From: Alloascoidea africana
Taxonomy: Eukaryota; Ascomycota; Alloascoideomycetes; Alloascoideales; Alloascoideaceae
Assembly: GCA_030581615.1 (NCBI GenBank)
Contig: JAKTTT010000026.1
Span: 186,001 to 250,000, forward strand
Direction of reading: 5' to 3'
Length of the DNA stretch: 64,000 nucleotides
The translations under genes were made by a program, and so were the position numbers. Shown here in pieces: positions 1-64,000 of this stretch. Every line of letters starts with the position of its first letter. Position 1 is the stretch's first letter. The notes beneath the pieces were generated by a model. That model had not been told where the DNA came from. It ran no database searches and saw only the letters and a program-made list of their open reading frames with translations.

Positions 1-151
1 ATTATGCCAAAAGTGGAGAGCCAGGGGCTATAATGGACTGCAAAACAGGACAAGCGTTACTACCAATCTCAGTAGAATATTGATAGACAAATGGGTGTGT
101 GGATGTACCAATTTGTACCATCCATCGCGGCCAAAATTATGATTCGCTTCA

Positions 152-1318
152 ATGTTTGCCAAAAATGCTCTGAAGAGTCGGCCTGTCTCGTTTGCGCAGT
201 TACCACGGCGTTTACAGAGATACTCTTCCCGGAAAACAAAGCTGAAGGATCACATTTTCCTTCGAAGTGTGAAAAACCCAAATCATGTGAAAATGACAAT
301 GCCCCTGCCTGCTACAGGTTGGGTCGAAACTTTAGATGGTAAAGTGAATTTCCCAGAATTGAGAGGAGTAGAACCAGGAACCGTCATCGACGACCATATA
401 GTGACTCTGCCAACACTGGAAGAATTTGTTGTGATGCACAAATGTCAAGCTGAACCTCTCTACCAGTTGGATGCTGCCTCGGTCGTGAATTTGGCAGACT
501 TGCATCTTGACTATCCAGCACTGACCGACCAGGCACAACTCAGAGATCCACCTGTCCATGTTCTGGAGGTAGGAACAGGACATGGCTCCTTAACATTGGA
601 GATTTGCCGGGCTATTCATGCTGCAAACTGCTATGCAACGTTGAATGAAGACGGCACTATGGATAGACGAGGTGCAATCTTACACTCGATTGAAAAAAGT
701 GGAAGCCATCGCAAGATGGGTGAAAGGACCGTGAACGCATTTCGCCAGGGGATGTACAGTAACGATGTTGACATACTGTATCCCCCAATTGCAGCAGAGG
801 ATTGGCTTCAACAGAGACGAGAGACCTTTAAATCTGTACAGGAGCCAGGGTTTTTTTCTGCAGCATTTGTGGATTGTTATACATCACCACGACTTTTATT
901 TGAAATCTCAAAGGCTCTATTACCACATGCTCCTCTTGTCATTTGTTTCCGAAAAGCACAGGAATCGAGTATTCGAGCATTTATCACTCGTACAGTGGCC
1001 AAGAGGGAGACCCTTGGTCTGAGATTCACGAAAGTTCTTAAACTCGAGCAAGGCCTGGAGACGAGATTGCCTATTGTCTCCCAGAGAAGCAAATACACAC
1101 GCGAAAGAAAGATCATGCTTAACGAGTACTATGAAAAGAACAACATTGAGGTGAATGACTTGAGGAACTATGCAGTTTTGTTCCATAAGGCCCATTCTTC
1201 CTTAGACATCAACAATTCCAAATTATTCTTTGCACTATCGCCGCTGTTCACTCCAAACGAAACCGAGGTACCTTTGGCGCCAAAGGAAGAGTCTCAATGG
1301 TCACAAGAAGAGCCATAG
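152..1318 (+). CDS. Trm61/GCD14-like tRNA (adenine-58-N1) methyltransferase, probably mitochondrial
   Basis: A 388-residue protein with an S-adenosylmethionine motif I (VLEVGTGHGSLT, about residues 138-149) followed by a Rossmann-type methyltransferase domain, as in the Trm61/TRMT61B family that makes m1A58 in the tRNA T-loop. The 48 residues before the second conserved Met are rich in Arg, Lys and Ser with almost no acidic residues (RPVSFAQLPRRLQRYSSRK), which looks like a mitochondrial targeting sequence. The ATG at 152 keeps this presequence; a start at the later Met (position 293) would remove it. The family call rests on motif I and overall layout, and the substrate is inferred. It converges on the Zn2Cys6 gene downstream. 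It could instead be another class I methyltransferase of mitochondrial RNA. Confidence 0.6.
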   Translation: MFAKNALKSRPVSFAQLPRRLQRYSSRKTKLKDHIFLRSVKNPNHVKMTMPLPATGWVETLDGKVNFPELRGVEPGTVIDDHIVTLPTLEEFVVMHKCQAEPLYQLDAASVVNLADLHLDYPALTDQAQLRDPPVHVLEVGTGHGSLTLEICRAIHAANCYATLNEDGTMDRRGAILHSIEKSGSHRKMGERTVNAFRQGMYSNDVDILYPPIAAEDWLQQRRETFKSVQEPGFFSAAFVDCYTSPRLLFEISKALLPHAPLVICFRKAQESSIRAFITRTVAKRETLGLRFTKVLKLEQGLETRLPIVSQRSKYTRERKIMLNEYYEKNNIEVNDLRNYAVLFHKAHSSLDINNSKLFFALSPLFTPNETEVPLAPKEESQWSQEEP

Positions 1319-1719
1319 CGAGTTTTCTCATATGACGGCATTTTTACTGTATATACAAAATCTAGAATTTCAGAGCCCCGACCCAAATTTGACTGTGTAC
1401 CATGTGCAAGAATGTTGCTTTTATTGCTCTACTTGGCGCTAAAATGTATATACTTGGGAACCTGAAAACTCAACTCTCCAACAAATAAATAGTTGAAACG
1501 AATGGGTGGGGAAAAAAAGAGTATGTGGCTGAAAAAATCAATAGTACAAGGACAAATTAATGAATAAATTCAAGAACAAAACCATTTTTATGCGCGTAAA
1601 TAGTAAATCAGAATCAATTGTATGCCGTATAGAGGTGGTGACTGAAGAAAAAAAAAGGAGTAGTGACGTTTGAGGTTTCCTAAACTGCTGAAATCAGAAT
1701 AACGGAAAGACGAGAAGAT
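1319..1719. other. Convergent 3' intergenic region
   Basis: AT-rich spacer between two convergent stop codons, with A- and T-runs of the kind found at yeast 3' ends. No further gene or RNA seen. Confidence 0.6.
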
Positions 1720-4700
1720 TCACTCATTAGGTTTCCCGTCGATATTGTTACCACTGGTAGATAATATATCATTAGTCATTCCACCAGGAGTTAAAAATTG
1801 GTCCCAAACAGCAGATAATCGAACCTGGTGAATCAAATCGTAGACTTTTTGGGAATCTTCAGAGTATCTAGACCTGGGAGCAGCGATTTCCTGTTGTCCC
1901 TGTTGAAAAGGCTCGTTTTGTTCTTGTTGAGATTCTTGTGGCGGTAGAGGAACAGGAACTGAGACAGGAACCGAAACTGGACCACCGGCTCCAAGAGATG
2001 TTGGAAAGAATTTTCCAGGATGCTGGGGCTGTTGAATGCCATGAATCTGCGAATTCATCCCGGAACTATCCAGATATTCCATCTTTGGCGGTACGACATT
2101 AGCTGCCCCTACAAATCCTGTAGTTCCTTCTTCTGGTTGTTGAGAGTCGGTAGTGTACAACTGGGGAAGCTGCATCGTGGGCGAATGAATGTTGCTGCTT
2201 CCGCCAGGACTATTTATTCTTGAGTTTGACAGTGATCGAGTTTCTGAAGAAGATAGGGTATCCATATTTGCTGCTTCTTCAAAAAAGCGATCAAGATCAT
2301 CACCCCAAGGAAAAAATACGTTGCTAATATTCGGGACGGGTGCTGAAACTTGCGGCACCAATGGAACCATGTTACCAAGTCCACCTTGGTCAGCCATGGT
2401 CCCTGGCGCTATTACAGATGATGGATCTGCTCCAGTCATAACAGTGTTGCTATTATCATCCATATTCTCCTCACCCATGTATGTAAAGGACGGCGGGGGG
2501 ACAAATTTTGGGTCCACTAAGGTAATAGGCTTTGGGAGTGTTTGTGCTACAGGATTCATTCTACCACCTGTGTTCATTGGGATATTCGACATTGTAGCCG
2601 AGTTTTCTGGATATCTTGTGGTTGCTTGAAAATGAGGAGGAGCATACTGTTGTAAACTATCCTCTATTTTTGGAGCTATTGTCAACACAGAAGATCTCCT
2701 CCTATCTCTTGAAAGCTTGTCCTTTTCACTTAGATTTTCCATGTAGTACAACTTTATAATCGCTGATGATAACAGCTTTATTGTTTCGCCGTAGCTACTG
2801 GCAGCTTCGCATTTACTGGCCAACGCTGAGAGGACATGGGCACAGGCAGACGACAAGTAGTCAAACTCTTGGAGACTGGTCTGCTGTCTAACTTCTGGAG
2901 AATGATACAGAGCAAAAAGATAAGATGAACCAGCGACAAACAGGTTTTGTGCGGAGAGCCAGGTATAATTAATACAAAGAGTCTTGTTCAGTTCAAAATA
3001 GCATTTGATAACATGTTTCCCAGCATCGGCGATTATCAAGTGCTCTTTCACAGTGACTGGTAGATTTAAAGGACATAATCCATACAATCTCAGTCGTGAT
3101 TCATGGTAATTTAACTCGAAAAAAACCAGGTTGAAGTTACAGTTCATTTTCCGCAACGTCTTGGGACACTCGTCTCTCCACTTGTCCAACCTGTTAGCCG
3201 TGGAAGCTCGCCATTCCTCAAAATTTTTAAATTTGCGAGGAATTTCTGCACACTCATACATGATTCTTTGGATTTCAGATTGAATTTGCCTGATTTTGAA
3301 CATGCTTAAAGATACAGATTTGTAAGATGGGGACTTTGCATCCATCAATGAATAATCTGATGCCTGTTCTGCATCCGTACTGTTGTTGTGAGCAATAACC
3401 AAAGAATCATCCAACTCGGTAGGAAAAGGCACTTTGATGCACTCTTCAGGAATACCAAAAGGTCTTCCGAGGTTGAAGCCAATCTGCCTATCCAGGGCAT
3501 ATGTGCACCAAAACAAGCGTCTTCTAATCTCCAAAGTGAATGCGTCGTAATGCACAAGCAGACCAGTGCTATCGTTGGATGCCAAAGAAGCATTCGAATT
3601 GTGTCTTTTCCAGGATTGGATCCCGGCCTCTGAGTGAAGACCAAGATCTATACATAGACGGATGGCTGATCCAAGAACATACCAGACACCAGGAGATGAG
3701 GGTCTCATAAGAGAATAGAGAGCAAGGATTAGTAAACCTTGTAAACGCTCAAGAGAATCAGTCGTTGTGTAGATCGAGTCCAAGTACTTGATAGCTGCTT
3801 TCCGAAACGATTCTGATAAAGATTCTGGGTATTGTTGGTGATGGACCGTGGTGGCGATTGCAAATATCATGTTCAAAAAGAACAGACAAATGTTGATGCC
3901 CGATGGCGGCTGCTGACTTCCATTTTCATAGTAGTAATAGTAGGTCAATTCCTGGGGGATGTTTTTGCGTGAGACATTTAGAGACGTGTAGTCCGAAGCC
4001 AAAGAAAGGCTTCTGGAGAGGTTGCCATACACGGGCTGGAAATACTTGCGAATAATCTCTTCTCTGTGCAATAGTGGGAGTTGGGAATTTGCCTGTGCGA
4101 AAAACACCATTAGATATTGTTCTGCAACCTCTTTCTTGGGCAAAGGAGCTGGTAGAATTGACGAATTCGCAGTGGCATTAAGAACGGAGTGGCTCATGGC
4201 ATTCGCGTTGCTCAAAGAGCTGTTTGTTGCGGCATTGGAAGCATCTATGGCCCCATCTTGGCTAGTTTTCAATTTAAGGGCGGTATACATTAAACGGGCA
4301 AATGAGTATTCATTGTTGATATTGCTTGTGTCCTGGGGGATTTTGAGAGACGGATCAGAACTCGCTCTAGACACAGGAGGATGCTGTTCCCTGTGCCGGA
4401 CTTGAGACGAGGTCTTGGAAGAACTTGGGGGTTCCGGATCCGATTGGAGCACTCTAGAAGGGACAGATAAGTTGAACACTGACGATTCATTATTTGATGG
4501 AGGTTGGGAAACCAGCGTTGGCATTGAGATCGTTGAAGGTTTTCTACCGGTCTGAGATTGCGTTTGTGTCGCCGAGCCAGAGGCCTCTGTCGTTGCTGAG
4601 GAATCAGCTTCTTTTAAAGGATTTATATCAAAATCGTTCACCCCGTGGAGCGTCAACTGTCTCTCTAAAAACGCAATACGGTCTTCCAGATAAACGGTGT

Positions 4701-5016
4701 AGCTTCTTGGAACCTCTCTCCCAGTGGCAGGATCCAGGCCTACACACTCGCAGCCATTTTTCTTGCAGTTATTGCACTTTGGGAAGTTGTGATCGCACCT
4801 GAGCTTTTTCAATCGACATCTCTGGCAGGCTGATATAGAGCGAGAGATGCCCATAATCGCCTTTGAGCCGCGAAAAGTAGACCCACTCTGCTCAGGCTGG
4901 TCCTCTTTGTCTGCGCTTGCGGAAGAGCCTGCCTTTGCAGGCCGCCTCTGTCTCTTCCGCTTGGGATGGGACGTGGGCGTGAACCCCGGGGAGGGCTTCT
5001 GGGACGAGGGCTCCAT
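1720..5016 (-). CDS. Zn2Cys6 transcription factor, Ppr1-like
   Basis: A 1098-residue fungal binuclear zinc-cluster activator. The six cysteines (C64, C67, C74, C81, C84, C91) keep the CX2CX6CX6CX2CX6C spacing. The linker just after them (LDPATGREVPRSY, then LEDRIAFLERQL) closely resembles the linker and coiled-coil dimerisation element of Ppr1, the uracil-pathway activator. A fungal-specific transcription factor domain follows around residues 310-650, with a recognisable segment GVWYVLGSAIRLCIDLGLH and a RRRLFWC motif. The C-terminal third is Pro/Gln/Ser-rich and probably an activation region. The frame is open further upstream to a GTG at 5085, but the first ATG is at 5016. It diverges from the AP180 gene across a GC-rich spacer. 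The regulated pathway (pyrimidine, purine or other) cannot be told from the sequence. Confidence 0.8.
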   Translation of the reverse strand: MEPSSQKPSPGFTPTSHPKRKRQRRPAKAGSSASADKEDQPEQSGSTFRGSKAIMGISRSISACQRCRLKKLRCDHNFPKCNNCKKNGCECVGLDPATGREVPRSYTVYLEDRIAFLERQLTLHGVNDFDINPLKEADSSATTEASGSATQTQSQTGRKPSTISMPTLVSQPPSNNESSVFNLSVPSRVLQSDPEPPSSSKTSSQVRHREQHPPVSRASSDPSLKIPQDTSNINNEYSFARLMYTALKLKTSQDGAIDASNAATNSSLSNANAMSHSVLNATANSSILPAPLPKKEVAEQYLMVFFAQANSQLPLLHREEIIRKYFQPVYGNLSRSLSLASDYTSLNVSRKNIPQELTYYYYYENGSQQPPSGINICLFFLNMIFAIATTVHHQQYPESLSESFRKAAIKYLDSIYTTTDSLERLQGLLILALYSLMRPSSPGVWYVLGSAIRLCIDLGLHSEAGIQSWKRHNSNASLASNDSTGLLVHYDAFTLEIRRRLFWCTYALDRQIGFNLGRPFGIPEECIKVPFPTELDDSLVIAHNNSTDAEQASDYSLMDAKSPSYKSVSLSMFKIRQIQSEIQRIMYECAEIPRKFKNFEEWRASTANRLDKWRDECPKTLRKMNCNFNLVFFELNYHESRLRLYGLCPLNLPVTVKEHLIIADAGKHVIKCYFELNKTLCINYTWLSAQNLFVAGSSYLFALYHSPEVRQQTSLQEFDYLSSACAHVLSALASKCEAASSYGETIKLLSSAIIKLYYMENLSEKDKLSRDRRRSSVLTIAPKIEDSLQQYAPPHFQATTRYPENSATMSNIPMNTGGRMNPVAQTLPKPITLVDPKFVPPPSFTYMGEENMDDNSNTVMTGADPSSVIAPGTMADQGGLGNMVPLVPQVSAPVPNISNVFFPWGDDLDRFFEEAANMDTLSSSETRSLSNSRINSPGGSSNIHSPTMQLPQLYTTDSQQPEEGTTGFVGAANVVPPKMEYLDSSGMNSQIHGIQQPQHPGKFFPTSLGAGGPVSVPVSVPVPLPPQESQQEQNEPFQQGQQEIAAPRSRYSEDSQKVYDLIHQVRLSAVWDQFLTPGGMTNDILSTSGNNIDGKPNE

Positions 5017-5370
5017 GACAGTGTTGCTACTGGAGAAGGAGGAAAGAGGAAGGTAAAGGTGAAGTTCCAATGTTGAAGAGCGCACAATGAGATCTCAAGC
5101 TGCAGGTGAGCCCCGTCAATGGAGCCATTCTCGTCGCGTGGGCCGGCCAATGACCAGACAAGCGATGCTCCTCCGGCCCAGCAGGAGGCAGCCCTGCTGG
5201 AACGACACGAGCCCCAGAGCGAGACCAGGAGGTAGACCGCGAAGAGCCTGTGAGCTGCTCGGGCTGGCTGCTCTCGGGCTCTTCGTGGAGGGTCGGAGGC
5301 AGTTACCCTCCCTCTGCGGAAGGGCCCGTTCTGGCAGTCCCACCTTCGCTGGAGAGCTCTCCTTCCTCCC
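5017..5370. other. GC-rich divergent promoter region
   Basis: Spacer of about 350 nt between the Zn2Cys6 gene and the AP180 gene. GC is near 60-65%, well above the window average. Open frames here on both strands reflect the lack of stops in GC-rich DNA, not genes. Confidence 0.5.
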
Positions 5371-7665
5371 ATGCCCATGACCACCTACGAGAAGATAGTA
5401 AAGGTATTCTTGCTGCTACTGACACCTCAATGCTGCGGATTGCTAACATGGCGCGTGCTGCTGTTTCATAGGGTGCCACGAAGATAAAGGTACGCCGGTA
5501 TCGCATTTTGACCGCGCGTGGTTTGCTGCCCTTCAGATGGATTCGCTAACCATTCCCAACGATAGGTCGCCGCTCCCAAGGCAAAGTACATAGAGCCGAT
5601 TCTTCTAGCAACGTCCAGCCGTAACGATGACTTTGTGACGATCATGAGGACTTTGAAAATTCGCCTTGGAGACCCTGCCTGGTCCGTACGTATCAACAGC
5701 TCCTTGCAAACTTTCTAGCACTATGAATGAGGAGGAAGGGGGAATAAAGAAATGAGCCCACTAACGTGGAATTTGCGCCTTTAGATCGCTTACAAGGCAC
5801 TAATTGTCATCCATATCATGATAAGGGAGGGAGAGCGGGACGTCACCCTCAGATACCTCAGCGGGCATTCCAAAACCCTGGAATGCCGCCAAATTCCCAG
5901 AACCTCCTCTGATGGACGAAGCCTCTATCGGTACTCGAATTACCTACAGGAACGCGTGAAACAGTTTAGCTCTATCAAAGTGGATTACGTTCGTCTCTCA
6001 AGCAGCGAAAACAGACTGAGAACCCTATCTATAGACAAGGGTCTTCTGCGGGAAGTTGAGAGTGTAATTACCCAGATTATTGCGTTGTTGAGGTGCCGGT
6101 ATCGCGAGGAGGAAGTAAACAACGATATCGTTTTGACGTCGTTTCGGATGCTTGTGAATGACCTTTTGAGTCTGTACCAAGCTCTGAACGAAGGGGTCAT
6201 AAACATTCTGGAACACTATTTTGAAATGTCAAAGTATGACGCGGAGCGGGCGTTGGATATATACAAGGACTTTGTCAGGCTGACGAGCGATGTTGTCAAC
6301 TACCTGAAAGTCGCCAAGCACTTGGAGTATCTGACGAAACTACACGTTCCGAACATTAAACATGCCCCTACTCTGCTGACCAAGTCTTTAGAAGAGTATC
6401 TCGGAGATCCAGATTTTGAAAGCAATAGAAGACAGTATTTGGCTGAAAAAGAGGTCCAAAATGGTAACAAAAAGGGAAAATCCTCCTCTAAGCCTTCTGT
6501 CCCCTTGAAGTCTGCTCTGAAAAAGACTCCAACAGACTTTGTCAAGAAGAACGGGCTTCAGACGCAACAGGCCGCTACTCCTTCCACGGCCACTGCTCCT
6601 GCCAATCCTCAACAACAGCCGCAAATCCAGCCAGACTTGTTCAGTTTCCCTCTCCAGGAGACTGTGATTACTGGTGGGCCTTTCCTTACAAGCACCCAGC
6701 CCATGCAGACACAAACCACGGGCTTCAATCCGTGGGGACCCAACATTGTGGTCGCGCAACCCATCCAGGCCACCAACCCTCTGGTTCCACAGCATACTGC
6801 TCCTCTGCTGTCTTCTCAGCAGTATACTGGCTTTGGCGTCGTGCAACAGCAGCAGCAGCAGTTTGTTCAGCAACAGCCCCTAAGCGCGAACTACACTGGA
6901 GCTGGCTTTGGAGGATACAGCGCTCAACCACAAACGAGCATCGTACAACAGCAGGCTCCACTGTCTGCCACGGCCACGGGCAGCAATCCATTCAGAAGCT
7001 CGATGGTTCTGCCTTCTGCTTCGCTATCTCCGGTGACTGCTCAAAATCAGACTCAGGGCTTGCCCATGCGCAGCCAGTCTTTGAACTACCACACCAACAG
7101 CAACAAGAACCCGTTTGCGACCCAACATTCGGCCCTTACAGCTGTTCCAGAAGCATCGTCTGGTTCTGCTCCAGAACCGCTGCAATCGCAAAAGACGGGC
7201 ACTAACCCCTTCTCTGCCAACTTTACAGGCGGCACACTTTCAGCCTCTTCTGCCAACACTAATAACACTTCTAATACGAATCCTCTACAAGCGCAATCAA
7301 CCGGTGCGAATCCGTTCCGGAGAAATACCATTATGACTCTCGACCCCAGAGGCGGACAACCAGAACAGACACAGAAACCTCTTACATATCAACCTACTTT
7401 TGGAGGCCTGGAGAACTTGCCCACGATTTCAGTTTTTCCAGAGACCCAGAAGGACGAACTGGTGAAACAACAGATACAGAAACAGCAGTTGGAAGTGCAA
7501 CAGCAACAACAGCAGTTGCAATTACAACAGCTCCAACTTCAACAGCAGCAGCAACAGCAGCAGCAACTTCAACTCCAATATCAACAACAGCAGTTGTACG
7601 TACAACCGCAAGTGCAACCAACTGCAAATGGCAATGCCTTGGTGGAGCCTCCAAGCCTTATCTAA
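5371..7665 (+). CDS. YAP1801: AP180/CALM-type clathrin assembly protein (ANTH domain), four exons
   Basis: Endocytic adaptor that binds PtdIns(4,5)P2 through an N-terminal ANTH domain and recruits clathrin and EH-domain proteins. The beginning of the ANTH domain lies in three small upstream exons: 5371-5403, 5472-5489 and 5566-5685, joined to 5785-7665, all in phase. Joined, they read MPMTTYEKIVK, GATKIK, VAAPKAKYIEPILLATSS and so on, the canonical ANTH start. Introns are 68, 76 and 99 nt, each with a CTAAC branch point. Exon 2 is only 18 nt. The predicted protein is 682-683 residues; ATG 5377 is an alternative start. The second half has four NPF motifs for EH-domain binding and a Gln-rich C-terminus (about 7440-7620). 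A prediction lacking the small exons would lose the lipid-binding end of the domain. Confidence 0.9.
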
Positions 7666-8001
7666 GAGTAAGAGACGTTCTTTTAAAATACCTGTTTTTT
7701 CTGTTTTTTCCGTTTGTTTGTTTGCTTGTTTGTTTTCTCGTTTGGTGGAGACCTTCGTCAGGTAAAGGCAGTTCCCTTTAATCATAAAGCGTTTTCTATA
7801 AAAGCAAGATTTATACTATATATGAGTTGTAGAGAAACTAAGCTGGGGTAAGCCCGGGTAACGCTGGGATGGTTGCGATATGGCAGATCCAGCCAGTCTC
7901 GTTTCTGCCCGGTAGATAGCGGTGAGAAACGGGACGATTGTTCACCAGCACAGACCGCCCTAGAGGCCTAGTACCAATCCTCAGTCCTACCGGCTCATTA
8001 C
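7666..8001. other. Intergenic region with TTTG/TTTC tract
   Basis: About 340 nt between the AP180 stop and the transporter start on the same strand. A T-rich tract of TTTG repeats lies at about 7685-7745 and probably belongs to the upstream 3' end. No gene seen. Confidence 0.5.
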
Positions 8002-9993
8002 ATGTCCAGCACTGGTAATTCCGATACCCCTTTACTGAATCCGCCTGGCGAAGCGCCAGAATACGAACGAGAGCAAGAACCGGGTACCTCTTGCCATACC
8101 TCTTCTCCCCCGAACGCATCTCCACAGGTGAAGGACAACCAACTCAAATCACCAACGACAGAATCAGTTATCACCACGCCCATGGGAATACAAGATAGCC
8201 AGAGTGCTACCAGCGTGACGACAAGCATGTTCATGAACCCGGATTTGGACCTTGCAAACGTGATAAACCCACGTAGGTCGACTCCGTACATAATCATCCT
8301 GACCATCATCATTGGTGGCCTACAGCTGGCATGGTGCGCAGAGTTTTCTGAAGGCACGCCCTTCCTGACGGGACTAGGAGTCTCAAAGCAGATGCTGGCC
8401 CTTGTGTGGATTGCTGGACCACTCTCGGGAACAATTGGACAGCCCATTGTGGGCATTTTCAGCGATAACTGCACTTACAAGTACGGGCGACGAAGACCAT
8501 TCATAATTGGCGGATGCCTAGCCACCTGTTTCTCGCTTTTTTGTCTGAGTTACTCGATTGACATTGTTTCACTGTTTGTTCCAAAAGGCATTGACTACCC
8601 TGAACTCAAGGCCAAAACAATTCCCTTTGCGGTGCTGGGGGTTTATGTCCTGGACTTTTCCATCAACGCTATTCAGGCCACGGCAAGAGCCTTTATTGTG
8701 GATAACGTGCCCACTTCTCAGCAGCAAGTTGCAAACGCTTGGGCCGCGAGACTCAATGGCTCGTTCAACATTCTGGGCTATCTCCTGGCATCTGTAAACC
8801 TGCCCAAATACGTATCGTTTCTGGGCTCTACACAGTTCAAGATACTGGCAGCTATTGGCTCCATAGCGCTGATAACAACAGTTGCCATGGCGTGCGCTGT
8901 TATCAAAGAGCGAGACCCAAACACAGATGTTGCAATACGGCACGAGAGAAAGCAACAGGAGGCAAGAATGAGAAGCCTGGGTCTGGATAAAGCCACCGGC
9001 TTGCGGGCAGGAGTAGAAATGATCAAACGGACATTTTACCATATCACCAGACTGCCACCCCAAGTGCAATTGGTCTGTAAAATCCAGTTTTTTGCTTGGG
9101 TTGGGTATTTCCCCATGCTGTTTTACACAACCACCTATGTTGGAGATCTCTACAAGCAGGAGTTTTGGAACTCTCGGCCTGCCAATTCCCCATCGCTTAC
9201 CCCAGAGGAACAAGATTTACTGAATGAAGATGCAACCAGAAAGGGTGCTACAGCTCTGGTTGCAAATGCGGTTGTTACACTGCTTGTGGACATGCTGCTG
9301 CCTCTAATTGTCAAGCCAACAAAGGACAATGTGCTTGAGGACGGCCAGGCCCAGCAGCAGCATCTGGCCAGCTCCAGCAGTGACAAAAAGTACACGATCG
9401 AGTGGCTCACAGTGTCCAGAGCGTGGACAATTGGGCATGGTGTTTTCATCCTTGCAATGTTTTGCACTTTTTTCAATCAAAGTTCCACTTCTGCAATTTG
9501 GATGTTCGGCGTGCTGGGCATACCGTGGGGCACCGCACTGTGGGCACCGTTTGTGCTCATCTCTGAGGACATATCTCGGATCAAAGAGATGAAGGGCAAG
9601 GCTGCAGTGGACAGCACGAACGCCTCGCACCACGGGTCTGAGGACGCGGACCCGCTGCCCAGGAGAAGACGGAGGAGGTTCGAGCAGTACGAGTGCGAGT
9701 CCGGGGTCATTCTGGGGATCCACAATGTGTTTGTCTCATGCCCCCAGGTCATTTCGTCTCTGTTCAGCAGCATTCTGTTCAAGCTGTTTGCCGGGCACGG
9801 GAGCGGCGGCGACGGCATGGAATGGGTGTTTCGCATGGGCGGCTTCGTGGCGATCGTGGCCTTCGTGCTGAGCCTGCGGCTGAAGAGCGCGGAGGAGCTC
9901 TTTGCGATGGACAATGCTGAGGTTCTCGACGAGACCGGGCCCGGCTTCCAGCTCAGGGACGAGTCCGATCTGGAGAGCCGGCTGCTGAGCTGA
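8002..9993 (+). CDS. Sut1-type sucrose/alpha-glucoside proton symporter (MFS)
   Basis: A 663-residue polytopic membrane protein of the glycoside-pentoside-hexuronide/sucrose transporter group, like Schizosaccharomyces pombe Sut1. After an 80-residue cytosolic N-tail, the first membrane segment leads into LAWCAEFSEGTPFL, which matches the family's conserved first helix. The loop between helices 2 and 3 holds KYGRRRPFI, the MFS RxGRR signature. About 12 hydrophobic segments are visible, with a large charged loop at about residues 430-465 and another near 525-560. It likely imports sucrose, maltose or related disaccharides with protons at the plasma membrane; the substrate is inferred. The last 400 nt are unusually GC-rich (about 68%) compared with the first two thirds, a composition change that continues into the SSD1 upstream region. 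Confidence 0.8.
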   Translation: MSSTGNSDTPLLNPPGEAPEYEREQEPGTSCHTSSPPNASPQVKDNQLKSPTTESVITTPMGIQDSQSATSVTTSMFMNPDLDLANVINPRRSTPYIIILTIIIGGLQLAWCAEFSEGTPFLTGLGVSKQMLALVWIAGPLSGTIGQPIVGIFSDNCTYKYGRRRPFIIGGCLATCFSLFCLSYSIDIVSLFVPKGIDYPELKAKTIPFAVLGVYVLDFSINAIQATARAFIVDNVPTSQQQVANAWAARLNGSFNILGYLLASVNLPKYVSFLGSTQFKILAAIGSIALITTVAMACAVIKERDPNTDVAIRHERKQQEARMRSLGLDKATGLRAGVEMIKRTFYHITRLPPQVQLVCKIQFFAWVGYFPMLFYTTTYVGDLYKQEFWNSRPANSPSLTPEEQDLLNEDATRKGATALVANAVVTLLVDMLLPLIVKPTKDNVLEDGQAQQQHLASSSSDKKYTIEWLTVSRAWTIGHGVFILAMFCTFFNQSSTSAIWMFGVLGIPWGTALWAPFVLISEDISRIKEMKGKAAVDSTNASHHGSEDADPLPRRRRRRFEQYECESGVILGIHNVFVSCPQVISSLFSSILFKLFAGHGSGGDGMEWVFRMGGFVAIVAFVLSLRLKSAEELFAMDNAEVLDETGPGFQLRDESDLESRLLS

Positions 9994-10260
9994 GCGGTAC
10001 ATAGCGGCTTAGTAATACATCACGTGTGCCCGCGGTGGCTTTTTTTAGCGCTGGCGGCTGCTCCAGCGAACCCACCTCACCACTCACCACTCCCTTCCAG
10101 CCTTCCACCGCTTCACTTCTCGTCGCCCACAACCAAGCACTGTTGCACAGAGGAAAGCGCTCCTCCCCCATCGCGTGCCGTTACCTATCCGTCTCCGTTT
10201 CCACATCCATTTCCATTTCATTTTCCATTTCCATCTCCGGCTCTCGCAAGATTCCTCGCC

Positions 10261-10779
10261 ATGCAGCCGAATCGTCCTGAGAAACCTGGAAACCACCCTC
10301 CTTCCAGTAGACCCCCAAAGAATTTGCACATCGCCCACCGGCGATCGCCTTCTGAGTTGACGACCCTGATGAGTACGTCTATTATTTGCTTTGCCATCCG
10401 TATTTTTGTCTTCACGCCGCTGTTTCACGTGTTCTAATCCTCCACCTCCTTTCTAGTCGAGCAATTCAACCTCCAGAGGCAATTGGAGTTTGTCCAGGCG
10501 CAACATCAGCAGCTGCTTGCGCAACAACAACAATTGAGCCAGGGCTACATACCTCAACAACAACCGGGCCTGGTTCCAGTCTCCAACCCCAATACCAATT
10601 CCTACTTGCCTGCCACTGGCGCATTTGGCCAATTCACCACCGTCAATCCTGCCCCCCTCCCCTCTGTAAATGCCAGCCACAGAAGAGCCCATTCTTCTAT
10701 TCCCACAGGCTCATTGGGCCCGCCTCAAAACATGTTTGACAGATCTCGTAACCTCGGATCCAATTTGCAAGACTCCCAA

Positions 10780-10821
<42 letters not shown>

Positions 10822-13800
10822 AACTCTTCCCATTCCCTAGGTCATAACCGTCGTCATTCTTTAGGACTAAGCGAAGCAAAGAAAGCTGCTGCTCTGGTTC
10901 AATCACAACGATCAGGAGGCCCCCAGTCTGGCCCATCGGCATCAACCTCATCATCATCCAGTTCTGCCTCTGGTTCTCTGCCAAGCTTCAAGTTCCCTCC
11001 TGTTCAAGAGGTGGACACTCCTGTCTCTCCTAACCCCCCATCAAACGTCCATTCCCGCTCTCAATCCCTAGCCTATGGACAACGCTCCAACAACTATTCC
11101 AACCAACGCAATTTTCAATTCCCCCCTGCGAATGAAAATGCAGGTAATGCTTCAACTGGTGGATATCACTCAAGAGCTCAATCCAGCAACTATGGCCACA
11201 ACCGTTCCGGATCTCGCAACTATGATAACAATAACTGGCGTCAGAATCAGAATCAGAATATTCAGTCAAAGGACTACCTCACTGCAGCCGCTTTCACCCC
11301 AGGACATCGGATGAGGGGATCAATGGGCAATTCTGTCTCTTCCCAGTCTTTCCAAGGGGGCGGCCAGTTTTCCGGTCAGCGAAAGTCTCTTTTTGCTCCT
11401 TATTTGCCGCAGTACTCGCTCCCTGGACTAATTGCTGAAGGGAAATTGGTCACCGGTATTCTCCGTGTGAACAAGAAAAACAGATCAGATGCCTATGTCG
11501 CCACTGATGGTCTATTGGATGCCGACATTTTCATCTGCGGTTCAAAGGACCGTAACCGTGCCTTGGAAGGTGATCTAGTTGCTGTTGAGCTGCTTGTGGT
11601 TGATGAAGTCTGGGATGCTAAACGACTCAAAGAGGAAAAGAAAAGGAGAAAGGATACTGGCGCGTCTGTGGATTCTATTGATATAAAAAATGATGCTAGC
11701 GTTTTGTCCAGCAACACTTCGGAAAATCCCGGCTCTGGATCTGGCTTGAAAAGACGGGGAAGCTTGAAACAACGTCCTACTCAGAAGAAGAATGATGATG
11801 TTGAGGTTGAAGGCCAAAGCTTGCTTCTGGTTGAGGAGGAGGAGATTAACGACCAGTACAAGCCGCTCTACGCTGGCCATGTTGTAGCAGTGGTGGACCG
11901 AATCCCAGGTCAATTGTTCAGTGGTACTCTTGGTTTACTCAGACCCTCACAAGCTGGTAAAAGGGATAACGACCCCAAGAAGAATGATAGACCAAAGATT
12001 GTTTGGTTCAAGCCCACTGATAAAAAAGTCCCCTTGGTTGCTATCCCCACAGAACAGGCGCCAAAAGATTTTGTTGAGAATCATGAAAAGTATGCAGATA
12101 GGCTTTTTGTTGCCTCTATCAAGAGATGGCCCATCACTTCTTTGCACCCATTTGGGAACTTGGTAACCGAGATTGGTACAATTGATGACAGAAGCACCGA
12201 GATTGTTGCTATCATCCGTGACAACAACTTTATGTGCGACGAGTATCCAAATGAGTTGGACACTGATTATGTCCCTGAGGGCAAGGCACCAAAGACAATT
12301 ACTTCAGAAGACCTTGCGTATCTCGAAACTATTCCAGATCCTGATGTTGTTTTTGAAGAAGATGTTTTGAAATCAAGAAAAGATTACACAGACGAATATG
12401 TTATTGCGTTCACTCCAAACGGAAAGCTGAGTGATCATGCTTTCCACATTAAGACTATTTCTGAGGATAAAATTGAGCTCGGAGTCCACATTTCAGATGT
12501 TACACATTTCATTGATCACGATTCAGTTTTGGATAAGAAAGCGCGAAGACGCTCAACCTCTTTGTTTTTGGCACAAAAGGATATCAACATGCTACCTGAA
12601 AAGTTTAACCAGTTGGCAACTTTGAAAGAGGACAAGACTTCTTTGACACTTAGTGTCACTTTTGAGATTGATTGTAAGACTTTTGAAGTAAATGACGTTT
12701 GGATGGGAGAAAGTTACATTAAACCTAAAAATCTCGTTTCTTACGGACTTGTTGATAAAATTTTGAAGAACGATTCAAAGGCTAAGGATGAACTCCCTGA
12801 AGAAGAGAGTTTGACCAACGCATCGATTGATTATATTAAGACTCTTGAGCTGATTTCAAGAGAGTTTAAGAGACAGAGACTTGAGAATAAGGAGATTGGA
12901 GATCAGCACACTCTCAGTCTGTTAGACCAACTTGACGATGAAAGAGTTAATATTTCGTTGAACATTTACGACACGAAACCTGCGAGTCGTGTAATTGAGG
13001 AAATATTTATCAAGACCAACGCTGCGGTTGCTCAAAAGTTGCTTGCAAAGCTTGGTGATAAGGCTTTTCTACGCCGTCACCCTATCCCCACATTGCAGAA
13101 GATTGAAACTTTTACAAAGAAGGCTAAAATTTTGGGATATAACATTGACGTTACCACTGCAGCCACTTTACAGAATGCTATTTTCAAAGTCAAGGACGTT
13201 AACGTTCGATATTCTCTAGAAACTTTACTCATCAAGGCCTTGTCAAGGGGAAAGTACTTTGTGCACGGTAAAAGTGATAGCGATAACAATGGGCATTACA
13301 TTTACAATTTGCCAGTTTACACGCATTTCACCGCTCCTCTACGCAGATACGCAGACCATATTGTCCATCGCCAGTTGCGAAGTGTTTTCCAAGACAAAAA
13401 GGATGTGGATGATGACCTTGACACTTTGAAGATGGCTGCAGATTACTGTAACTTCAAGAAAGATTGTGCCAAGAACGCGCAGGATCAGTCTATCCATTTG
13501 TACGTTTCCCATCTGATCAATGAAGTTTCTTCAGCAACCGGACAACTTCTCTGCATGGGCATAGTTATCCAGGTCTATGAATCTGCTTTTGATGTTTATA
13601 TTCCAGACCTTGGCATCGAGAAGCGGGTTCATGGAGACCAGCTTCCCTTAAAGAAGGCCGAATTTGACAAGTCTTCTAGATTGTTGGAGCTTTATTGGGA
13701 AAAGGACATTGACTCTGCCACGTTTATCCCCGAGGATGAGCGCGTTCCGCTTGCGTATCACAGGTCTATCAAGAACAGATACAGAGCATCCAGTATTGCC

Positions 13801-14256
13801 TCTGCTGCGGCTCAAGGCCGAGCTGGAATTGAAGGCAAGTTGGGGTTGAACGAGGACATCACCAAAAAGTTGGATATTGGGAGCTTGTCTCTTGGAGAGC
13901 AACCTTCGGATAAGGGTAAAGATGAAGAAGAGGAATCCATATCCAAGAGCATGCCGTCTTCCCCAACACCAGGGTCTTCTACTAAAAAACTTGTTGAGGC
14001 TGCGAGCGAAGCGCCTCAACGGACATCTTCTCTTACTCTAAAGACAAGCTTGAGTGCGGATGGTGGCAGCACATCTCCCAATGGATCGAATCCACTAAGT
14101 TACTATTTGAAGTCCACCATTACAAGAGTTGAAGGTGATAACCATATTCAAGAAATTAGGGAGTTGAAACAGGTACCTCTTTTACTTAGAGCCGAAATTG
14201 GAATGGCTCTGCCTTGTTTGACTGCGAGAGCAGTCAATCCGTTCTTTGAAGGCTAA
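10261..14256 (+). CDS. SSD1: Ssd1, RNase II-like RNA-binding translational repressor, two exons
   Basis: Cytoplasmic mRNA-binding protein that holds cell-wall mRNAs and is controlled by the Cbk1 kinase. Exon 1 is 10261-10372 and exon 2 is 10457-14256, with an 84-nt intron (donor GTACGT). The splice creates MIEQFNLQRQLEFVQAQ, matching the start of the conserved Ssd1 N-terminus; the prediction is 1303 residues. HRRSPSEL in exon 1 and other H-x-R/K-R-x-x-S sites such as HRRAHSS and HNRRHSL look like Cbk1 sites. A CAG/CAA run near 10778-10823 encodes polyglutamine. Two cold-shock-like domains and an RNB domain follow. In the RNB domain the usual acidic cluster reads KLSDHAF instead of KDLDDAL, so the nuclease site is largely lost, as in other Ssd1 proteins. 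A CACGTG lies 240 nt upstream of the ATG. Confidence 0.95.
10778..10823 (+). repeat. CAG/CAA trinucleotide run (polyGln in Ssd1)
   Basis: Mixed CAA/CAG codons encoding an uninterrupted glutamine tract of 15 residues in the disordered Ssd1 N-terminus. Likely length-polymorphic. Confidence 0.85.
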
Positions 14257-14976
14257 GTAGATTTGTTAATGGGGTCAGAATGCTGTGGTTTTTGTTGTTG
14301 CTGATTGGCTTTTTTGGAAAGGAGACACCCTCAGACAGAGAGAGAGAGAGAGAGAGATTGGGCGACTATGATGAGTTATATTTTCTTCCACCAACACTAT
14401 AATTTTGGTTCCGTTTATCCTCAAGCATTGCAACACTTCAGTGCTTGTTTTGTCCTATTAATTGTTTAACAATAGCGCTCTGAAATTCTGTCCCCATCCC
14501 TATCGATCCCTCACCACACGATTGTGTTCTTTTGCATGTCTTTATGGAAACGTCACTTAGTTTTTATTTTTTTTATATACACTTTACTTTTCTTTCACGT
14601 AAGTTAAAGGAAAACAAAAATTTTAAGATCTACTTAATACATTTATAATGTGAACTTTTTGTTTCTGAGCAGACCTTTGTTCTTGGAGAAGGTTGGCGGG
14701 CGCGGGCCAATCAGCGGGCGGGATCTGGTCAAGTGCTCGTTCACACGTGGGAACTGGAGAGCCGGCATAATGAGCAGCTCAGCAAGGAGAGGACCAGCCC
14801 AATATTATAAGGTTAGCTTCCTACTCTTGGGCTCGACCGTTTCTCTTCTTCCTTCTCTTCACTTGGTACCTCCTTGCCACACACCCCCACAGTCCCGAAG
14901 AGCCATTCCCCAGCCAGGTCTCAATTGTCCAGCAGCAGGTTGATCACCCCATTCCCACTGGTAACTTGATAGAGAA
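14257..14976. other. SSD1-VTC4 intergenic region with (AG)10 microsatellite
   Basis: Tandem-gene spacer of 720 nt. It holds an (AG)10 run at 14337-14356, T-rich 3' DNA of SSD1, then the GC-richer VTC4 promoter with a CACGTGGG site and a TATTATAA element near 14803-14810. Short open frames here show no family resemblance. Confidence 0.6.
14744..14751 (+). promoter_or_regulatory. Pho4-type site CACGTGGG upstream of VTC4
   Basis: The octamer CACGTGGG is the high-affinity binding site of Pho4, which induces VTC genes during phosphate starvation in Saccharomyces. It lies 233 nt before the VTC4 start codon, a usual distance for an activating site. The match is seen directly; regulation by phosphate is inferred. 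Confidence 0.55.
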
Positions 14977-17247
14977 ATGAAGTTTGGCGAGCATCTGAAA
15001 ACGTCGTTGATTAGGTAAACTCCTTGTGCTGTATAGATGTGGAGACAATAAGCAAACTAATAATTTTTTTTCTTTCTTTCTTCTTCCAGAGATTACTACT
15101 ACTACTACATCTCATATGACGATTTGAAAAATGAGCTGAAGGAAGGTCTGGCCAAAAACACAAACTGGTCCCAGGAGCTGGAGGAAAAGTTTTTGGCGTT
15201 GCTGGAAAACGAGTTAGATAAGGTCTACACGTTCCAAAAGGTCAAGACTGGCGAGATAAATCGAAGGATTAAGGATTCGGAAAGGGATGTGAACGAAGTG
15301 GTTGAGGCCATCGGCTCGTCTACAGCACATCCCCCAGATGAACAGGACTTTGAGGATTTGGAGGAAGAACTCTCGGACATTATTGCTGATGTCCACGATC
15401 TTGCCAAGTTCACGAGACTGAATTACACAGGTTTCCAAAAGATTGTGAAAAAGCATGATAAGCAAACAGGCTGGATACTAAAACCGATTTTTTCTGCACG
15501 GTTGAATGCAAAGCCCTTTTTCAAAGATAACTATGACGTTTTGGTCGTCAAACTGTCCAAGCTGTATGACTTGGTGAGAACAAGAGGGAACCCTGTCCGT
15601 GGCGATTCAGCAGCTGGTGGCTCCCAGCAAAACTTTGTACGGCAAACGACCAAGTATTGGGTTCACCCTGATAACATTGCCGAGTTGAAACTGATCATTC
15701 TCAAGCATTTACCTGTTTTGGTCTTCAACACAAACAAAGAATTTGAAAAAGAGGACTCTGCAATCACCTCAATCTACTATGATAACCGGGATTTGGACCT
15801 TTACTACGGTAGACTCCGGAAAGATGAAGGTGCAGAAGCTGTCAGATTGAGATGGTACGGCGGTATGAATTCTGACACAATTTTCGCTGAGCGTAAGACA
15901 CACCGTGAAGATTGGACCGGAGAAAAATCCGTAAAGGCAAGGTTTACCCTAAAGGAGAAAAATGTCAATGCATTCATGAAAGGTACATACACCGTGCCAC
16001 AGGCATTTGAAAAAATGCGAAAGGAGAAGAAAAAATCTCTCAAGGAGATTGAGAGTTTGGAAGCTCTTGCGACTGAAGTCCAGTACTCTGTTCTCACTAG
16101 AAGACTTCGACCTGTGGTTCGTTCTTTCTACAACAGAACCGCGTTCCAATTGCCCGGCGATGCCCGTGTCCGTATTTCACTCGATACTGAGCTGACAATG
16201 GTCCGTGAGGATAACTTTGATGGTCACGATAGGACGAACAATAACTGGCGACGAATGGATATTGGAATCGACTACCCGTTCAACCAACTACCCGAAAAAG
16301 ATGTCTGCCGATTCCCCTATGCAGTTCTCGAGGTTAAACTCCAGACCCAGATGGGACAGGAACCTCCCGAGTGGGTTCGCGACCTTGTCAGTTCGCATCT
16401 TGTCGAGGCTGTTCCCAAGTTCTCCAAGTTTATCCACGGTACAGCGACTTTGCTCCCAGATATGATTGATTTGATCCCATTCTGGTTACCCCAGATGGAT
16501 ACAGATATTAGAAAGCCTGTGAACCCCAACTACGGTATTGAAAGAGCCATACACAGTGGGTCCAGCCGTGGAGATGACGACTCGAGCAACGAGTTGGACG
16601 AGGAGGAGGCATTGGGCGGTACTGGATATGGCAGTATTGGAAATCGACAACGAACAGTCCGTTTCTCAAATGAGGATAACTACGAGCCCGAGGAGATTGA
16701 TGGAACGTATTTGGAATCGTCCTCCATAATGCCATTGTTGAATTCCCGTTCTCCAGCAAATGGAGCAAGCCATTATCTATCTCCTTTGTTTTCCTCTGTT
16801 GGCTCTGGGCTTTCAAAGTTATCCAAGGTCATCCAGAGCTTTCTCCTTGACAACAGGTCCTTTGGTGGTGCCGATGTTGTTTACGAGTCCAGATACCGTG
16901 CTCCTCCTGGCAAAAAGATCTGTGTTCCTGTTCGTGTCGAGCCCAAGGTCTACTTTGCCACAGAACGAACTTTCCTGTCCTGGCTCTCAATTGCTTTGGT
17001 CATTGGCGGTACCTCTCTTGGGTTGTTGAACTATGGAGACTCTTCTGCTCTGGCTGCCGCCGTTGGGTTTTTCATTACTGCTGTGATCACGATTCTCTAC
17101 TCAACGGTCCTTTACGTTTGGAGAGTCTTACAGATTAGACAAAAACGAGCTGTTCGATATGACGATCGCGTTGGCCCCACATTTATTTGCATTGCTCTGG
17201 CCACCTCTACTCTGCTCTCTTTTGTGTTCAAATTTACGAGCCATTGA
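14977..17247 (+). CDS. VTC4: Vtc4, polyphosphate polymerase subunit of the vacuolar transporter chaperone, two exons
   Basis: Catalytic subunit of the VTC complex, which makes inorganic polyphosphate from ATP at the vacuolar membrane and moves it into the lumen. Exon 1 is 14977-15014 and exon 2 is 15090-17247. The 75-nt intron splits an Arg codon and restores [26 protein letters not shown], of which the first part alone (MKFGEHL) is diagnostic. The product is 731 residues. It contains an SPX domain (about 1-150, inositol-pyrophosphate sensing), the tunnel-shaped polymerase domain (about 195-490, with [22 protein letters not shown] and AVLEVKLQT), and three C-terminal membrane helices of the DUF202 type (about 640-725). 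Similarity to the Saccharomyces protein is high throughout. The upstream CACGTGGG suggests phosphate control. Confidence 0.97.
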
Positions 17248-17375
17248 TCAATATTTTCTTTTGTTGCCTTTTATGAATCCAAACTTTATAAATCTAACAT
17301 TGAGTTATTTTTTTCTCTTATATATAATGTTCTGAAGTGATAAAAAAAAAAATCATTTTTATATTGTAAATAAGA

Positions 17376-18251
17376 CTAATCCTTCCATTCGTACTCCAAT
17401 GGTTCCTTGACTGGATCCCAACAGGTCAAATGGTAGGCTTTTCTGTCTCCAAGGTCTTTGACTTCTTGCTCTGTCAATTCAAAATCAAAGACATCGATGT
17501 TTTGTACAGCACGTTTTGGGCTCACTGTTTTTGGCAATGGAACGAAGCCCTTTTGGATGCTCCATTTTACGAGGATCTGGGCGGCTGACTTTCCATACTT
17601 TTCTGCCACTTTAACAAGGCTTGGGTCGTTGAGCTTTGTGCCTCTTGTAAGAGGAGAATAAGCCTCGATCACGATTCCATTGGCCTTTGAAAACTCTGCC
17701 AACTCGGTACGTTGCAACCAAGGTGAGATTTCGACCTGGTTGATAACGGGCTTGTACTTTAGTCCATCCCAAGCAAGCAACTCTTTCAAGTGGTGGATAC
17801 CGTAGTTTGAAACGCCGATAGAGCGAATGATGCCGGAGTCCACCGCCTCTTGTAGAGCTTTATATGTGCCAATTCGTTTCTCTTTATTGGAAAGTGGCGA
17901 GTGGATCAAGACCAGATCAATGTACTCCAGCTCTTTCACCTTTTCCAAAGAGTCTTTGATTTGCTCTTTTGTTTTCTCGTAGCCATGTGCATCGTTGGGA
18001 ATCTTGGTGGTGTAGAAAACGTCCTCGCGCTTATTGTGCTCAGGGTCCTGTTTGATCCACTCGAGAATTCCTTGACCAGCTTCGTGTTCGTTCTTGTAAA
18101 CAGCCGCGGAATCAATGTGTCGGTATCCCGCTTTCAAGGCCTCATGCACAATGTTGATGGTTATATGCGGAGGAGTCTGGTAAACGCCCAGTCCAACAAC
18201 TGGGATTTTGTAACCGGAGGAAAGGGTCTGAGTTGGTGCTTTTGCTGACAT
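17376..18251 (-). CDS. Aldo-keto reductase, YJR096W-like
   Basis: A 291-residue NADPH-dependent reductase of the AKR superfamily. The catalytic tetrad is present: D47, Y52, K83 and H117 (HIDSAAVYKNE, TTK, LLIH-type LIHSP). Segments such as YIDLVLIHSPL, SIGVSNYG and VVNQVEISPW-like VINQVEISPW follow the Saccharomyces YJR096W protein, a xylose/arabinose reductase, more closely than Gcy1 or Ypr1. It probably reduces aldoses or small aldehydes in the cytosol. The frame extends upstream to a TTG at 18287, but MSAKAPTQ at 18251 is the first ATG. It converges with VTC4 across only 128 nt of AT-rich DNA. Confidence 0.85.
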   Translation of the reverse strand: MSAKAPTQTLSSGYKIPVVGLGVYQTPPHITINIVHEALKAGYRHIDSAAVYKNEHEAGQGILEWIKQDPEHNKREDVFYTTKIPNDAHGYEKTKEQIKDSLEKVKELEYIDLVLIHSPLSNKEKRIGTYKALQEAVDSGIIRSIGVSNYGIHHLKELLAWDGLKYKPVINQVEISPWLQRTELAEFSKANGIVIEAYSPLTRGTKLNDPSLVKVAEKYGKSAAQILVKWSIQKGFVPLPKTVSPKRAVQNIDVFDFELTEQEVKDLGDRKAYHLTCWDPVKEPLEYEWKD

Positions 18252-19082
18252 TTTGCTATTCGAGAAGGGTGAGGGAGTTAAGAACAAGGAGAAGAAAATA
18301 GGTTTGCTGATGGAGGTGGATTATTTCGATCCTTGCTTCTGGGAAATGGCGCTAAATTCGGTTCCAATTGCTAATGTTGCAGCCAGTGCCGAGGAAATGG
18401 AAATGGGAATCGACATGAGGATCCTCCTGATTCTCATCTACGCAATATTGGACTGGCCTCGGTTTTTGGCTTTGATACACACATATACTGACAGATTCAG
18501 AAGCAATTGTACCCAAGCGTCTTATTGTACGGGCCTATCAAACTCTACACGTCGCGTGGATGTGAAACAAGAGAAATCACAAAAAAAAAATTCCTATTGT
18601 AGTACTTCTACTAAATCTCTGATAGCTCTGGGAAACGGCGATGGCTATAAATTTGGCCCGGCTCGGCCGCAGGTCAAACCAAACCAGGAACAAAATGGAG
18701 TCAATCGAGAGGCTGGAATCATAATAGCGATAACAAATTGATCATTCTAGATCCTCGGAAGAGCCGACCAAAGAGAACAAACATCAAGGTGTGACGTAAT
18801 ACAAATCAGGACTCTGGTTACTGACCACTAGCTCAGAATCTTTGAGAGGCAAGAGAAGTGAAAAAAAAGCACAAAGCACAAAGCACGAAGCACAAAGCAA
18901 CAACAACATATGAAATAACATGAATAGAGACAGTTAAAGGCAAAAGTGATACCACGATTTGAGGAGGACATTATCATACAACATGTGTCTACATGAAAGG
19001 TTGCGTTATGCTGACGGACAAAAAGAAAATCAAAATCTTGGAACTATTGGCTGTGCTTATGAAGATGAAGACTCGAGGCGAT
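18252..19082. other. Upstream region of the reductase gene, with a 7-bp tandem repeat
   Basis: Spacer of 830 nt between two minus-strand genes. It carries five near-perfect copies of the unit GCACAAA at 18869-18903. A 162-codon open frame (18253-18741, plus strand) overlaps this promoter but shows no domain and has a patchy composition, so it is not called. Confidence 0.5.
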
Positions 19083-19585
19083 TCAGTAGTAGGAATAGCT
19101 GCTTGACGGTTGCCAGATATCCTTCTTGTAGTTCGAGGTCAGGTCCGAGTCTTCGCCGTAGGAGGCTTGCCACTCAGTGAACCCACCCTTGAGCACATAG
19201 ACATTCTTGGAGGCCAGGCCGTCCAAATCGCTCAAAATCTGGGTGTACTTGCTTGCGGCAGAGGGCCCACGCTGCTGAGAAAGCATGCAATGGAAAACCA
19301 CCACCGGGATGTTCTCGGTCTCGCTGATCAGCGTGGACACGTTCGCGAGAAACTTGTCATAGGGGTAGTGGAGCGAGTTTTTGATGTGTCCCTAGATGGA
19401 GAAGGAAGCCAGAAACATGTTAGTGAGCATACACCGCGAGGGACCAAGAGCGTGGCCGCAGCCCGTACCCCAACATAGTCGTAGTCCCTGACGTCCACGA
19501 CCACGAACGGCCCGTCAGGACTCGCGCCGTCGCGGATCCACTGGTGCAGCGCGGTCTTGTCGATGAGTTTGTACCTGAGCGACAT
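19083..19585 (-). CDS. YCH1: Ych1/CDC25-like rhodanese-fold phosphatase, two exons
   Basis: Small single-domain rhodanese-fold phosphatase. Exon 1 is 19585-19469 and exon 2 is 19391-19083 on the minus strand; the 77-nt intron (donor GTACGG, branch CTAAC) joins DYDYVG to GHIKNS, the conserved DYxGGHI segment of Ych1. The product is 141 residues, close to Saccharomyces Ych1 (148). The active-site loop is HCMLSQQRGPSAA, with the catalytic cysteine at C74 and the phosphate-binding arginine at R80 (CX5R), identical over this stretch to the yeast protein. The physiological substrate is not known for the family. It is divergent from the PDC-like gene, with 168 nt between start codons. Confidence 0.9.
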
Positions 19586-19654
19586 GGTGACTTGTGGAGA
19601 AGACAGACCGCAGATACTGGCGGACCTGCCCAGACCTGCCGCATCCGGGGAGAT

Positions 19655-19675
19655 CACGTGCCGTGGGGTCACGTG
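19655..19675. promoter_or_regulatory. Paired CACGTG E-boxes in the YCH1/PDC-like divergent promoter
   Basis: Two TCACGTG-type motifs (19655-19660 and 19670-19675), spaced 15 bp centre to centre, midway between the two start codons. CACGTG is bound by Cbf1, Tye7 and Pho4-type bHLH factors in yeasts. The sites are seen; the factor is not identified. Confidence 0.5.
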
Positions 19676-19753
19676 CTCCCCGTGCGAGTGCTTCTCTCCT
19701 CCTCGCGGCCTGGGCTGGCGGCTCCACGACGGCTCCACGACACTCCCACCGCC

Positions 19754-21520
19754 ATGTCTCGAGTCCCGCTGGGCGAGTATCTGTTCCGGCGCATTGCGCA
19801 GCTGGGCGTGCGGTCTGTGTTCGGCGTGCCCGGCGACTTCAACCTCCAGCTGCTGGACTACATCTACGAGGTGCCCTCGCTGGCGTGGATCGGCTGCTGC
19901 AACGAGCTGAACGCTGCCTATGCCGCGGATGGCTTTGGCCGGATCTCCACGCTGCCCGGCGTGCTCATCACGACCTACGGTGTGGGCGAGATCTCGGCCA
20001 TCAATGGCGTCTCGGGCGCCTATGCCGAGCAGTCGCCCCTTCTTCACATCGTGGGCACGACGGCAAGGCCCGCCCAGGAGAGCAGCCTGATGACCCAGCA
20101 CGTTATCCCAAGCAGAGGAAGAACTCCCCCGAACCACAGGGTCTACCAGGACATGTCTGCGCCGGTAAGGTGTGCGTGCGAGTTTCTGATGGACGAGGAA
20201 TCCGCTCCCCGCCAGATTGACGACGTGATTGTCGAGGTATGGCGTAAATCGCAGCCGGGCTATCTCTATATTCCAGTGGACATGCCCTGGCGAGAGGTGG
20301 ATGCGAGCCGGTTGGAGATACCCTTGCCGCTCTGTATTTCGAATCTCGAAGAAGATCTTGAAGACGCGCTTGTCGAATCGATTCTGGAATCCATCTACTC
20401 TTCTCAGACCCCTGTCATTCTGGTCGATACCTTGACCGAGAGGCACAGAGCAACGGCCTTGGCCAGAACGCTGGTCTCAAAGACAAAATTCAACTCTTTC
20501 ACAACGTTGTTGGGGAAGGGCATCATCAACGAAACCGATCCGCAGTTCGTGGGAGTTTACAATGGCAGTTTGTCGTTAAGAGGCATTGTTGAAACGGTAG
20601 AAACCTCGGATCTGGTGATTAACATTGGGCCCCTTCTCTCGGATTCGAATACAGGCGGCTTCACTCGCAACATTAAAGAAGAAAATCTGATTATTCTCCA
20701 CCCAGATTACATCTCGATAAAAGGTGACCATCACCACAACATTCATTTTCACCCAGTATTGGAAAAAATGATCGATAAGCTCGATACTTCTAGGCTGCCA
20801 CGACATGTTTTGAAACCTTCCGTAGCGCCTCCTCCAGAAGTGCCTTCAAAAGCAGACATTTCTCAATCCTATTTCGTAAAAGCAATTTCATCGTTTCTTC
20901 GAGCAAATGACATTTTCCTTACGGAAACTGGCACCTTCCAGTATGCTCTCCCAGATGTCGAATTTAGAGCAGACACAAGATCAATAACCCAAATTTTCTT
21001 TTCGTCTATCGGTTTTGCCCTACCTGCAACACTGGGTGCGGCAATGGCGCAACGGGACTTTGGTCTTCCCGGACGTGTGATTCTTGTGGAAGGGGATGGC
21101 AGTGCCCAAATGACAATCCAGGAGCTGGGCACAATGATCAAACTGGGGCTCACCCCCGTGATTTTTCTCATAAATAATGAGGGATATACTATAGAGAGAG
21201 CGGTATGGGGCCCCAACAAGTCGTACAATGACATTTGTCCGAAATGGAAATGGACAGAACTGCTAAGTGCTTTTGGAGGTGATAAGGATGTAAATATATT
21301 CTCGACAACCGTGGCTACGAGAAACGAACTAGAGACTCTGTTGCAAGATCCTGCATTTGTAAAAACTGACAGGATCCAGTTGGTTGAGGTGATTATGGAC
21401 GTTCTGGACATACCATGGAGATTGAGTGAACAAGTCAAAGCTCAGGGAGAAAAAAATAAAAATATGTATGAGGAGTACGCACGGAAGAAGAAGAAAAGAC
21501 CAGTTTCTGGGACCCAGTAG
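19754..21520 (+). CDS. Pyruvate decarboxylase-like ThDP enzyme with an altered active-site His pair
   Basis: A 588-residue thiamine-diphosphate protein of the PDC/Aro10/Thi3 family. Numbering matches Saccharomyces Pdc1 at the N-terminus: D28 (VPGDFNLQ) and the cofactor-activating E51 (CNELNAAYAADG) are present. The Mg/ThDP-binding motif GDGS...NNEGYTIER is intact, including the Glu of the TIE segment. The conserved HH pair (His114/His115 in Pdc1) reads QH, and the following loop is longer (VIPSRGRTPPNH). So it may decarboxylate a different 2-oxo acid, or act as a Thi3-like regulatory protein. The first 550 nt are GC-rich (65%), the rest much less so. No peroxisomal or mitochondrial signal is evident; a cytosolic protein is likely. 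Confidence 0.8.
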   Translation: MSRVPLGEYLFRRIAQLGVRSVFGVPGDFNLQLLDYIYEVPSLAWIGCCNELNAAYAADGFGRISTLPGVLITTYGVGEISAINGVSGAYAEQSPLLHIVGTTARPAQESSLMTQHVIPSRGRTPPNHRVYQDMSAPVRCACEFLMDEESAPRQIDDVIVEVWRKSQPGYLYIPVDMPWREVDASRLEIPLPLCISNLEEDLEDALVESILESIYSSQTPVILVDTLTERHRATALARTLVSKTKFNSFTTLLGKGIINETDPQFVGVYNGSLSLRGIVETVETSDLVINIGPLLSDSNTGGFTRNIKEENLIILHPDYISIKGDHHHNIHFHPVLEKMIDKLDTSRLPRHVLKPSVAPPPEVPSKADISQSYFVKAISSFLRANDIFLTETGTFQYALPDVEFRADTRSITQIFFSSIGFALPATLGAAMAQRDFGLPGRVILVEGDGSAQMTIQELGTMIKLGLTPVIFLINNEGYTIERAVWGPNKSYNDICPKWKWTELLSAFGGDKDVNIFSTTVATRNELETLLQDPAFVKTDRIQLVEVIMDVLDIPWRLSEQVKAQGEKNKNMYEEYARKKKKRPVSGTQ

Positions 21521-21703
21521 ATTAAAACAAAAAAAAAGAACTTTATGAACAAGACAAAAATGGGCTCGCGCTTTTTCAATGCCGCTCGCCGTGTAGATTG
21601 TTCTCCTGCCTATTTTGGAATAAGGTGCAGTACTATCGCTTTTGTGTGATGTGTTGCTCCTTCTCCAAAGAATTACACTCCGCTATCACACCTTCTATTC
21701 CAA

Positions 21704-24700
21704 ATGACAAGCCTGGGCTCCCTGAACACAGATGCCACAAGCATGGGAATCTCTTCTACCAGCTCGTCGGCCTCGCCAACGAGCACGGACAAGGTGTCGA
21801 ATCTGTTCAATATCGACTTTCTAGCAAATGAGCGGGCAGGCGCCGCTCAATCACTCAACGGAATGACGATTCAAACGTTTCTGTCGTCCTTACTGGTTTC
21901 TCTTGTAGTCTTTATCGTTCAAATGTGTGCCTTTAACCTGCTGCGGAAACGAGTTGTGCGAATATATGAGCCGAAAAGCTTCCTCGTGCCCAAGAAAGAA
22001 AGAGTACCAGCGCCTTCAACTGGGTTGCTCGACTGGCTGAAACCAATCATCTCAGTCTCTCTACATGAGTTCAAAGACTTGGCTGGACTTGACGCCTATT
22101 TCTTTCTCAGATATCTGGCCGTTTTATTGGTTTTCTTCATCGCCCTAGGGATCGTCATCTTGCCTACGCTCATTCCAATAAATGCAACTGCTGGTTACAT
22201 GCCCAAAGACTACGAAATCGCTTTGAAGAACAATACAGTTGCTGAAGTAAAAGGATTTGATATCTTATCGTGGTCGCATGTATCAATTTTCGAGACAGAC
22301 CGGTACATTGCACATTTAATACTCACAATCTTTGTAACCGTTTTTTTCAACTATGTGATTTGGCACGAATTGAGAGCTTACATTTCTATCCGACAGGAGA
22401 CGTTGATGTCTGCAAGACATCGGTTCAGGGTATCTGCGACAACTATATTCGTGAAAGGCATCCCTCGTAGTTTGTGTGAGGAAAAGAAAATTCGAGAAAC
22501 TTTTGGCGTATTTCCCGGCGGAGTTAAAAATGTTTGGTTTAACAAAGACTATAATGAATTAGCTGATTTGGTTGATCGACGCTTGGAACATGTTCAAGCT
22601 TTGGAGCTAGCAGAAATGAATTTGATAAAAAGTGCCTTGAAAGCCTACAAGAAAAAGATGAGAAGCAGAAGTCAGTCTGTTCTATCATTGGATAGATCAT
22701 CTTCCCTCGCTTCGTTCTCACCAGAGTTGGATCAGCTGGTCAAGACCAAAAGACCCACATATAGGCTTCCACTGTTTACAGTTTTTGGATTCAGTTTTTG
22801 GATCCCTTTTCTCGGCCGCAAAGTAGATGAAATTGACTGGAACGCTGAGCAGATATCAGAAGCAAGTAGAAAGATAGAAGCTCTGCAAAAGGATTCTTCA
22901 AAATTTGAGTACCACAATTCGTGTTTTGTCCAATTTCATTCGCAAATCTCAGCACATTTGGCTGCTCAATCCCTTACTTACCAGAGAGCGCAGCGCATGT
23001 CACGCAAGATTATCGAGGTGAATCCAAATGATATAGTGTGGATGAACATGAGAATGTTCTGGTGGGAGTCTGTTGCTCGCAGAGTTTTAGTCACGCTCGC
23101 CACAATTGCCCTAATTGTTTTGTGGGCCATACCTGTATCGTTTATCGGTTTGATTTCTCAACTCAACTATCTCACCTCTTTGGTTCCCTTTTTAAAGTGG
23201 CTGAATGATATTCCTTCTGTGGCTCAAGGTATTATATCTGGTTTACTACCCACTGCTGCGCTGGCTGGTCTCATGGCCTTGGTTCCCTTAATATTCCGAG
23301 CTCTTTCTACAGTGAAGGGGTTAGAAACAGGTGCAGAAATTGAATACGACACTCAAGGGTTTCTTTTCCCATTTTACTTTGTTCAAATGTTTCTGGTCGT
23401 TACGATATCTTCTGGTATAACGACAGTGATTCAAGATCTGATTGACAATCCAACTTCTATTCCTTCTCTTCTGGCGATGAATTTGCCTAAATCCGGGAAT
23501 TTTTTCTTTTCTTTTATCACAGTTAAAGGTCTGCTATTATCAGGAAATACATTATTGCAAATCGTGGGACTACTTAACTTGGTGTGGTTCCACCAGTTTG
23601 ACAGTACACCGCGCTCAAAGTTTAATAGGCTGTCTTCTCTATCCACTATGAATTGGGGATCAGAGTACCCTAGTTTCACGGTACTTGGGTGCATTGGAAT
23701 AATTTATTCAGTTATATCGCCACTGATACTTGTGTTTTGTATCTTTGCTTTTACGCTCTTTTTTTACTCTTACAAGTACAACGTGCGATACTGCAGTTTG
23801 ACAAACTCTGAGACGTATGGAAGATTATACCCAAGAGGTTTATTCCAGTTGTATACTGGCATCTATTGTTTGCAGATTTGTCTGATTGGGTTGTTTTTGC
23901 TCGCTAGAGATGAAAATGATAATGTACTGTGCTACCCACACGCTATTGTCATGGTGGTGGTCTTGATTGTGACCGCGTTTTTTAACTGGCAGTTTCGATC
24001 CAGATACAAGCAGCTGCTCACTTATTTACCTGTGAATAGGGAGCGCGATGCTGGAATTGGAGAAACTTTTTATCGAGAGCAAATGGCTAGAGAAGAACGA
24101 CAAGCAGACCTTGTTTCACCTTCTTCTACGTGCAAAAAAGATTATGGCGAGGAGGAACAAGAAATTGAAACGGAGGCAGTCGAAATGCAGCAGTTGGACG
24201 ATTCGCAAACGGTCACTTCTTCAAGTGGTGTGCCTTCTCCTAGTTTAGCACATAAGGAAGTAAAGATGCAACTTGTTCGGAGAGCCCAGCCTTTGCCCCG
24301 TGCAAATGTACCGAATGGCAGCTTAAGAAGCCCTGGGTTCGGTACAATCTCATTAAAGTCTATCAAAATGCTGACTCGTTTCGTCTATACAGGAGATGAA
24401 GATGACGATGAGAAGAGCATGAGTCCAGAGGCGTTAAAGTACAGCACATTGTACCAGGGTTTCCAAACTGATTATGAAGACATTCCGTCACATCTTCGCG
24501 ATCAATTTGTGAATCGATTGTTCCAGCACTATGCCATACGAGCCAGTGAGCCTATTGTGTGGATTCCAGAAGATGAGTTGGGAATTGCAAAGAGAGAAAT
24601 AGAGAGAATTAAAAACACCTTTAACGACCAAGTTAAAGTATCGTGCAATGCTTGCGTTGTTGATTCTATTGGACATGTGGACTTTTACAAGGCTCCTCCG

Positions 24701-24733
24701 GATTTTGACCCTTCATTGAGAATCAGGATGTAG
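21704..24733 (+). CDS. Phm7/Rsn1-type membrane protein (CSC/OSCA/TMEM63 channel family)
   Basis: A 1009-residue multi-spanning membrane protein. The layout is that of the CSC1-like family: an N-terminal membrane segment (about 55-80) followed by VVRIYEPKSF, two more membrane helices (about 130-215) with LLPVNAT-like LIPINAT, a long cytosolic domain (about 240-440), then a block of about eight helices (about 450-770) including PVSFIGLISQLNYL, GLLPTAAL, a P-x-S-N-F-F-like segment near KSGNFFFSF and the DSTPRSKFNR motif, and a cytosolic C-tail ending in PPDFDPS. The C-tail motif and N-terminal YEPK place it nearer Phm7 and Rsn1 than Csc1. Family members are osmotically or stress-gated cation channels or sodium-stress proteins; the activity here is inferred. 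Confidence 0.85.
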   Translation: MTSLGSLNTDATSMGISSTSSSASPTSTDKVSNLFNIDFLANERAGAAQSLNGMTIQTFLSSLLVSLVVFIVQMCAFNLLRKRVVRIYEPKSFLVPKKERVPAPSTGLLDWLKPIISVSLHEFKDLAGLDAYFFLRYLAVLLVFFIALGIVILPTLIPINATAGYMPKDYEIALKNNTVAEVKGFDILSWSHVSIFETDRYIAHLILTIFVTVFFNYVIWHELRAYISIRQETLMSARHRFRVSATTIFVKGIPRSLCEEKKIRETFGVFPGGVKNVWFNKDYNELADLVDRRLEHVQALELAEMNLIKSALKAYKKKMRSRSQSVLSLDRSSSLASFSPELDQLVKTKRPTYRLPLFTVFGFSFWIPFLGRKVDEIDWNAEQISEASRKIEALQKDSSKFEYHNSCFVQFHSQISAHLAAQSLTYQRAQRMSRKIIEVNPNDIVWMNMRMFWWESVARRVLVTLATIALIVLWAIPVSFIGLISQLNYLTSLVPFLKWLNDIPSVAQGIISGLLPTAALAGLMALVPLIFRALSTVKGLETGAEIEYDTQGFLFPFYFVQMFLVVTISSGITTVIQDLIDNPTSIPSLLAMNLPKSGNFFFSFITVKGLLLSGNTLLQIVGLLNLVWFHQFDSTPRSKFNRLSSLSTMNWGSEYPSFTVLGCIGIIYSVISPLILVFCIFAFTLFFYSYKYNVRYCSLTNSETYGRLYPRGLFQLYTGIYCLQICLIGLFLLARDENDNVLCYPHAIVMVVVLIVTAFFNWQFRSRYKQLLTYLPVNRERDAGIGETFYREQMAREERQADLVSPSSTCKKDYGEEEQEIETEAVEMQQLDDSQTVTSSSGVPSPSLAHKEVKMQLVRRAQPLPRANVPNGSLRSPGFGTISLKSIKMLTRFVYTGDEDDDEKSMSPEALKYSTLYQGFQTDYEDIPSHLRDQFVNRLFQHYAIRASEPIVWIPEDELGIAKREIERIKNTFNDQVKVSCNACVVDSIGHVDFYKAPPDFDPSLRIRM

Positions 24734-25018
24734 ATGATATTCCAGTGGATTGGTTTTGCTTTGATTTGTAGTAGATTTTTATTTTTAATGATTGCATGGC
24801 AGGTTTATACAATTGCCCTTTTTTGCATTCCCTTGGGATGTTTTTAAATATAAATCAAACTTATTTGCCTTCCTCATACATGTTTGTCATTAGTATACAT
24901 TTATATTCTTTCAGCTAAGGTCAAACAGCAGTTCACCGTGGCCTTCTATTTTGACTTCAATTTGCTTTTCAGACCTCCACTAAACAAGTTGGTTAGAATC
25001 AGTACTTTTAACAAGTTG

Positions 25019-28000
25019 TCACATTCTTACGTTTATAACAGCTTTTTCCTTTTCAAAGCCGTAATGAAAAGTGTCTCGAACAGGCAAACATCTGGCTCCA
25101 TGTGCGTGTACATAAAGCTCTTCAAAATCATAATCTGATCGCGTGGGAGTTTTTCCAATTTTTGGTGATCCATTTGTGGATTTGGTAACAATTTTACTCC
25201 CTACTGTCGTTTTAGCTACAAATGCAACTTGTAGCTTCGATAACAATCCCCCAGAGATCTTCCAAACAAGAACTTGCCCTCTATCAAAGTTGATTGCTGC
25301 TATGTGCTTCCCACTACGCGAAAAATATGGAGAGAGGGCCCATAATCGATCATCTCCAGATCGTTCCAGTAATGCAAGTTGTGTTGCTGTTTTCAAATCA
25401 TACACTATGCCACATAGCTCTCGACCTTTTTCTCCGGGTAGCTGTCCCGGTAAAGAGTTTATGGACTTTTTCTGGAAGCATCCTTTGTCTGATCCATCTA
25501 CTGGTAAACTTATTGTGACAACCAGCCGTTTTTGAGCTTCGTGATAGGCTATATGGCCTGGAAACCGAGCAGCTACGCCGCTTAGAAACTCCAAAACATC
25601 GCTATTGATGCCACCTTTGTTCTCAACGATTCCAGATCCACTCCTTTCACACAGACGCAAAGCAGAGTTGACAAGCAAGGGAAGATGGTAGCATTTGACT
25701 ACCCCGGCTTCTTCGTTACTCTCAGACAATAGCCTGGTGATGATATCAAGCGCACTTCTCTTTCCTTCTACTGGCAAATCAGTCATAGAAAGTCTTGATA
25801 AAAGCACCTCCATCAACACATCCGCATTTTTGTCCCCTATATCGTACAAACAGTTGAAACATCGTTCTCTCAGACCTACCGCATTGGTGGTATTCATAAA
25901 GTTGGCTACCGAAAGTTCAGCCAGGTCAACAACTGCGCTGACGAGGATAGCTGGGGAGATCCATTTGGCCCATTTGTTCCAGCCATAGGAGACTAGGTCT
26001 AGAGCAGCAATGTTTAACTCTGGAATCCGGATCTTTAAACAGACTTGCAGTGAAGTACATAAATGTTCAATAAACGGCTGAGAAACTTGATCTTCACTAA
26101 AGCTTGTTGCAATTAGCGCCAGAACTGTGAGCGCCAGTGTATAGATACCCGTTTCGCTAGCATGATATAGCTTTTTAGAAAACCTTTTGGTGGGCAGAAA
26201 CGGCTTCCAAATAGCCAGAGCGGTCTTTAGTCTGTTAACATCGCGTCTGACAATCTCCCTTATACACCTCTTGATTGCAAATTGGAAAGAAAGTGAGGTG
26301 GAAATGAATAGCTTTGCTAAACCTTCAAAGTCGCAATCCAATGCAAACAGAGATATAGATTCTCCAAAAATATCGTCCAAAACTGCTTTGTTTTGAGAGA
26401 TGGAATCTAGAGTAGATAAACCTTCCGATAAAGCATCATCTAAAGTGATCACAATAGCGGCAACACCAACTGCGCAGTATAGTGAAGCTTCTCGCTTAGC
26501 TTTTCCAGCACTGGGCCCTATAGCTATGGAAAAAAATGCATCGTCTTGTGTTAAAAACCCCAAGTCAATTGATGAAATTCCTGTGGGTATATCCATCATG
26601 CTACGCAACTTTTCTTCTAGAGGTGATTGGACGCATCTTACAACACAAACAAGTGCGCTCAGTGGGAATTTCAAGTCTTTTCGAGATTCATTATGTTTAA
26701 GCCATTGTATATTGATATTCTCCAGGTGTAGTAGAAGCAAATCCGACGACCACAGGCCGTTGGGAAGCACAGATATCACATCGCCTGATGATTCAATGCA
26801 GTCCAAGCATCGATGTTGATGATCCTTGAGAGTTTCTGGTTCTTGATTGTAAAAGCCAGTAGCTATATCGCAGATATTCACAAACCCATCTTCGTATTGC
26901 AATTCAAGATACGAGTTGTCGATTGATTCTGAAATGTTAATGAGGCGTGAATTATGGGCCGGTATAAGCAGCAAGTTCTCGCCATGTTCAAGGTCTATAA
27001 CTGCACAAGTTGTATCTTCTGAAATAATCAAAACGCTCGATGACCGTAACTGGGACAGAATACTCGATTTTCTGATTGAAACTATGCTTGATACAAGAAG
27101 CTGAATTTGGTAAATCAATGCATAGGACTCGGAGTCATACACCAATAAACATCCATTCGTTGTGCCGCATAAAAGAAGTTGATTTTCACCAGACAGTGTG
27201 TAAATCTCTAGCAACGAAATAGTAATCAATTCTGGTAACTGGATTTTAGTAAACGTATTCCATGAGCTATAGGATGAGATAAGATACTCCCATGAGCGCA
27301 TAACGTAAATCGTAGATCCTTTGGCAATAGCGACTTTGTTTTCATCGTCAAAAACCACAATTTTTTGTTTTACATTTGAATAGAGTAACGGGAGATGGTA
27401 AATATGATCATCCCATGCTAAGGGCCGCCTGTCAACACTCGCTGTTCGCAGTTTATATCCAAAGCCTTGCATTTCCTTGAAAACTGCTAACAGTTGTAAA
27501 GCTAATGGGTCGAATGTCACAGTGGCCAGCTCCTCATTAATAAACTTTGCACTCAAAAGTTGCAGATTCCCTTCACGTATCCAAGTGATCACATCGTCTT
27601 CGCACAATATTCCAAACTCTGTATCCTCCTGAGAAGCGGTTTCAGGGTCCTTTCGCATATGAGGGGAATGAAAAAAATTGATTGTTTTGACAAAGCTGGC
27701 CATGCCTGCGGAAAATGAAGATACCAGTTGTCCTTCTTCCATGGTATAGATGGTCCATCCTCGTTCTTGTATAACTGTCCAGGTATCGGATCCTAACTGT
27801 GTAACTGCCTGAACTAGACCAAAATCATTGTTTTCAAGATGCCCGCTGTTTATAAAAGTTGCTGTATGCTTTTGAGAAGGTTGTGATTTGGATAGTTGCA
27901 ATTGTAGATTGAAAACTTCTCCAGTCTTCCCTATCATTAACAATTTGTCGGAATATAGCCCAGTAGGGTAGAGCCAATCGTTTGTATTATCCCAATAATG

Positions 28001-28564
28001 CTCATCTAGGACTACAAACTTGTTGGTTTCCACAATCACGACACCACGACACTTGCCATTGACTACCAGTTGGCTGCTGTTTTGGAGGGAAAATATGGTC
28101 TCAGGTCGAAACGAAACCCTTAGTCGATTCACCAATTTACCGCTGGATATGCTATACTTTAATATTAAGCCAGAAGACTGTGCGACAATTAAAAACTCCT
28201 CAGAGATTTGGTACTGCTTTAGAATTACAACACGCATGTCTATGATGGTTTTGTCATCATGAAATACAGATTTTGGTCTCAGGGGATCCACTCCAGCACA
28301 TTCAGAAGAACAACCCTCGACTTGGCCCGTGGAGATTACAACTGAGAGGATCAGCTCTCTACTCTGGTTTATAGTGTCCTTGTGATCTGTCCATTCGAAT
28401 ACCGCCACGCTACCATCAGAAAACCCACATATGATTCCGCGAGAATAGGAAATTGTGCTGACAATATATACCGAAGGAGGCAGGTTTGGCAAGGAATGGC
28501 TGACAACCAACGAGAAAGGAGATGCTATATTAAACAAGTGATGCCCATGTTTCCGCCCTGGCAT
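25019..28564 (-). CDS. Large WD40 protein, WDR7/rabconnectin-3-beta-like
   Basis: A 1181-residue protein with WD40-type repeats at the N-terminus (segments such as GIICGFSDGSVAVFEW and LLLCGTTNGCLLVYDSE), a long helical middle part, and a final beta-rich repeat block (HIAAINFDRGQVLVWKIS). This order, propeller, helical array and returning propeller, is that of WDR7, which partners DMX/Rav1 in regulating V-ATPase assembly in many eukaryotes. Saccharomyces has Rav1 but no clear WDR7. The frame continues upstream to a GTG at 28669; the first ATG, MPGRKHGHHLF, is at 28564 and leads directly into the first repeat. The WD40 nature is clear; the WDR7 assignment is moderate. Confidence 0.6.
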   Translation of the reverse strand: MPGRKHGHHLFNIASPFSLVVSHSLPNLPPSVYIVSTISYSRGIICGFSDGSVAVFEWTDHKDTINQSRELILSVVISTGQVEGCSSECAGVDPLRPKSVFHDDKTIIDMRVVILKQYQISEEFLIVAQSSGLILKYSISSGKLVNRLRVSFRPETIFSLQNSSQLVVNGKCRGVVIVETNKFVVLDEHYWDNTNDWLYPTGLYSDKLLMIGKTGEVFNLQLQLSKSQPSQKHTATFINSGHLENNDFGLVQAVTQLGSDTWTVIQERGWTIYTMEEGQLVSSFSAGMASFVKTINFFHSPHMRKDPETASQEDTEFGILCEDDVITWIREGNLQLLSAKFINEELATVTFDPLALQLLAVFKEMQGFGYKLRTASVDRRPLAWDDHIYHLPLLYSNVKQKIVVFDDENKVAIAKGSTIYVMRSWEYLISSYSSWNTFTKIQLPELITISLLEIYTLSGENQLLLCGTTNGCLLVYDSESYALIYQIQLLVSSIVSIRKSSILSQLRSSSVLIISEDTTCAVIDLEHGENLLLIPAHNSRLINISESIDNSYLELQYEDGFVNICDIATGFYNQEPETLKDHQHRCLDCIESSGDVISVLPNGLWSSDLLLLHLENINIQWLKHNESRKDLKFPLSALVCVVRCVQSPLEEKLRSMMDIPTGISSIDLGFLTQDDAFFSIAIGPSAGKAKREASLYCAVGVAAIVITLDDALSEGLSTLDSISQNKAVLDDIFGESISLFALDCDFEGLAKLFISTSLSFQFAIKRCIREIVRRDVNRLKTALAIWKPFLPTKRFSKKLYHASETGIYTLALTVLALIATSFSEDQVSQPFIEHLCTSLQVCLKIRIPELNIAALDLVSYGWNKWAKWISPAILVSAVVDLAELSVANFMNTTNAVGLRERCFNCLYDIGDKNADVLMEVLLSRLSMTDLPVEGKRSALDIITRLLSESNEEAGVVKCYHLPLLVNSALRLCERSGSGIVENKGGINSDVLEFLSGVAARFPGHIAYHEAQKRLVVTISLPVDGSDKGCFQKKSINSLPGQLPGEKGRELCGIVYDLKTATQLALLERSGDDRLWALSPYFSRSGKHIAAINFDRGQVLVWKISGGLLSKLQVAFVAKTTVGSKIVTKSTNGSPKIGKTPTRSDYDFEELYVHAHGARCLPVRDTFHYGFEKEKAVINVRM

Positions 28565-28986
28565 GTCTTTTAGGTGTGAAGTTGAGTAAGTTGAGAGGAA
28601 GGATGTGAGGAAGGAGAAGCATTTACACTCATCCCAAGAGTCACAAAGTCTATTGTGTAGATCCAGCACCAGCGGAGACTAAACATAATAGCAATAGAAG
28701 ATGGCCATAAGGTCTGGGGCTGGACAGGATTTGAGAGTGTTGAATGAAGAGATACTGAGACGCGTTCACACAAGCTCTCTCCTTTTGTTCTGGAAACATT
28801 AAAAGTTGGAACTGAACAGTAATTATGCTATCTACACTACTGGGGTATGTCTAGTTACCACGAACTTGTATTTTCTTGAGTTCAATATTTACAATAACTT
28901 TGTATAAACATTGTGAGCAGTAGTACAAAACATCAAAGATCAAGATTGACACCCATCATCAACAATGATAAAATCGTCATCTCCAT
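28565..28986. other. Intergenic region
   Basis: About 420 nt between TIM13 and the WD40 gene, both minus strand. No gene or RNA seen. Confidence 0.5.
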
Positions 28987-29459
28987 TTACTGCAATTCTC
29001 CAGATGCGCTGGCTTGCTGGATTCGTGTGATGTAGGTTTTGGAGATTACATTCCAAGCTCTCATGTACTTATCTGAGCACTGAGCAATACAGGTCTAAAA
29101 AAAATATCAGTAAATCGCTCCAAAATAGGAAGCAAAAGTTTTCGGCGATAAAAGCATACCTGATCTGTTGAGGACAGACTGCTCCCAGGGTTGATGATAC
29201 ATTTCTCGAAACAGTTATGAGTAAGTTTCTATACAAATTGTCAGTATCAAAACTTTCAACAGGCAATAAAAAACACAATATCTGCCCTTTAACGTACATT
29301 CACCAGCTCTGTGGCGTTAGCTATGGCCAACTCTTGGGAAATCTTTTCTTGAATCTGTTTTTTCAGCTGAGCTGACTGAACCGAGTTTGGCGCTACTGCC
29401 CCTGGACTTGAGCCCATAGGTGAAGAGGAGCCTCCAAATATGCTGGTCAGAGATGACAT
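28987..29459 (-). CDS. TIM13: Tim13, small TIM chaperone of the mitochondrial intermembrane space, three exons
   Basis: Forms a hexamer with Tim8 that escorts hydrophobic precursors across the intermembrane space. Three minus-strand exons: 29459-29298, 29228-29160 and 29094-28987, with introns of 69 and 65 nt (donors GTACGT and GTATGC). They join in phase 0 into a 112-residue protein. The twin CX3C motifs are CFEKC (exon 2) and CIAQC (exon 3). Exon 1 ends [13 protein letters not shown], and exon 3 reads [18 protein letters not shown], both highly similar to yeast Tim13. Every exon is short enough to be missed by simple open-frame searches, which find only opposite-strand or readthrough frames here. 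Confidence 0.95.
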
Positions 29460-29656
29460 GCTGGCTTAGAACGTATTAATGAGAATGGAGCCGTGGGAAA
29501 CAAATCCAAGTGTTCTGGTAAGTGAGAACGATGAATTATTTGTGCAGTCTCTGGTTGGAAAACTGGAAAAGCTAGTCATTGCTGACTAATCGAAAATGGT
29601 GTTTGTATCCCACTCATAAAAATCAAGAGATCTATTACAAGTTACATATGCTAAGA

Positions 29657-31003
29657 CTAGGCTAACAGCAAGTAGCAGATTATGATGGCAAAGGAGCTCC
29701 ACTGAGAATTGAGATCTATAAATTGTGGATTTGCACCTCCCGTAGTGGCGCTTAAAGAAGGCGATGAAGACTCTGAACTTGTCGCTACGCTGGGTGTTGC
29801 CTCGTCTGAACTTGACTCAGTGGTAACTGAGCCAGAAGTTGTGATTTGTTCTGATCTCGATGTGGTAGTTGAATTGAAGTAAGACGGGTCGGAAAACGAA
29901 GCTGGCTGGGATTTCGCGGTGGTGGACAAGAAGGAACTTGAAATCGTACTATTTGAAACAGCTGTGGAACTTGCTTCTGAAACTGACAAAGAGCTATACG
30001 AGGACTTTGAAAAAGAAGCGACACTAGATTTTGAAGCTGAACTTGAAACTTTACTGGAAGCTGACAAAGAGCTTTGTGAGGATGCTTTTGAAGACTCGGA
30101 AAGAGAGGTAACGCTGAATGATTTTGAAGCAGCACTGGAGACTTTGCTCGAAACTGACTCATTATCCGAGTCCGAACCATCAACACGGCCGTATACCTCT
30201 CCATCCACAGCTTCAATAGATTCCCATTTTCCAGATGTGTCAGTGTACCTGTATGCAGAACCTGAAGAATAATCCTCAACAGCGATGGACTCGATACACA
30301 TGGTGAATGGAACCTCGTCAAAGTCTGTCTCACCGCCAGCCCAGTCTATCGTTCCATTGTAGTTGTCCGGATCTCCTCCTGCCCAGATACCAACCCTGAC
30401 ATTTTGAGGAGTTTGTGGGTACCCTTGTGAAGTTGTGTTATCAAGAGTTCTGACAACAACTCCGTCTATAGACCAGACGAGTTTATCCATCCTCCAATCT
30501 ATAGTATACGTGTGATACTCTGCTTGAGAATCGCTCACGCCGTGATATGCACCTCTGTCTGAAGTAGTGGTGTTTCCCTTTGAAAAGTAATTGCTTTGAA
30601 CCTGAGATGCATCTCCTCCAAGCCATTCCAAGTCAATCTCATCAAGATCATCACTCTGAAGCATTACCAAAGAAACAATACCCGTTCCGGGTGCTGCCTT
30701 CACAACCGCTTCTACTTTTCCGTACATGATGTAGAAAGAGCTTTGGACATATGGATTATCGTGGCGTTCTAAAATGGACATGCATAGGCCAGTGCTGTTA
30801 TAAGTGTAGGCACCGTTGTCTGTCTGAGCCGAAAAATAAGGCGATTCTCCATCTGTGAAATCAACACTGACTGAGGTCGCTAGAGCTGGATTTGGTGAGC
30901 ACCCAGCGGTTTCTGCAGGATTGCAAACACTGGCAGAGCTTGAAGCCACAACGGACATGACAAGCCCTGAGGCAAGTAAAACAATACTGGCGATTCCCTT
31001 CAT
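29657..31003 (-). CDS. CRH1: Crh1/Utr2-type chitin-glucan transglycosylase (GH16), GPI-anchored
   Basis: Cell-wall enzyme that links chitin to beta-1,6- and beta-1,3-glucan. The 448-residue product starts with a signal peptide (MKGIASIVLLASGLVMSVVA), then CNPAETAGCSPNPALATS as in Crh1, and a GH16 domain with the catalytic motif DEIDLEWLGG (E122, D124, E126). It continues with NYFSKGNTTTSDRG and GIWAGGDPDNYNGTIDWAGG, all near-identical to Crh1. The C-terminal 170 residues are a Ser/Thr-rich stalk ending in a hydrophobic GPI-attachment tail. Another in-frame ATG exists at 31108, but a TATATA element at 31113-31118 lies only a few bases before it, so 31003 is preferred. Confidence 0.95.
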   Translation of the reverse strand: MKGIASIVLLASGLVMSVVASSSASVCNPAETAGCSPNPALATSVSVDFTDGESPYFSAQTDNGAYTYNSTGLCMSILERHDNPYVQSSFYIMYGKVEAVVKAAPGTGIVSLVMLQSDDLDEIDLEWLGGDASQVQSNYFSKGNTTTSDRGAYHGVSDSQAEYHTYTIDWRMDKLVWSIDGVVVRTLDNTTSQGYPQTPQNVRVGIWAGGDPDNYNGTIDWAGGETDFDEVPFTMCIESIAVEDYSSGSAYRYTDTSGKWESIEAVDGEVYGRVDGSDSDNESVSSKVSSAASKSFSVTSLSESSKASSQSSLSASSKVSSSASKSSVASFSKSSYSSLSVSEASSTAVSNSTISSSFLSTTAKSQPASFSDPSYFNSTTTSRSEQITTSGSVTTESSSDEATPSVATSSESSSPSLSATTGGANPQFIDLNSQWSSFAIIICYLLLA

Positions 31004-31851
31004 GCTGGCAGTAATCAGACACGTCGAGAATAATAGAAATGAATATAGGAAACCGGCTCCTAATATAATTGACGTAGTTGGAGCCCAGTAAACAAAAGCC
31101 AGGATCATGAACCTATATATGTCGGCAAAGAGTCCATTGTCAAAGCCTGCAAAAATGTAAGGATCCCACTCTATACGTTTTGCGGCACATCAATTTCATT
31201 TACAGTCCAAAAATTATACGCCTCTCTCGTTTTTGGTCTTGAGGGTTGGCAACGTTTGATGATCTCATCGTCATGTTTCAACGCAGTGCTTCAAGGTGCA
31301 ATATTCTCGCCACTACCTTCTGGACGTTACGTAAATGATCACTTCCAGGCTAGACCTAAAGCTGGAAATGCAGCGATTATCAAGCAGATTTCAAACGGCT
31401 CCTATGCTGGATGGGTCATAAACCATACATCAAACTTGCGGTCTTCCCTGGCTAAGCCGGGATCGGTGCCGGCGATCACTCTTCGTGTGTATGAGATAGA
31501 TAAAATCGGATAGTGGGCATTTGCAGCCTCATCTTTTTGACCTGCCGGATGGTTATAAACCGCATACTCCAACTTTGGAAATGCGGAGTAAGGATATTCT
31601 TAACAAAGCAAGATCAGATCCACAAAGTATTTCCACCACCTTGTACGCCCAGATGCCAACTATACGATGCCTCGCCAATATTCAGCGGCCATAATTGTGT
31701 TCCAGGTGTGATGAGGATGAAGCATATGGAGACAACTAAATAAGGGCGGGTAACTTCACCAGACACCCGTACACTCAATTCAGGGAGACCAAAGAGCACT
31801 TTTCTCTGCAACGGTTCTCCTTTCATTTGGTTCTCAGGGTAGGTTTAGTCT
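31004..31851. other. CRH1/GAL83 divergent promoter region
   Basis: Spacer of about 850 nt serving both divergent genes. A TATATA element at 31113-31118 fits CRH1. No additional gene seen; an 85-codon frame at 31256-31513 has no recognisable features. Confidence 0.5.
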
Positions 31852-33126
31852 ATGGGGAACAATTCGTCCGTTTCTGCCCAAGAATACAAATCTACGCCCT
31901 CCCTACACAACTCCCTGCAAACCTCATCTGAATCAGAAAGTGCAAAAATGGATGGCGAGAACGCACACAAAGATAACACCGGCAGAACAGAAGGAAGAGA
32001 TGATGAAAGGCCGCCGCTGAGACGAAAGTCAACTTTGATCCTGACAGATGACATGGAGTTTGATAAATTGCAAATATCTTCAAAGGACAAGTATGAACAC
32101 GATGATTCAAAATTGCTCTCAAGGGTTGGATCTGGTGAAGAGATCTCTCTTGAAAACCAGGTCCACATCGACGATGATGAAGATATTGGAACAGGCCACG
32201 TTGAGGAAGCTGTGGGAAATGAAGCGCACGCCATTTCCCCCGCTGTTGAAGCCAAGAGCGAAACCCCCGAAGAAAGCTCTGGAGGTTCTACCCATACCGA
32301 ACAGAGCACGGCTCCTGCTAGTTCAGATACGCACTCCCGTGGTCGCAGCAGCGCCAATCCAAACATTGTACCCGTTGAAATTAAATGGGTTCAAGGCGGC
32401 AAGAAAGTCTATGTCACAGGGTCTTTTACAAGTTGGAGAAGGATGATTAGACTACCGCAAGCTCCAGATGGTTCATTTTCTGTCATGTTGAAGCTTCATG
32501 TTGGCACTCATAGGTTCAGATTTGTTGTTGATAATGAGCTTCGGTTTTCAGATCATCTGCCGACTGCTACAGACCAAATGGGAAACTTTGTAAACTATAT
32601 CGAAGTTCTCCCTCCCCGCTCTCCTTACTCAAGACCGCCAAGCTCGGTCAGTGTTCCGGGCTCTGCTGCCCTAACTGAATCACAGCCTAGGCCCATAGGG
32701 CCAAGTGATTTGGATCACAAGCAGCCTCAGTTGGAAGACGATGATGAGATGGGCAATGGATATAGTAGATTTCACGAAGAAGAAATAGCAAAGCCTGTTT
32801 ATGAGTATACAAGTGATATTCCGGCCATCTTTACCGATCCTTCTGTTATGGAACAGTACTACCTCACTCTCGATAAGGATTCAAGATCGGGATCGAACAA
32901 CAGTTGGCTCACTCCTCCTCAGCTGCCACCACATCTTGAGTCTGTGGTATTGAACAATTACTCCAATGACAAGAATAATAACAGTGGGGCCTTGCCTATT
33001 CCAAACCATGTTGTGCTGAATCATCTGGCAACCACCAGCATCAAACATAATACCCTGGCTGTCGCTAGCATACTAAGATACTCAAGAAAATATGTAACCC
33101 AGGTTTTGTATGCCCCACTTCAATGA
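31852..33126 (+). CDS. GAL83: Beta subunit of the Snf1 kinase complex (Gal83/Sip2 type)
   Basis: Scaffold and localisation subunit of the yeast AMPK (Snf1). The 424-residue protein begins MGNNSS, an N-myristoylation signal typical of Sip2 and of AMPK beta subunits. A disordered acidic region (about 20-170) precedes a glycogen-binding CBM48 domain (about 174-255: VTGSFTSWRRMI, GTHRFRFVVDNELRFSDHLPT). The C-terminal ASC domain that holds the kinase and gamma subunits together covers about 325-424 (PPQLPPHLE, NHVVLNHLATTSIKHNTLAVAS, YVTQVLYAP). It could serve as the only Gal83/Sip1/Sip2-type subunit here, but that needs the whole genome. It would control Mig1, encoded 5.5 kb downstream. Confidence 0.95.
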   Translation: MGNNSSVSAQEYKSTPSLHNSLQTSSESESAKMDGENAHKDNTGRTEGRDDERPPLRRKSTLILTDDMEFDKLQISSKDKYEHDDSKLLSRVGSGEEISLENQVHIDDDEDIGTGHVEEAVGNEAHAISPAVEAKSETPEESSGGSTHTEQSTAPASSDTHSRGRSSANPNIVPVEIKWVQGGKKVYVTGSFTSWRRMIRLPQAPDGSFSVMLKLHVGTHRFRFVVDNELRFSDHLPTATDQMGNFVNYIEVLPPRSPYSRPPSSVSVPGSAALTESQPRPIGPSDLDHKQPQLEDDDEMGNGYSRFHEEEIAKPVYEYTSDIPAIFTDPSVMEQYYLTLDKDSRSGSNNSWLTPPQLPPHLESVVLNNYSNDKNNNSGALPIPNHVVLNHLATTSIKHNTLAVASILRYSRKYVTQVLYAPLQ

Positions 33127-33495
33127 GTATCTGGGTGCCTTTTAACCATATTCATCCCTTCTCTCATTTCTGTACTTTATTGGTTTGTATGATTTCAAAT
33201 ATTGCCATTAATCAAAGAGTGTTATAATTCATGGCTTTTGTTGTCGCTATATGAAGCAGTATTTCTAGTAGAATAATCTCTGGCCTATCTCTAAAGTTGT
33301 CCTATGCTTTCAAATATCTGATCTTGTTGGAACAGTTTAGGTTCTGCTGGATCGATGCAGTTCCTGATACAGAATTCTGGGGTTGCAGGGATGTAGAAAC
33401 GGGACAAAACATTGTCTCTGTACACCCATACACCCTGGTGGTGGATTCTATTGTAGTGCCCAAAGTTTGACAGGTGCCTGTACCACATTGATATA
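33127..33495. other. GAL83-TEL2 intergenic region
   Basis: About 370 nt. A minus-strand open frame of 65 codons from ATG 33488 abuts the TEL2 start but leaves no room for a promoter and is not called. Confidence 0.45.
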
Positions 33496-36270
33496 ATGGA
33501 GTTGGATGTGATATTATCTCGGCTGGCTTCACAACCTTCTCCGGACGATCTTGGTGAGCTGTTGGATGACATACTAGACCAGTGGCAGCCCTGGTCTAGG
33601 GTGCAGAAGCTCAAGGTGACATCTGCAATACTCTCACACACCATCCCAGAAGTTTACAATCATCTTCCTGAAAAACATCAGAGCATACTGGAGAAACTAT
33701 TTACCCACACATTTGGAATTTCAAGTATAATACACAGACTTTCTCTATTGTTTTCACAAACAGTTGATTCCTCTGTAGAATACCAAGTTGACGCATTATG
33801 CAATTTTCTGTCTGCGATTTTATCACAACGAGAAGTACTTTCTACGCTCTACAAAAGCAACTTGCCTCAGTTCAAAGAGTTAAAGCGATTATTTACTGGA
33901 AGTACGATACATTCGGTCTGCATTCAAGCCCACAAGATTATGTCAAAGGTCTATGAGAAAGAGCCTCCAAAATGGGAATGGTTAGCAAATGCTTCGAAGT
34001 ACCAACCTTTCTTGGCAACTGAGGTGCTAGTGTTGGCAAAAAGATATACTAACGGATCTGGTACTACCATGAATAATGTGGCAAGTTTCCTGCTTGCCTG
34101 TCTGTCCTTGTATCCAGACAGACGAGGAAGATTACTCCTTGATAAGTTTGTTACTACAGAGGCTTTCCCAATCTTAGTCAAGCTGTACCAAACATTTACT
34201 TCAGCCCAAAAGAGCATCTTTCTAAAACGAAGTCTTTTGCCATTTTTGGAAGATTTGTACTTCAGCAGTCACATTGATAATGACAACGAGACACTAAAAA
34301 TGCGTATTGGTGCTATTACTGTGCTTTTAAACCAATTTGTTTCTCGCAAGGAAGACAAAGACTTGCTTACCGAGTTGTTGAAGCATTCGGAAACTTCATT
34401 CAATACTTTCACACGATCGATTCTAGTTTCAGTTTCAGATTTGATCGATGGATTATGCGATTCTCTGTTTTCTGTGTTTTTACAAAACTGGAGTAATGAA
34501 CTCGTTATAAAGCATACACCAATTGTTCAACAAGTTGCTCAAACAGAGGTACTTTTCTACTTTTCCCAGCGCGTTTCACGGTCATTCATCAAAACGGATA
34601 TACTTCATAGCCCACACTTTCTCAACGCTATATCAGACCGGTTGGCTTCTCAAACGCCAAAGCCGAGATTTCTGGGAATGATGTTTGCAGAACAGATTGC
34701 ACATTTGAGTGCTGACGAAAAGGATAAGCCCATGTCGTTTGATGTTCCTGCGTTAGAAACGGAAACCAGTCTGTTCAAAGAGAATCTTGCACCTTTTGTA
34801 GTTAAAAGTGACTTCCCAGAGAATCTTGACAAGGTATGGGCCGCATTGCACATGCCTATCGTTGAGGTTGCTAACGATGATAATGAGAATTTACCCAAAG
34901 GAAGCCTGGAACAAAGATTAGACCAACCAGAATTTCTCAAGGATGAATCGGGCGATTCTGACGACGACGAATTTCCTCCTTTTAAACTTCCAGAAGACGA
35001 TGAAGAAGACTCTGATGATGATCCAACCATTGAAAGGAATCCTAAACCACGAGTGCCAGTTTACATTAGGGACTTACAATACTACCTAATGAGCGAATCT
35101 TATGAGAAAATTGTCATTGCGCTAGAAAAAGGCCCTTCGTTAATATTTCAAAAGGCTTCATTTGGAACTGAGTTGGACCTTTATGCTGCTCAACTAGCCT
35201 CCACCATAGTAGGCTTACAAAACAACTTTGAAATTGAAAACTTTGAAGAGTCCAAATTGAAGCTTCTAATAGCGTTGGTCTACGCATGCCTGGACATTGT
35301 CCCAGAACATTTGGTTCAACAGTTTTTCAAAGGCGACTACTCTCTTCAGCAGCGGCTTATTATTCTATCTGGTCTGAGCTTAGGAGCGAGACAACTGTGC
35401 GGATATGAAGATCAAGTGCTGTTGGAGCTAGGAAATTCTGAGGAAAGGGCAAGACTAAATCAGTTTGCTTCGAAGCTGTTACCTGCTCATTTACATGAAA
35501 GATTGTCGGCCGTCGGCAGTTCAAACAAAACTGTCACAAGCCGTATAGACCAGATAACAGCAAAGCTAGAAAGCCATTCTTTGAAAGATACAATGGAAAA
35601 GGCCAGGGATGATGAATCGATAAGTGGTCCCAAAGTGCTGCGAGTGTCAAAGGGACTTCAACTCCAAAGACAAAAGAAAGAACAAGGTCCTTCCTCACAA
35701 ACCAAGGTTTCTGTACAGCAAAAGGCTAGGTCATTCTACAAAGCTTCTGGCAAAAAGTTTTTTTTCCCTCTTGTATCTGGATGGTGGGCTTCAGGAGGTG
35801 TTCTTGCTATTGGAGCTTATAGCGAAATTTTGATGTCTCAGTTCATCAAGACGCTGGGGCTTATACTGCAGGCTTCTTATCCATCGAGTCTTGAATTAAA
35901 GGACATGGCGAACGAGTTATTTGGAATAATTTTGTCTGTCAGATCGGTTGCTGGGTCGTTGGACCGGTCAGAGCAAATCAGGGGCAATTCAATAGAGCCG
36001 GTGATAATGGATGCGGTTCTATTTTCAGTTCTAGTAATTCTCGATGTCTTAGACCATGAATTCATAATAAAAACCTGGTCTAGCGAAATTTTAGAGCTAC
36101 AAGCATGGTTAGAAGAAACGTGGAAGAACATAATTGATGAAAGGGTCAGGAGTGTTGCGGCAGGAGTTCTCATCCGTCTCCACGAATTAATAGAAAAATG
36201 GCAATTTGTTCTGTTAGGGCAAACCGTGGGAACTCAAAAGTTTCGTGGTAATGAGTTTCTTCCATATTGA
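33496..36270 (+). CDS. TEL2: Tel2, PIKK-stability factor (TTT complex)
   Basis: Tel2 with Tti1 and Tti2 links Hsp90 to newly made PI3K-like kinases (Tel1, Mec1, Tor1/2) and keeps telomere length and checkpoint signalling. The 924-residue protein is an all-helical repeat protein. A Asp/Glu-rich linker (about residues 475-515: SGDSDDDEFPPF, DDEEDSDDDP) is the expected CK2-phosphorylated connection to the Hsp90 co-chaperone adaptor. Just after it, PKPRVPVYIRDLQYYL begins the conserved C-terminal Tel2 domain, with RLIILSGLSLGARQLCG further on and FFFPLVSGWW near residue 755. No intron is apparent. The Tel2 domain assignment is confident; N-terminal conservation is low, as usual. Confidence 0.85.
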   Translation: MELDVILSRLASQPSPDDLGELLDDILDQWQPWSRVQKLKVTSAILSHTIPEVYNHLPEKHQSILEKLFTHTFGISSIIHRLSLLFSQTVDSSVEYQVDALCNFLSAILSQREVLSTLYKSNLPQFKELKRLFTGSTIHSVCIQAHKIMSKVYEKEPPKWEWLANASKYQPFLATEVLVLAKRYTNGSGTTMNNVASFLLACLSLYPDRRGRLLLDKFVTTEAFPILVKLYQTFTSAQKSIFLKRSLLPFLEDLYFSSHIDNDNETLKMRIGAITVLLNQFVSRKEDKDLLTELLKHSETSFNTFTRSILVSVSDLIDGLCDSLFSVFLQNWSNELVIKHTPIVQQVAQTEVLFYFSQRVSRSFIKTDILHSPHFLNAISDRLASQTPKPRFLGMMFAEQIAHLSADEKDKPMSFDVPALETETSLFKENLAPFVVKSDFPENLDKVWAALHMPIVEVANDDNENLPKGSLEQRLDQPEFLKDESGDSDDDEFPPFKLPEDDEEDSDDDPTIERNPKPRVPVYIRDLQYYLMSESYEKIVIALEKGPSLIFQKASFGTELDLYAAQLASTIVGLQNNFEIENFEESKLKLLIALVYACLDIVPEHLVQQFFKGDYSLQQRLIILSGLSLGARQLCGYEDQVLLELGNSEERARLNQFASKLLPAHLHERLSAVGSSNKTVTSRIDQITAKLESHSLKDTMEKARDDESISGPKVLRVSKGLQLQRQKKEQGPSSQTKVSVQQKARSFYKASGKKFFFPLVSGWWASGGVLAIGAYSEILMSQFIKTLGLILQASYPSSLELKDMANELFGIILSVRSVAGSLDRSEQIRGNSIEPVIMDAVLFSVLVILDVLDHEFIIKTWSSEILELQAWLEETWKNIIDERVRSVAAGVLIRLHELIEKWQFVLLGQTVGTQKFRGNEFLPY

Positions 36271-38596
36271 CGATTTAAAAGAATATTTTAATAAATGTCT
36301 CTAACAATTGAAAAAATGTCTCGGAGTTGGATATCTTGAATGGAAAAGTTCTGAACAGCATGATCAGAGAAGTGAATAGAACTCTTGGCTATGGGCTATG
36401 TGGCTCAGAGCTTTATTTAGTTTTTGAGCATAGTAGCTTTGCAAAATCTATGTGTAAAGATCGCTATTATAGTAGCAATTACAACTGCTGGTGTGATATC
36501 CAAAAACAAGTATATACAATATCAACATACGATAGTGTTTGTTTTGAATTGGTTAGAAAACCGCATGAGGTTTGAATCCGAGAATCGGTTATGTCCGTTA
36601 TATCACGCGGATTTATCTAGATTTTATAATTTCTCAATCGGGTAGCCCCAATCACAGGAAAAGTTACACCAGCTGGAACATGAGATTTTGTTTTCTTTCT
36701 CGGAGGTACAAACTCCTAAAATTTGCTGGTGCATTTTTTTGACATCGGTCTAATGGCAGGCACGGCGGCAGCCTATCAACGGAGGTCATCTAGGAATGCT
36801 CCATGGGGGTTGTAATTCGACATCCGCTCATAAGCGAAATCATATGCGTCTGGCCAGCATTCTGATGGAAAAGAATAGGAAGGAAAAGGAAAGACTGTTT
36901 TAAGGCGTGTTGTTATTGTTTGGGTTATATGTATAGTAAAAATCTACTTCAACCACGTCTGGTGCTCAAAACTCTGACGTTTTATGCATTGCCCCCGTGG
37001 GGAGATGAAGCGTAGCAGTTGAATGTAGATTGCTGGGAAATGGAGGTTACAGTTCCGAAATTGATAGATTTGATATCTCAACAACCCTACATAATCCCAT
37101 TGTTTCTGTTGGTCTAATTGGCAATCGGTAAAAAGGAAGCAAAGTCTCATGTACGGATCGGAACTCCGAGGAAGAGTCGCAGAAGGCAAGAATCTGGTAT
37201 ATCTGTGAAGTGGGCAGATGAAGTAGAAAAAGGCGTGTTTGGTAACTGGAGGGCCAAAAACTGGAAATGGAAAACAAAAGAGTAGCATGTAAGGCACTTT
37301 GAAAATCATCATTATGCTTCTTGATTGCGATTTTTCTGACTACACCAGGAGTTAATCTGCTTCCCAAAGACTTTATCTGAGCATTGAAAATATCTCGTTT
37401 CATTCCCCTCTGTCATCTACTGCCCCACTTTACATTAGATTTATTATTATTGTCAGTCTTGTTTGGTTATTGTTTGTCCCCGAAGCCATTCTTTGTTAAA
37501 GCCTGGGGCCAATTTCCAGGACAAAAGTAAACATCGATCTTGATGCGGCAGGCATGACGCCTAAGCGCCAATCTTCTTTTTGTGTGTTTTATTTTCTTTC
37601 TGTGCTCCCACAGTCGCCAGGAATTGCAACCCGCGGGATATGTGTGTCTTATCTGGGCTAATCTGGGGAAAGGGGGATGAGCTGGTGGTATTATATACGT
37701 GTCTTGGCGGAAAAGGATGGGCGGGATGTGGGGGCGAGCCGCCCGAGCCGAAAAGTCCCGCGATCTGCATGCGTTGCCCCGGCAAAGGCGCTTGCCGGAA
37801 AAATACCCGCGCCAGAAACGGAATACACCCACACACCCGCGCTTTCGGAAAAACTTTCATGTGCTGCCGGGGCTGTTGCGTAACTTCTCGATTTGGGGTA
37901 TACGGGTGCAGCGGTGAGAGCCCAGAGCTGGGGAACAGGCGAACAAAAGAGAGCGTATGTGACAAAGAGGCCCCCGTCTCATGGCTTGACCGCGAGAACA
38001 CAGAAGGGTCTCATGGCATAGAGCAGACAAGGAAAGATGTGGAGCGCCATATACCCGAACGGCATGTGGGGGCAGTCTCATTCGTATTAGAATATATCAC
38101 GAAATGCAGGCTCATGATTGAGTTGTAGCCGGTATGGTCGTTGTTGGGAGCGAGCATCGGGGTACTTTAGCTATTATTTTCTTCGACTTTTCGGCATCCA
38201 CTAGAATGGCAATAAAGGACTGGAAAGAAAGTAAGCTGGATTATTTTTAATGTTTTCTCCTATCCTTGACCGTAAGTTGCGTGCATAGGTCTGAAGGTTC
38301 TGAGAACCATAAGGTTTTTTCTCTTTGGCCCTTGCCATATAATCCGATGTTTTGTAAATCTTTTCTTTTTTTTTTTTTTTGCTACTTCTCTTCTTTCCTC
38401 TCCTTCTCTCCTTGTCTTTTTCTTTTTCTCTCTTCTCAACATTCTCTCGTCTCCTTGAGGTATCAACTCTTCGTCTCTTCGTATCGGTCATTGAATGAGT
38501 AGCCTCATAATTTAACTTCGGTTTAACGAGCACCACTAAATCCCTCAAACCAACTGTCACACTTTGCCCTTGTAACCTGAAGAGCTTCACAGCCTA
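36271..38596. other. Long MIG1 upstream region
   Basis: A 2.3 kb region with no supported gene between TEL2 and MIG1, both plus strand. The first 1.1 kb is AT-rich. From 37500 to 38170 GC rises to about 55-60% with many GGGG/CCCC runs. A pyrimidine tract at 38360-38438 is probably in the 5' leader of MIG1. Overlapping short frames at 37467-38128 on both strands follow the GC-rich stretch and are not called. Confidence 0.55.
37503..37933. promoter_or_regulatory. Cluster of SYGGGG boxes upstream of MIG1
   Basis: Five matches to the Mig1 core SYGGGG: 37503-37508, 37663-37668, 37777-37782 (reverse strand), 37867-37872 and 37928-37933. Flanking A/T-boxes are imperfect. Placed 0.7-1.1 kb before the MIG1 start, they could allow Mig1 to act on its own gene; this is inference. 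Confidence 0.35.
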
Positions 38597-40150
38597 ATGC
38601 CAACAAATACTTCGACTACAGGTACGGATGCTACCAAAAAGCCTGAACAGCCCAGACCTTATAAATGTGTCACATGCTCTAAGGCCTTCCATAGATTGGA
38701 GCACCTGCACCGTCATATAAGAACGCATACAGGCGAAAAACCACACCATTGCCAGTTTCCAGGGTGCGGGAAGAGGTTTTCGAGATCTGATGAACTTACA
38801 AGGCACTTGAGAATACATACAAATCCAAGTTCTAGGAGAAACAAAAGTAGTAACAATTTGAACAGCTTTGCGTTTCAGCAGATTGGGGTTCCGGTTAACG
38901 TCCAGCAAAACTTGAATCTTGACTACCTCAACTATCAACTGTACCAACAGCAATTACAGCAAATGCAACAAATGCAACAACCAGTACAAGCGGTTCCACC
39001 GGCAATGGGTTGCTCAACGCGGCAGATGGTGTTAAACGGGCAACCAGTGTATATCATGACTCCTTTCGTTGCATCAACTAACCCACCTGCTGCAAATCCG
39101 GTTTTCATTTCTGGAGAAGGTCAATACCCTGGTGGACCCGTTACGCATGCTGGGCCTGAACAGCCTTCAAACCAAGCGTTTACGTTCACCCCATTTCAAA
39201 ACTATCCCTCCTCTGCGCCTTCTGGATCAAACCCTTGCTTGAGAAATGGTAATGTTACATTGCCTCCCTTATCTACAAAGATTCCTGAGGTTCAAGCTCC
39301 TGTTCAGCCGTCTAGACCCCTATCTAGATCTCAGCCGACCTCTCCTCCCTCAAGCTCCATGGCAACTCCATTTTCAATGTCACCCATTCTGCCTGAAAAG
39401 AAGCTGGTGGGGGTTGCCAAATCTTCCGCACAAGTGGCTACAACTCCTTCATTGGAATCTTTGAACGTCAACAAGTCTTATCCATCTCTGTCAAGCTATT
39501 TTTCCACCGCAAACAGCTCTCATACAAACTCTTATGCTTCTTCGGCCTCGGGGTCTGCATCATCTTCTGCATTCACAACCCCTTCATCCTCTGTTACAAC
39601 CAGTGGCACATGGATGAAAGACTTACTGGCATCCAACTCTAGTATTTCTAGATCCTCCTCCTCCAACCAGCTACCCCATATCAATGAGTTATCGCCTCAT
39701 TCTCGACCGCACCCACATAACGTTTTGGCTGGCTTACAACGTTTAACTCCGCTTAAACAGATTTTGCCTACAGCTGACACTACTGATACACAAACTTCGC
39801 CTGTCTTAGTTCAGTGTTCTGATGTTAATGACCTTCCCTTCAGAAACAAGAGAACTCGACCCAATTCGCCTGTGTTTACTGTTCCTAATAGCCCTTCCCT
39901 ATATGCCTCTGATCTGCATACATCATCTCACCACAAATCCAGTGCTGCAAACTCACCTTTCGCACATACTCCCTTGGTCACACCCAGCCAATCTCCAAAG
40001 TTAAGGCCACAATCGTCATCTGAACTTTCTCTTACCTTTAATAGTGCAAATAACCCGCCTGGATTGGCGTTGGATATTGTCAAAGGGAAGAGGTCTGACT
40101 CAGAGCCTCGCAGAGTAGGTATCTCTGTGTCAGATTTGATCAATAAATGA
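38597..40150 (+). CDS. MIG1: Mig1-type C2H2 glucose repressor
   Basis: A 517-residue repressor with two N-terminal C2H2 zinc fingers: finger 1 C24, C27, H40, H44 and finger 2 C52, C57, H70, H74, separated by the THTGEKPH linker. The recognition helices ([14 protein letters not shown] and [14 protein letters not shown]) are those of Mig1/CreA, which bind GC boxes in front of genes repressed by glucose. The rest is low-complexity Ser/Pro/Gln-rich, with NVL-A-L[10 protein letters not shown] (about residues 375-390) resembling the Mig1 effector region and a conserved C-terminal segment ISVSDLINK. Snf1 would phosphorylate it, and Tup1-Ssn6 would be recruited to it; both partner genes (GAL83, TUP1) are in this window. 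Confidence 0.85.
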
Positions 40151-40819
40151 ACAGACATAAACGTATAGATTTCTATTAATTTGGGTAATGCTTAGATCAT
40201 GTTGAATACCATGGAACCCTTTTTTTTCTACTTTGGGTCTTGGTTTTTGGGGGGTTTTATTATCTGCTGTCTTGCTGTTGTTGTTTTTTTCATGTTTGTT
40301 GAAATTGACGTCTATCTTTGGTACGTGGCTCTTTCTTTTTCCTGAAGCTCTGACAAGTGCGCCAGTAATGATTTTTTTTCTTTGTTTCATATTTATTCAA
40401 GTAGGACAAGCTATATTAATGAGTATTAGAGCAATCTACAAGTGTATTATTATTAAGGTCTATCTATGTGTACCGAGAATATAGGAAATAATTATTTATT
40501 ACTCTATCAAGGAAACCTTCAGAGATAATATGATACAAGGGATGTGGCGATATTTAATTAATCGGCTAAGTGAAAAGTGTAAGTAAGCAATCATCTAAAC
40601 ATTTTTAACGCCATAGTTGTGATAGCACTTGTGTGCTCGGCCAGTTAAATAGATATACGGATACTTTCCCGAGAAAAAGGACCAAAAGATAGAGAATGAA
40701 CTTGAGCCACCGTCATTTTGTGTTTATTCCCACGGCCTTGTAGAAAATTAAAAGTTGGTAGGTTTTCGTGGGGGTACAAGGCTTTGAAGGCAGGGTCCAC
40801 GATACGATACATTCTGAGC

Positions 40820-40894
40820 CTCGGTAAGTGGGTTCGCTAGTCAATTCGTTGGGCAAATAATTATCTCGGTAAGTGGGGTGAGTGAATTATTTGC
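40820..40894. repeat. Short direct and inverted repeat cluster
   Basis: CTCGGTAAGTGGG occurs twice (40820-40832 and 40865-40877). The second copy lies inside a 10-bp inverted repeat, GCAAATAATT at 40853-40862 and AATTATTTGC at 40885-40894. Confidence 0.6.
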
Positions 40895-42651
40895 GACCTT
40901 AGAAATGGCCCCAAAGGTCCGTCTATAACAGTTTACTTTTTTGATCACACAGCATACCCAAATGTGTCACCAGTTCTGATAAAGCTAAAGAACAATCTTC
41001 ATTCGTTCTGGACCGATTTTGTTTCAAATCTAGTTTTATTGCCATTTAATTATAAGGTTTTAGTTTTATCAAGTTCCTGAAGATCACCGTTCAGCGCCAA
41101 GAGAGGTAATTCTGTTTCTGAGAACATCAAGATCTTTTTCTGAATGTTTGTTTGATTTTACAAAAAGCTATAGTTGACGATGAGCAACTCATACAAGAAT
41201 TGCTCTTTATTTTCAAGTTGTAGGAAATGCACGTTTTTACTCTTTCCCTGTATTTGCATGTTTAATGTACAACTCAGTTCTCAGTTATTAGTATCCAGGT
41301 GTAATCAGCAGAACACAAAGCCAAAGTTTGTACTCTTACAACTTTTTTCTGACAATTAAAATCACTTGCAATGTTTTCAGGTATCTTTCCTTTTATCAAT
41401 TTACTTGCAACATACAGACTGAAAGCAACGCATCTATTATAGTTGTGTGCTGAACGACTAGAAGCTGTGTAGAAGTGATTGCCATCGGTTAGTAGAAGTG
41501 ACCGCAAGATCTAAGCTAAATTCCTAGCGGCTTCTAGGTTTCTTAAGTAATTACTAAGTCGTAGCAGTCATGAAAAAGCATTCATTTATTGAGAAGAACG
41601 CTCACTTTTCTTCACTGGGATTCAATAGCCTCAGTCCCCTTCATGTATCTAATATCTTCAACACTTCTGTGGTTCAAAAAGCATAGAGTACAAATAATCG
41701 GTTTCTGGCTAAAGAATCTCCATGATGGACTGAATCTGAAAAGCAAAAAGTAGAATGCAAGGGTGAAATCTCAAGAAACTAGTGTATGATGAGTAAGTGA
41801 AACGGTTCAAGTGTTAGCATAGATCAAAGTAAATGCATTTTACAGATTCTTAAGATCAACCACGTTTTAAAAATTTGATAATAGATTCGATTTCGCATGA
41901 TCTTCGCCCAGCTGAAAGACTATGATAGCCATAAACAAAGAAGCATCTTACAGAATCGAATTTACAAGATTTTGTTTGACACAAGGATAGGATTCAGGTT
42001 TCAAAAAACTTCCCCTTAGCTTTTGATAAATTAAAGAGAAAGCGTTTAGCTAGAGCAAATAATTAGGCATCTAGGATAAAAGTAAGCAAATTGATAATCC
42101 ATACAATGTTATCAACCTCTTCATTTAGTAACCCGCTTCACATCTTTTTCTAGACAGGAGGGTTTTGATATTTTTGATCTAAAATAACACCATCATAGGC
42201 CAAATCCTGAAAACTAGATTCTATTCCTTTACTATCTATATGACTATGCAACATACCTGATGGCTCATTCTTCTTTTGAATCTGATGATATTCAATTCCA
42301 GATAAGTAGTCGTTGAAATGTTGAAAAATTCCATATCAATCAGAAGGAAAGACATTAAGGAACTAAGTATTAACCAAGAACTGTTTTTGAACTTATGTAT
42401 GCTTTCGACCTCGGTATTGTATTGTACGCATCTTTAAAGAAGAGCCCAACTATTAATTAAAGAGACGGGCATAATCCAAATTGTGCTTTGTTCCTTAGAA
42501 TTGAGGTTAGTCTTCTTTTAATAATCGAACAACTTTTATCTTGTTCTTGTACCTTTTTTTTTTTGATCATTTATATCATGTGAATCGTATCTTTTGAATA
42601 AATTTTTGCTGTTACAGAAACAATCTTGTTCATAAACATTCATTTCGTTTG

Positions 42652-42723
42652 TTTGCGTACTGGATTCATTGTAGATCCTGTCAATTAGGGTGGTGGTGTC
42701 AAGCCCATCATCCAGTACGCAAA
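42652..42723. repeat. 14-bp perfect inverted repeat
   Basis: TTTGCGTACTGGAT at 42652-42665 and its exact reverse complement at 42710-42723, separated by 44 nt. It could form a cruciform or an RNA hairpin. No gene is nearby. Confidence 0.75.
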
Positions 42724-44266
42724 AGATCCCAGGGTCAAAAGAGTGTCAGGGTGTGGTGAAGTGGTACAAAGATCTCTTCAGTTCTGACATTAGACTGCCT
42801 TTAAACCGGACTGTGAATGACCTTCAGCTGGGGTTCTGCAAGAGCCCTCGGAATCTTGGATATGTATCGCCAAGATCTAAGGTGTTTCCTTTGATCGCTT
42901 ACTACTGAGGAGGACGGCGTTGAGAATTAACGAGTAGCTTGATGTTTAACTACTTAGTGGGAGATATGGCCCTTTTATATTCACATTTTTTCGGACCTTG
43001 CCAATCCAGTTTGGTTGTGTACTGCTACCGACCGGGTCTATTATCAATGCACCCCATGCAAAATCATCGAACACCTAATCTTTTCCCATTTTTAGAAAGG
43101 AATCAAAAAATATACAGCGTAATTCTATGGGTTTTGTCTCAGATAGTTAAATACAGTAACTAACTACTGTCTGATGGCGGAGATGGACTATCATTTTCAA
43201 TTTGTGATCAAATCATTTCTCGAATGTAACGGTTCGGTGAGCTATATGTTCACGACTCACACACTTTTCTTGATGATTCCTCTATTGCTATGTAGGAACT
43301 AGGATATTTATATGGAGGAAAGCCTTGGCTGAAACCGGGATGCCATTACTCAGGGACATCCGTATCCTAACATCGAAGCTATTTTGCAAAATACTCGCCA
43401 TTTACCCCCTAATTCTTTCTCTATAAGGAACATACCTGGGATATTTTATCAGAGTTAGGCAAGAATTGAATGCCCCGAATCTCAGGTTTATACTATTTAA
43501 CCAATTATAAGGCTATTGTTTTAAGAAGAGTTAAAGGAGGGACTTTGGCTTGAGCTTTGACATGATGCCAGTAGCAGAAGTGATAATTTCTATAGTGTCG
43601 CTGTCTTCTTTTGTGCTTTCTTGGCCAGGAAATCCAACTCATCCTATTATCTACTAGTGCTATCAACAACCAAGAGCCGAGATGATCATTTCATTCAAAC
43701 TTTTCGGCATCATATAAAATTATTGAAAAGTTCAGGGCTGTTAACTATCAATTTTTCTCACATTCTTCAGCAAAACCTCCTTCCCTTTGTAACACCTTTC
43801 AATAAAAAGATGTCACCATCCAAATATAACGAATACTTGCAGGCAGAAGCTCCAGCACAAATCTTCCAGAGATATCAGGACGGCACTAAAAAGTATGGAT
43901 GTTGATCAAATTATTGGACATGGAAAATGAACCAGAGAATTTGTATTAAATGTTCAAAACAGCCATCATGGCATATTAGCTACAAGTCAAAAACAGTGAA
44001 ATTTTAGCTTATTATAAGAACACTAGTCCAGTCTAGCTGTTCTTATCTTTCTTTGTTCTTCTTAATTAACTTTTTTTATTCTTTTCTTTTTCTTCCTTGT
44101 CCCCTTTTTCTTTAGGGAGACCCGGCTCTTTTAATTAGTACTTCCAAAATATCTAAATCAACTATACATTATCCTAAATACACTTCGTGCCACATGATTG
44201 CATGTTCTGAAGTATCATTACAATTAGAAGATCTGGTTCAGTATGGTTCTTTCAATTATAATAACT

Positions 44267-44340
44267 GGTCTCTTGGCCCAGTTGGTTAAGGCACCGTGCT
44301 AATAACGCGGGGATCAGCGGTTCGATCCCGCTAGAGACCA
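44267..44340 (+). tRNA. tRNA-Ile (anticodon AAU)
   Basis: A 74-nt cloverleaf without intron. The acceptor stem pairs GGTCTCT with AGAGACC, the D-arm contains GGTTAAGGC, the anticodon loop CTAATAA gives AAU (read as IAU after editing), and the T-loop is TTCGATC. It appears to match the Saccharomyces tRNA-Ile(AAU). It is encoded without a 3' CCA, as in eukaryotes, and is followed by a T-run terminator. Confidence 0.97.
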
Positions 44341-44344
44341 TCAA

Positions 44345-44356
44345 TTTTTTTTTTTT
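44345..44356 (+). terminator. RNA polymerase III terminator (T12)
   Basis: Twelve Ts starting four bases after the tRNA-Ile 3' end. Confidence 0.85.
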
Positions 44357-45272
44357 GCATTGGATACAGCATTACGATTATGAGGAACAGGCTTCAATTG
44401 GTTGAAAAAGGCTGTCTCATCCAAGATTTTGAGTGTGCCTACTGTGGAGCGACTGTTATATAATTCATTAGGCTGATTTCCAGTATTTCTATACTAAAAA
44501 AGTTTTCTGGTCTAGTGCTTTCTTCACTCAACTGATGTATGGAAAGCTTTGCTCTCAAGCCACATTGTACCTCTCCATGCCTGGCCCGGGCCTTCAGTTC
44601 ATTCACCAAAGGCAAAATGAAACATTTTTCTTTTAGTGTATTTATCTATTTTCTACTTTGGTTCTTACCATACACAGATATGAACAAGACCCTAAATCTT
44701 GTCACCTGTTTGGGGGTGGAAAGTTAATCATCCAGAAACTGTAGGTTCCGAAAGCCTTAGTGGAGTCTTAGGAATGAGACATTTGGGGATTTAGTAGAGA
44801 AAATCAAGTGGCTTGAGCTTTCCTCGGTTTTATTTGAAAGTAGGCTTAAAATAAGATCACCATCTCAAGCAATCGTGTTAATTCTTGGTATATATTTTAC
44901 CAACCATTATTCGATATTTTTAGTTAAACACGGATCAGATACAAAACAAGCTTTAAACAGCCTTTCGAATAGTCGTCGCTAGATTCTATTCATTTGCAAA
45001 TTCGAACCACAGCTCGCCTTTTGTAGAACCGATGACACTGAAGACTAGATCAGTAAAAGTGGTCACTTTCTCACATATACAGAAAAATCTCGGTACGATA
45101 GAAATGTTCTAGTTCCAGACCTCAATAAATCTGAACCAGAGATTTTCAAATAATGAGGTTCAAGATCCGTTTTAAGGTCAAATCAGAGCATACATAACCT
45201 AAAAGGCGTTCCTCAATTAATCCACGAAAAATACCTGAAAGCACAAAACAATCTAACCAAGTAAATAACAAA

Positions 45273-46188
45273 TCAGCCTAGAAACATTGCTAGTAAGATG
45301 ACAAGAAGAACCACAACTAGAATCATCAGCAAACAGAAAGATTTCCCTCTCGATCTCTTCTGGTAAAAAGCGGCTTTGCTCAATTCAGAAGCAGCATTTC
45401 TGGTAGAAGATGCAACCTGATATATGTTGGATTCAATGTTATCTACAATGTGACAGAAATGTTAGTGGTCGATGTTCAAGAAAAACTTTCGCCAGCTAAT
45501 AGCATCAAACGACCAGATACTCACCAACAATCGTCCCCTGTTCTACCACGATTGTCCCCAAATCAGTAAAGATTTCATTCAACTCTAGAATTCCTTGCTC
45601 TATATTCTGGATTTCTTCTTCTCTTTCAATTATTAAAGCCTGCTGATATTCTAGTTCTTGTTGATCCAGCTGTTCTTGTTCCAACAACTGTGCTTGCTCA
45701 GGACTATTTGCATCTATTATTGCGCCACCATCTGTGTGATGCGACTGCTCAGTATCCTGTATCACGGTTCTCGCCTCTAGTACTCTTTCCTTCTCATGCT
45801 CTGTAAATCGACTCTGTAGAGCCTGAAACTCGTTAAAAGCTCCTGATATTTCTCTTCCTAATTTCTGTATTGTAAAGCGTTGGGATGGGGATACATCATC
45901 CCATTCTTTCAGTTGCTTGCTAAGCTCACCCAAATGCCTGAACTTTGCTCTCGTATTTTCTAATAGTGCTAACGTTCTATCATGAACACTTAGCTCTACA
46001 GAAGAGCGTTGACCAGAAACCGTTCGAGATTGGCTAGAAGATAGAGAGTCCATAAACTTGGTCAGAGAGACCAGGCCTGTATTCACCTCAAACAAATCAT
46101 TTGAAATTGATTCAGCCAGAGAATCAAACTCGGGTGAGTCTGAAAATGCAGGCTGAGATTCCAAAGACACCGCATCGTTAAAAGACAT
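45273..46188 (-). CDS. PEP12: Pep12, endosomal t-SNARE (Qa syntaxin), two exons
   Basis: Syntaxin for fusion of Golgi-derived vesicles with the late endosome. Exon 1 is 46188-45525, exon 2 is 45442-45273; the 82-nt intron (donor GTGAGT, branch ACTAAC) splits an Asp codon and joins EQGTIV to DNIESNIYQVASSTRNA, in the middle of the SNARE motif. The product is 277 residues (yeast Pep12 is 288). It has an N-terminal Habc-type helical region (about 20-130), a SNARE helix (about 185-245: LIIEREEEIQNIEQGILELNE-type) and a C-terminal membrane anchor (CLLMILVVVLLVILLAMFL). The unspliced frame stops after GEYLVV and would lack the anchor. Pep12 is preferred to Vam3 and Tlg2 from the SNARE core. Confidence 0.9.
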
Positions 46189-46306
46189 TATTCTTGTGAT
46201 CTATGTATTGGACTTAAGTCATCTGAGAAGAAGATGAATGACAATGGCTTATATACACCCACACATCCCATCCCCACTTGTCCTGATATGATGAATATTT
46301 CTACAA

Positions 46307-47483
46307 TTACTCGTCCTTGTCTGCTTCTTTTGCAGAGTTTACAACTTTTCTTGTACTTTTTGTAGTTTCCTGTGATTCATCTTCGTCACTCTCAACACTT
46401 TTGGGGTTTGAGGGTTGTGGCCGTAGTTCCTGGGTCTTCTCTTCACCTTTGAGAAAGATATGATAGCTGAAGACAATTACTACCATCGTAAACAGGCCTA
46501 TTATAACTTCTTTGTTTTGCTGTAAAATCTGCTGGTCAAATATTGTTGGCGGGTCCTCCTTAACTGGCAGGTTATGTCGTTTTGGAGGGAAAAACCTTTC
46601 CTTGGACTCCTGGCTCTCATGCTTGTTTTTTTGAACCTCCATGCGAGCTGATTTTTTGCCTGTTATATCTGGGAAAATTCGTTTGGGGAGCTCTTCATCG
46701 GGAGGAGTCTGTCCCCATTCAACATCGTCAAACTGTTCAGCAGGAGAAACGGTTGTATAATAGATGCTGTGATATGGCGATGGGATTTTTCTAATAACGT
46801 CTCGGAGCAACTCATCTATGACCTGTTAGCTTTGCGGCGCGCTGTGATTGTTCATAGTACGTACCATTTTCTTTTAGCACTTCCTTTCTCAAGTACTCAT
46901 TCTCCGGCAATTCTGGCATATTTATCCGAATAACTCTTTTCCTTGTGTCTATGTAATCTTCCAAATGGTCTGGGTCTTCATCCACTATGACCAACTCAGC
47001 ACGACAGTTTCTGATAGCATACTTTTCAATTGCATTTATGTTCAGGATGCCATCAACGTCTGGAATCGTGAGAATTGTAGAAGCTTGTTCTAAGTAGTTC
47101 CTCAAGTTCATAAATATCTCATTTTTTTCTCTCAGGTTTATATTTGTAAAGTCCGAGATTCTCAGTCCTGGTTGGTTAACAATGATGTAAGCATCTGAGG
47201 AGCAAGGGGCAATCAGTCGCCGTGAAAGTGTTTGTAACGTTGAAACTGGAAAATGAACAGGCTTAGGGTCCGGGATATGCCGTAGAAAAGCCGGGACTCT
47301 TATCCAAATGAGAACGTGTTAGCAAGAAAGTAAGCACAAAAAGCCCAAAAAGCGTTCTGACTTGGCAAGAAAATATTTAGCTTACAGCCGGTGTGAAAGA
47401 AATAGTGCGGGAACAGCAGAGACCAGAGAACTGAGGCATGAGACGAGCAAAAAGATTGAAAGTGCGCGGTCCCTTGTAAGCAT
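46307..47483 (-). CDS. BIG1: Big1-like ER membrane protein, three exons
   Basis: Candidate Big1, an ER membrane protein needed for normal beta-1,6-glucan synthesis. Three minus-strand exons: 47483-47386, 47298-46865 and 46815-46307, with introns of 87 nt (donor GTAAGC) and only 49 nt (donor GTACGT, branch GCTAAC nine bases from the acceptor). All joins are in phase, giving 346 residues (yeast Big1 335). Exon 1 supplies a clear signal peptide, LSIFLLVSCLSSLVSA. The luminal part has CSSDAYIIVNQPGLRISDF, YIDTRKRVIRINMP and, across the second splice, KENDELLRDVIRKIPSPYHS. A single membrane helix (EVIIGLFTMVVIVFSYHIFL) near residue 285 and a charged cytosolic tail follow, a type I topology. The splice structure is well supported; the Big1 name is from remembered family features. 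Confidence 0.65.
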
Positions 47484-47577
47484 TATTCTGGTGATGTGTC
47501 TTCTGAGAGCTGGATGGATGGAGAAGATGGGCTGAAATGAAGTATGCAAGAGTAGAGAAAACGGGTTGCACTATAAA

Positions 47578-49105
47578 CTATGAAACAATAACATCTACAG
47601 TAAAGTCTTCCTCCAACTCTGTGTCCCCCACCGTTTCGTCCAAATTCAAATCTTCATCATCAAATAACAGCCGAACCTTTGCCGTCGGCGGAACGTTCTT
47701 TTGCTGTCTGTAGTAGCTTTCCAGTTTGTTCAGCATTGTGTCCGGGCTGACTTTAACTGGAACAGGGTCATTATCCTTGCCCTTGAGCACGATTTTGAAA
47801 TAGCTGTCTTCAGAGACAAAAGTTGAAGAAACTGGAACTTGTCTGCCATTGTCGTTTTCATCGTTCGGCATATCTGCGGTTTCACTAAAGTCAAACTGAA
47901 AGCTCAAATCTCCTTCTACTAGTTGTTCTCGTTTCTCTTTCTCGGCCAGTTCCTTTTCTAATTGCTCGTATCCTGAAGTTGTCACTATCATGATATCTAC
48001 TTTGTCTATTTCGGGGTCGAAATCATCGCCAAGCACCAGCGTGGAAGGAGTTGCAAATCCCAATAGCCTTGTGTTCTTCCAAAGGATAACCAACTCGTTC
48101 AAACTGTAAATCTGTTTAAATTCTTCTTCGGCAACCTCATTCGGTTGCACAATGGTGCCAGCATATTTTACCCAGCCTCTGAGCAACGTATTGAACTCTT
48201 GATCACTCCTTAACTTGATACAAACTACGCTGTCCTCTGAATACGGTACATTTGACGTAATCTGAAATGTATATATGACGATGTCTCCTGTAGGAGCTTT
48301 CTTTGCACGCTTCATCCTCCTCTGTGAGTGTTGCTGTTGCTCTGAGGGTTTCCACTCTGCCATGAACTTGGCCTCCTGTAATTTTTCGTTCTCTTTTTGC
48401 TTCATTTTTATCTGGCGCCGAATACTATCGACGTCTATGGTTGGTGGGGGAGTGATTTCTCTCCCTGAGTTATGGAACTCTTCAAAATCTTCGAGATCTT
48501 CATTTGGTGATTTTGCAGTTCCCATCAGAGTGCCTTCGGTATCACTGAGTATCAGCACAGGATCGGAGTCTATTTTCGATGCTACTCGCACAGGCTTGCT
48601 GATGGATGTTACCTGATCTTTCTTGGGAGACTTTTCTCTTTTGGAATGGTGCTTTCTATAAACAGGTTAAAAATCATGATCCGGACCCCGGAATAGGCAG
48701 CTAAAATACAAACTTTTTCTTCTTTTTCCTTTTTTCTTCCTTCTTTTTCTTCCACAGATAATGTAAAGTTGGATCAGATAGGGAAAAGAAGTCTTTATCA
48801 TTTTCAAGATTCATAGATGGCGTAATAGGATCGCTGTCTTTGACAGGAGTCGGTTTGACTAGCATTTATAAAGTTAGGAGAACAAAACCATGGGCAAAGG
48901 AATCAAGATGCTTTTTCTTACCCTTTTGTGGTATTGTGGGAGGTGACATTGAGCCTTTGATATTTGCTTTTTGATCCAGAAGAGTGTGAGGAGAGCTAGT
49001 CTCATCTAAATTCAGCTCTGGAGAGGACTCCTCACTAGAGGATATGGACACCACATCATCTGCCATGATCTCTCCGGTTGTTTCTGTGATTGGTGATGCC
49101 AACAT
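47578..49105 (-). CDS. ESC2: Esc2/Rad60-type SUMO-like domain protein, three exons
   Basis: Genome-stability factor with SUMO-like domains that helps resolve recombination intermediates at stalled forks and supports silencing. Exons on the minus strand: 49105-48922, 48858-48714 and 48655-47578 (introns 63 and 58 nt; the second donor is the unusual GTTTGT). All joins stay in phase, predicting 468 residues (yeast Esc2 456). The N-terminus is acidic and Ser-rich (VSISSSEESSPELNLDE), with potential SUMO-interacting motifs such as PVLILSD. A basic Lys-rich stretch follows exon 2. Two ubiquitin-fold segments lie about residues 230-345 and 395-467, the last ending in VRLLFDDEDLNLDETVGDTELEE, the Rad60-SLD signature. 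ATG 49066 (MADDVVS) is an equally possible start. Confidence 0.8.
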
Positions 49106-49357
49106 GAAAATCCAAGCTTCTCATCAGACTTGTTTGGGTGTTGTGTTGTTCAGGTTCAAGCTCAAGGGTATCAAACCTGTAGCAGAAGTTGATATCACAG
49201 ACTTGAATTTGATTCGAACTAATCTAGAAAAACGTTCATGGTTTTAACGCTCTAAAAAAGCATCCAGATCGCGTCATGGAAAAACTAGTGCGATTAGAGA
49301 CACAGGTCTGAGTTACAACACCTTCCTCTTTCGTACATAAATCTATATAATGGGTCG

Positions 49358-50640
49358 TCATTCCCGCGCGCCACGCTGAAGCGCTCTTGTGATTTTGTAG
49401 TAAAACTGTTGTGACTATGAGAAAAGTTTGTCAGCACTTTGCCATAAAAAGAAACACAGATGGCACTCACGGTATCTATTGGGAACGTTAAAGAATCCAG
49501 AAAATACTCCGGAAGTACACCCTTCCACTGTTCTTCTTGAGCAGGATCTATGTCTGGCACATATGTAATCTCTTTGCCTTCCCCATTTTCTTCTTCTCCA
49601 TCAGAGTCTCCCCGTGGAATGTACAATTTGTAGTCAAGAGCTAAGCACATGTTAGTTAGACCCGGATGCTTCTTCAAAATCAATTTCTTACCTCCATTTG
49701 GGCCTGAGTGTGTGCAGTCATAAACAATATAGGCATCTGTAATTGTGGTGTCATGCACTTGTAAACCACATAGAATTAGCATAAATTCATCTTTCAAATC
49801 CTGAATAACCTCGGTCATTCCTATTCCTTCATTTTCAGACTTGAGCCGAGCAATTGTGGTTTCATTATCTTTAAGAATACTTTCAAGCATTGAAATCCGT
49901 TCCCTTAACTTTGCATTTTCTTCTTTCAATGATGGGTTTGAATCTGCTGGAGGTTCCTTCTGCGTCTTTTCTTGCATTAGCCGTCTATTTTTCATTAAAA
50001 TATTGTGCTTCTCTTCCTCTAGCATAGTTAGTTTGTCAACGAGCGAGTTAACGAGGGAGTCGGATGCACTTAGCCTTGCATCCATCTTGACTCGATACTC
50101 CCGAAGTAAAGACTCTGAAGCACTGTCTTGTAGATTATTCATGATCAATTTTAACGATGTGCCGCTAATTGGGGGGAGTTTGTCCAGAAACATTTCTGCA
50201 ACTTGCGATTGCCCATCTACACTCGTATCAGCTTCCTGCTCAGGCGATTTCTCACCATTAACGGTGTTCCTGGACTGTTGTTCAGTCTTGTTTCCTTTTA
50301 TCGGAGTGTCATTACTGTCAAAAGTTTCATTCGGTTTTGTACTATCTGATATTAGCTCAGGAGACATTTCTCTTGTTTTGGACCTAGTAGATCTAGTGGT
50401 TTCAGTGGCAAAGCTCTTTGCTTTCCGCTTTCGCGTCTTACTACCCTTGTTTTCATCAATTTCTGTTGCCTTTTCCTCTCCTGGTTCTGCACATGGACTC
50501 GCTTCATTGGCTTCCACCTTGGGGTCCAAATCCTGCTCTGACGCGGCAGCTTTTTGCGACCTCTTCGAAGCCCGCGTATTTCGTGGTTTTGCAGTCGCAG
50601 TGCTTTTTTTAGCAGCCGTTGCCCTCTTTTTCGGCGGCAT
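49358..50640 (-). CDS. CSM1: Csm1/Pcs1, monopolin-complex subunit, two exons
   Basis: Kinetochore and rDNA organiser: Csm1 dimers with Lrs4 clamp sister kinetochores in meiosis I. Exon 1 is 50640-49471, exon 2 is 49414-49358; the 56-nt intron (donor GTGAGT) lies inside the globular domain. Splicing gives LPEYFLDSLTFPIDT joined to SQQFYYKITRALQRGARE, matching the end of yeast Csm1 (LPEYLFETLSFPLSSLNQFY). Without it the frame runs on into unrelated residues. The product is 408 residues, about twice yeast Csm1 (190), owing to a basic disordered N-terminal tail of about 150 residues (PPKKRATAAKKST) before the coiled coil (about 190-275). In-frame ATG 50661 is an alternative start. Neighbour ESC2 is head-to-tail, TUP1 divergent. 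Confidence 0.85.
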
Positions 50641-50697
50641 CTGTGAATATGGTCCAGGCATAAACAGTTGCACATCGAAGCTATCTTATGTTTACGC

Positions 50698-50705
50698 CAC
50701 GTGAC
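50698..50705 (+). promoter_or_regulatory. CACGTGAC motif in the CSM1/TUP1 divergent promoter
   Basis: A CACGTGAC site (Cbf1-like E-box) within the 184-nt spacer, 127 nt before the TUP1 start and 58 nt before the CSM1 start. Confidence 0.4.
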
Positions 50706-50824
50706 ACTGAACACCCGCCCACCCTTTGCTAAACCACTTCACTCGCAAGCCCTTTTATCTTGTTCATCTATCGCTTGTCAACATTTTTCACCGTGCATAG
50801 TCGAGAGATATTGCTAGTTTTGCG

Positions 50825-52675
50825 ATGTCGTACCAACAGCGCCCTGTAATACGCCCCAACCACCTTGGGGAGTTGCTCGATGCTATTAAGCAGGAGTTTG
50901 ATAATGCGACGAACGAAGCTTCGGTATATCGCATGCAGCAGAATGACTTTGACCAGAAGGTGTCCCAACAGACTGCTGAGATACAACAGATTCGTCAGAC
51001 AGTGTATGAGCTAGAAGTGACTCATAGAAAACTAAAAGAGCAGTATGAGGAGGAAATTATGAGATTGAAACGAGAGATTGAGGCAAGGGATAGGGCAGCT
51101 GCTAATGCCCAGCAACAGCAACAGCAGCAGCAACAACAATCACAGACAAACCACACACAGCAGGCCCAGAGAGACCAGAATCCTCCTCCTTCATTCCACG
51201 CCAGTTCAAATGTTTTGGGAAATATCATGTCCGGGAACTCTGGTCCAGGCGGACCAATCCTCCCCCCTCACCAACAAGCTAACCAAACACCTCAACCTAA
51301 GCCCGAGCTTCACCAACCCCAGCAACTGGGGCTCCCTGGCCAGTTGACTCAACCGCAACAAGGTCCTCCATTTGGACAACAAGCCACACAACCCCCAAAC
51401 CAAGTTCAGGCTCAGGCTCAGGCTCAGGCTCATGGCCAGCCTGTTTCTGTCCCAGCTACGGCCCCTCTGATTGAGACCCCTCAACAGCCCAATCAACAAC
51501 AACCTCTCCAGGCACTTCAGCCAATCGCTAATGGAAACGGCATCGCGCAAAAACGGAAGAGAATTCAGACTAATAACGGGATAATACCCCCTTATTTAGA
51601 GATGGATGTAAATACAATCCAGGCGCCCATGAAGAAACAGACAGATGACTATTACGTTATTTTCAACCCCGACTTGCCAAGGCGTATTGATATCGAAATG
51701 GTTAACTCCCTAGATCACACGTCTGTTGTTTGTTGTGTCCGCTTTAGCAAAGATGGCAAATTTCTGGCAACCGGTTGCAACAAAGCTACACAAGTCTTTA
51801 GCGTCGAGACAAGCGATATTGTAGCAAATCTTACTGACGAATCTGCAGGACCTGGGGCTGTAGACATGACTAATGTTTCTCCTTCTGGAGATTTGTATAT
51901 CCGATCTGTTTGTTTTTCTCCGGACGGAAGACTTTTGGCTACTGGTGCAGAGGATAAACTAATAAGAATTTGGGACTTGACAACAAAGAGAATCATCAGA
52001 TATCTTCGTGGGCACGAGCAAGACATTTATTCATTGGACTTTTTCCCAGATGGAAATCGCCTTGTATCCGGATCCGGTGACCGAACAGTTCGCATCTGGG
52101 ATTTAGAGACTGGCCAGTGCAGTCTTACTCTAAGCATTGAAGACGGTGTCACCACTGTTGCTGTCAGCCCCGAAGGCTCTCTGATTGCCGCTGGGTCTTT
52201 GGACAAGACTGTCAGAGTTTGGGATGCCTCAAATGGTTTCCTTGTTGAGCGTCTTGAAAGCGATAGTGAGCTAGGCGATGGCCACAGAGACAGTGTTTAC
52301 AGTGTCGCCTTCACCGCAAATGGTAAAGAAATCGCATCTGGAAGTTTGGATCGAACGGTGAAACTTTGGTCTTTAGCTTCTTCTTCAAACTCTGGAGCTG
52401 CCAGCACTTGCGAAGTATCATACATTGGACACAAGGATTTTGTGCTCTCTGTGTGTACTACTCCAGGAGACGAGTATATACTCTCTGGCTCGAAAGACAG
52501 AGGCGTGATGTTTTGGGACAAAAAGACAGGAGACAATTTGCTCATGTTGCAAGGTCATAGAAACAGTGTTATAAGCGTTGCTGTTGCGCCGAATAGCGAC
52601 CATAATGGTGGCCTTTTTGCAACTGGTAGTGGTGATTGCAAGGCCAGGATCTGGAGATGGTACAGGGCCATTTAG
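50825..52675 (+). CDS. TUP1: Tup1, general transcriptional corepressor
   Basis: A 616-residue corepressor that forms the Tup1-Ssn6 complex and is brought to promoters by Mig1, Nrg1 and others. The N-terminal tetramerisation helix (about 8-85: [15 protein letters not shown], then a heptad pattern) binds Ssn6. A Gln/Pro-rich middle (about 95-250) holds a polyglutamine run and a QAQAQAQA repeat and includes the histone-interacting region. The C-terminal WD40 propeller covers about 285-616, with seven repeats such as [30 protein letters not shown] and [15 protein letters not shown]. No intron is evident. Confidence 0.97.
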
Positions 52676-53099
52676 AGTGTTGCGCATGTTTTATTCCCAA
52701 CTTTCTCTGCACTTGTTTTTCAGCCACTGATTACGAAGCGTATTACTCTATGACATGAAATTGTAAAATCTATGTAGAACTCCCATTGTATTGTTTTCTT
52801 TCTATTAACTCTAGTTTTTGGTATAATTTGACACTGTTGTTATACTGTAACAGACTCTAAACGATCTACATTATAAGGTGCTAACTCATACTTTAGCTTC
52901 TTTTATTAAAAGAAGGGCATGATATTACTAGTTGAAACATTAAAATTAGTCAAAGGTCAATGCTTTTCCAAAGGCAAAACGGAATAATAAGGAAAGATAG
53001 TACATAAACAACAAATAGACAAACAAGGGTGGATAAAACGAGTAAAACTTTAGAGACCATGAATGTTTGGAGAATGCAATGAAATTCTAGCTATTGGAG
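52676..53099. other. Convergent 3' intergenic region
   Basis: AT-rich 424 nt between the TUP1 and permease stop codons. No gene seen. Confidence 0.6.
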
Positions 53100-54851
53100 C
53101 TATGGCGTTATCTCTTCTTTATTGTGCAATTCGGACTTGGCCTCTAGTCCCTTTTGACTATTTGATGCAACCTTTGAATCCTCTTCATCCGTGATCAGCT
53201 CGTCACCTTCAATACTCATTGGCTCGTTGTTGAGTTCCTGGGGGAGAATCAGATTCAGAATTAGGCAAACGATTCCAGCAACGGCATAACCTGTCTCCAT
53301 TACAAGCTCAATTGCATTCATAAATCCTCGCAAGGAGTGGTTACCGCCTTCATATGTGAAAACGTAGGAAAACCAGGTTGGCACAAGTGTGGCACCAAAA
53401 CCAAACAATAGACCAGCAGTCAGAACAAAACGATCACGTCTTGTCAACGGCGTTGTGGCAATAATGCAAAGACCTGATACAGCAACAGAAGTGAACAAAA
53501 AGGTTGTCATTCCTCCAAGAACAGCCTTTGGGATAGCCACAAGTGCAGCTGCGAATTTGGAAAAGATTCCCATGACGAGCAGGAAGAAGCAACACCAATA
53601 TCCTGCCATTCTGTTGGCACATTTTGTCAGATTAATAACACCATTGTTTTGTGCGAATGTTGACATTGGGGTCACTGTCATGAGTCCCGCGAGACATCCA
53701 TTCAAACCATCAGCGAGTACCCCACCTTGGATTCTGGATTCGTACTCCGGGCCTTCTACAGGTAAACGGGATACATCGGAGGTTGCGGTGATATCGCCAA
53801 TGGCCTCCATCATAAGGGTGATATAAACAGCAAGCATTGGCAGAACAGCAGGCCCATAAACCGATAGTTTGAAAGTCGTTGTCCAGATGAAAGTGGCAGC
53901 TGGAGCAGCATCGATATCAGTTCTATCGAAATATCCAACGCCAGCAGCCACGATACAGCCAACCAAAAGTCCGCAAATAACTGCGCATGATTTCATCAGC
54001 GGAGAGCCCCATTTCTCGCAAATGATTATGGTAACAAATACCAGAAAACCCAATCCGATAAACTCTGCTGAACCCCAAGGCAGAGGATGAGGAGCGTTTA
54101 TGGTAGGGCACATTGCGTAGATTCCAGTCTCTGGTCTGCTCATGCAGTTTCCTGCTCCGCCAGCCCAATCCTGGAACCCAGACTGGATCAAACTAGATCC
54201 TATAAGCAGGACCACCGGGCCAGTGACAATTGGAGGGAAAACCTTTTGCAGCACTTTTGCCGGCAAAAAGGAAAGCAGAATTTCGATGAGAGAGCAGACA
54301 CATGCAGTTCCCAAAATAGCGCCATATCCTTCGGGACAGGGCAGCGGGCTTCCATTAGAGTCTGATTTGCACAACCCAGTCTCGTACATTTGTGGGATCG
54401 CTCCGCTGACAATGGTAATAGTTGCAAAAGAAGTTCCCACTACAGAGAGCAAGCCGGTTCCGACATAGTATGGAGACTTATATATGTGAAACCTAGTGAT
54501 CTGAATCGCGGAGAGCAAACCGGACACAATTAGAGAAGCTGATACCAAGTACTGCTGTTGATCAGTACTAAGGTTTGTAACTCCGGAAATTATGATTGGA
54601 GGTGTGATGATCCCAGCAAGCATCGCCAGAGCGTGTTGTAACCCCAGAATAAGACCCAGAACGACAGGCATTTCAGAGTCTAAGCTGAAGAAGGGCGACA
54701 CTTTCGGTTTCCTTGACATGAAAGGAATGGACGGTATGAAGAGATAGGCATAGTCATAGTCGCCTAATAGGCCGTGCTTGGTGGTAAACTTTCGTCGTAT
54801 CCTTCTCAAGATTTGCGAGACTGACTCGCCAGTATTAATGTTCCCAACCAT
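53100..54851 (-). CDS. Uric acid-xanthine permease, UapA/UapC type (NAT/NCS2 family)
   Basis: A 583-residue proton-coupled purine transporter of the plasma membrane. The family's QH motif is present in helix 1 (GLQHALAMLAG, about residues 74-84), and the NAT signature QNNGVINLT lies at about 395-403. About 12-14 hydrophobic segments are visible. The substrate-determining regions (ESIGDITATSDVS-like AIGDITATSDVSRLP, and PMSTFAQNNGV) follow Aspergillus UapA/UapC, so uric acid and xanthine are the likely substrates. A cytosolic C-tail of about 55 acidic residues follows the last helix. Several GATAA sites upstream suggest nitrogen-catabolite control. Such permeases are absent from Saccharomyces but common in yeasts that use purines as nitrogen source. 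Confidence 0.9.
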   Translation of the reverse strand: MVGNINTGESVSQILRRIRRKFTTKHGLLGDYDYAYLFIPSIPFMSRKPKVSPFFSLDSEMPVVLGLILGLQHALAMLAGIITPPIIISGVTNLSTDQQQYLVSASLIVSGLLSAIQITRFHIYKSPYYVGTGLLSVVGTSFATITIVSGAIPQMYETGLCKSDSNGSPLPCPEGYGAILGTACVCSLIEILLSFLPAKVLQKVFPPIVTGPVVLLIGSSLIQSGFQDWAGGAGNCMSRPETGIYAMCPTINAPHPLPWGSAEFIGLGFLVFVTIIICEKWGSPLMKSCAVICGLLVGCIVAAGVGYFDRTDIDAAPAATFIWTTTFKLSVYGPAVLPMLAVYITLMMEAIGDITATSDVSRLPVEGPEYESRIQGGVLADGLNGCLAGLMTVTPMSTFAQNNGVINLTKCANRMAGYWCCFFLLVMGIFSKFAAALVAIPKAVLGGMTTFLFTSVAVSGLCIIATTPLTRRDRFVLTAGLLFGFGATLVPTWFSYVFTYEGGNHSLRGFMNAIELVMETGYAVAGIVCLILNLILPQELNNEPMSIEGDELITDEEDSKVASNSQKGLEAKSELHNKEEITP

Positions 54852-55045
54852 TCTGTTAAATTTTTGCTAATCGTTCACTGGTCGACGTGCCGTATGCGGA
54901 TGAGTGAGGGCAAAGGAGAGTATGCCAAACTAAAGGCTCGTCTGCAGACTCGGAAATGGGGGAGACGGACTGGCGGTGGACGACAATACCCAGAGAGAAA
55001 GTAGAAACAGGACCAAACGGGATTAATATATGAATTTTTCAAGGT

Positions 55046-55376
55046 TTATCAGAAACATCGCTTTCAGGCCCTGGCTCGCTTGCTTTATCTGCCCGTACAC
55101 CCGTGCACCCTCTCTATCTCCCGTATCTCGCCCTAAGACGCACCGCGCTGCACTATTTTCCCAAACAGGCAGGCGCCCACGGGGGTTGCCGGCTAGATTT
55201 GAGTGTGGCCAATCCCGTGCAGATACGGTGCAGGCTACTGCGTTTCTGTCTTGACTCCAGGATCGCTGGGGACCGTGTAGGGACATCTGGAGGATACTAT
55301 CTTCGTGTTTGGCTAGCTCTTTGGCTGGATGGGTACTCCGCTGGTTTATCTTCTGTTTTCCGCGTAAGCTAGATAA
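55046..55376. promoter_or_regulatory. GATAA sites upstream of the purine permease
   Basis: Four GATAA elements: reverse strand at 55046-55050, 55085-55089 and 55346-55350; forward at 55372-55376. They lie 195-525 nt before the start codon. GATA factors such as Gln3 or AreA bind these in nitrogen-regulated genes. The motif is short, so some may be chance. Confidence 0.4.
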
Positions 55377-55419
55377 GAAGAGAACGCGAATAATATCCAG
55401 TCTTGGAGGGAGTCAACGA

Positions 55420-55447
55420 GTGATCGTGATAGTGATCGTGATCGTGA
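55420..55447 (+). repeat. GTGATC-type short tandem repeat
   Basis: Four imperfect GTGATC/GTGATA hexamer units in tandem within the permease upstream region. Confidence 0.6.
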
Positions 55448-56745
55448 CTCTACGACAGGCTGCTTGCCAGATCACAATACATTTGAAATCACTTGGCCAG
55501 AAAATGGTTTGTAGGCTACTATTCAAGGCTTTGAGGATTAGCGGGCGTTCTATTTTTCACAGAGGCTAACAGTGAAAAAGCGCAAAAAGGAGGGTGTATC
55601 GATTATTTATGAGAATTGCAGAATTTATTTATTTCTCGGTCCGGGACTAAAACGTAAAGCATGCTAGGAGACAAGAGTTTAGCGCTAGTGGAAGGAAACA
55701 AAGTACGAGGAGAAAACGTGGAGATGAGTGAAAGTCAATTCTATAGATTGTGTCAGATCTTGATCTGTAACCGCCAAGAGTTTAATACTTAAAGTGCTAC
55801 TGCCAGCGAAAAGCTACGTTTTTTTAAGTATAATCGCCACACCATCGTGATATCATAGGCAGTTGATCTATCATTCTGATTGGTCTCTGCCTTCTACTAT
55901 TTCATTAACCAGCAGATTTTATGAATCATTACCAAGTGATTTGGAAAAAGACAATGTAATCTCTCACAGCGGTGAATATTCGGAGTCAATGCCAAGCTTT
56001 ACGGAAAATTGTTACCGCTGCAGAGTGGCCGACTATTCAAGTTCGGATATGTTGTGAAACAGAATAGAAAGAAGACCGATAAACAAAGTCAAGGATGCTT
56101 GATCTCGGCTACTTCCGAATGATGCAATTGCTCCTTCTGGAAGTGTGCTTTAGTCCTTATCGCCAAGCTTCGGCTCAGTTCTCAAAAACAACCACTTCAA
56201 GTGCGCGTTCCACAGTGGAAAATCAAATTGACCTAAAAAGTCATTAAGGATTAAGGACCTAGATTATTTTAACTTAGTTCGTAGCTGTCGAATTTTTCTG
56301 TTTTTAGTGACAGAAGCTCTAGTATCGGAGTAAACTTTTTGATAGAGAAAGATAACCTTAATCAAAGGAGGCAGCCGCATGTGGAAAGTAGAGGAAGATT
56401 TTAATAGTGGGGACTATTCAAGGCAAAACACTAGGAGAAACATGGCCTACAAATCACTGTGACCAAAGAAAATTTTGTTTAGACTACTTAACTAGAAGGT
56501 TATGATTTTCTGCGACATAAAGGAATGCAACACCCGGAAAATATGACATGCTTTGAAGCATGTCAAATGATAAATATAAAAAGCAATCATAAAATGGACT
56601 CAATTTCAGCCCAGTGCCACTGAGAATCGTGGACACGCTTTAACAAAAGAAACAACACCATGAAGAAGGAAAATAAAAGTTGTGATATATGGGTCAATCA
56701 AAGTCAATGCCATAAAGGCAGAATCTGGCCCATGTTTAGAGTTGC

Positions 56746-58578
56746 TCAAGGGCATTCAACAGTTTTGCATGTTTTTGTAATAGTGGTCAACGTAGTTTTT
56801 TGCACTGGCGTAGGGCAGTCGGTTTCGGTGACAGTGGTGTAGGTCGTCTTTTGAGGCGGAGGTGTAGGACAGTCGGTAATGGTGATTGTGCCTGCCTTTG
56901 TAACGGTGACAGTGACTCCATCATTCAGCACTATCTTTGTGGGCTCGGGGCAATAAGTGACATAAGTGGTGTAGTACCTTGTAGTGTAGGTAGTGTGATA
57001 ATGAGTGTGGTCGTCGTCGTCGTCGTCATTATCATCATCGTCGTCATTATCATCATCGTCATCATCATCTCCAGGATCGGTTCCGTTATCATCATTATCA
57101 TCGTCGTCATCATCGCCATCATCGCCATCATCGCCATCATCATTATCATCATTATCATCATCATCGTCATCATCATCATCATCACCAGGATCGGTTCCGT
57201 TATCGTCACCAGGATCGGTTCCGTTATCATCACCAGGATCGGTTCCGTTGTCATCACCAGGATCTGTGCCGTTGTCATCACCAGGATCTGTGCCGTTGTC
57301 ATCGCCTGGATCTGTGCCGTTGTCATCGCCTGGATCGGTTACATCTCCAGCACCGTCATCGTAGATTTCAGCTTTGATCACTATAGGAGAAGTAGCAATT
57401 CTCACTGGAATTGTGTGCGTATAGTTCATTGGGAACTTTTTAGCCTCCATTGTATAATACGGTCCAGATCCTATTTCGCCTTCTTTGGCCTGGCGAATAT
57501 AGTATTCAAAATACAGAAAGTCAAGAGTTGCGAAATCGACGTTTGATGTGAGAGTCTGGGGAATATCATAGACGACATATCGAAGCCCCTCCTCAGGCCC
57601 AAATGAATACTTGATAGAAACGGCTTTTGTAGAGCATTCGATTTCAGCCAAGGCATGTTCCTCCTCGCTATAAGCAATATCTTTTGGATAGCCCCAGGCA
57701 TTATAGGTGTTTGAGGTACCGACTTTGATCTCATCACAGTTTATATCAAAGAGATCACCTTCCTTTTTCTCGTATAGGAAAGTAGCATTGGTGTTATTAT
57801 AGCCAGGAGTACCTGCATAAATATGAAGACTAGGGTCTTCAAAGTTCGAGGTGAGAACATATGCTTCGTAATTCAAATAATACGTTCCAAGACGTCCAAC
57901 AACAACCCCGGTTTGGTCGTAAGTATTTTCTTCGGTTTTTACTCCGAATTCCATAACTATTGGCTCAAAGAACCTGGCAAAATAGTAACAGTCATCTTCA
58001 TGTTCTTTCAAGCGCGCTGTGATTGCAAGAACACCTTTGGATCCATAACTTTCTTCTGGCTCTCCAACAATGAGAAAGCGGATTGAATGGCTTTCTTCGT
58101 TGTAGAAAACATTGAGCACGTCTTCCCCTTTTTTGTTGGTTATTGTACGTCCAATTGGGGGAATATCGATTACATCGTCTGGTAAAACAACATCAAAAAA
58201 AGTGTCTTTTTTCAAAGTGTTAGGGAGCTGGAAGAAAATTTGAATTGCAAACCACCCACTAGGGTGCTCAGTTACGCTTTTGAGTGTGTCATAGTCATGT
58301 ACAAGAACAGCAGTGATCACATCAGAAAGCCCTTCCTTGTCGATTTCGTTTGAAGGCGACAAAGTAGGCACGACATCAGGGCATAATGGACGAACAAAAG
58401 GTCCATCAACAGCGCCCACTATATAATCAGTGTGAGTGTACTCATCATCATCTAGAACACTTGGGTCAGGAATTGGGTAAGTAGTAGTTGGGGTATCATT
58501 CTCGTCGGGCATGGGAGCAGCAATTGCGGCTTGTGCAAGCACAAGCGCAATTGCACAAAATTCTGCAAAGAGCTTCAT
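56746..58578 (-). CDS. Secreted Asp-rich repeat protein, adhesin-like
   Basis: A 610-residue extracellular protein of unknown function. It begins with a signal peptide (MKLFAEFCAIALVLAQAAIAA). Residues about 60-400 form a beta-rich region with two-domain character; segments such as DTFFDVVLPDDVIDI and SKGVLAITARLKEH resemble the immunoglobulin-like folds of Als adhesins and staphylococcal Sdr proteins, though this is only a pattern impression. A 24-bp repeat encoding TDPGDDNG (six full copies, each making an NGT glycosylation sequon) leads into Asp/Asn-rich runs. The C-terminus is Thr-rich with TYCPEPT, TDCPTP and VECP motifs typical of yeast wall proteins. It ends at VECP with no GPI tail, so wall attachment, if any, is by other means. 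Another in-frame ATG at 58668 would disrupt the signal peptide. Confidence 0.7.
   Translation of the reverse strand: MKLFAEFCAIALVLAQAAIAAPMPDENDTPTTTYPIPDPSVLDDDEYTHTDYIVGAVDGPFVRPLCPDVVPTLSPSNEIDKEGLSDVITAVLVHDYDTLKSVTEHPSGWFAIQIFFQLPNTLKKDTFFDVVLPDDVIDIPPIGRTITNKKGEDVLNVFYNEESHSIRFLIVGEPEESYGSKGVLAITARLKEHEDDCYYFARFFEPIVMEFGVKTEENTYDQTGVVVGRLGTYYLNYEAYVLTSNFEDPSLHIYAGTPGYNNTNATFLYEKKEGDLFDINCDEIKVGTSNTYNAWGYPKDIAYSEEEHALAEIECSTKAVSIKYSFGPEEGLRYVVYDIPQTLTSNVDFATLDFLYFEYYIRQAKEGEIGSGPYYTMEAKKFPMNYTHTIPVRIATSPIVIKAEIYDDGAGDVTDPGDDNGTDPGDDNGTDPGDDNGTDPGDDNGTDPGDDNGTDPGDDNGTDPGDDDDDDDDDDNDDNDDGDDGDDGDDDDDDNDDNGTDPGDDDDDDDNDDDDDNDDDDDDHTHYHTTYTTRYYTTYVTYCPEPTKIVLNDGVTVTVTKAGTITITDCPTPPPQKTTYTTVTETDCPTPVQKTTLTTITKTCKTVECP
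57005..57345 (-). repeat. 24-bp minisatellite and GAT-rich tract coding TDPGDDNG and poly-Asp/Asn
   Basis: Tandem 24-bp units at about 57190-57340, with variable GAC/GAT runs at about 57010-57190. Coding on the minus strand, and reading frame kept throughout. Likely to vary in copy number between strains. Confidence 0.85.
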
Positions 58579-58830
58579 TTGATAGCGATTGAGAAGATCT
58601 TGAAGATGGGAAAAAAAAACCAGCGATAGCAGCAGATGGGATCTTTTTATAGACTGTGGGGAGCGCACTATCGAATCAGCAGGGTGTTCTCGTAAAGTGG
58701 GACCCTGACCACCATCTTGGCAATTTCGGATTGTTGTGCTCGATCTAAAATTAGTTGGAGAATCTAGACATTGCTAGCAGAGAAGCAAATCGGTATATAC
58801 TATGCACACGTAAATAGCTATTTTTACAAT

Positions 58831-60141
58831 TCACACGTTGGTATAGTCAAACGCATAATTGAGACTCTCGAAAAACAGTATTTCGTCGAGAGATAGTGCC
58901 TCGTAATGATCTCCTTCCTGTCCGTAGAGTTCAAAAAAGTTTCCGCCCATCTCCTCCAGACCCCGTCTATAAGGAATAGACATAGGCTGGATAGGAGGGG
59001 TGAATTCTTTTTGCTCCACATTGCTCCAGGGAACATCTACTAAAAAAGGATGACTCTTGACTTCTTGGACACCATATTTAGATCCAAGCCTATTGTTAGG
59101 ATCCTTCTCCAATAGTAAAGAAATAAAATCGTATAGTTTTCTGGAAAGACCCGAGTTCTCAAATGGTGGCATTGGATTAATCATTTTAATTTTCTGTGAG
59201 ACGAGCGTAGAATCGTCTTCAAATGGAAGACGACCAAATGCCATCATGAAAGTCATCACGCCTAGAGCCCACCAGTCCACCGCTTTTGTGAAACCCGGGG
59301 GATTTAGAGGATTTAATGGTATCATTTCTGGGGCCCTGTACTTCTGCGAACCTCCAATATTATAGCATTTACTATCAGCATCTGGAAGCCCCAATTCCGA
59401 CAGTCCATAGTCACACAACCGTATATGGCCAACATCGTCGAGCAAGATATTTGAGCTGTTCAAGTCTTTATAGATGATTCCTCTTTCATGAAGGTATTCG
59501 AGGCCTAATATCATTTCTGCCACATAAAATCGTATTGCATTCTCCGTCACAAAGCTCTCTCTGATCTGAGGTTCCACAAAATACTTGCCAATCTCCCCAC
59601 CTGTATAATAGTCCATAACTAGAAAAGCATAGAACCCGGTCTGGAAAGCATATCTCAGCGTGCCATTGAAAGGGCCGTCAAACACGCTTGCCATTATATT
59701 TCGCTCGTTCATGCACGACTCCTCAGACACATTCCTATTCAGCAGAGTTCGTTTGGAAAGAACTTTCATCGCATAAATCTGGCCTGTATGTTTGTCCATT
59801 ACTTTGTAAACAATTCCATACACTCCCTCCCTGAGCTCGTTTAATAAAATGAAGTCGTTTATATCATAAACGTGTGTTTGCTGTCCATGGTCCGACCTCA
59901 GCTTTTTGTGTCTGGCGTCTCCCACCATGTTGATGAGCGGTTTCGGTATTATTGGGTCCGAGACTACTCTTTTCCTTTTTCCTTTTGATGTGCTCTCTTT
60001 TGCATTATAACAAGGAGCTTGTATGCTGTCATTTTCTACCCCATTGTTGTCATTCGTCGTCCAGCCAAGGGAAGCGCTGTTATTGTCGCCGGTGTCCATT
60101 GGGAGAGGCCACGCTTTATAGATATTCTCCTGAAGGTTCAT
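58831..60141 (-). CDS. Divergent AGC-type protein kinase, possibly a pseudokinase
   Basis: A 436-residue protein with a kinase domain at about 96-365 and an AGC-like C-tail. Key residues: ATP-lysine K126 (YAMKVLSK) is kept, the catalytic aspartate D226 is kept (YKDLN in place of YRDLK), N231 is kept, and the metal-binding aspartate is kept (D244, DYG instead of DFG). Departures: the glycine loop reads LREGVYG, where the first Gly is Arg; the catalytic-loop lysine (DLK) is N228; and the activation segment reads GGSQKYRAPE instead of the usual CGTPEYLAPE. So phosphotransfer may be weak or lost. The C-tail contains PPFEN and a hydrophobic-motif-like region ending SLNYAFDYTNV. No close yeast orthologue was recognised. 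The start is the ATG at 60141. Confidence 0.65.
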   Translation of the reverse strand: MNLQENIYKAWPLPMDTGDNNSASLGWTTNDNNGVENDSIQAPCYNAKESTSKGKRKRVVSDPIIPKPLINMVGDARHKKLRSDHGQQTHVYDINDFILLNELREGVYGIVYKVMDKHTGQIYAMKVLSKRTLLNRNVSEESCMNERNIMASVFDGPFNGTLRYAFQTGFYAFLVMDYYTGGEIGKYFVEPQIRESFVTENAIRFYVAEMILGLEYLHERGIIYKDLNSSNILLDDVGHIRLCDYGLSELGLPDADSKCYNIGGSQKYRAPEMIPLNPLNPPGFTKAVDWWALGVMTFMMAFGRLPFEDDSTLVSQKIKMINPMPPFENSGLSRKLYDFISLLLEKDPNNRLGSKYGVQEVKSHPFLVDVPWSNVEQKEFTPPIQPMSIPYRRGLEEMGGNFFELYGQEGDHYEALSLDEILFFESLNYAFDYTNV

Positions 60142-62601
60142 ATTTATTCATTATCTAAAAGAATGATACTGAGATAGTTAAAAAAAAATAAAATCAACGC
60201 TAGATCGTTGTTGCTGTCGCTGTTTTATTTGTATGAAGCCTACTATTCGGGTTTGTGTGATGTGAAGAAAAACGAAGCGAGTCAATAGTGTCCATTTACA
60301 TGCCAGTAGTGCACCTAAACCTTTTCGCACAGCACTTTCGCCGAGAAATGACAGAATATACCCGTTTCTTGTCTACTGCTTTCCAAAACAATGGTTAAGG
60401 AGTCTGTTTTTCGCTGCTTCATGATTTGTCCGAGTTATTTACCTTGCTCAACCCTGGTTTGGATCCGTGAGCAAAGGAACCGACAGCTACGCCCTCAATA
60501 TCTTCTTTTTTAGCCCCTTGGAGTCAAATCTACACTTATATACCGAGATGCTAGGCTAAGAGGAAAAGGCCATGGTGTACTTTGGAAACATGAGAGAAAA
60601 GCTACATGAACATATCATGGTACATGAAGTCGAATATAATAACAAATAAGCACCCCAGAGGGTTGCATGCACAGCTAGTTTTGCATTCCGAATCGCGACA
60701 AACAGATTTGAGATCGCTTGCCATCTTGGCGGAGGACAGCAAGAAGGAGCATTGAGAAGCCTGGTCGAGTCGAGATTGTGGTTTGTGGTTTGTGCTATTT
60801 GCTACTTGCCAGCAGGAGAGGCGGACAGTCGTTCTCATATATACGCGTTAGCGGGTAACTGTCGTAACTTCTGACGAGAGGGTAACTTTAAACAGAGAAG
60901 CTTGTCTCCCACCACTTGTGGAGATCATTAAACTTGATCTGAATCTCAGAAGCAAATCTCTGCTTTGAATGAACAATCTGATTAGACTACTCTGAACGAA
61001 GTTATTGTTTCGCGTGTTCTCACTCCAAGCTGATCCGAGTAACCTAGGTATCATCCACAAGGAGTCCGATCTTTCAGCAGAGGAAGGTAATCCTGACCTG
61101 TTAGATTCCTGCTAATCTGAGCGTTGATCCACTCTGTATATATTTAGCTCAACCAGCTTCTCAGCATTGCCGCTTTCCTGTTCAAACAGTCATCACTTGA
61201 ATGCATCCCACAGTGCTAACTGGCATAGTTTGTTTGACTTCACTTTCCTCATGGCAGATCTTGAAAGCAATTGCTTCTGGGAAGGCCTGACCTCGAATGC
61301 AGCGCTGCATTATCGGATCTAAAATGTCAACTGGCTGACAGGAACTGGCTCATAATTCAAAGAGTTGCTACTGCTTGACAGATGTATAATGCCAGTACAG
61401 ATTCGCTTGGTCTTTTTATCATTTTTAGTAACAATGATAGCTGTTGCGAAAGATGAACATTGGGTATCCATGTAGCCCTGCATAGTGTTGTGATTTATGC
61501 ACACGAATCAAGGTGCCAAAATAAGAAATGAGAGTCATAAGAGTGGTGGTTATTTATCGAAGGCTCAAAAACAGCAACTGGTCATTTGCTTTCACTAGAT
61601 GGGGCCACTTGGTAAAATGACATCAATCGCTGCCTTTGTTGCTTTTATTCGCTAACAATTGTTGGCAAATTCTTTTTCTAACCTCTGGATGATCACATTT
61701 AGTGGTGAACTTAGTTCCAAGGAACAATCTTGTAGACAATTATCAGCTTTTTTCAATGCAATGAACGTCATTTGTAGTAAAAAGAAAACACGCTCCTGGA
61801 AACAATTGGAACCTATCATAAACCTCAATGCGCAAAATCAGATAAAAAGTTGTAATTCCGTACCGATCTGGAAGCGATGAATCAGATGACTGATATAGTA
61901 TCTAGAACCTAGTGAATTATGGCTTCAGTGCAGAGAATCTCGATTTGCCACGGCAATGATTTTAAGTCTTCCAGATGCGGAACTAGCAGTCTCTGTTGAA
62001 GAAAGAGGAACAACTGTACCGATCGAACTGACCTTTCTGGTGCTTTACTCCAGAGAAGGGCATTCGCCATTGGGAGTATTAATGGCAACGATTAAGAAAA
62101 ACATTGGGCGATAGTGAGGTTTTGGACTTTAGGAGTTATAAAAAAGGCAATACAATTGAACTCTGAAACGCCATCACATTTTTCGCTGCTGATCCAAGCA
62201 GTTCGTGTATTAAACGCTTCTTTCCCGAATTACTCGATACAGAGACAAATGCAATTAATCCTGTAAAGATCCAGTAGTCTAACGCTCTGTAAATGAGTCA
62301 ACCTGACGATGACCGTTTTCAACACTGCCAACTCCCCCGATCTGGCCTGGTGGTTCTATTCTGATTTGATCTTGGTTAATTATGAGAACTTAACCAAATT
62401 GCACTCAAAAAGCGATTCCGGTTTGCCCCCAGTAGATATCGATGAGTCGTAGACACTTGATTAAAAAGCTGGAGGACAAAATCGCCCACCAGACCTTTAT
62501 ACACTCCAAAGCTGAAAGTCCTGTATTTTGCGTATTTAAAAGCCAGAATCTTTCCTCATCTTTCCTTTCTCTTCAACAATCTCTCACATCCACTTTCTAC
62601 A
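60142..62601. other. 2.46 kb divergent intergenic region
   Basis: Between the kinase (minus strand) and the alpha-crystallin-like gene (plus strand). AT-rich with many short frames, none recognised except a small Cys-rich frame at 60602-60724. A TATTTAAA element at about 62533-62541 and a pyrimidine-rich leader at 62553-62598 precede the downstream gene. Confidence 0.5.
60602..60724 (-). CDS. Small Cys-rich open frame, possible gene
   Basis: A 40-codon frame, MASDLKSVCRDSECKTSCAC and onwards, with five cysteines in its first 25 residues (C9, C14, C18, C20, C25) and a hydrophobic second half. On the minus strand it is preceded by an ATATATA element about 115 nt upstream and a CAA-rich stretch of the type seen in yeast 5' leaders. 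A metallothionein-like or small membrane peptide is possible. An upstream out-of-frame ATG and the lack of a family match make it uncertain. Confidence 0.25.
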   Translation of the reverse strand: MASDLKSVCRDSECKTSCACNPLGCLFVIIFDFMYHDMFM

Positions 62602-63366
62602 ATGAGCTACGAAAACTACAACGCCAACTTTCTCGGCAGTCCTCGACTGCGTCGCGTCGTGACCGCGAGCCCTACTCCAAGCGCTTATTCTGGTTACTCT
62701 TCTCCTCCCTCCTCCTATCAAAGAGGCGCTTATTTTCAGCCCCCCCAAGACAAGACTGGCCCAAGAATCATTGATCATGTAAGCCCTAAAAGTCCTAAAA
62801 GTCCTAAGACCCCAACCGGCTTCTATGCAGCAGTCGATCCGTGGAGCGGCCAGCCCTATCCTTCTAGTTGGTCTCCTGTGAAGCAGAATGGGCACCACAT
62901 TCATAATGCATTGGGTAGGAGAGCCTCTTTTGAAAACATCCAACAGAAAAAGAAGAAAGAGATGAAGAAGCAGGAGCCATGGGAGAAACTTGAAGCCTTG
63001 TCATTTTTGGAGTATCCTGACCACTACCAACTGAAAGTTTCCCTTCCTTCAGATTACTTGGAATCAAACCTCGAAATTGATACAAACAGATCAAAAAAAC
63101 AGGTTTTCATCTACGCCAAGTCAAAATACTTTCTCCAAAAGCACTGGCTGAACCAACACAGAATAGTGGAAAGGGAAAAGCAAATTACTAGAAGGTTCTG
63201 GTTGAACTTGAAAGATTACAAGACCAAAGAATGGTTGAGAGATATGAAGTTCAGATATGACCAAAATACTCATGAATTGATGATAATTCTGACCAAAAAA
63301 GCAGATCCACAAGGCATCCCAGTTGCTGTTCCAATTGGAATACCTTTTTATCCTGTTAGGCATTGA
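62602..63366 (+). CDS. Small protein with an alpha-crystallin (Hsp20)-like domain
   Basis: A 254-residue protein. The first 125 residues are disordered, rich in Tyr, Ser and Pro, with a PKSPKSPKTP repeat. From about residue 133 a beta-sandwich-like region begins (YPDHYQLKVSLPSDYLESNLEIDTNRSKKQVFIYAKS), continuing through ITRRFWLNL and FRYDQNTHELMIILTKK, the pattern of a small heat-shock protein core domain: an inserted loop of about 25 residues (FLQKHWLNQHRIVEREK) separates the strands. The C-terminal IGIPF may be the I-x-I anchoring motif of small heat-shock proteins. The start ATG follows a pyrimidine-rich leader. Assignment to the Hsp20 family is by pattern and moderate; function is unknown. 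Confidence 0.5.
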   Translation: MSYENYNANFLGSPRLRRVVTASPTPSAYSGYSSPPSSYQRGAYFQPPQDKTGPRIIDHVSPKSPKSPKTPTGFYAAVDPWSGQPYPSSWSPVKQNGHHIHNALGRRASFENIQQKKKKEMKKQEPWEKLEALSFLEYPDHYQLKVSLPSDYLESNLEIDTNRSKKQVFIYAKSKYFLQKHWLNQHRIVEREKQITRRFWLNLKDYKTKEWLRDMKFRYDQNTHELMIILTKKADPQGIPVAVPIGIPFYPVRH

Positions 63367-63796
63367 ACAGAACACTAGATACACATGTTATTGCGAAAGC
63401 TACTTTTCCCTCTTTGTTATACTATCAATCTCAGATTCATGGTTAGAGAAAAACCATCGATTTCTATATAAGAGGAAGATTGAATCTTTGTTATTTTAGC
63501 CCATCAGCTGATTTTGGCATTATATTATATTTCCTGCTTCACATACGATTTCTATATTATGGGTCTTAATATACTTTTTTATTACTACTAAAGTTGTAAT
63601 TCAATCCAGTTGAGCATTACAATTCTTTGGAATAAAGTGTATTCAAGCTTCTTGATCTGCATTACAAAGTTTCACCACAGAACACCAGAACTATGGATCA
63701 AGACACCCATTCATCAGGTCTAAAACCACCACTTTGTTTGATACTTGATCTAACCGCAGGAGGTGACTTGAACTGGTTTGTCAGATTTCGTTCGGA
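63367..63796. other. Intergenic region
   Basis: AT-rich spacer of 430 nt between two plus-strand genes. No gene seen. Confidence 0.5.
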
Positions 63797-64000
63797 ATGA
63801 CAATAGAATCAGACATTGATGCAATAATATCTTTGCCCAGGTCGCAACCTGAAAAGGCAAAAGCAGTGATTGAGTACTTTAAAAATGCTCTACCCTTGGA
63901 TTATCAGAACGTGGTTTCGTTTGTAAACAAGTTACTTTCGTTAAACACTGGATTACTGCTACTTCGCCCTGTTTTCAGCGATGTCATTGAGTATTTACTT
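63797..64000 (+). CDS. COP9 signalosome subunit 4-like, partial (window end)
   Basis: The first 68 codons of a gene cut off by the window end, beginning MTIESDIDAIISLPRSQ. The helical pattern EKAKAVIEYFKNALPLD, VVSFVNKLLSLNTGLLLLRPVFSDVIEYLL resembles the start of CSN4-type PCI proteins, in which a similar VxLVxSRPLLxxF segment occurs. This is tentative: only the N-terminal helices are visible, and no PCI domain can be checked. Confidence 0.4.
   Translation, partial: MTIESDIDAIISLPRSQPEKAKAVIEYFKNALPLDYQNVVSFVNKLLSLNTGLLLLRPVFSDVIEYLL

Follow-up and report, generated by a model that had tools for sequence, protein, structure and literature searches.

A long gene-free gap between two convergent genes as a candidate small regional centromere in a budding yeast

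Centromere structure is underinvestigated in most budding-yeast orders (PMC12711049). In Candida auris, minima of GC and of third-position GC (GC3) coincide with the centromeres mapped by Cse4 (PMC8262905). In Blastobotrys adeninivorans, each chromosome has one GC trough of ≈6 kb that is regarded as its putative centromere (PMC4022394), and the mapped centromere spacers of two Wickerhamomyces species measure 2.2–9.3 kb and 3.7–7.9 kb (PMC12711049). The centromeres of Pichia kudriavzevii show an approximately fivefold enrichment of tRNA genes (PMC6053246). Those of Kuraishia capsulata are described as short and defined by sequence, a 200-bp motif being repeated on some chromosomes (PMC12711049).

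Many more yeast centromeres are needed to infer the ancestral type. Here, we describe a gap in a 64-kb stretch of yeast DNA, referred to in the following as the window, that is best read as a small, featureless regional centromere. We consider it a candidate and put the probability of this reading at roughly 45%.

The gap and its flanking genes

The gap and the two genes on either side of it are as follows:

38597–40150, plus strand: left flanking gene, an ORF for a MIG1-like C2H2 zinc-finger protein (name inferred)
40151–45272, no strand: gene-free gap of 5.1 kb between two 3′ ends, the candidate small regional centromere
45273–46188, minus strand: right flanking gene for a syntaxin-like SNARE, with coding exons 45525–46188 and 45276–45442, ending at 45273

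The syntaxin gene consists of two exons separated by an intron of the form GTGAGT...CACTAAC...TAG, with the stop codon just below 45276. Since the left ORF (plus strand) and the right gene (minus strand) both end at the gap, it separates two 3′ ends, and the promoters of these genes are not needed as a reason for its length. The initial annotation, which had described a long ORF-free gap with one tRNA gene and a notable inverted repeat between two convergent genes, was thus confirmed as an observation. The window has 25 ORF-to-ORF gaps. Besides the one described here, five are convergent, with lengths of 128, 285, 401, 424 and 673 bp, and no gap of any orientation among the remaining 24 exceeds the top three of 2460, 1894 and 1608 bp. 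The gap-length statistic used 20 of these 24, after those of 1012, 935, 468 and 327 bp had been dropped and one had been shortened to 743 bp. Coding sequence is present inside the 1608-bp gap, and those of 1012 and 935 bp hold coding-like pieces.

The gap contains 36.5% GC, compared to 43.9% for the window. The lowest-GC stretch of 5122 bp in the window coincides with the gap (36.4%), and the lowest one clear of it has 41.0%. However, the other five convergent gaps, when pooled, have 34.0% GC (1911 bases). Because these spacers are equally AT-rich, the composition of the gap is ordinary for its kind, and AT-richness is a weaker argument for a centromere than had been thought. The anomaly of the gap is its length, not its composition. 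Within it, GC skew was not significant (p = 0.11), and the ARS consensus gave 0 matches versus 0.36 expected.

The main rival explanation is that the gap is an ordinary long spacer of non-functional DNA with no role beyond that of its tRNA gene, perhaps enlarged by old insertions near that gene or left as a remnant of lost genes. We regard this as possible, but doubtful. It agrees with the composition, which matches that of the other convergent spacers, but not with the length, which is 7.6 times that of the next-longest convergent gap in the window.

Third-position GC around the gap

The farther an ORF of the window lies from the gap, the higher its GC3 tends to be (rho = 0.62, permutation p = 0.0014, n = 22). 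The tests took 22 of the 26 ORFs, leaving out four short ones without a Pfam match. When the centre was left free, in steps of 500 bp, the six best centres fell at 39.5–43 kb, and 2 of 300 permutations did equally well at any centre. Fourfold sites gave rho = 0.57 (p = 0.0022; 0.02 over centres), and without the four genes of GC3 >0.52 the trend was retained (rho = 0.50, p = 0.017, n = 18). For the 14 ORFs within 22 kb, it was only suggestive (rho = 0.43, p = 0.06), as it was for the 8 ORFs of the right arm taken by themselves (rho = 0.62, p = 0.10). The moving average reached its minimum to the left of the gap for 5, 7 and 10 genes alike (36.6, 33.3 and 38.3 kb, respectively), and 3 of 22 reflected gene orders reached the observed value. 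The test is post hoc, having been devised after the others, and the effect is moderate; with that qualification, the trough is an independent line of evidence for the centromere reading, and the one new line. The coincidence of gap and trough likewise argues against an ordinary spacer, whereas the trough is not mirrored by intergenic GC, which does not change towards the gap (20 hand-chosen noncoding stretches, rho = 0.16, p = 0.51), as would be expected of such a spacer.

The proposal of a centromere, which had drawn in part on AT-richness, has therefore lost some of that argument and gained the GC3 trough. If the proposal is right, unique, gene-free and moderately AT-rich DNA of a few kb would carry Cse4 (CENP-A) nucleosomes and the kinetochore, and the centromere would be specified epigenetically, mainly by chromatin and position, with no repeated DNA element as the determinant. 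Genes would be kept out because transcription through the kinetochore would be selected against, and a long spacer would therefore be found even between two 3′ ends. Meiotic recombination would be reduced around the centromere, leading to less GC-biased gene conversion and hence to a lower GC3 in the neighboring genes. The inverted repeat described below might conceivably play some part in this.

Searches for genes and RNAs in the gap

A hidden coding gene was rejected, as spliced-gene scores, shuffles under coding models and searches of Pfam and PDB revealed no detectable coding signal. The window itself served to train a spliced-gene finder, which reached a maximum of 14.0 in the gap, compared to 71.7, 128.6 and 201.4 for the syntaxin, VTC-domain and ANTH-domain control genes, respectively. 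The finder recovered the syntaxin intron and placed two introns in the ANTH-domain gene. The first exon of the VTC-domain gene, for which a donor GTAAAC and a branch CTAAT can be made out by eye, was overlooked, so unusual introns could escape it. Under a phased Markov model, the best open segment in the gap scored 13.1, against a median of 11.2 and a 95th percentile of 15.9 in 300 dinucleotide shuffles. A first codon-usage scan had given 13.0 at 42720–42899, where none of 20 mononucleotide shuffles had exceeded 12.3, but this segment was rejected as coding, as nothing stood out under the phased model and its shuffles.

The gap has 27 stop-to-stop frames of at least 50 codons, and the 20 of them searched against Pfam gave no family at the cut-off; weak matches below it occurred in about five or six frames (best E = 0.058), and five pieces of the gap searched earlier gave none up to E = 10. 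Searches of PDB returned two chance-level matches for 42675–42905 (E = 0.18 and 1.2) and none for 43720–43902. The longest frame was:

43561–43905, plus strand: longest stop-free frame wholly within the gap, 114 codons, the final part of which is a 31-codon ATG ORF at 43810; no Pfam family at the cut-off

Two CaaX-like endings, both in a single minus-strand frame (42236–42355), were unconvincing as signs of a pheromone precursor. The gap yielded neither repeats nor retroelement domains nor relics of genes, which speaks against an ordinary spacer, while coding and folding statistics close to the shuffled level speak for one.

Two features that had been pointed out initially were recovered:

44266–44342, plus strand: tRNA-Ile(AAT), the sole tRNA gene found in the window
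42652–42723, no strand: perfect 14-bp inverted repeat with a 44-nt loop, arms 42652–42665 and 42710–42723, inside a local GC island

With 14 of 14 bp paired, this is the longest perfect short-loop inverted repeat in the window, where the next-longest perfect ones have 12-bp arms (loops up to 200). Mononucleotide shuffling produced one with arms of at least 14 in 20 of 2000 trials for the gap and in 11 of 200 for the window.

The alternative suggestion of a long RNA received little support. At the gathering score, Rfam matched the tRNA alone in the gap; a permissive search added six matches below that score, the best of which (E = 0.004) is antisense to the tRNA, and three further permissive searches gave 0, 1 and 1 matches, all below it. 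RNA folding across the gap on average equals that of shuffled sequence (mean z = −0.04, 256 windows), with z below −2 in 13 of 256 gap windows versus 9 of 370 from other spacers. The inverted repeat is the one strong exception. It could be the centre of a locus for at least one plus-strand non-coding RNA of no described family, together with the GC island at 42.64–42.96 kb. The repeat itself, the local GC of up to 49% and the fold z-scores of −4.3 (120 nt at 42621, plus strand) and −3.2 (42645–42800) are in line with this, but the perfect repeat favors DNA folding as well (z = −5.3), the larger unit 42640–42920 has no folding advantage over its shuffled versions on either strand (z = −0.93 and −0.06), and Rfam had no match for 42580–43020 up to E = 5. 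A short transcript would also leave 5.1 kb unexplained, and we consider such a locus unlikely.

A telomerase RNA gene on the minus strand, with its template at 41501–41469, is hardly credible. It would depend on the following feature:

41469–41501, no strand: 10-nt direct repeat at 23-nt spacing, the sole clear telomerase-template-like feature, probably due to chance

The repeat resembles a template with repeated ends, and the telomerase RNAs of yeasts, as a rule longer than 1 kb, tend to escape detection by homology (PMC6115765). However, ≈0.14 such repeats are expected by chance (an estimate), and two longer Sm-site spellings, AATTTTTGG and ATTTTTGG, are both absent. A comparison with seven telomere units gave shared runs of at most 10 nt, at 42749 (plus) and 43364 (minus), away from the repeat, and six 14-mers of the repeat did not occur in the literature searched.

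Comparison with known yeast centromeres

The point centromere of Saccharomycetales consists of CDEI, a CDEII of 83–86 bp with >86% AT, and CDEIII. No such arrangement was seen in the gap, which has no CDEI, one TTCCGAAA at 44746 and no TTTCCGAAA; its highest AT content over 85 bp is 78%. Inverted-repeat centromeres, as in Komagataella and P. kudriavzevii, have kilobase-scale arms round a core, compared to arms of 14 bp (perfect) or 23 nt (imperfect) in the gap. A retroelement cluster of the Ty5/LTR type (Ogataea, Cyberlindnera) was rejected, as repeats do not exceed 26 nt and no Pfam family was found in 20 of 27 frames; a single solo LTR would still be compatible. The Wickerhamomyces anomalus motif, with 5–9 tandem 21-bp copies, had one match per strand, with 6 mismatches each. 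That none of the tested known structures is present in the gap counts in favor of an ordinary spacer.

A centromere of an undescribed type is also conceivable, in which the 14-bp dyad in a single-copy desert marks the Cse4 loading point and takes the place of a repeat, element or CDE motif. The centromeres of the host lineage are unmapped, and we think this very improbable.

The small regional centromere of the C. lusitaniae and C. auris type comes closest to the gap, which is an ORF-free region of a few kb with a GC3 trough in the neighboring genes of the window. Within the window it is unique, repeat-free DNA, the longest direct and inverted repeats being 26 nt and 23 nt (imperfect), respectively. 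Its length, its lack of a coding signal and its place as the GC minimum of the window also count for this reading, and so does the presence within it of the sole tRNA gene found in the window, in view of the enrichment at P. kudriavzevii centromeres (PMC6053246). No relative was found in viral contigs, genome contigs held none of the zinc-finger protein, and plasmids had no match for the one stretch searched, 42640–42960. A Tup1 search of genome contigs gave 27 loci with bacterial titles. Its exact borders and flanking genes make the candidate directly testable. A single window is enough for the scan for a GC3 centre, which could be used as a rapid screen, provided that it proves valid on genomes with mapped centromeres.

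C. auris and Clavispora (Candida) lusitaniae are members of the clade that reads CTG as serine, whereas the host is a budding yeast that uses the standard code, with CTG at conserved leucine positions. K. capsulata, a standard-code yeast, is said (Morales, 2013) to have centromeres in GC-poor troughs; no repeat of the size of its 200-bp motif lies within the gap. Centromeres in large intergenic regions, like the gap, occur in Hanseniaspora menglaensis and Wickerhamomyces canadensis, where they were placed by Hi-C (PMC12711049). No feature is common to all H. menglaensis centromeres, and a 200-bp LTR-derived sequence is present in 6 of 7 centromere regions of W. canadensis; the main text of that paper does not mention MIG1, VAM3 or PEP12. 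B. adeninivorans, an intron-bearing yeast like the host, has a GC trough of similar size but deeper, with 31–33% GC in a 48% genome versus 36.5% in a 43.9% window (PMC4022394). The 5.1 kb of the gap fits the sizes of mapped yeast centromere spacers, and compares with 2.1–2.6 kb for the ORF-free regions of C. auris and a mean of 4.3 kb for C. lusitaniae centromeres (PMC8262905). Like the gap, the centromeres of these two species consist of a few kb of unique sequence that lacks ORFs and repeats. They lie at a local GC minimum, which in the case of the gap is that of the window, and the GC3 trough reported for C. auris is shared by the neighborhood of the gap (PMC8262905).

Borders, length and composition of the gap

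The gap, a gene-free spacer of 5.1 kb that separates two 3' ends, lay between the following features and contained a tRNA-Ile gene, the sole tRNA found across the window.

38597-40150, plus strand: C2H2 zinc-finger gene, MIG1-like
40151-45272: the gap
42652-42723: perfect inverted repeat with 14-bp arms and a 44-nt loop (next-longest arms in the window, 12 bp)
45273..46188, minus strand: syntaxin gene, last exon ending at 45273

The convergent gene desert, single tRNA gene and notable inverted repeat described in the initial annotation were thus confirmed. The remaining convergent gaps in the window measured 128, 285, 401, 424 and 673 bp. In log length, the gap was 4.4 standard deviations above these five and 2.6 above 20 of the 24 other gaps, values that are descriptive only, given the small samples. 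The gap had also been singled out as AT-rich, and at 36.5% GC it was indeed the GC-poorest 5.1 kb in the window. However, the five other convergent spacers had a pooled GC content of 34.0%, compared with 43.0% for promoter-containing spacers, so the AT-richness argument for a centromere needs correcting. The composition of the gap is that of promoter-free spacer DNA in the window; its anomaly is its length. Although this length sets it apart, the matching GC content speaks for an ordinary spacer, the main rival of a centromere and somewhat less probable than it.

Genes of the window

Judged from its ORF content, the window is budding-yeast DNA. The ORFs included those listed below, where the domain was called and anything in a name past the domain was inferred.

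Tup1 protein (Tup_N plus WD40)
Csm1/Pcs1 protein
Tel2-domain protein
Dis3-like (SSD1-like) protein
AMPK beta subunit
VTC-domain protein

CTG codons occupy conserved leucine positions, as in the LATGCNK segment of Tup1, and the genetic code is therefore standard. Searches of viral contigs, genome contigs and plasmids yielded no yeast sequence. The syntaxin and ANTH-domain genes contained introns, as did, by eye, the VTC-domain gene. The VTC-domain gene (14977-17247) seemingly starts upstream of the listed ORF, with, by eye, a short exon 1 (13 residues), a putative intron (donor GTAAAC, branch CTAAT) and a long open stretch starting at 15082. Coding-like pieces on the minus strand that no single ORF spans, at 19086-19648 (scores 27.2 and 18.2; these look rhodanese-like by eye) and 46667-47195 (17.4 and 14.2), are probably spliced genes that the plain ORF list missed. 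The TUP1-like and CSM1/Pcs1-like genes lie head-to-head at 49294-52675, with 163 bp between them. TUP1 and CSM1 lie near each other in Saccharomyces cerevisiae too, and their adjacency would then be a very old linkage. ORF 56746-58578, possibly a cell-wall adhesin, matched Candida_ALS_N at a borderline score (25.4 bits; the cut-off is 25) and carried a run of 24-nt repeats at 57005-57378 corresponding to an 8-residue acidic repeat. GC-rich stretches (53-61%; window, 44%) occurred at 5017-5817, 9994-10731 and 18742-20500, with strong C-skew near 10-11 kb.

Coding and RNA searches in the gap

No protein gene was detected in the gap, where spliced-gene scores were at most 14.0, compared with 71.7, 128.6 and 201.4 in three genes used as controls, and the best open segment by Markov score reached 13.1, inside the shuffle range. 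In the 20 stop-to-stop frames searched, out of 27 with at least 50 codons, no Pfam family reached the cut-off. A 114-codon stop-free frame at 43561-43905, likewise with no Pfam family at cut-off, has as its 3' part an ORF of 31 codons that begins with ATG; by eye, a TATA-like site lies about 95 bp upstream of this ORF.

The tRNA was the only RNA family at gathering score in the gap, all matches from permissive searches falling under that score. The inverted repeat, which sits in a local GC island, gave fold z values of -4.3 (120-nt window, plus strand) and -3.2 (42645-42800) as RNA and -5.3 as DNA, while a larger unit, 42640-42920, folded no better than shuffles (z -0.93 on one strand and -0.06 on the other). 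Fold windows below z -2 made up 13 of 256 across the gap versus 9 of 370 in other spacers. Equally long inverted repeats arose in 20 of 2000 gap shuffles and 11 of 200 window shuffles. The repeat may represent a short RNA, a dyad to which a protein binds, or chance, and we consider it unlikely that the gap is the locus of an RNA of no known family.

Telomerase RNA had also been suggested. Only one feature clearly resembled a template: a 10-nt repeat with 23-nt spacing at 41469-41501. It had no match in a text search of a collection of papers, and about 0.14 such repeats are expected by chance (an estimate). Telomerase RNA is very improbable but keeps some probability, since the telomerase RNAs of yeasts escape searches by homology (excerpt of PMC6115765).

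GC3 trend and the centromere reading

Lynch 2010 is reportedly the founding paper on GC and GC3 (third-codon-position GC) minima at centromeres. Across 22 of the 26 ORFs, GC3 was higher the farther a gene lay from the gap (Spearman 0.62, permutation p 0.0014; 0.0008 with other random numbers). When the center was left free, the six best centers fell at 39.5-43 kb; a trend as strong at any center came up in 2 of 300 permutations. The fourfold sites gave rho 0.57 (p 0.02 over centers). Among gene-order controls, 1 of 21 circular shifts and 3 of 22 reflected orders reached the GC3 value, and none the fourfold-site value. The trend gave rho 0.50 (p 0.017) minus four GC3-rich genes and 0.43 (p 0.06) when limited to 22 kb. 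The trough was broad, with 5-gene means holding at 0.40-0.42 between about 30 and 50 kb. The moving-mean minima lay left of the gap, at 36.6 (5-gene), 33.3 (7-gene) and 38.3 kb (10-gene). Intergenic GC showed no trend with distance (rho 0.16).

The structural hallmarks sought in the gap were not found: no repeat exceeded 26 nt, and there was no kilobase inverted repeat, CDEI, CDEII-like AT stretch or tandem 21-mer. This lack is near neutral, since Hi-C-located centromeres of Hanseniaspora menglaensis appear featureless (excerpt of PMC12711049). If the yeast genome is taken to be 12 Mb on seven chromosomes, a centromere would be due once in about 1.7 Mb, and other convergent gaps of at least 5 kb should be few; centromere and ordinary spacer therefore start about even. 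The GC3 trough and the tRNA shift the balance slightly to a centromere, so that the candidate proposed in the initial annotation is plausible and slightly strengthened, though unproven (probability about 0.45).

A centromere here, if real, would belong to an already known kind. Like the gap, the cloned CEN1 of Dekkera bruxellensis contains one tRNA gene (excerpt of PMC4999066), and tRNAs are enriched fivefold at Pichia kudriavzevii centromeres (excerpt of PMC6053246). In Candida auris, GC and GC3 minima mark centromeres mapped by Cse4 (CENP-A; excerpt of PMC8262905).
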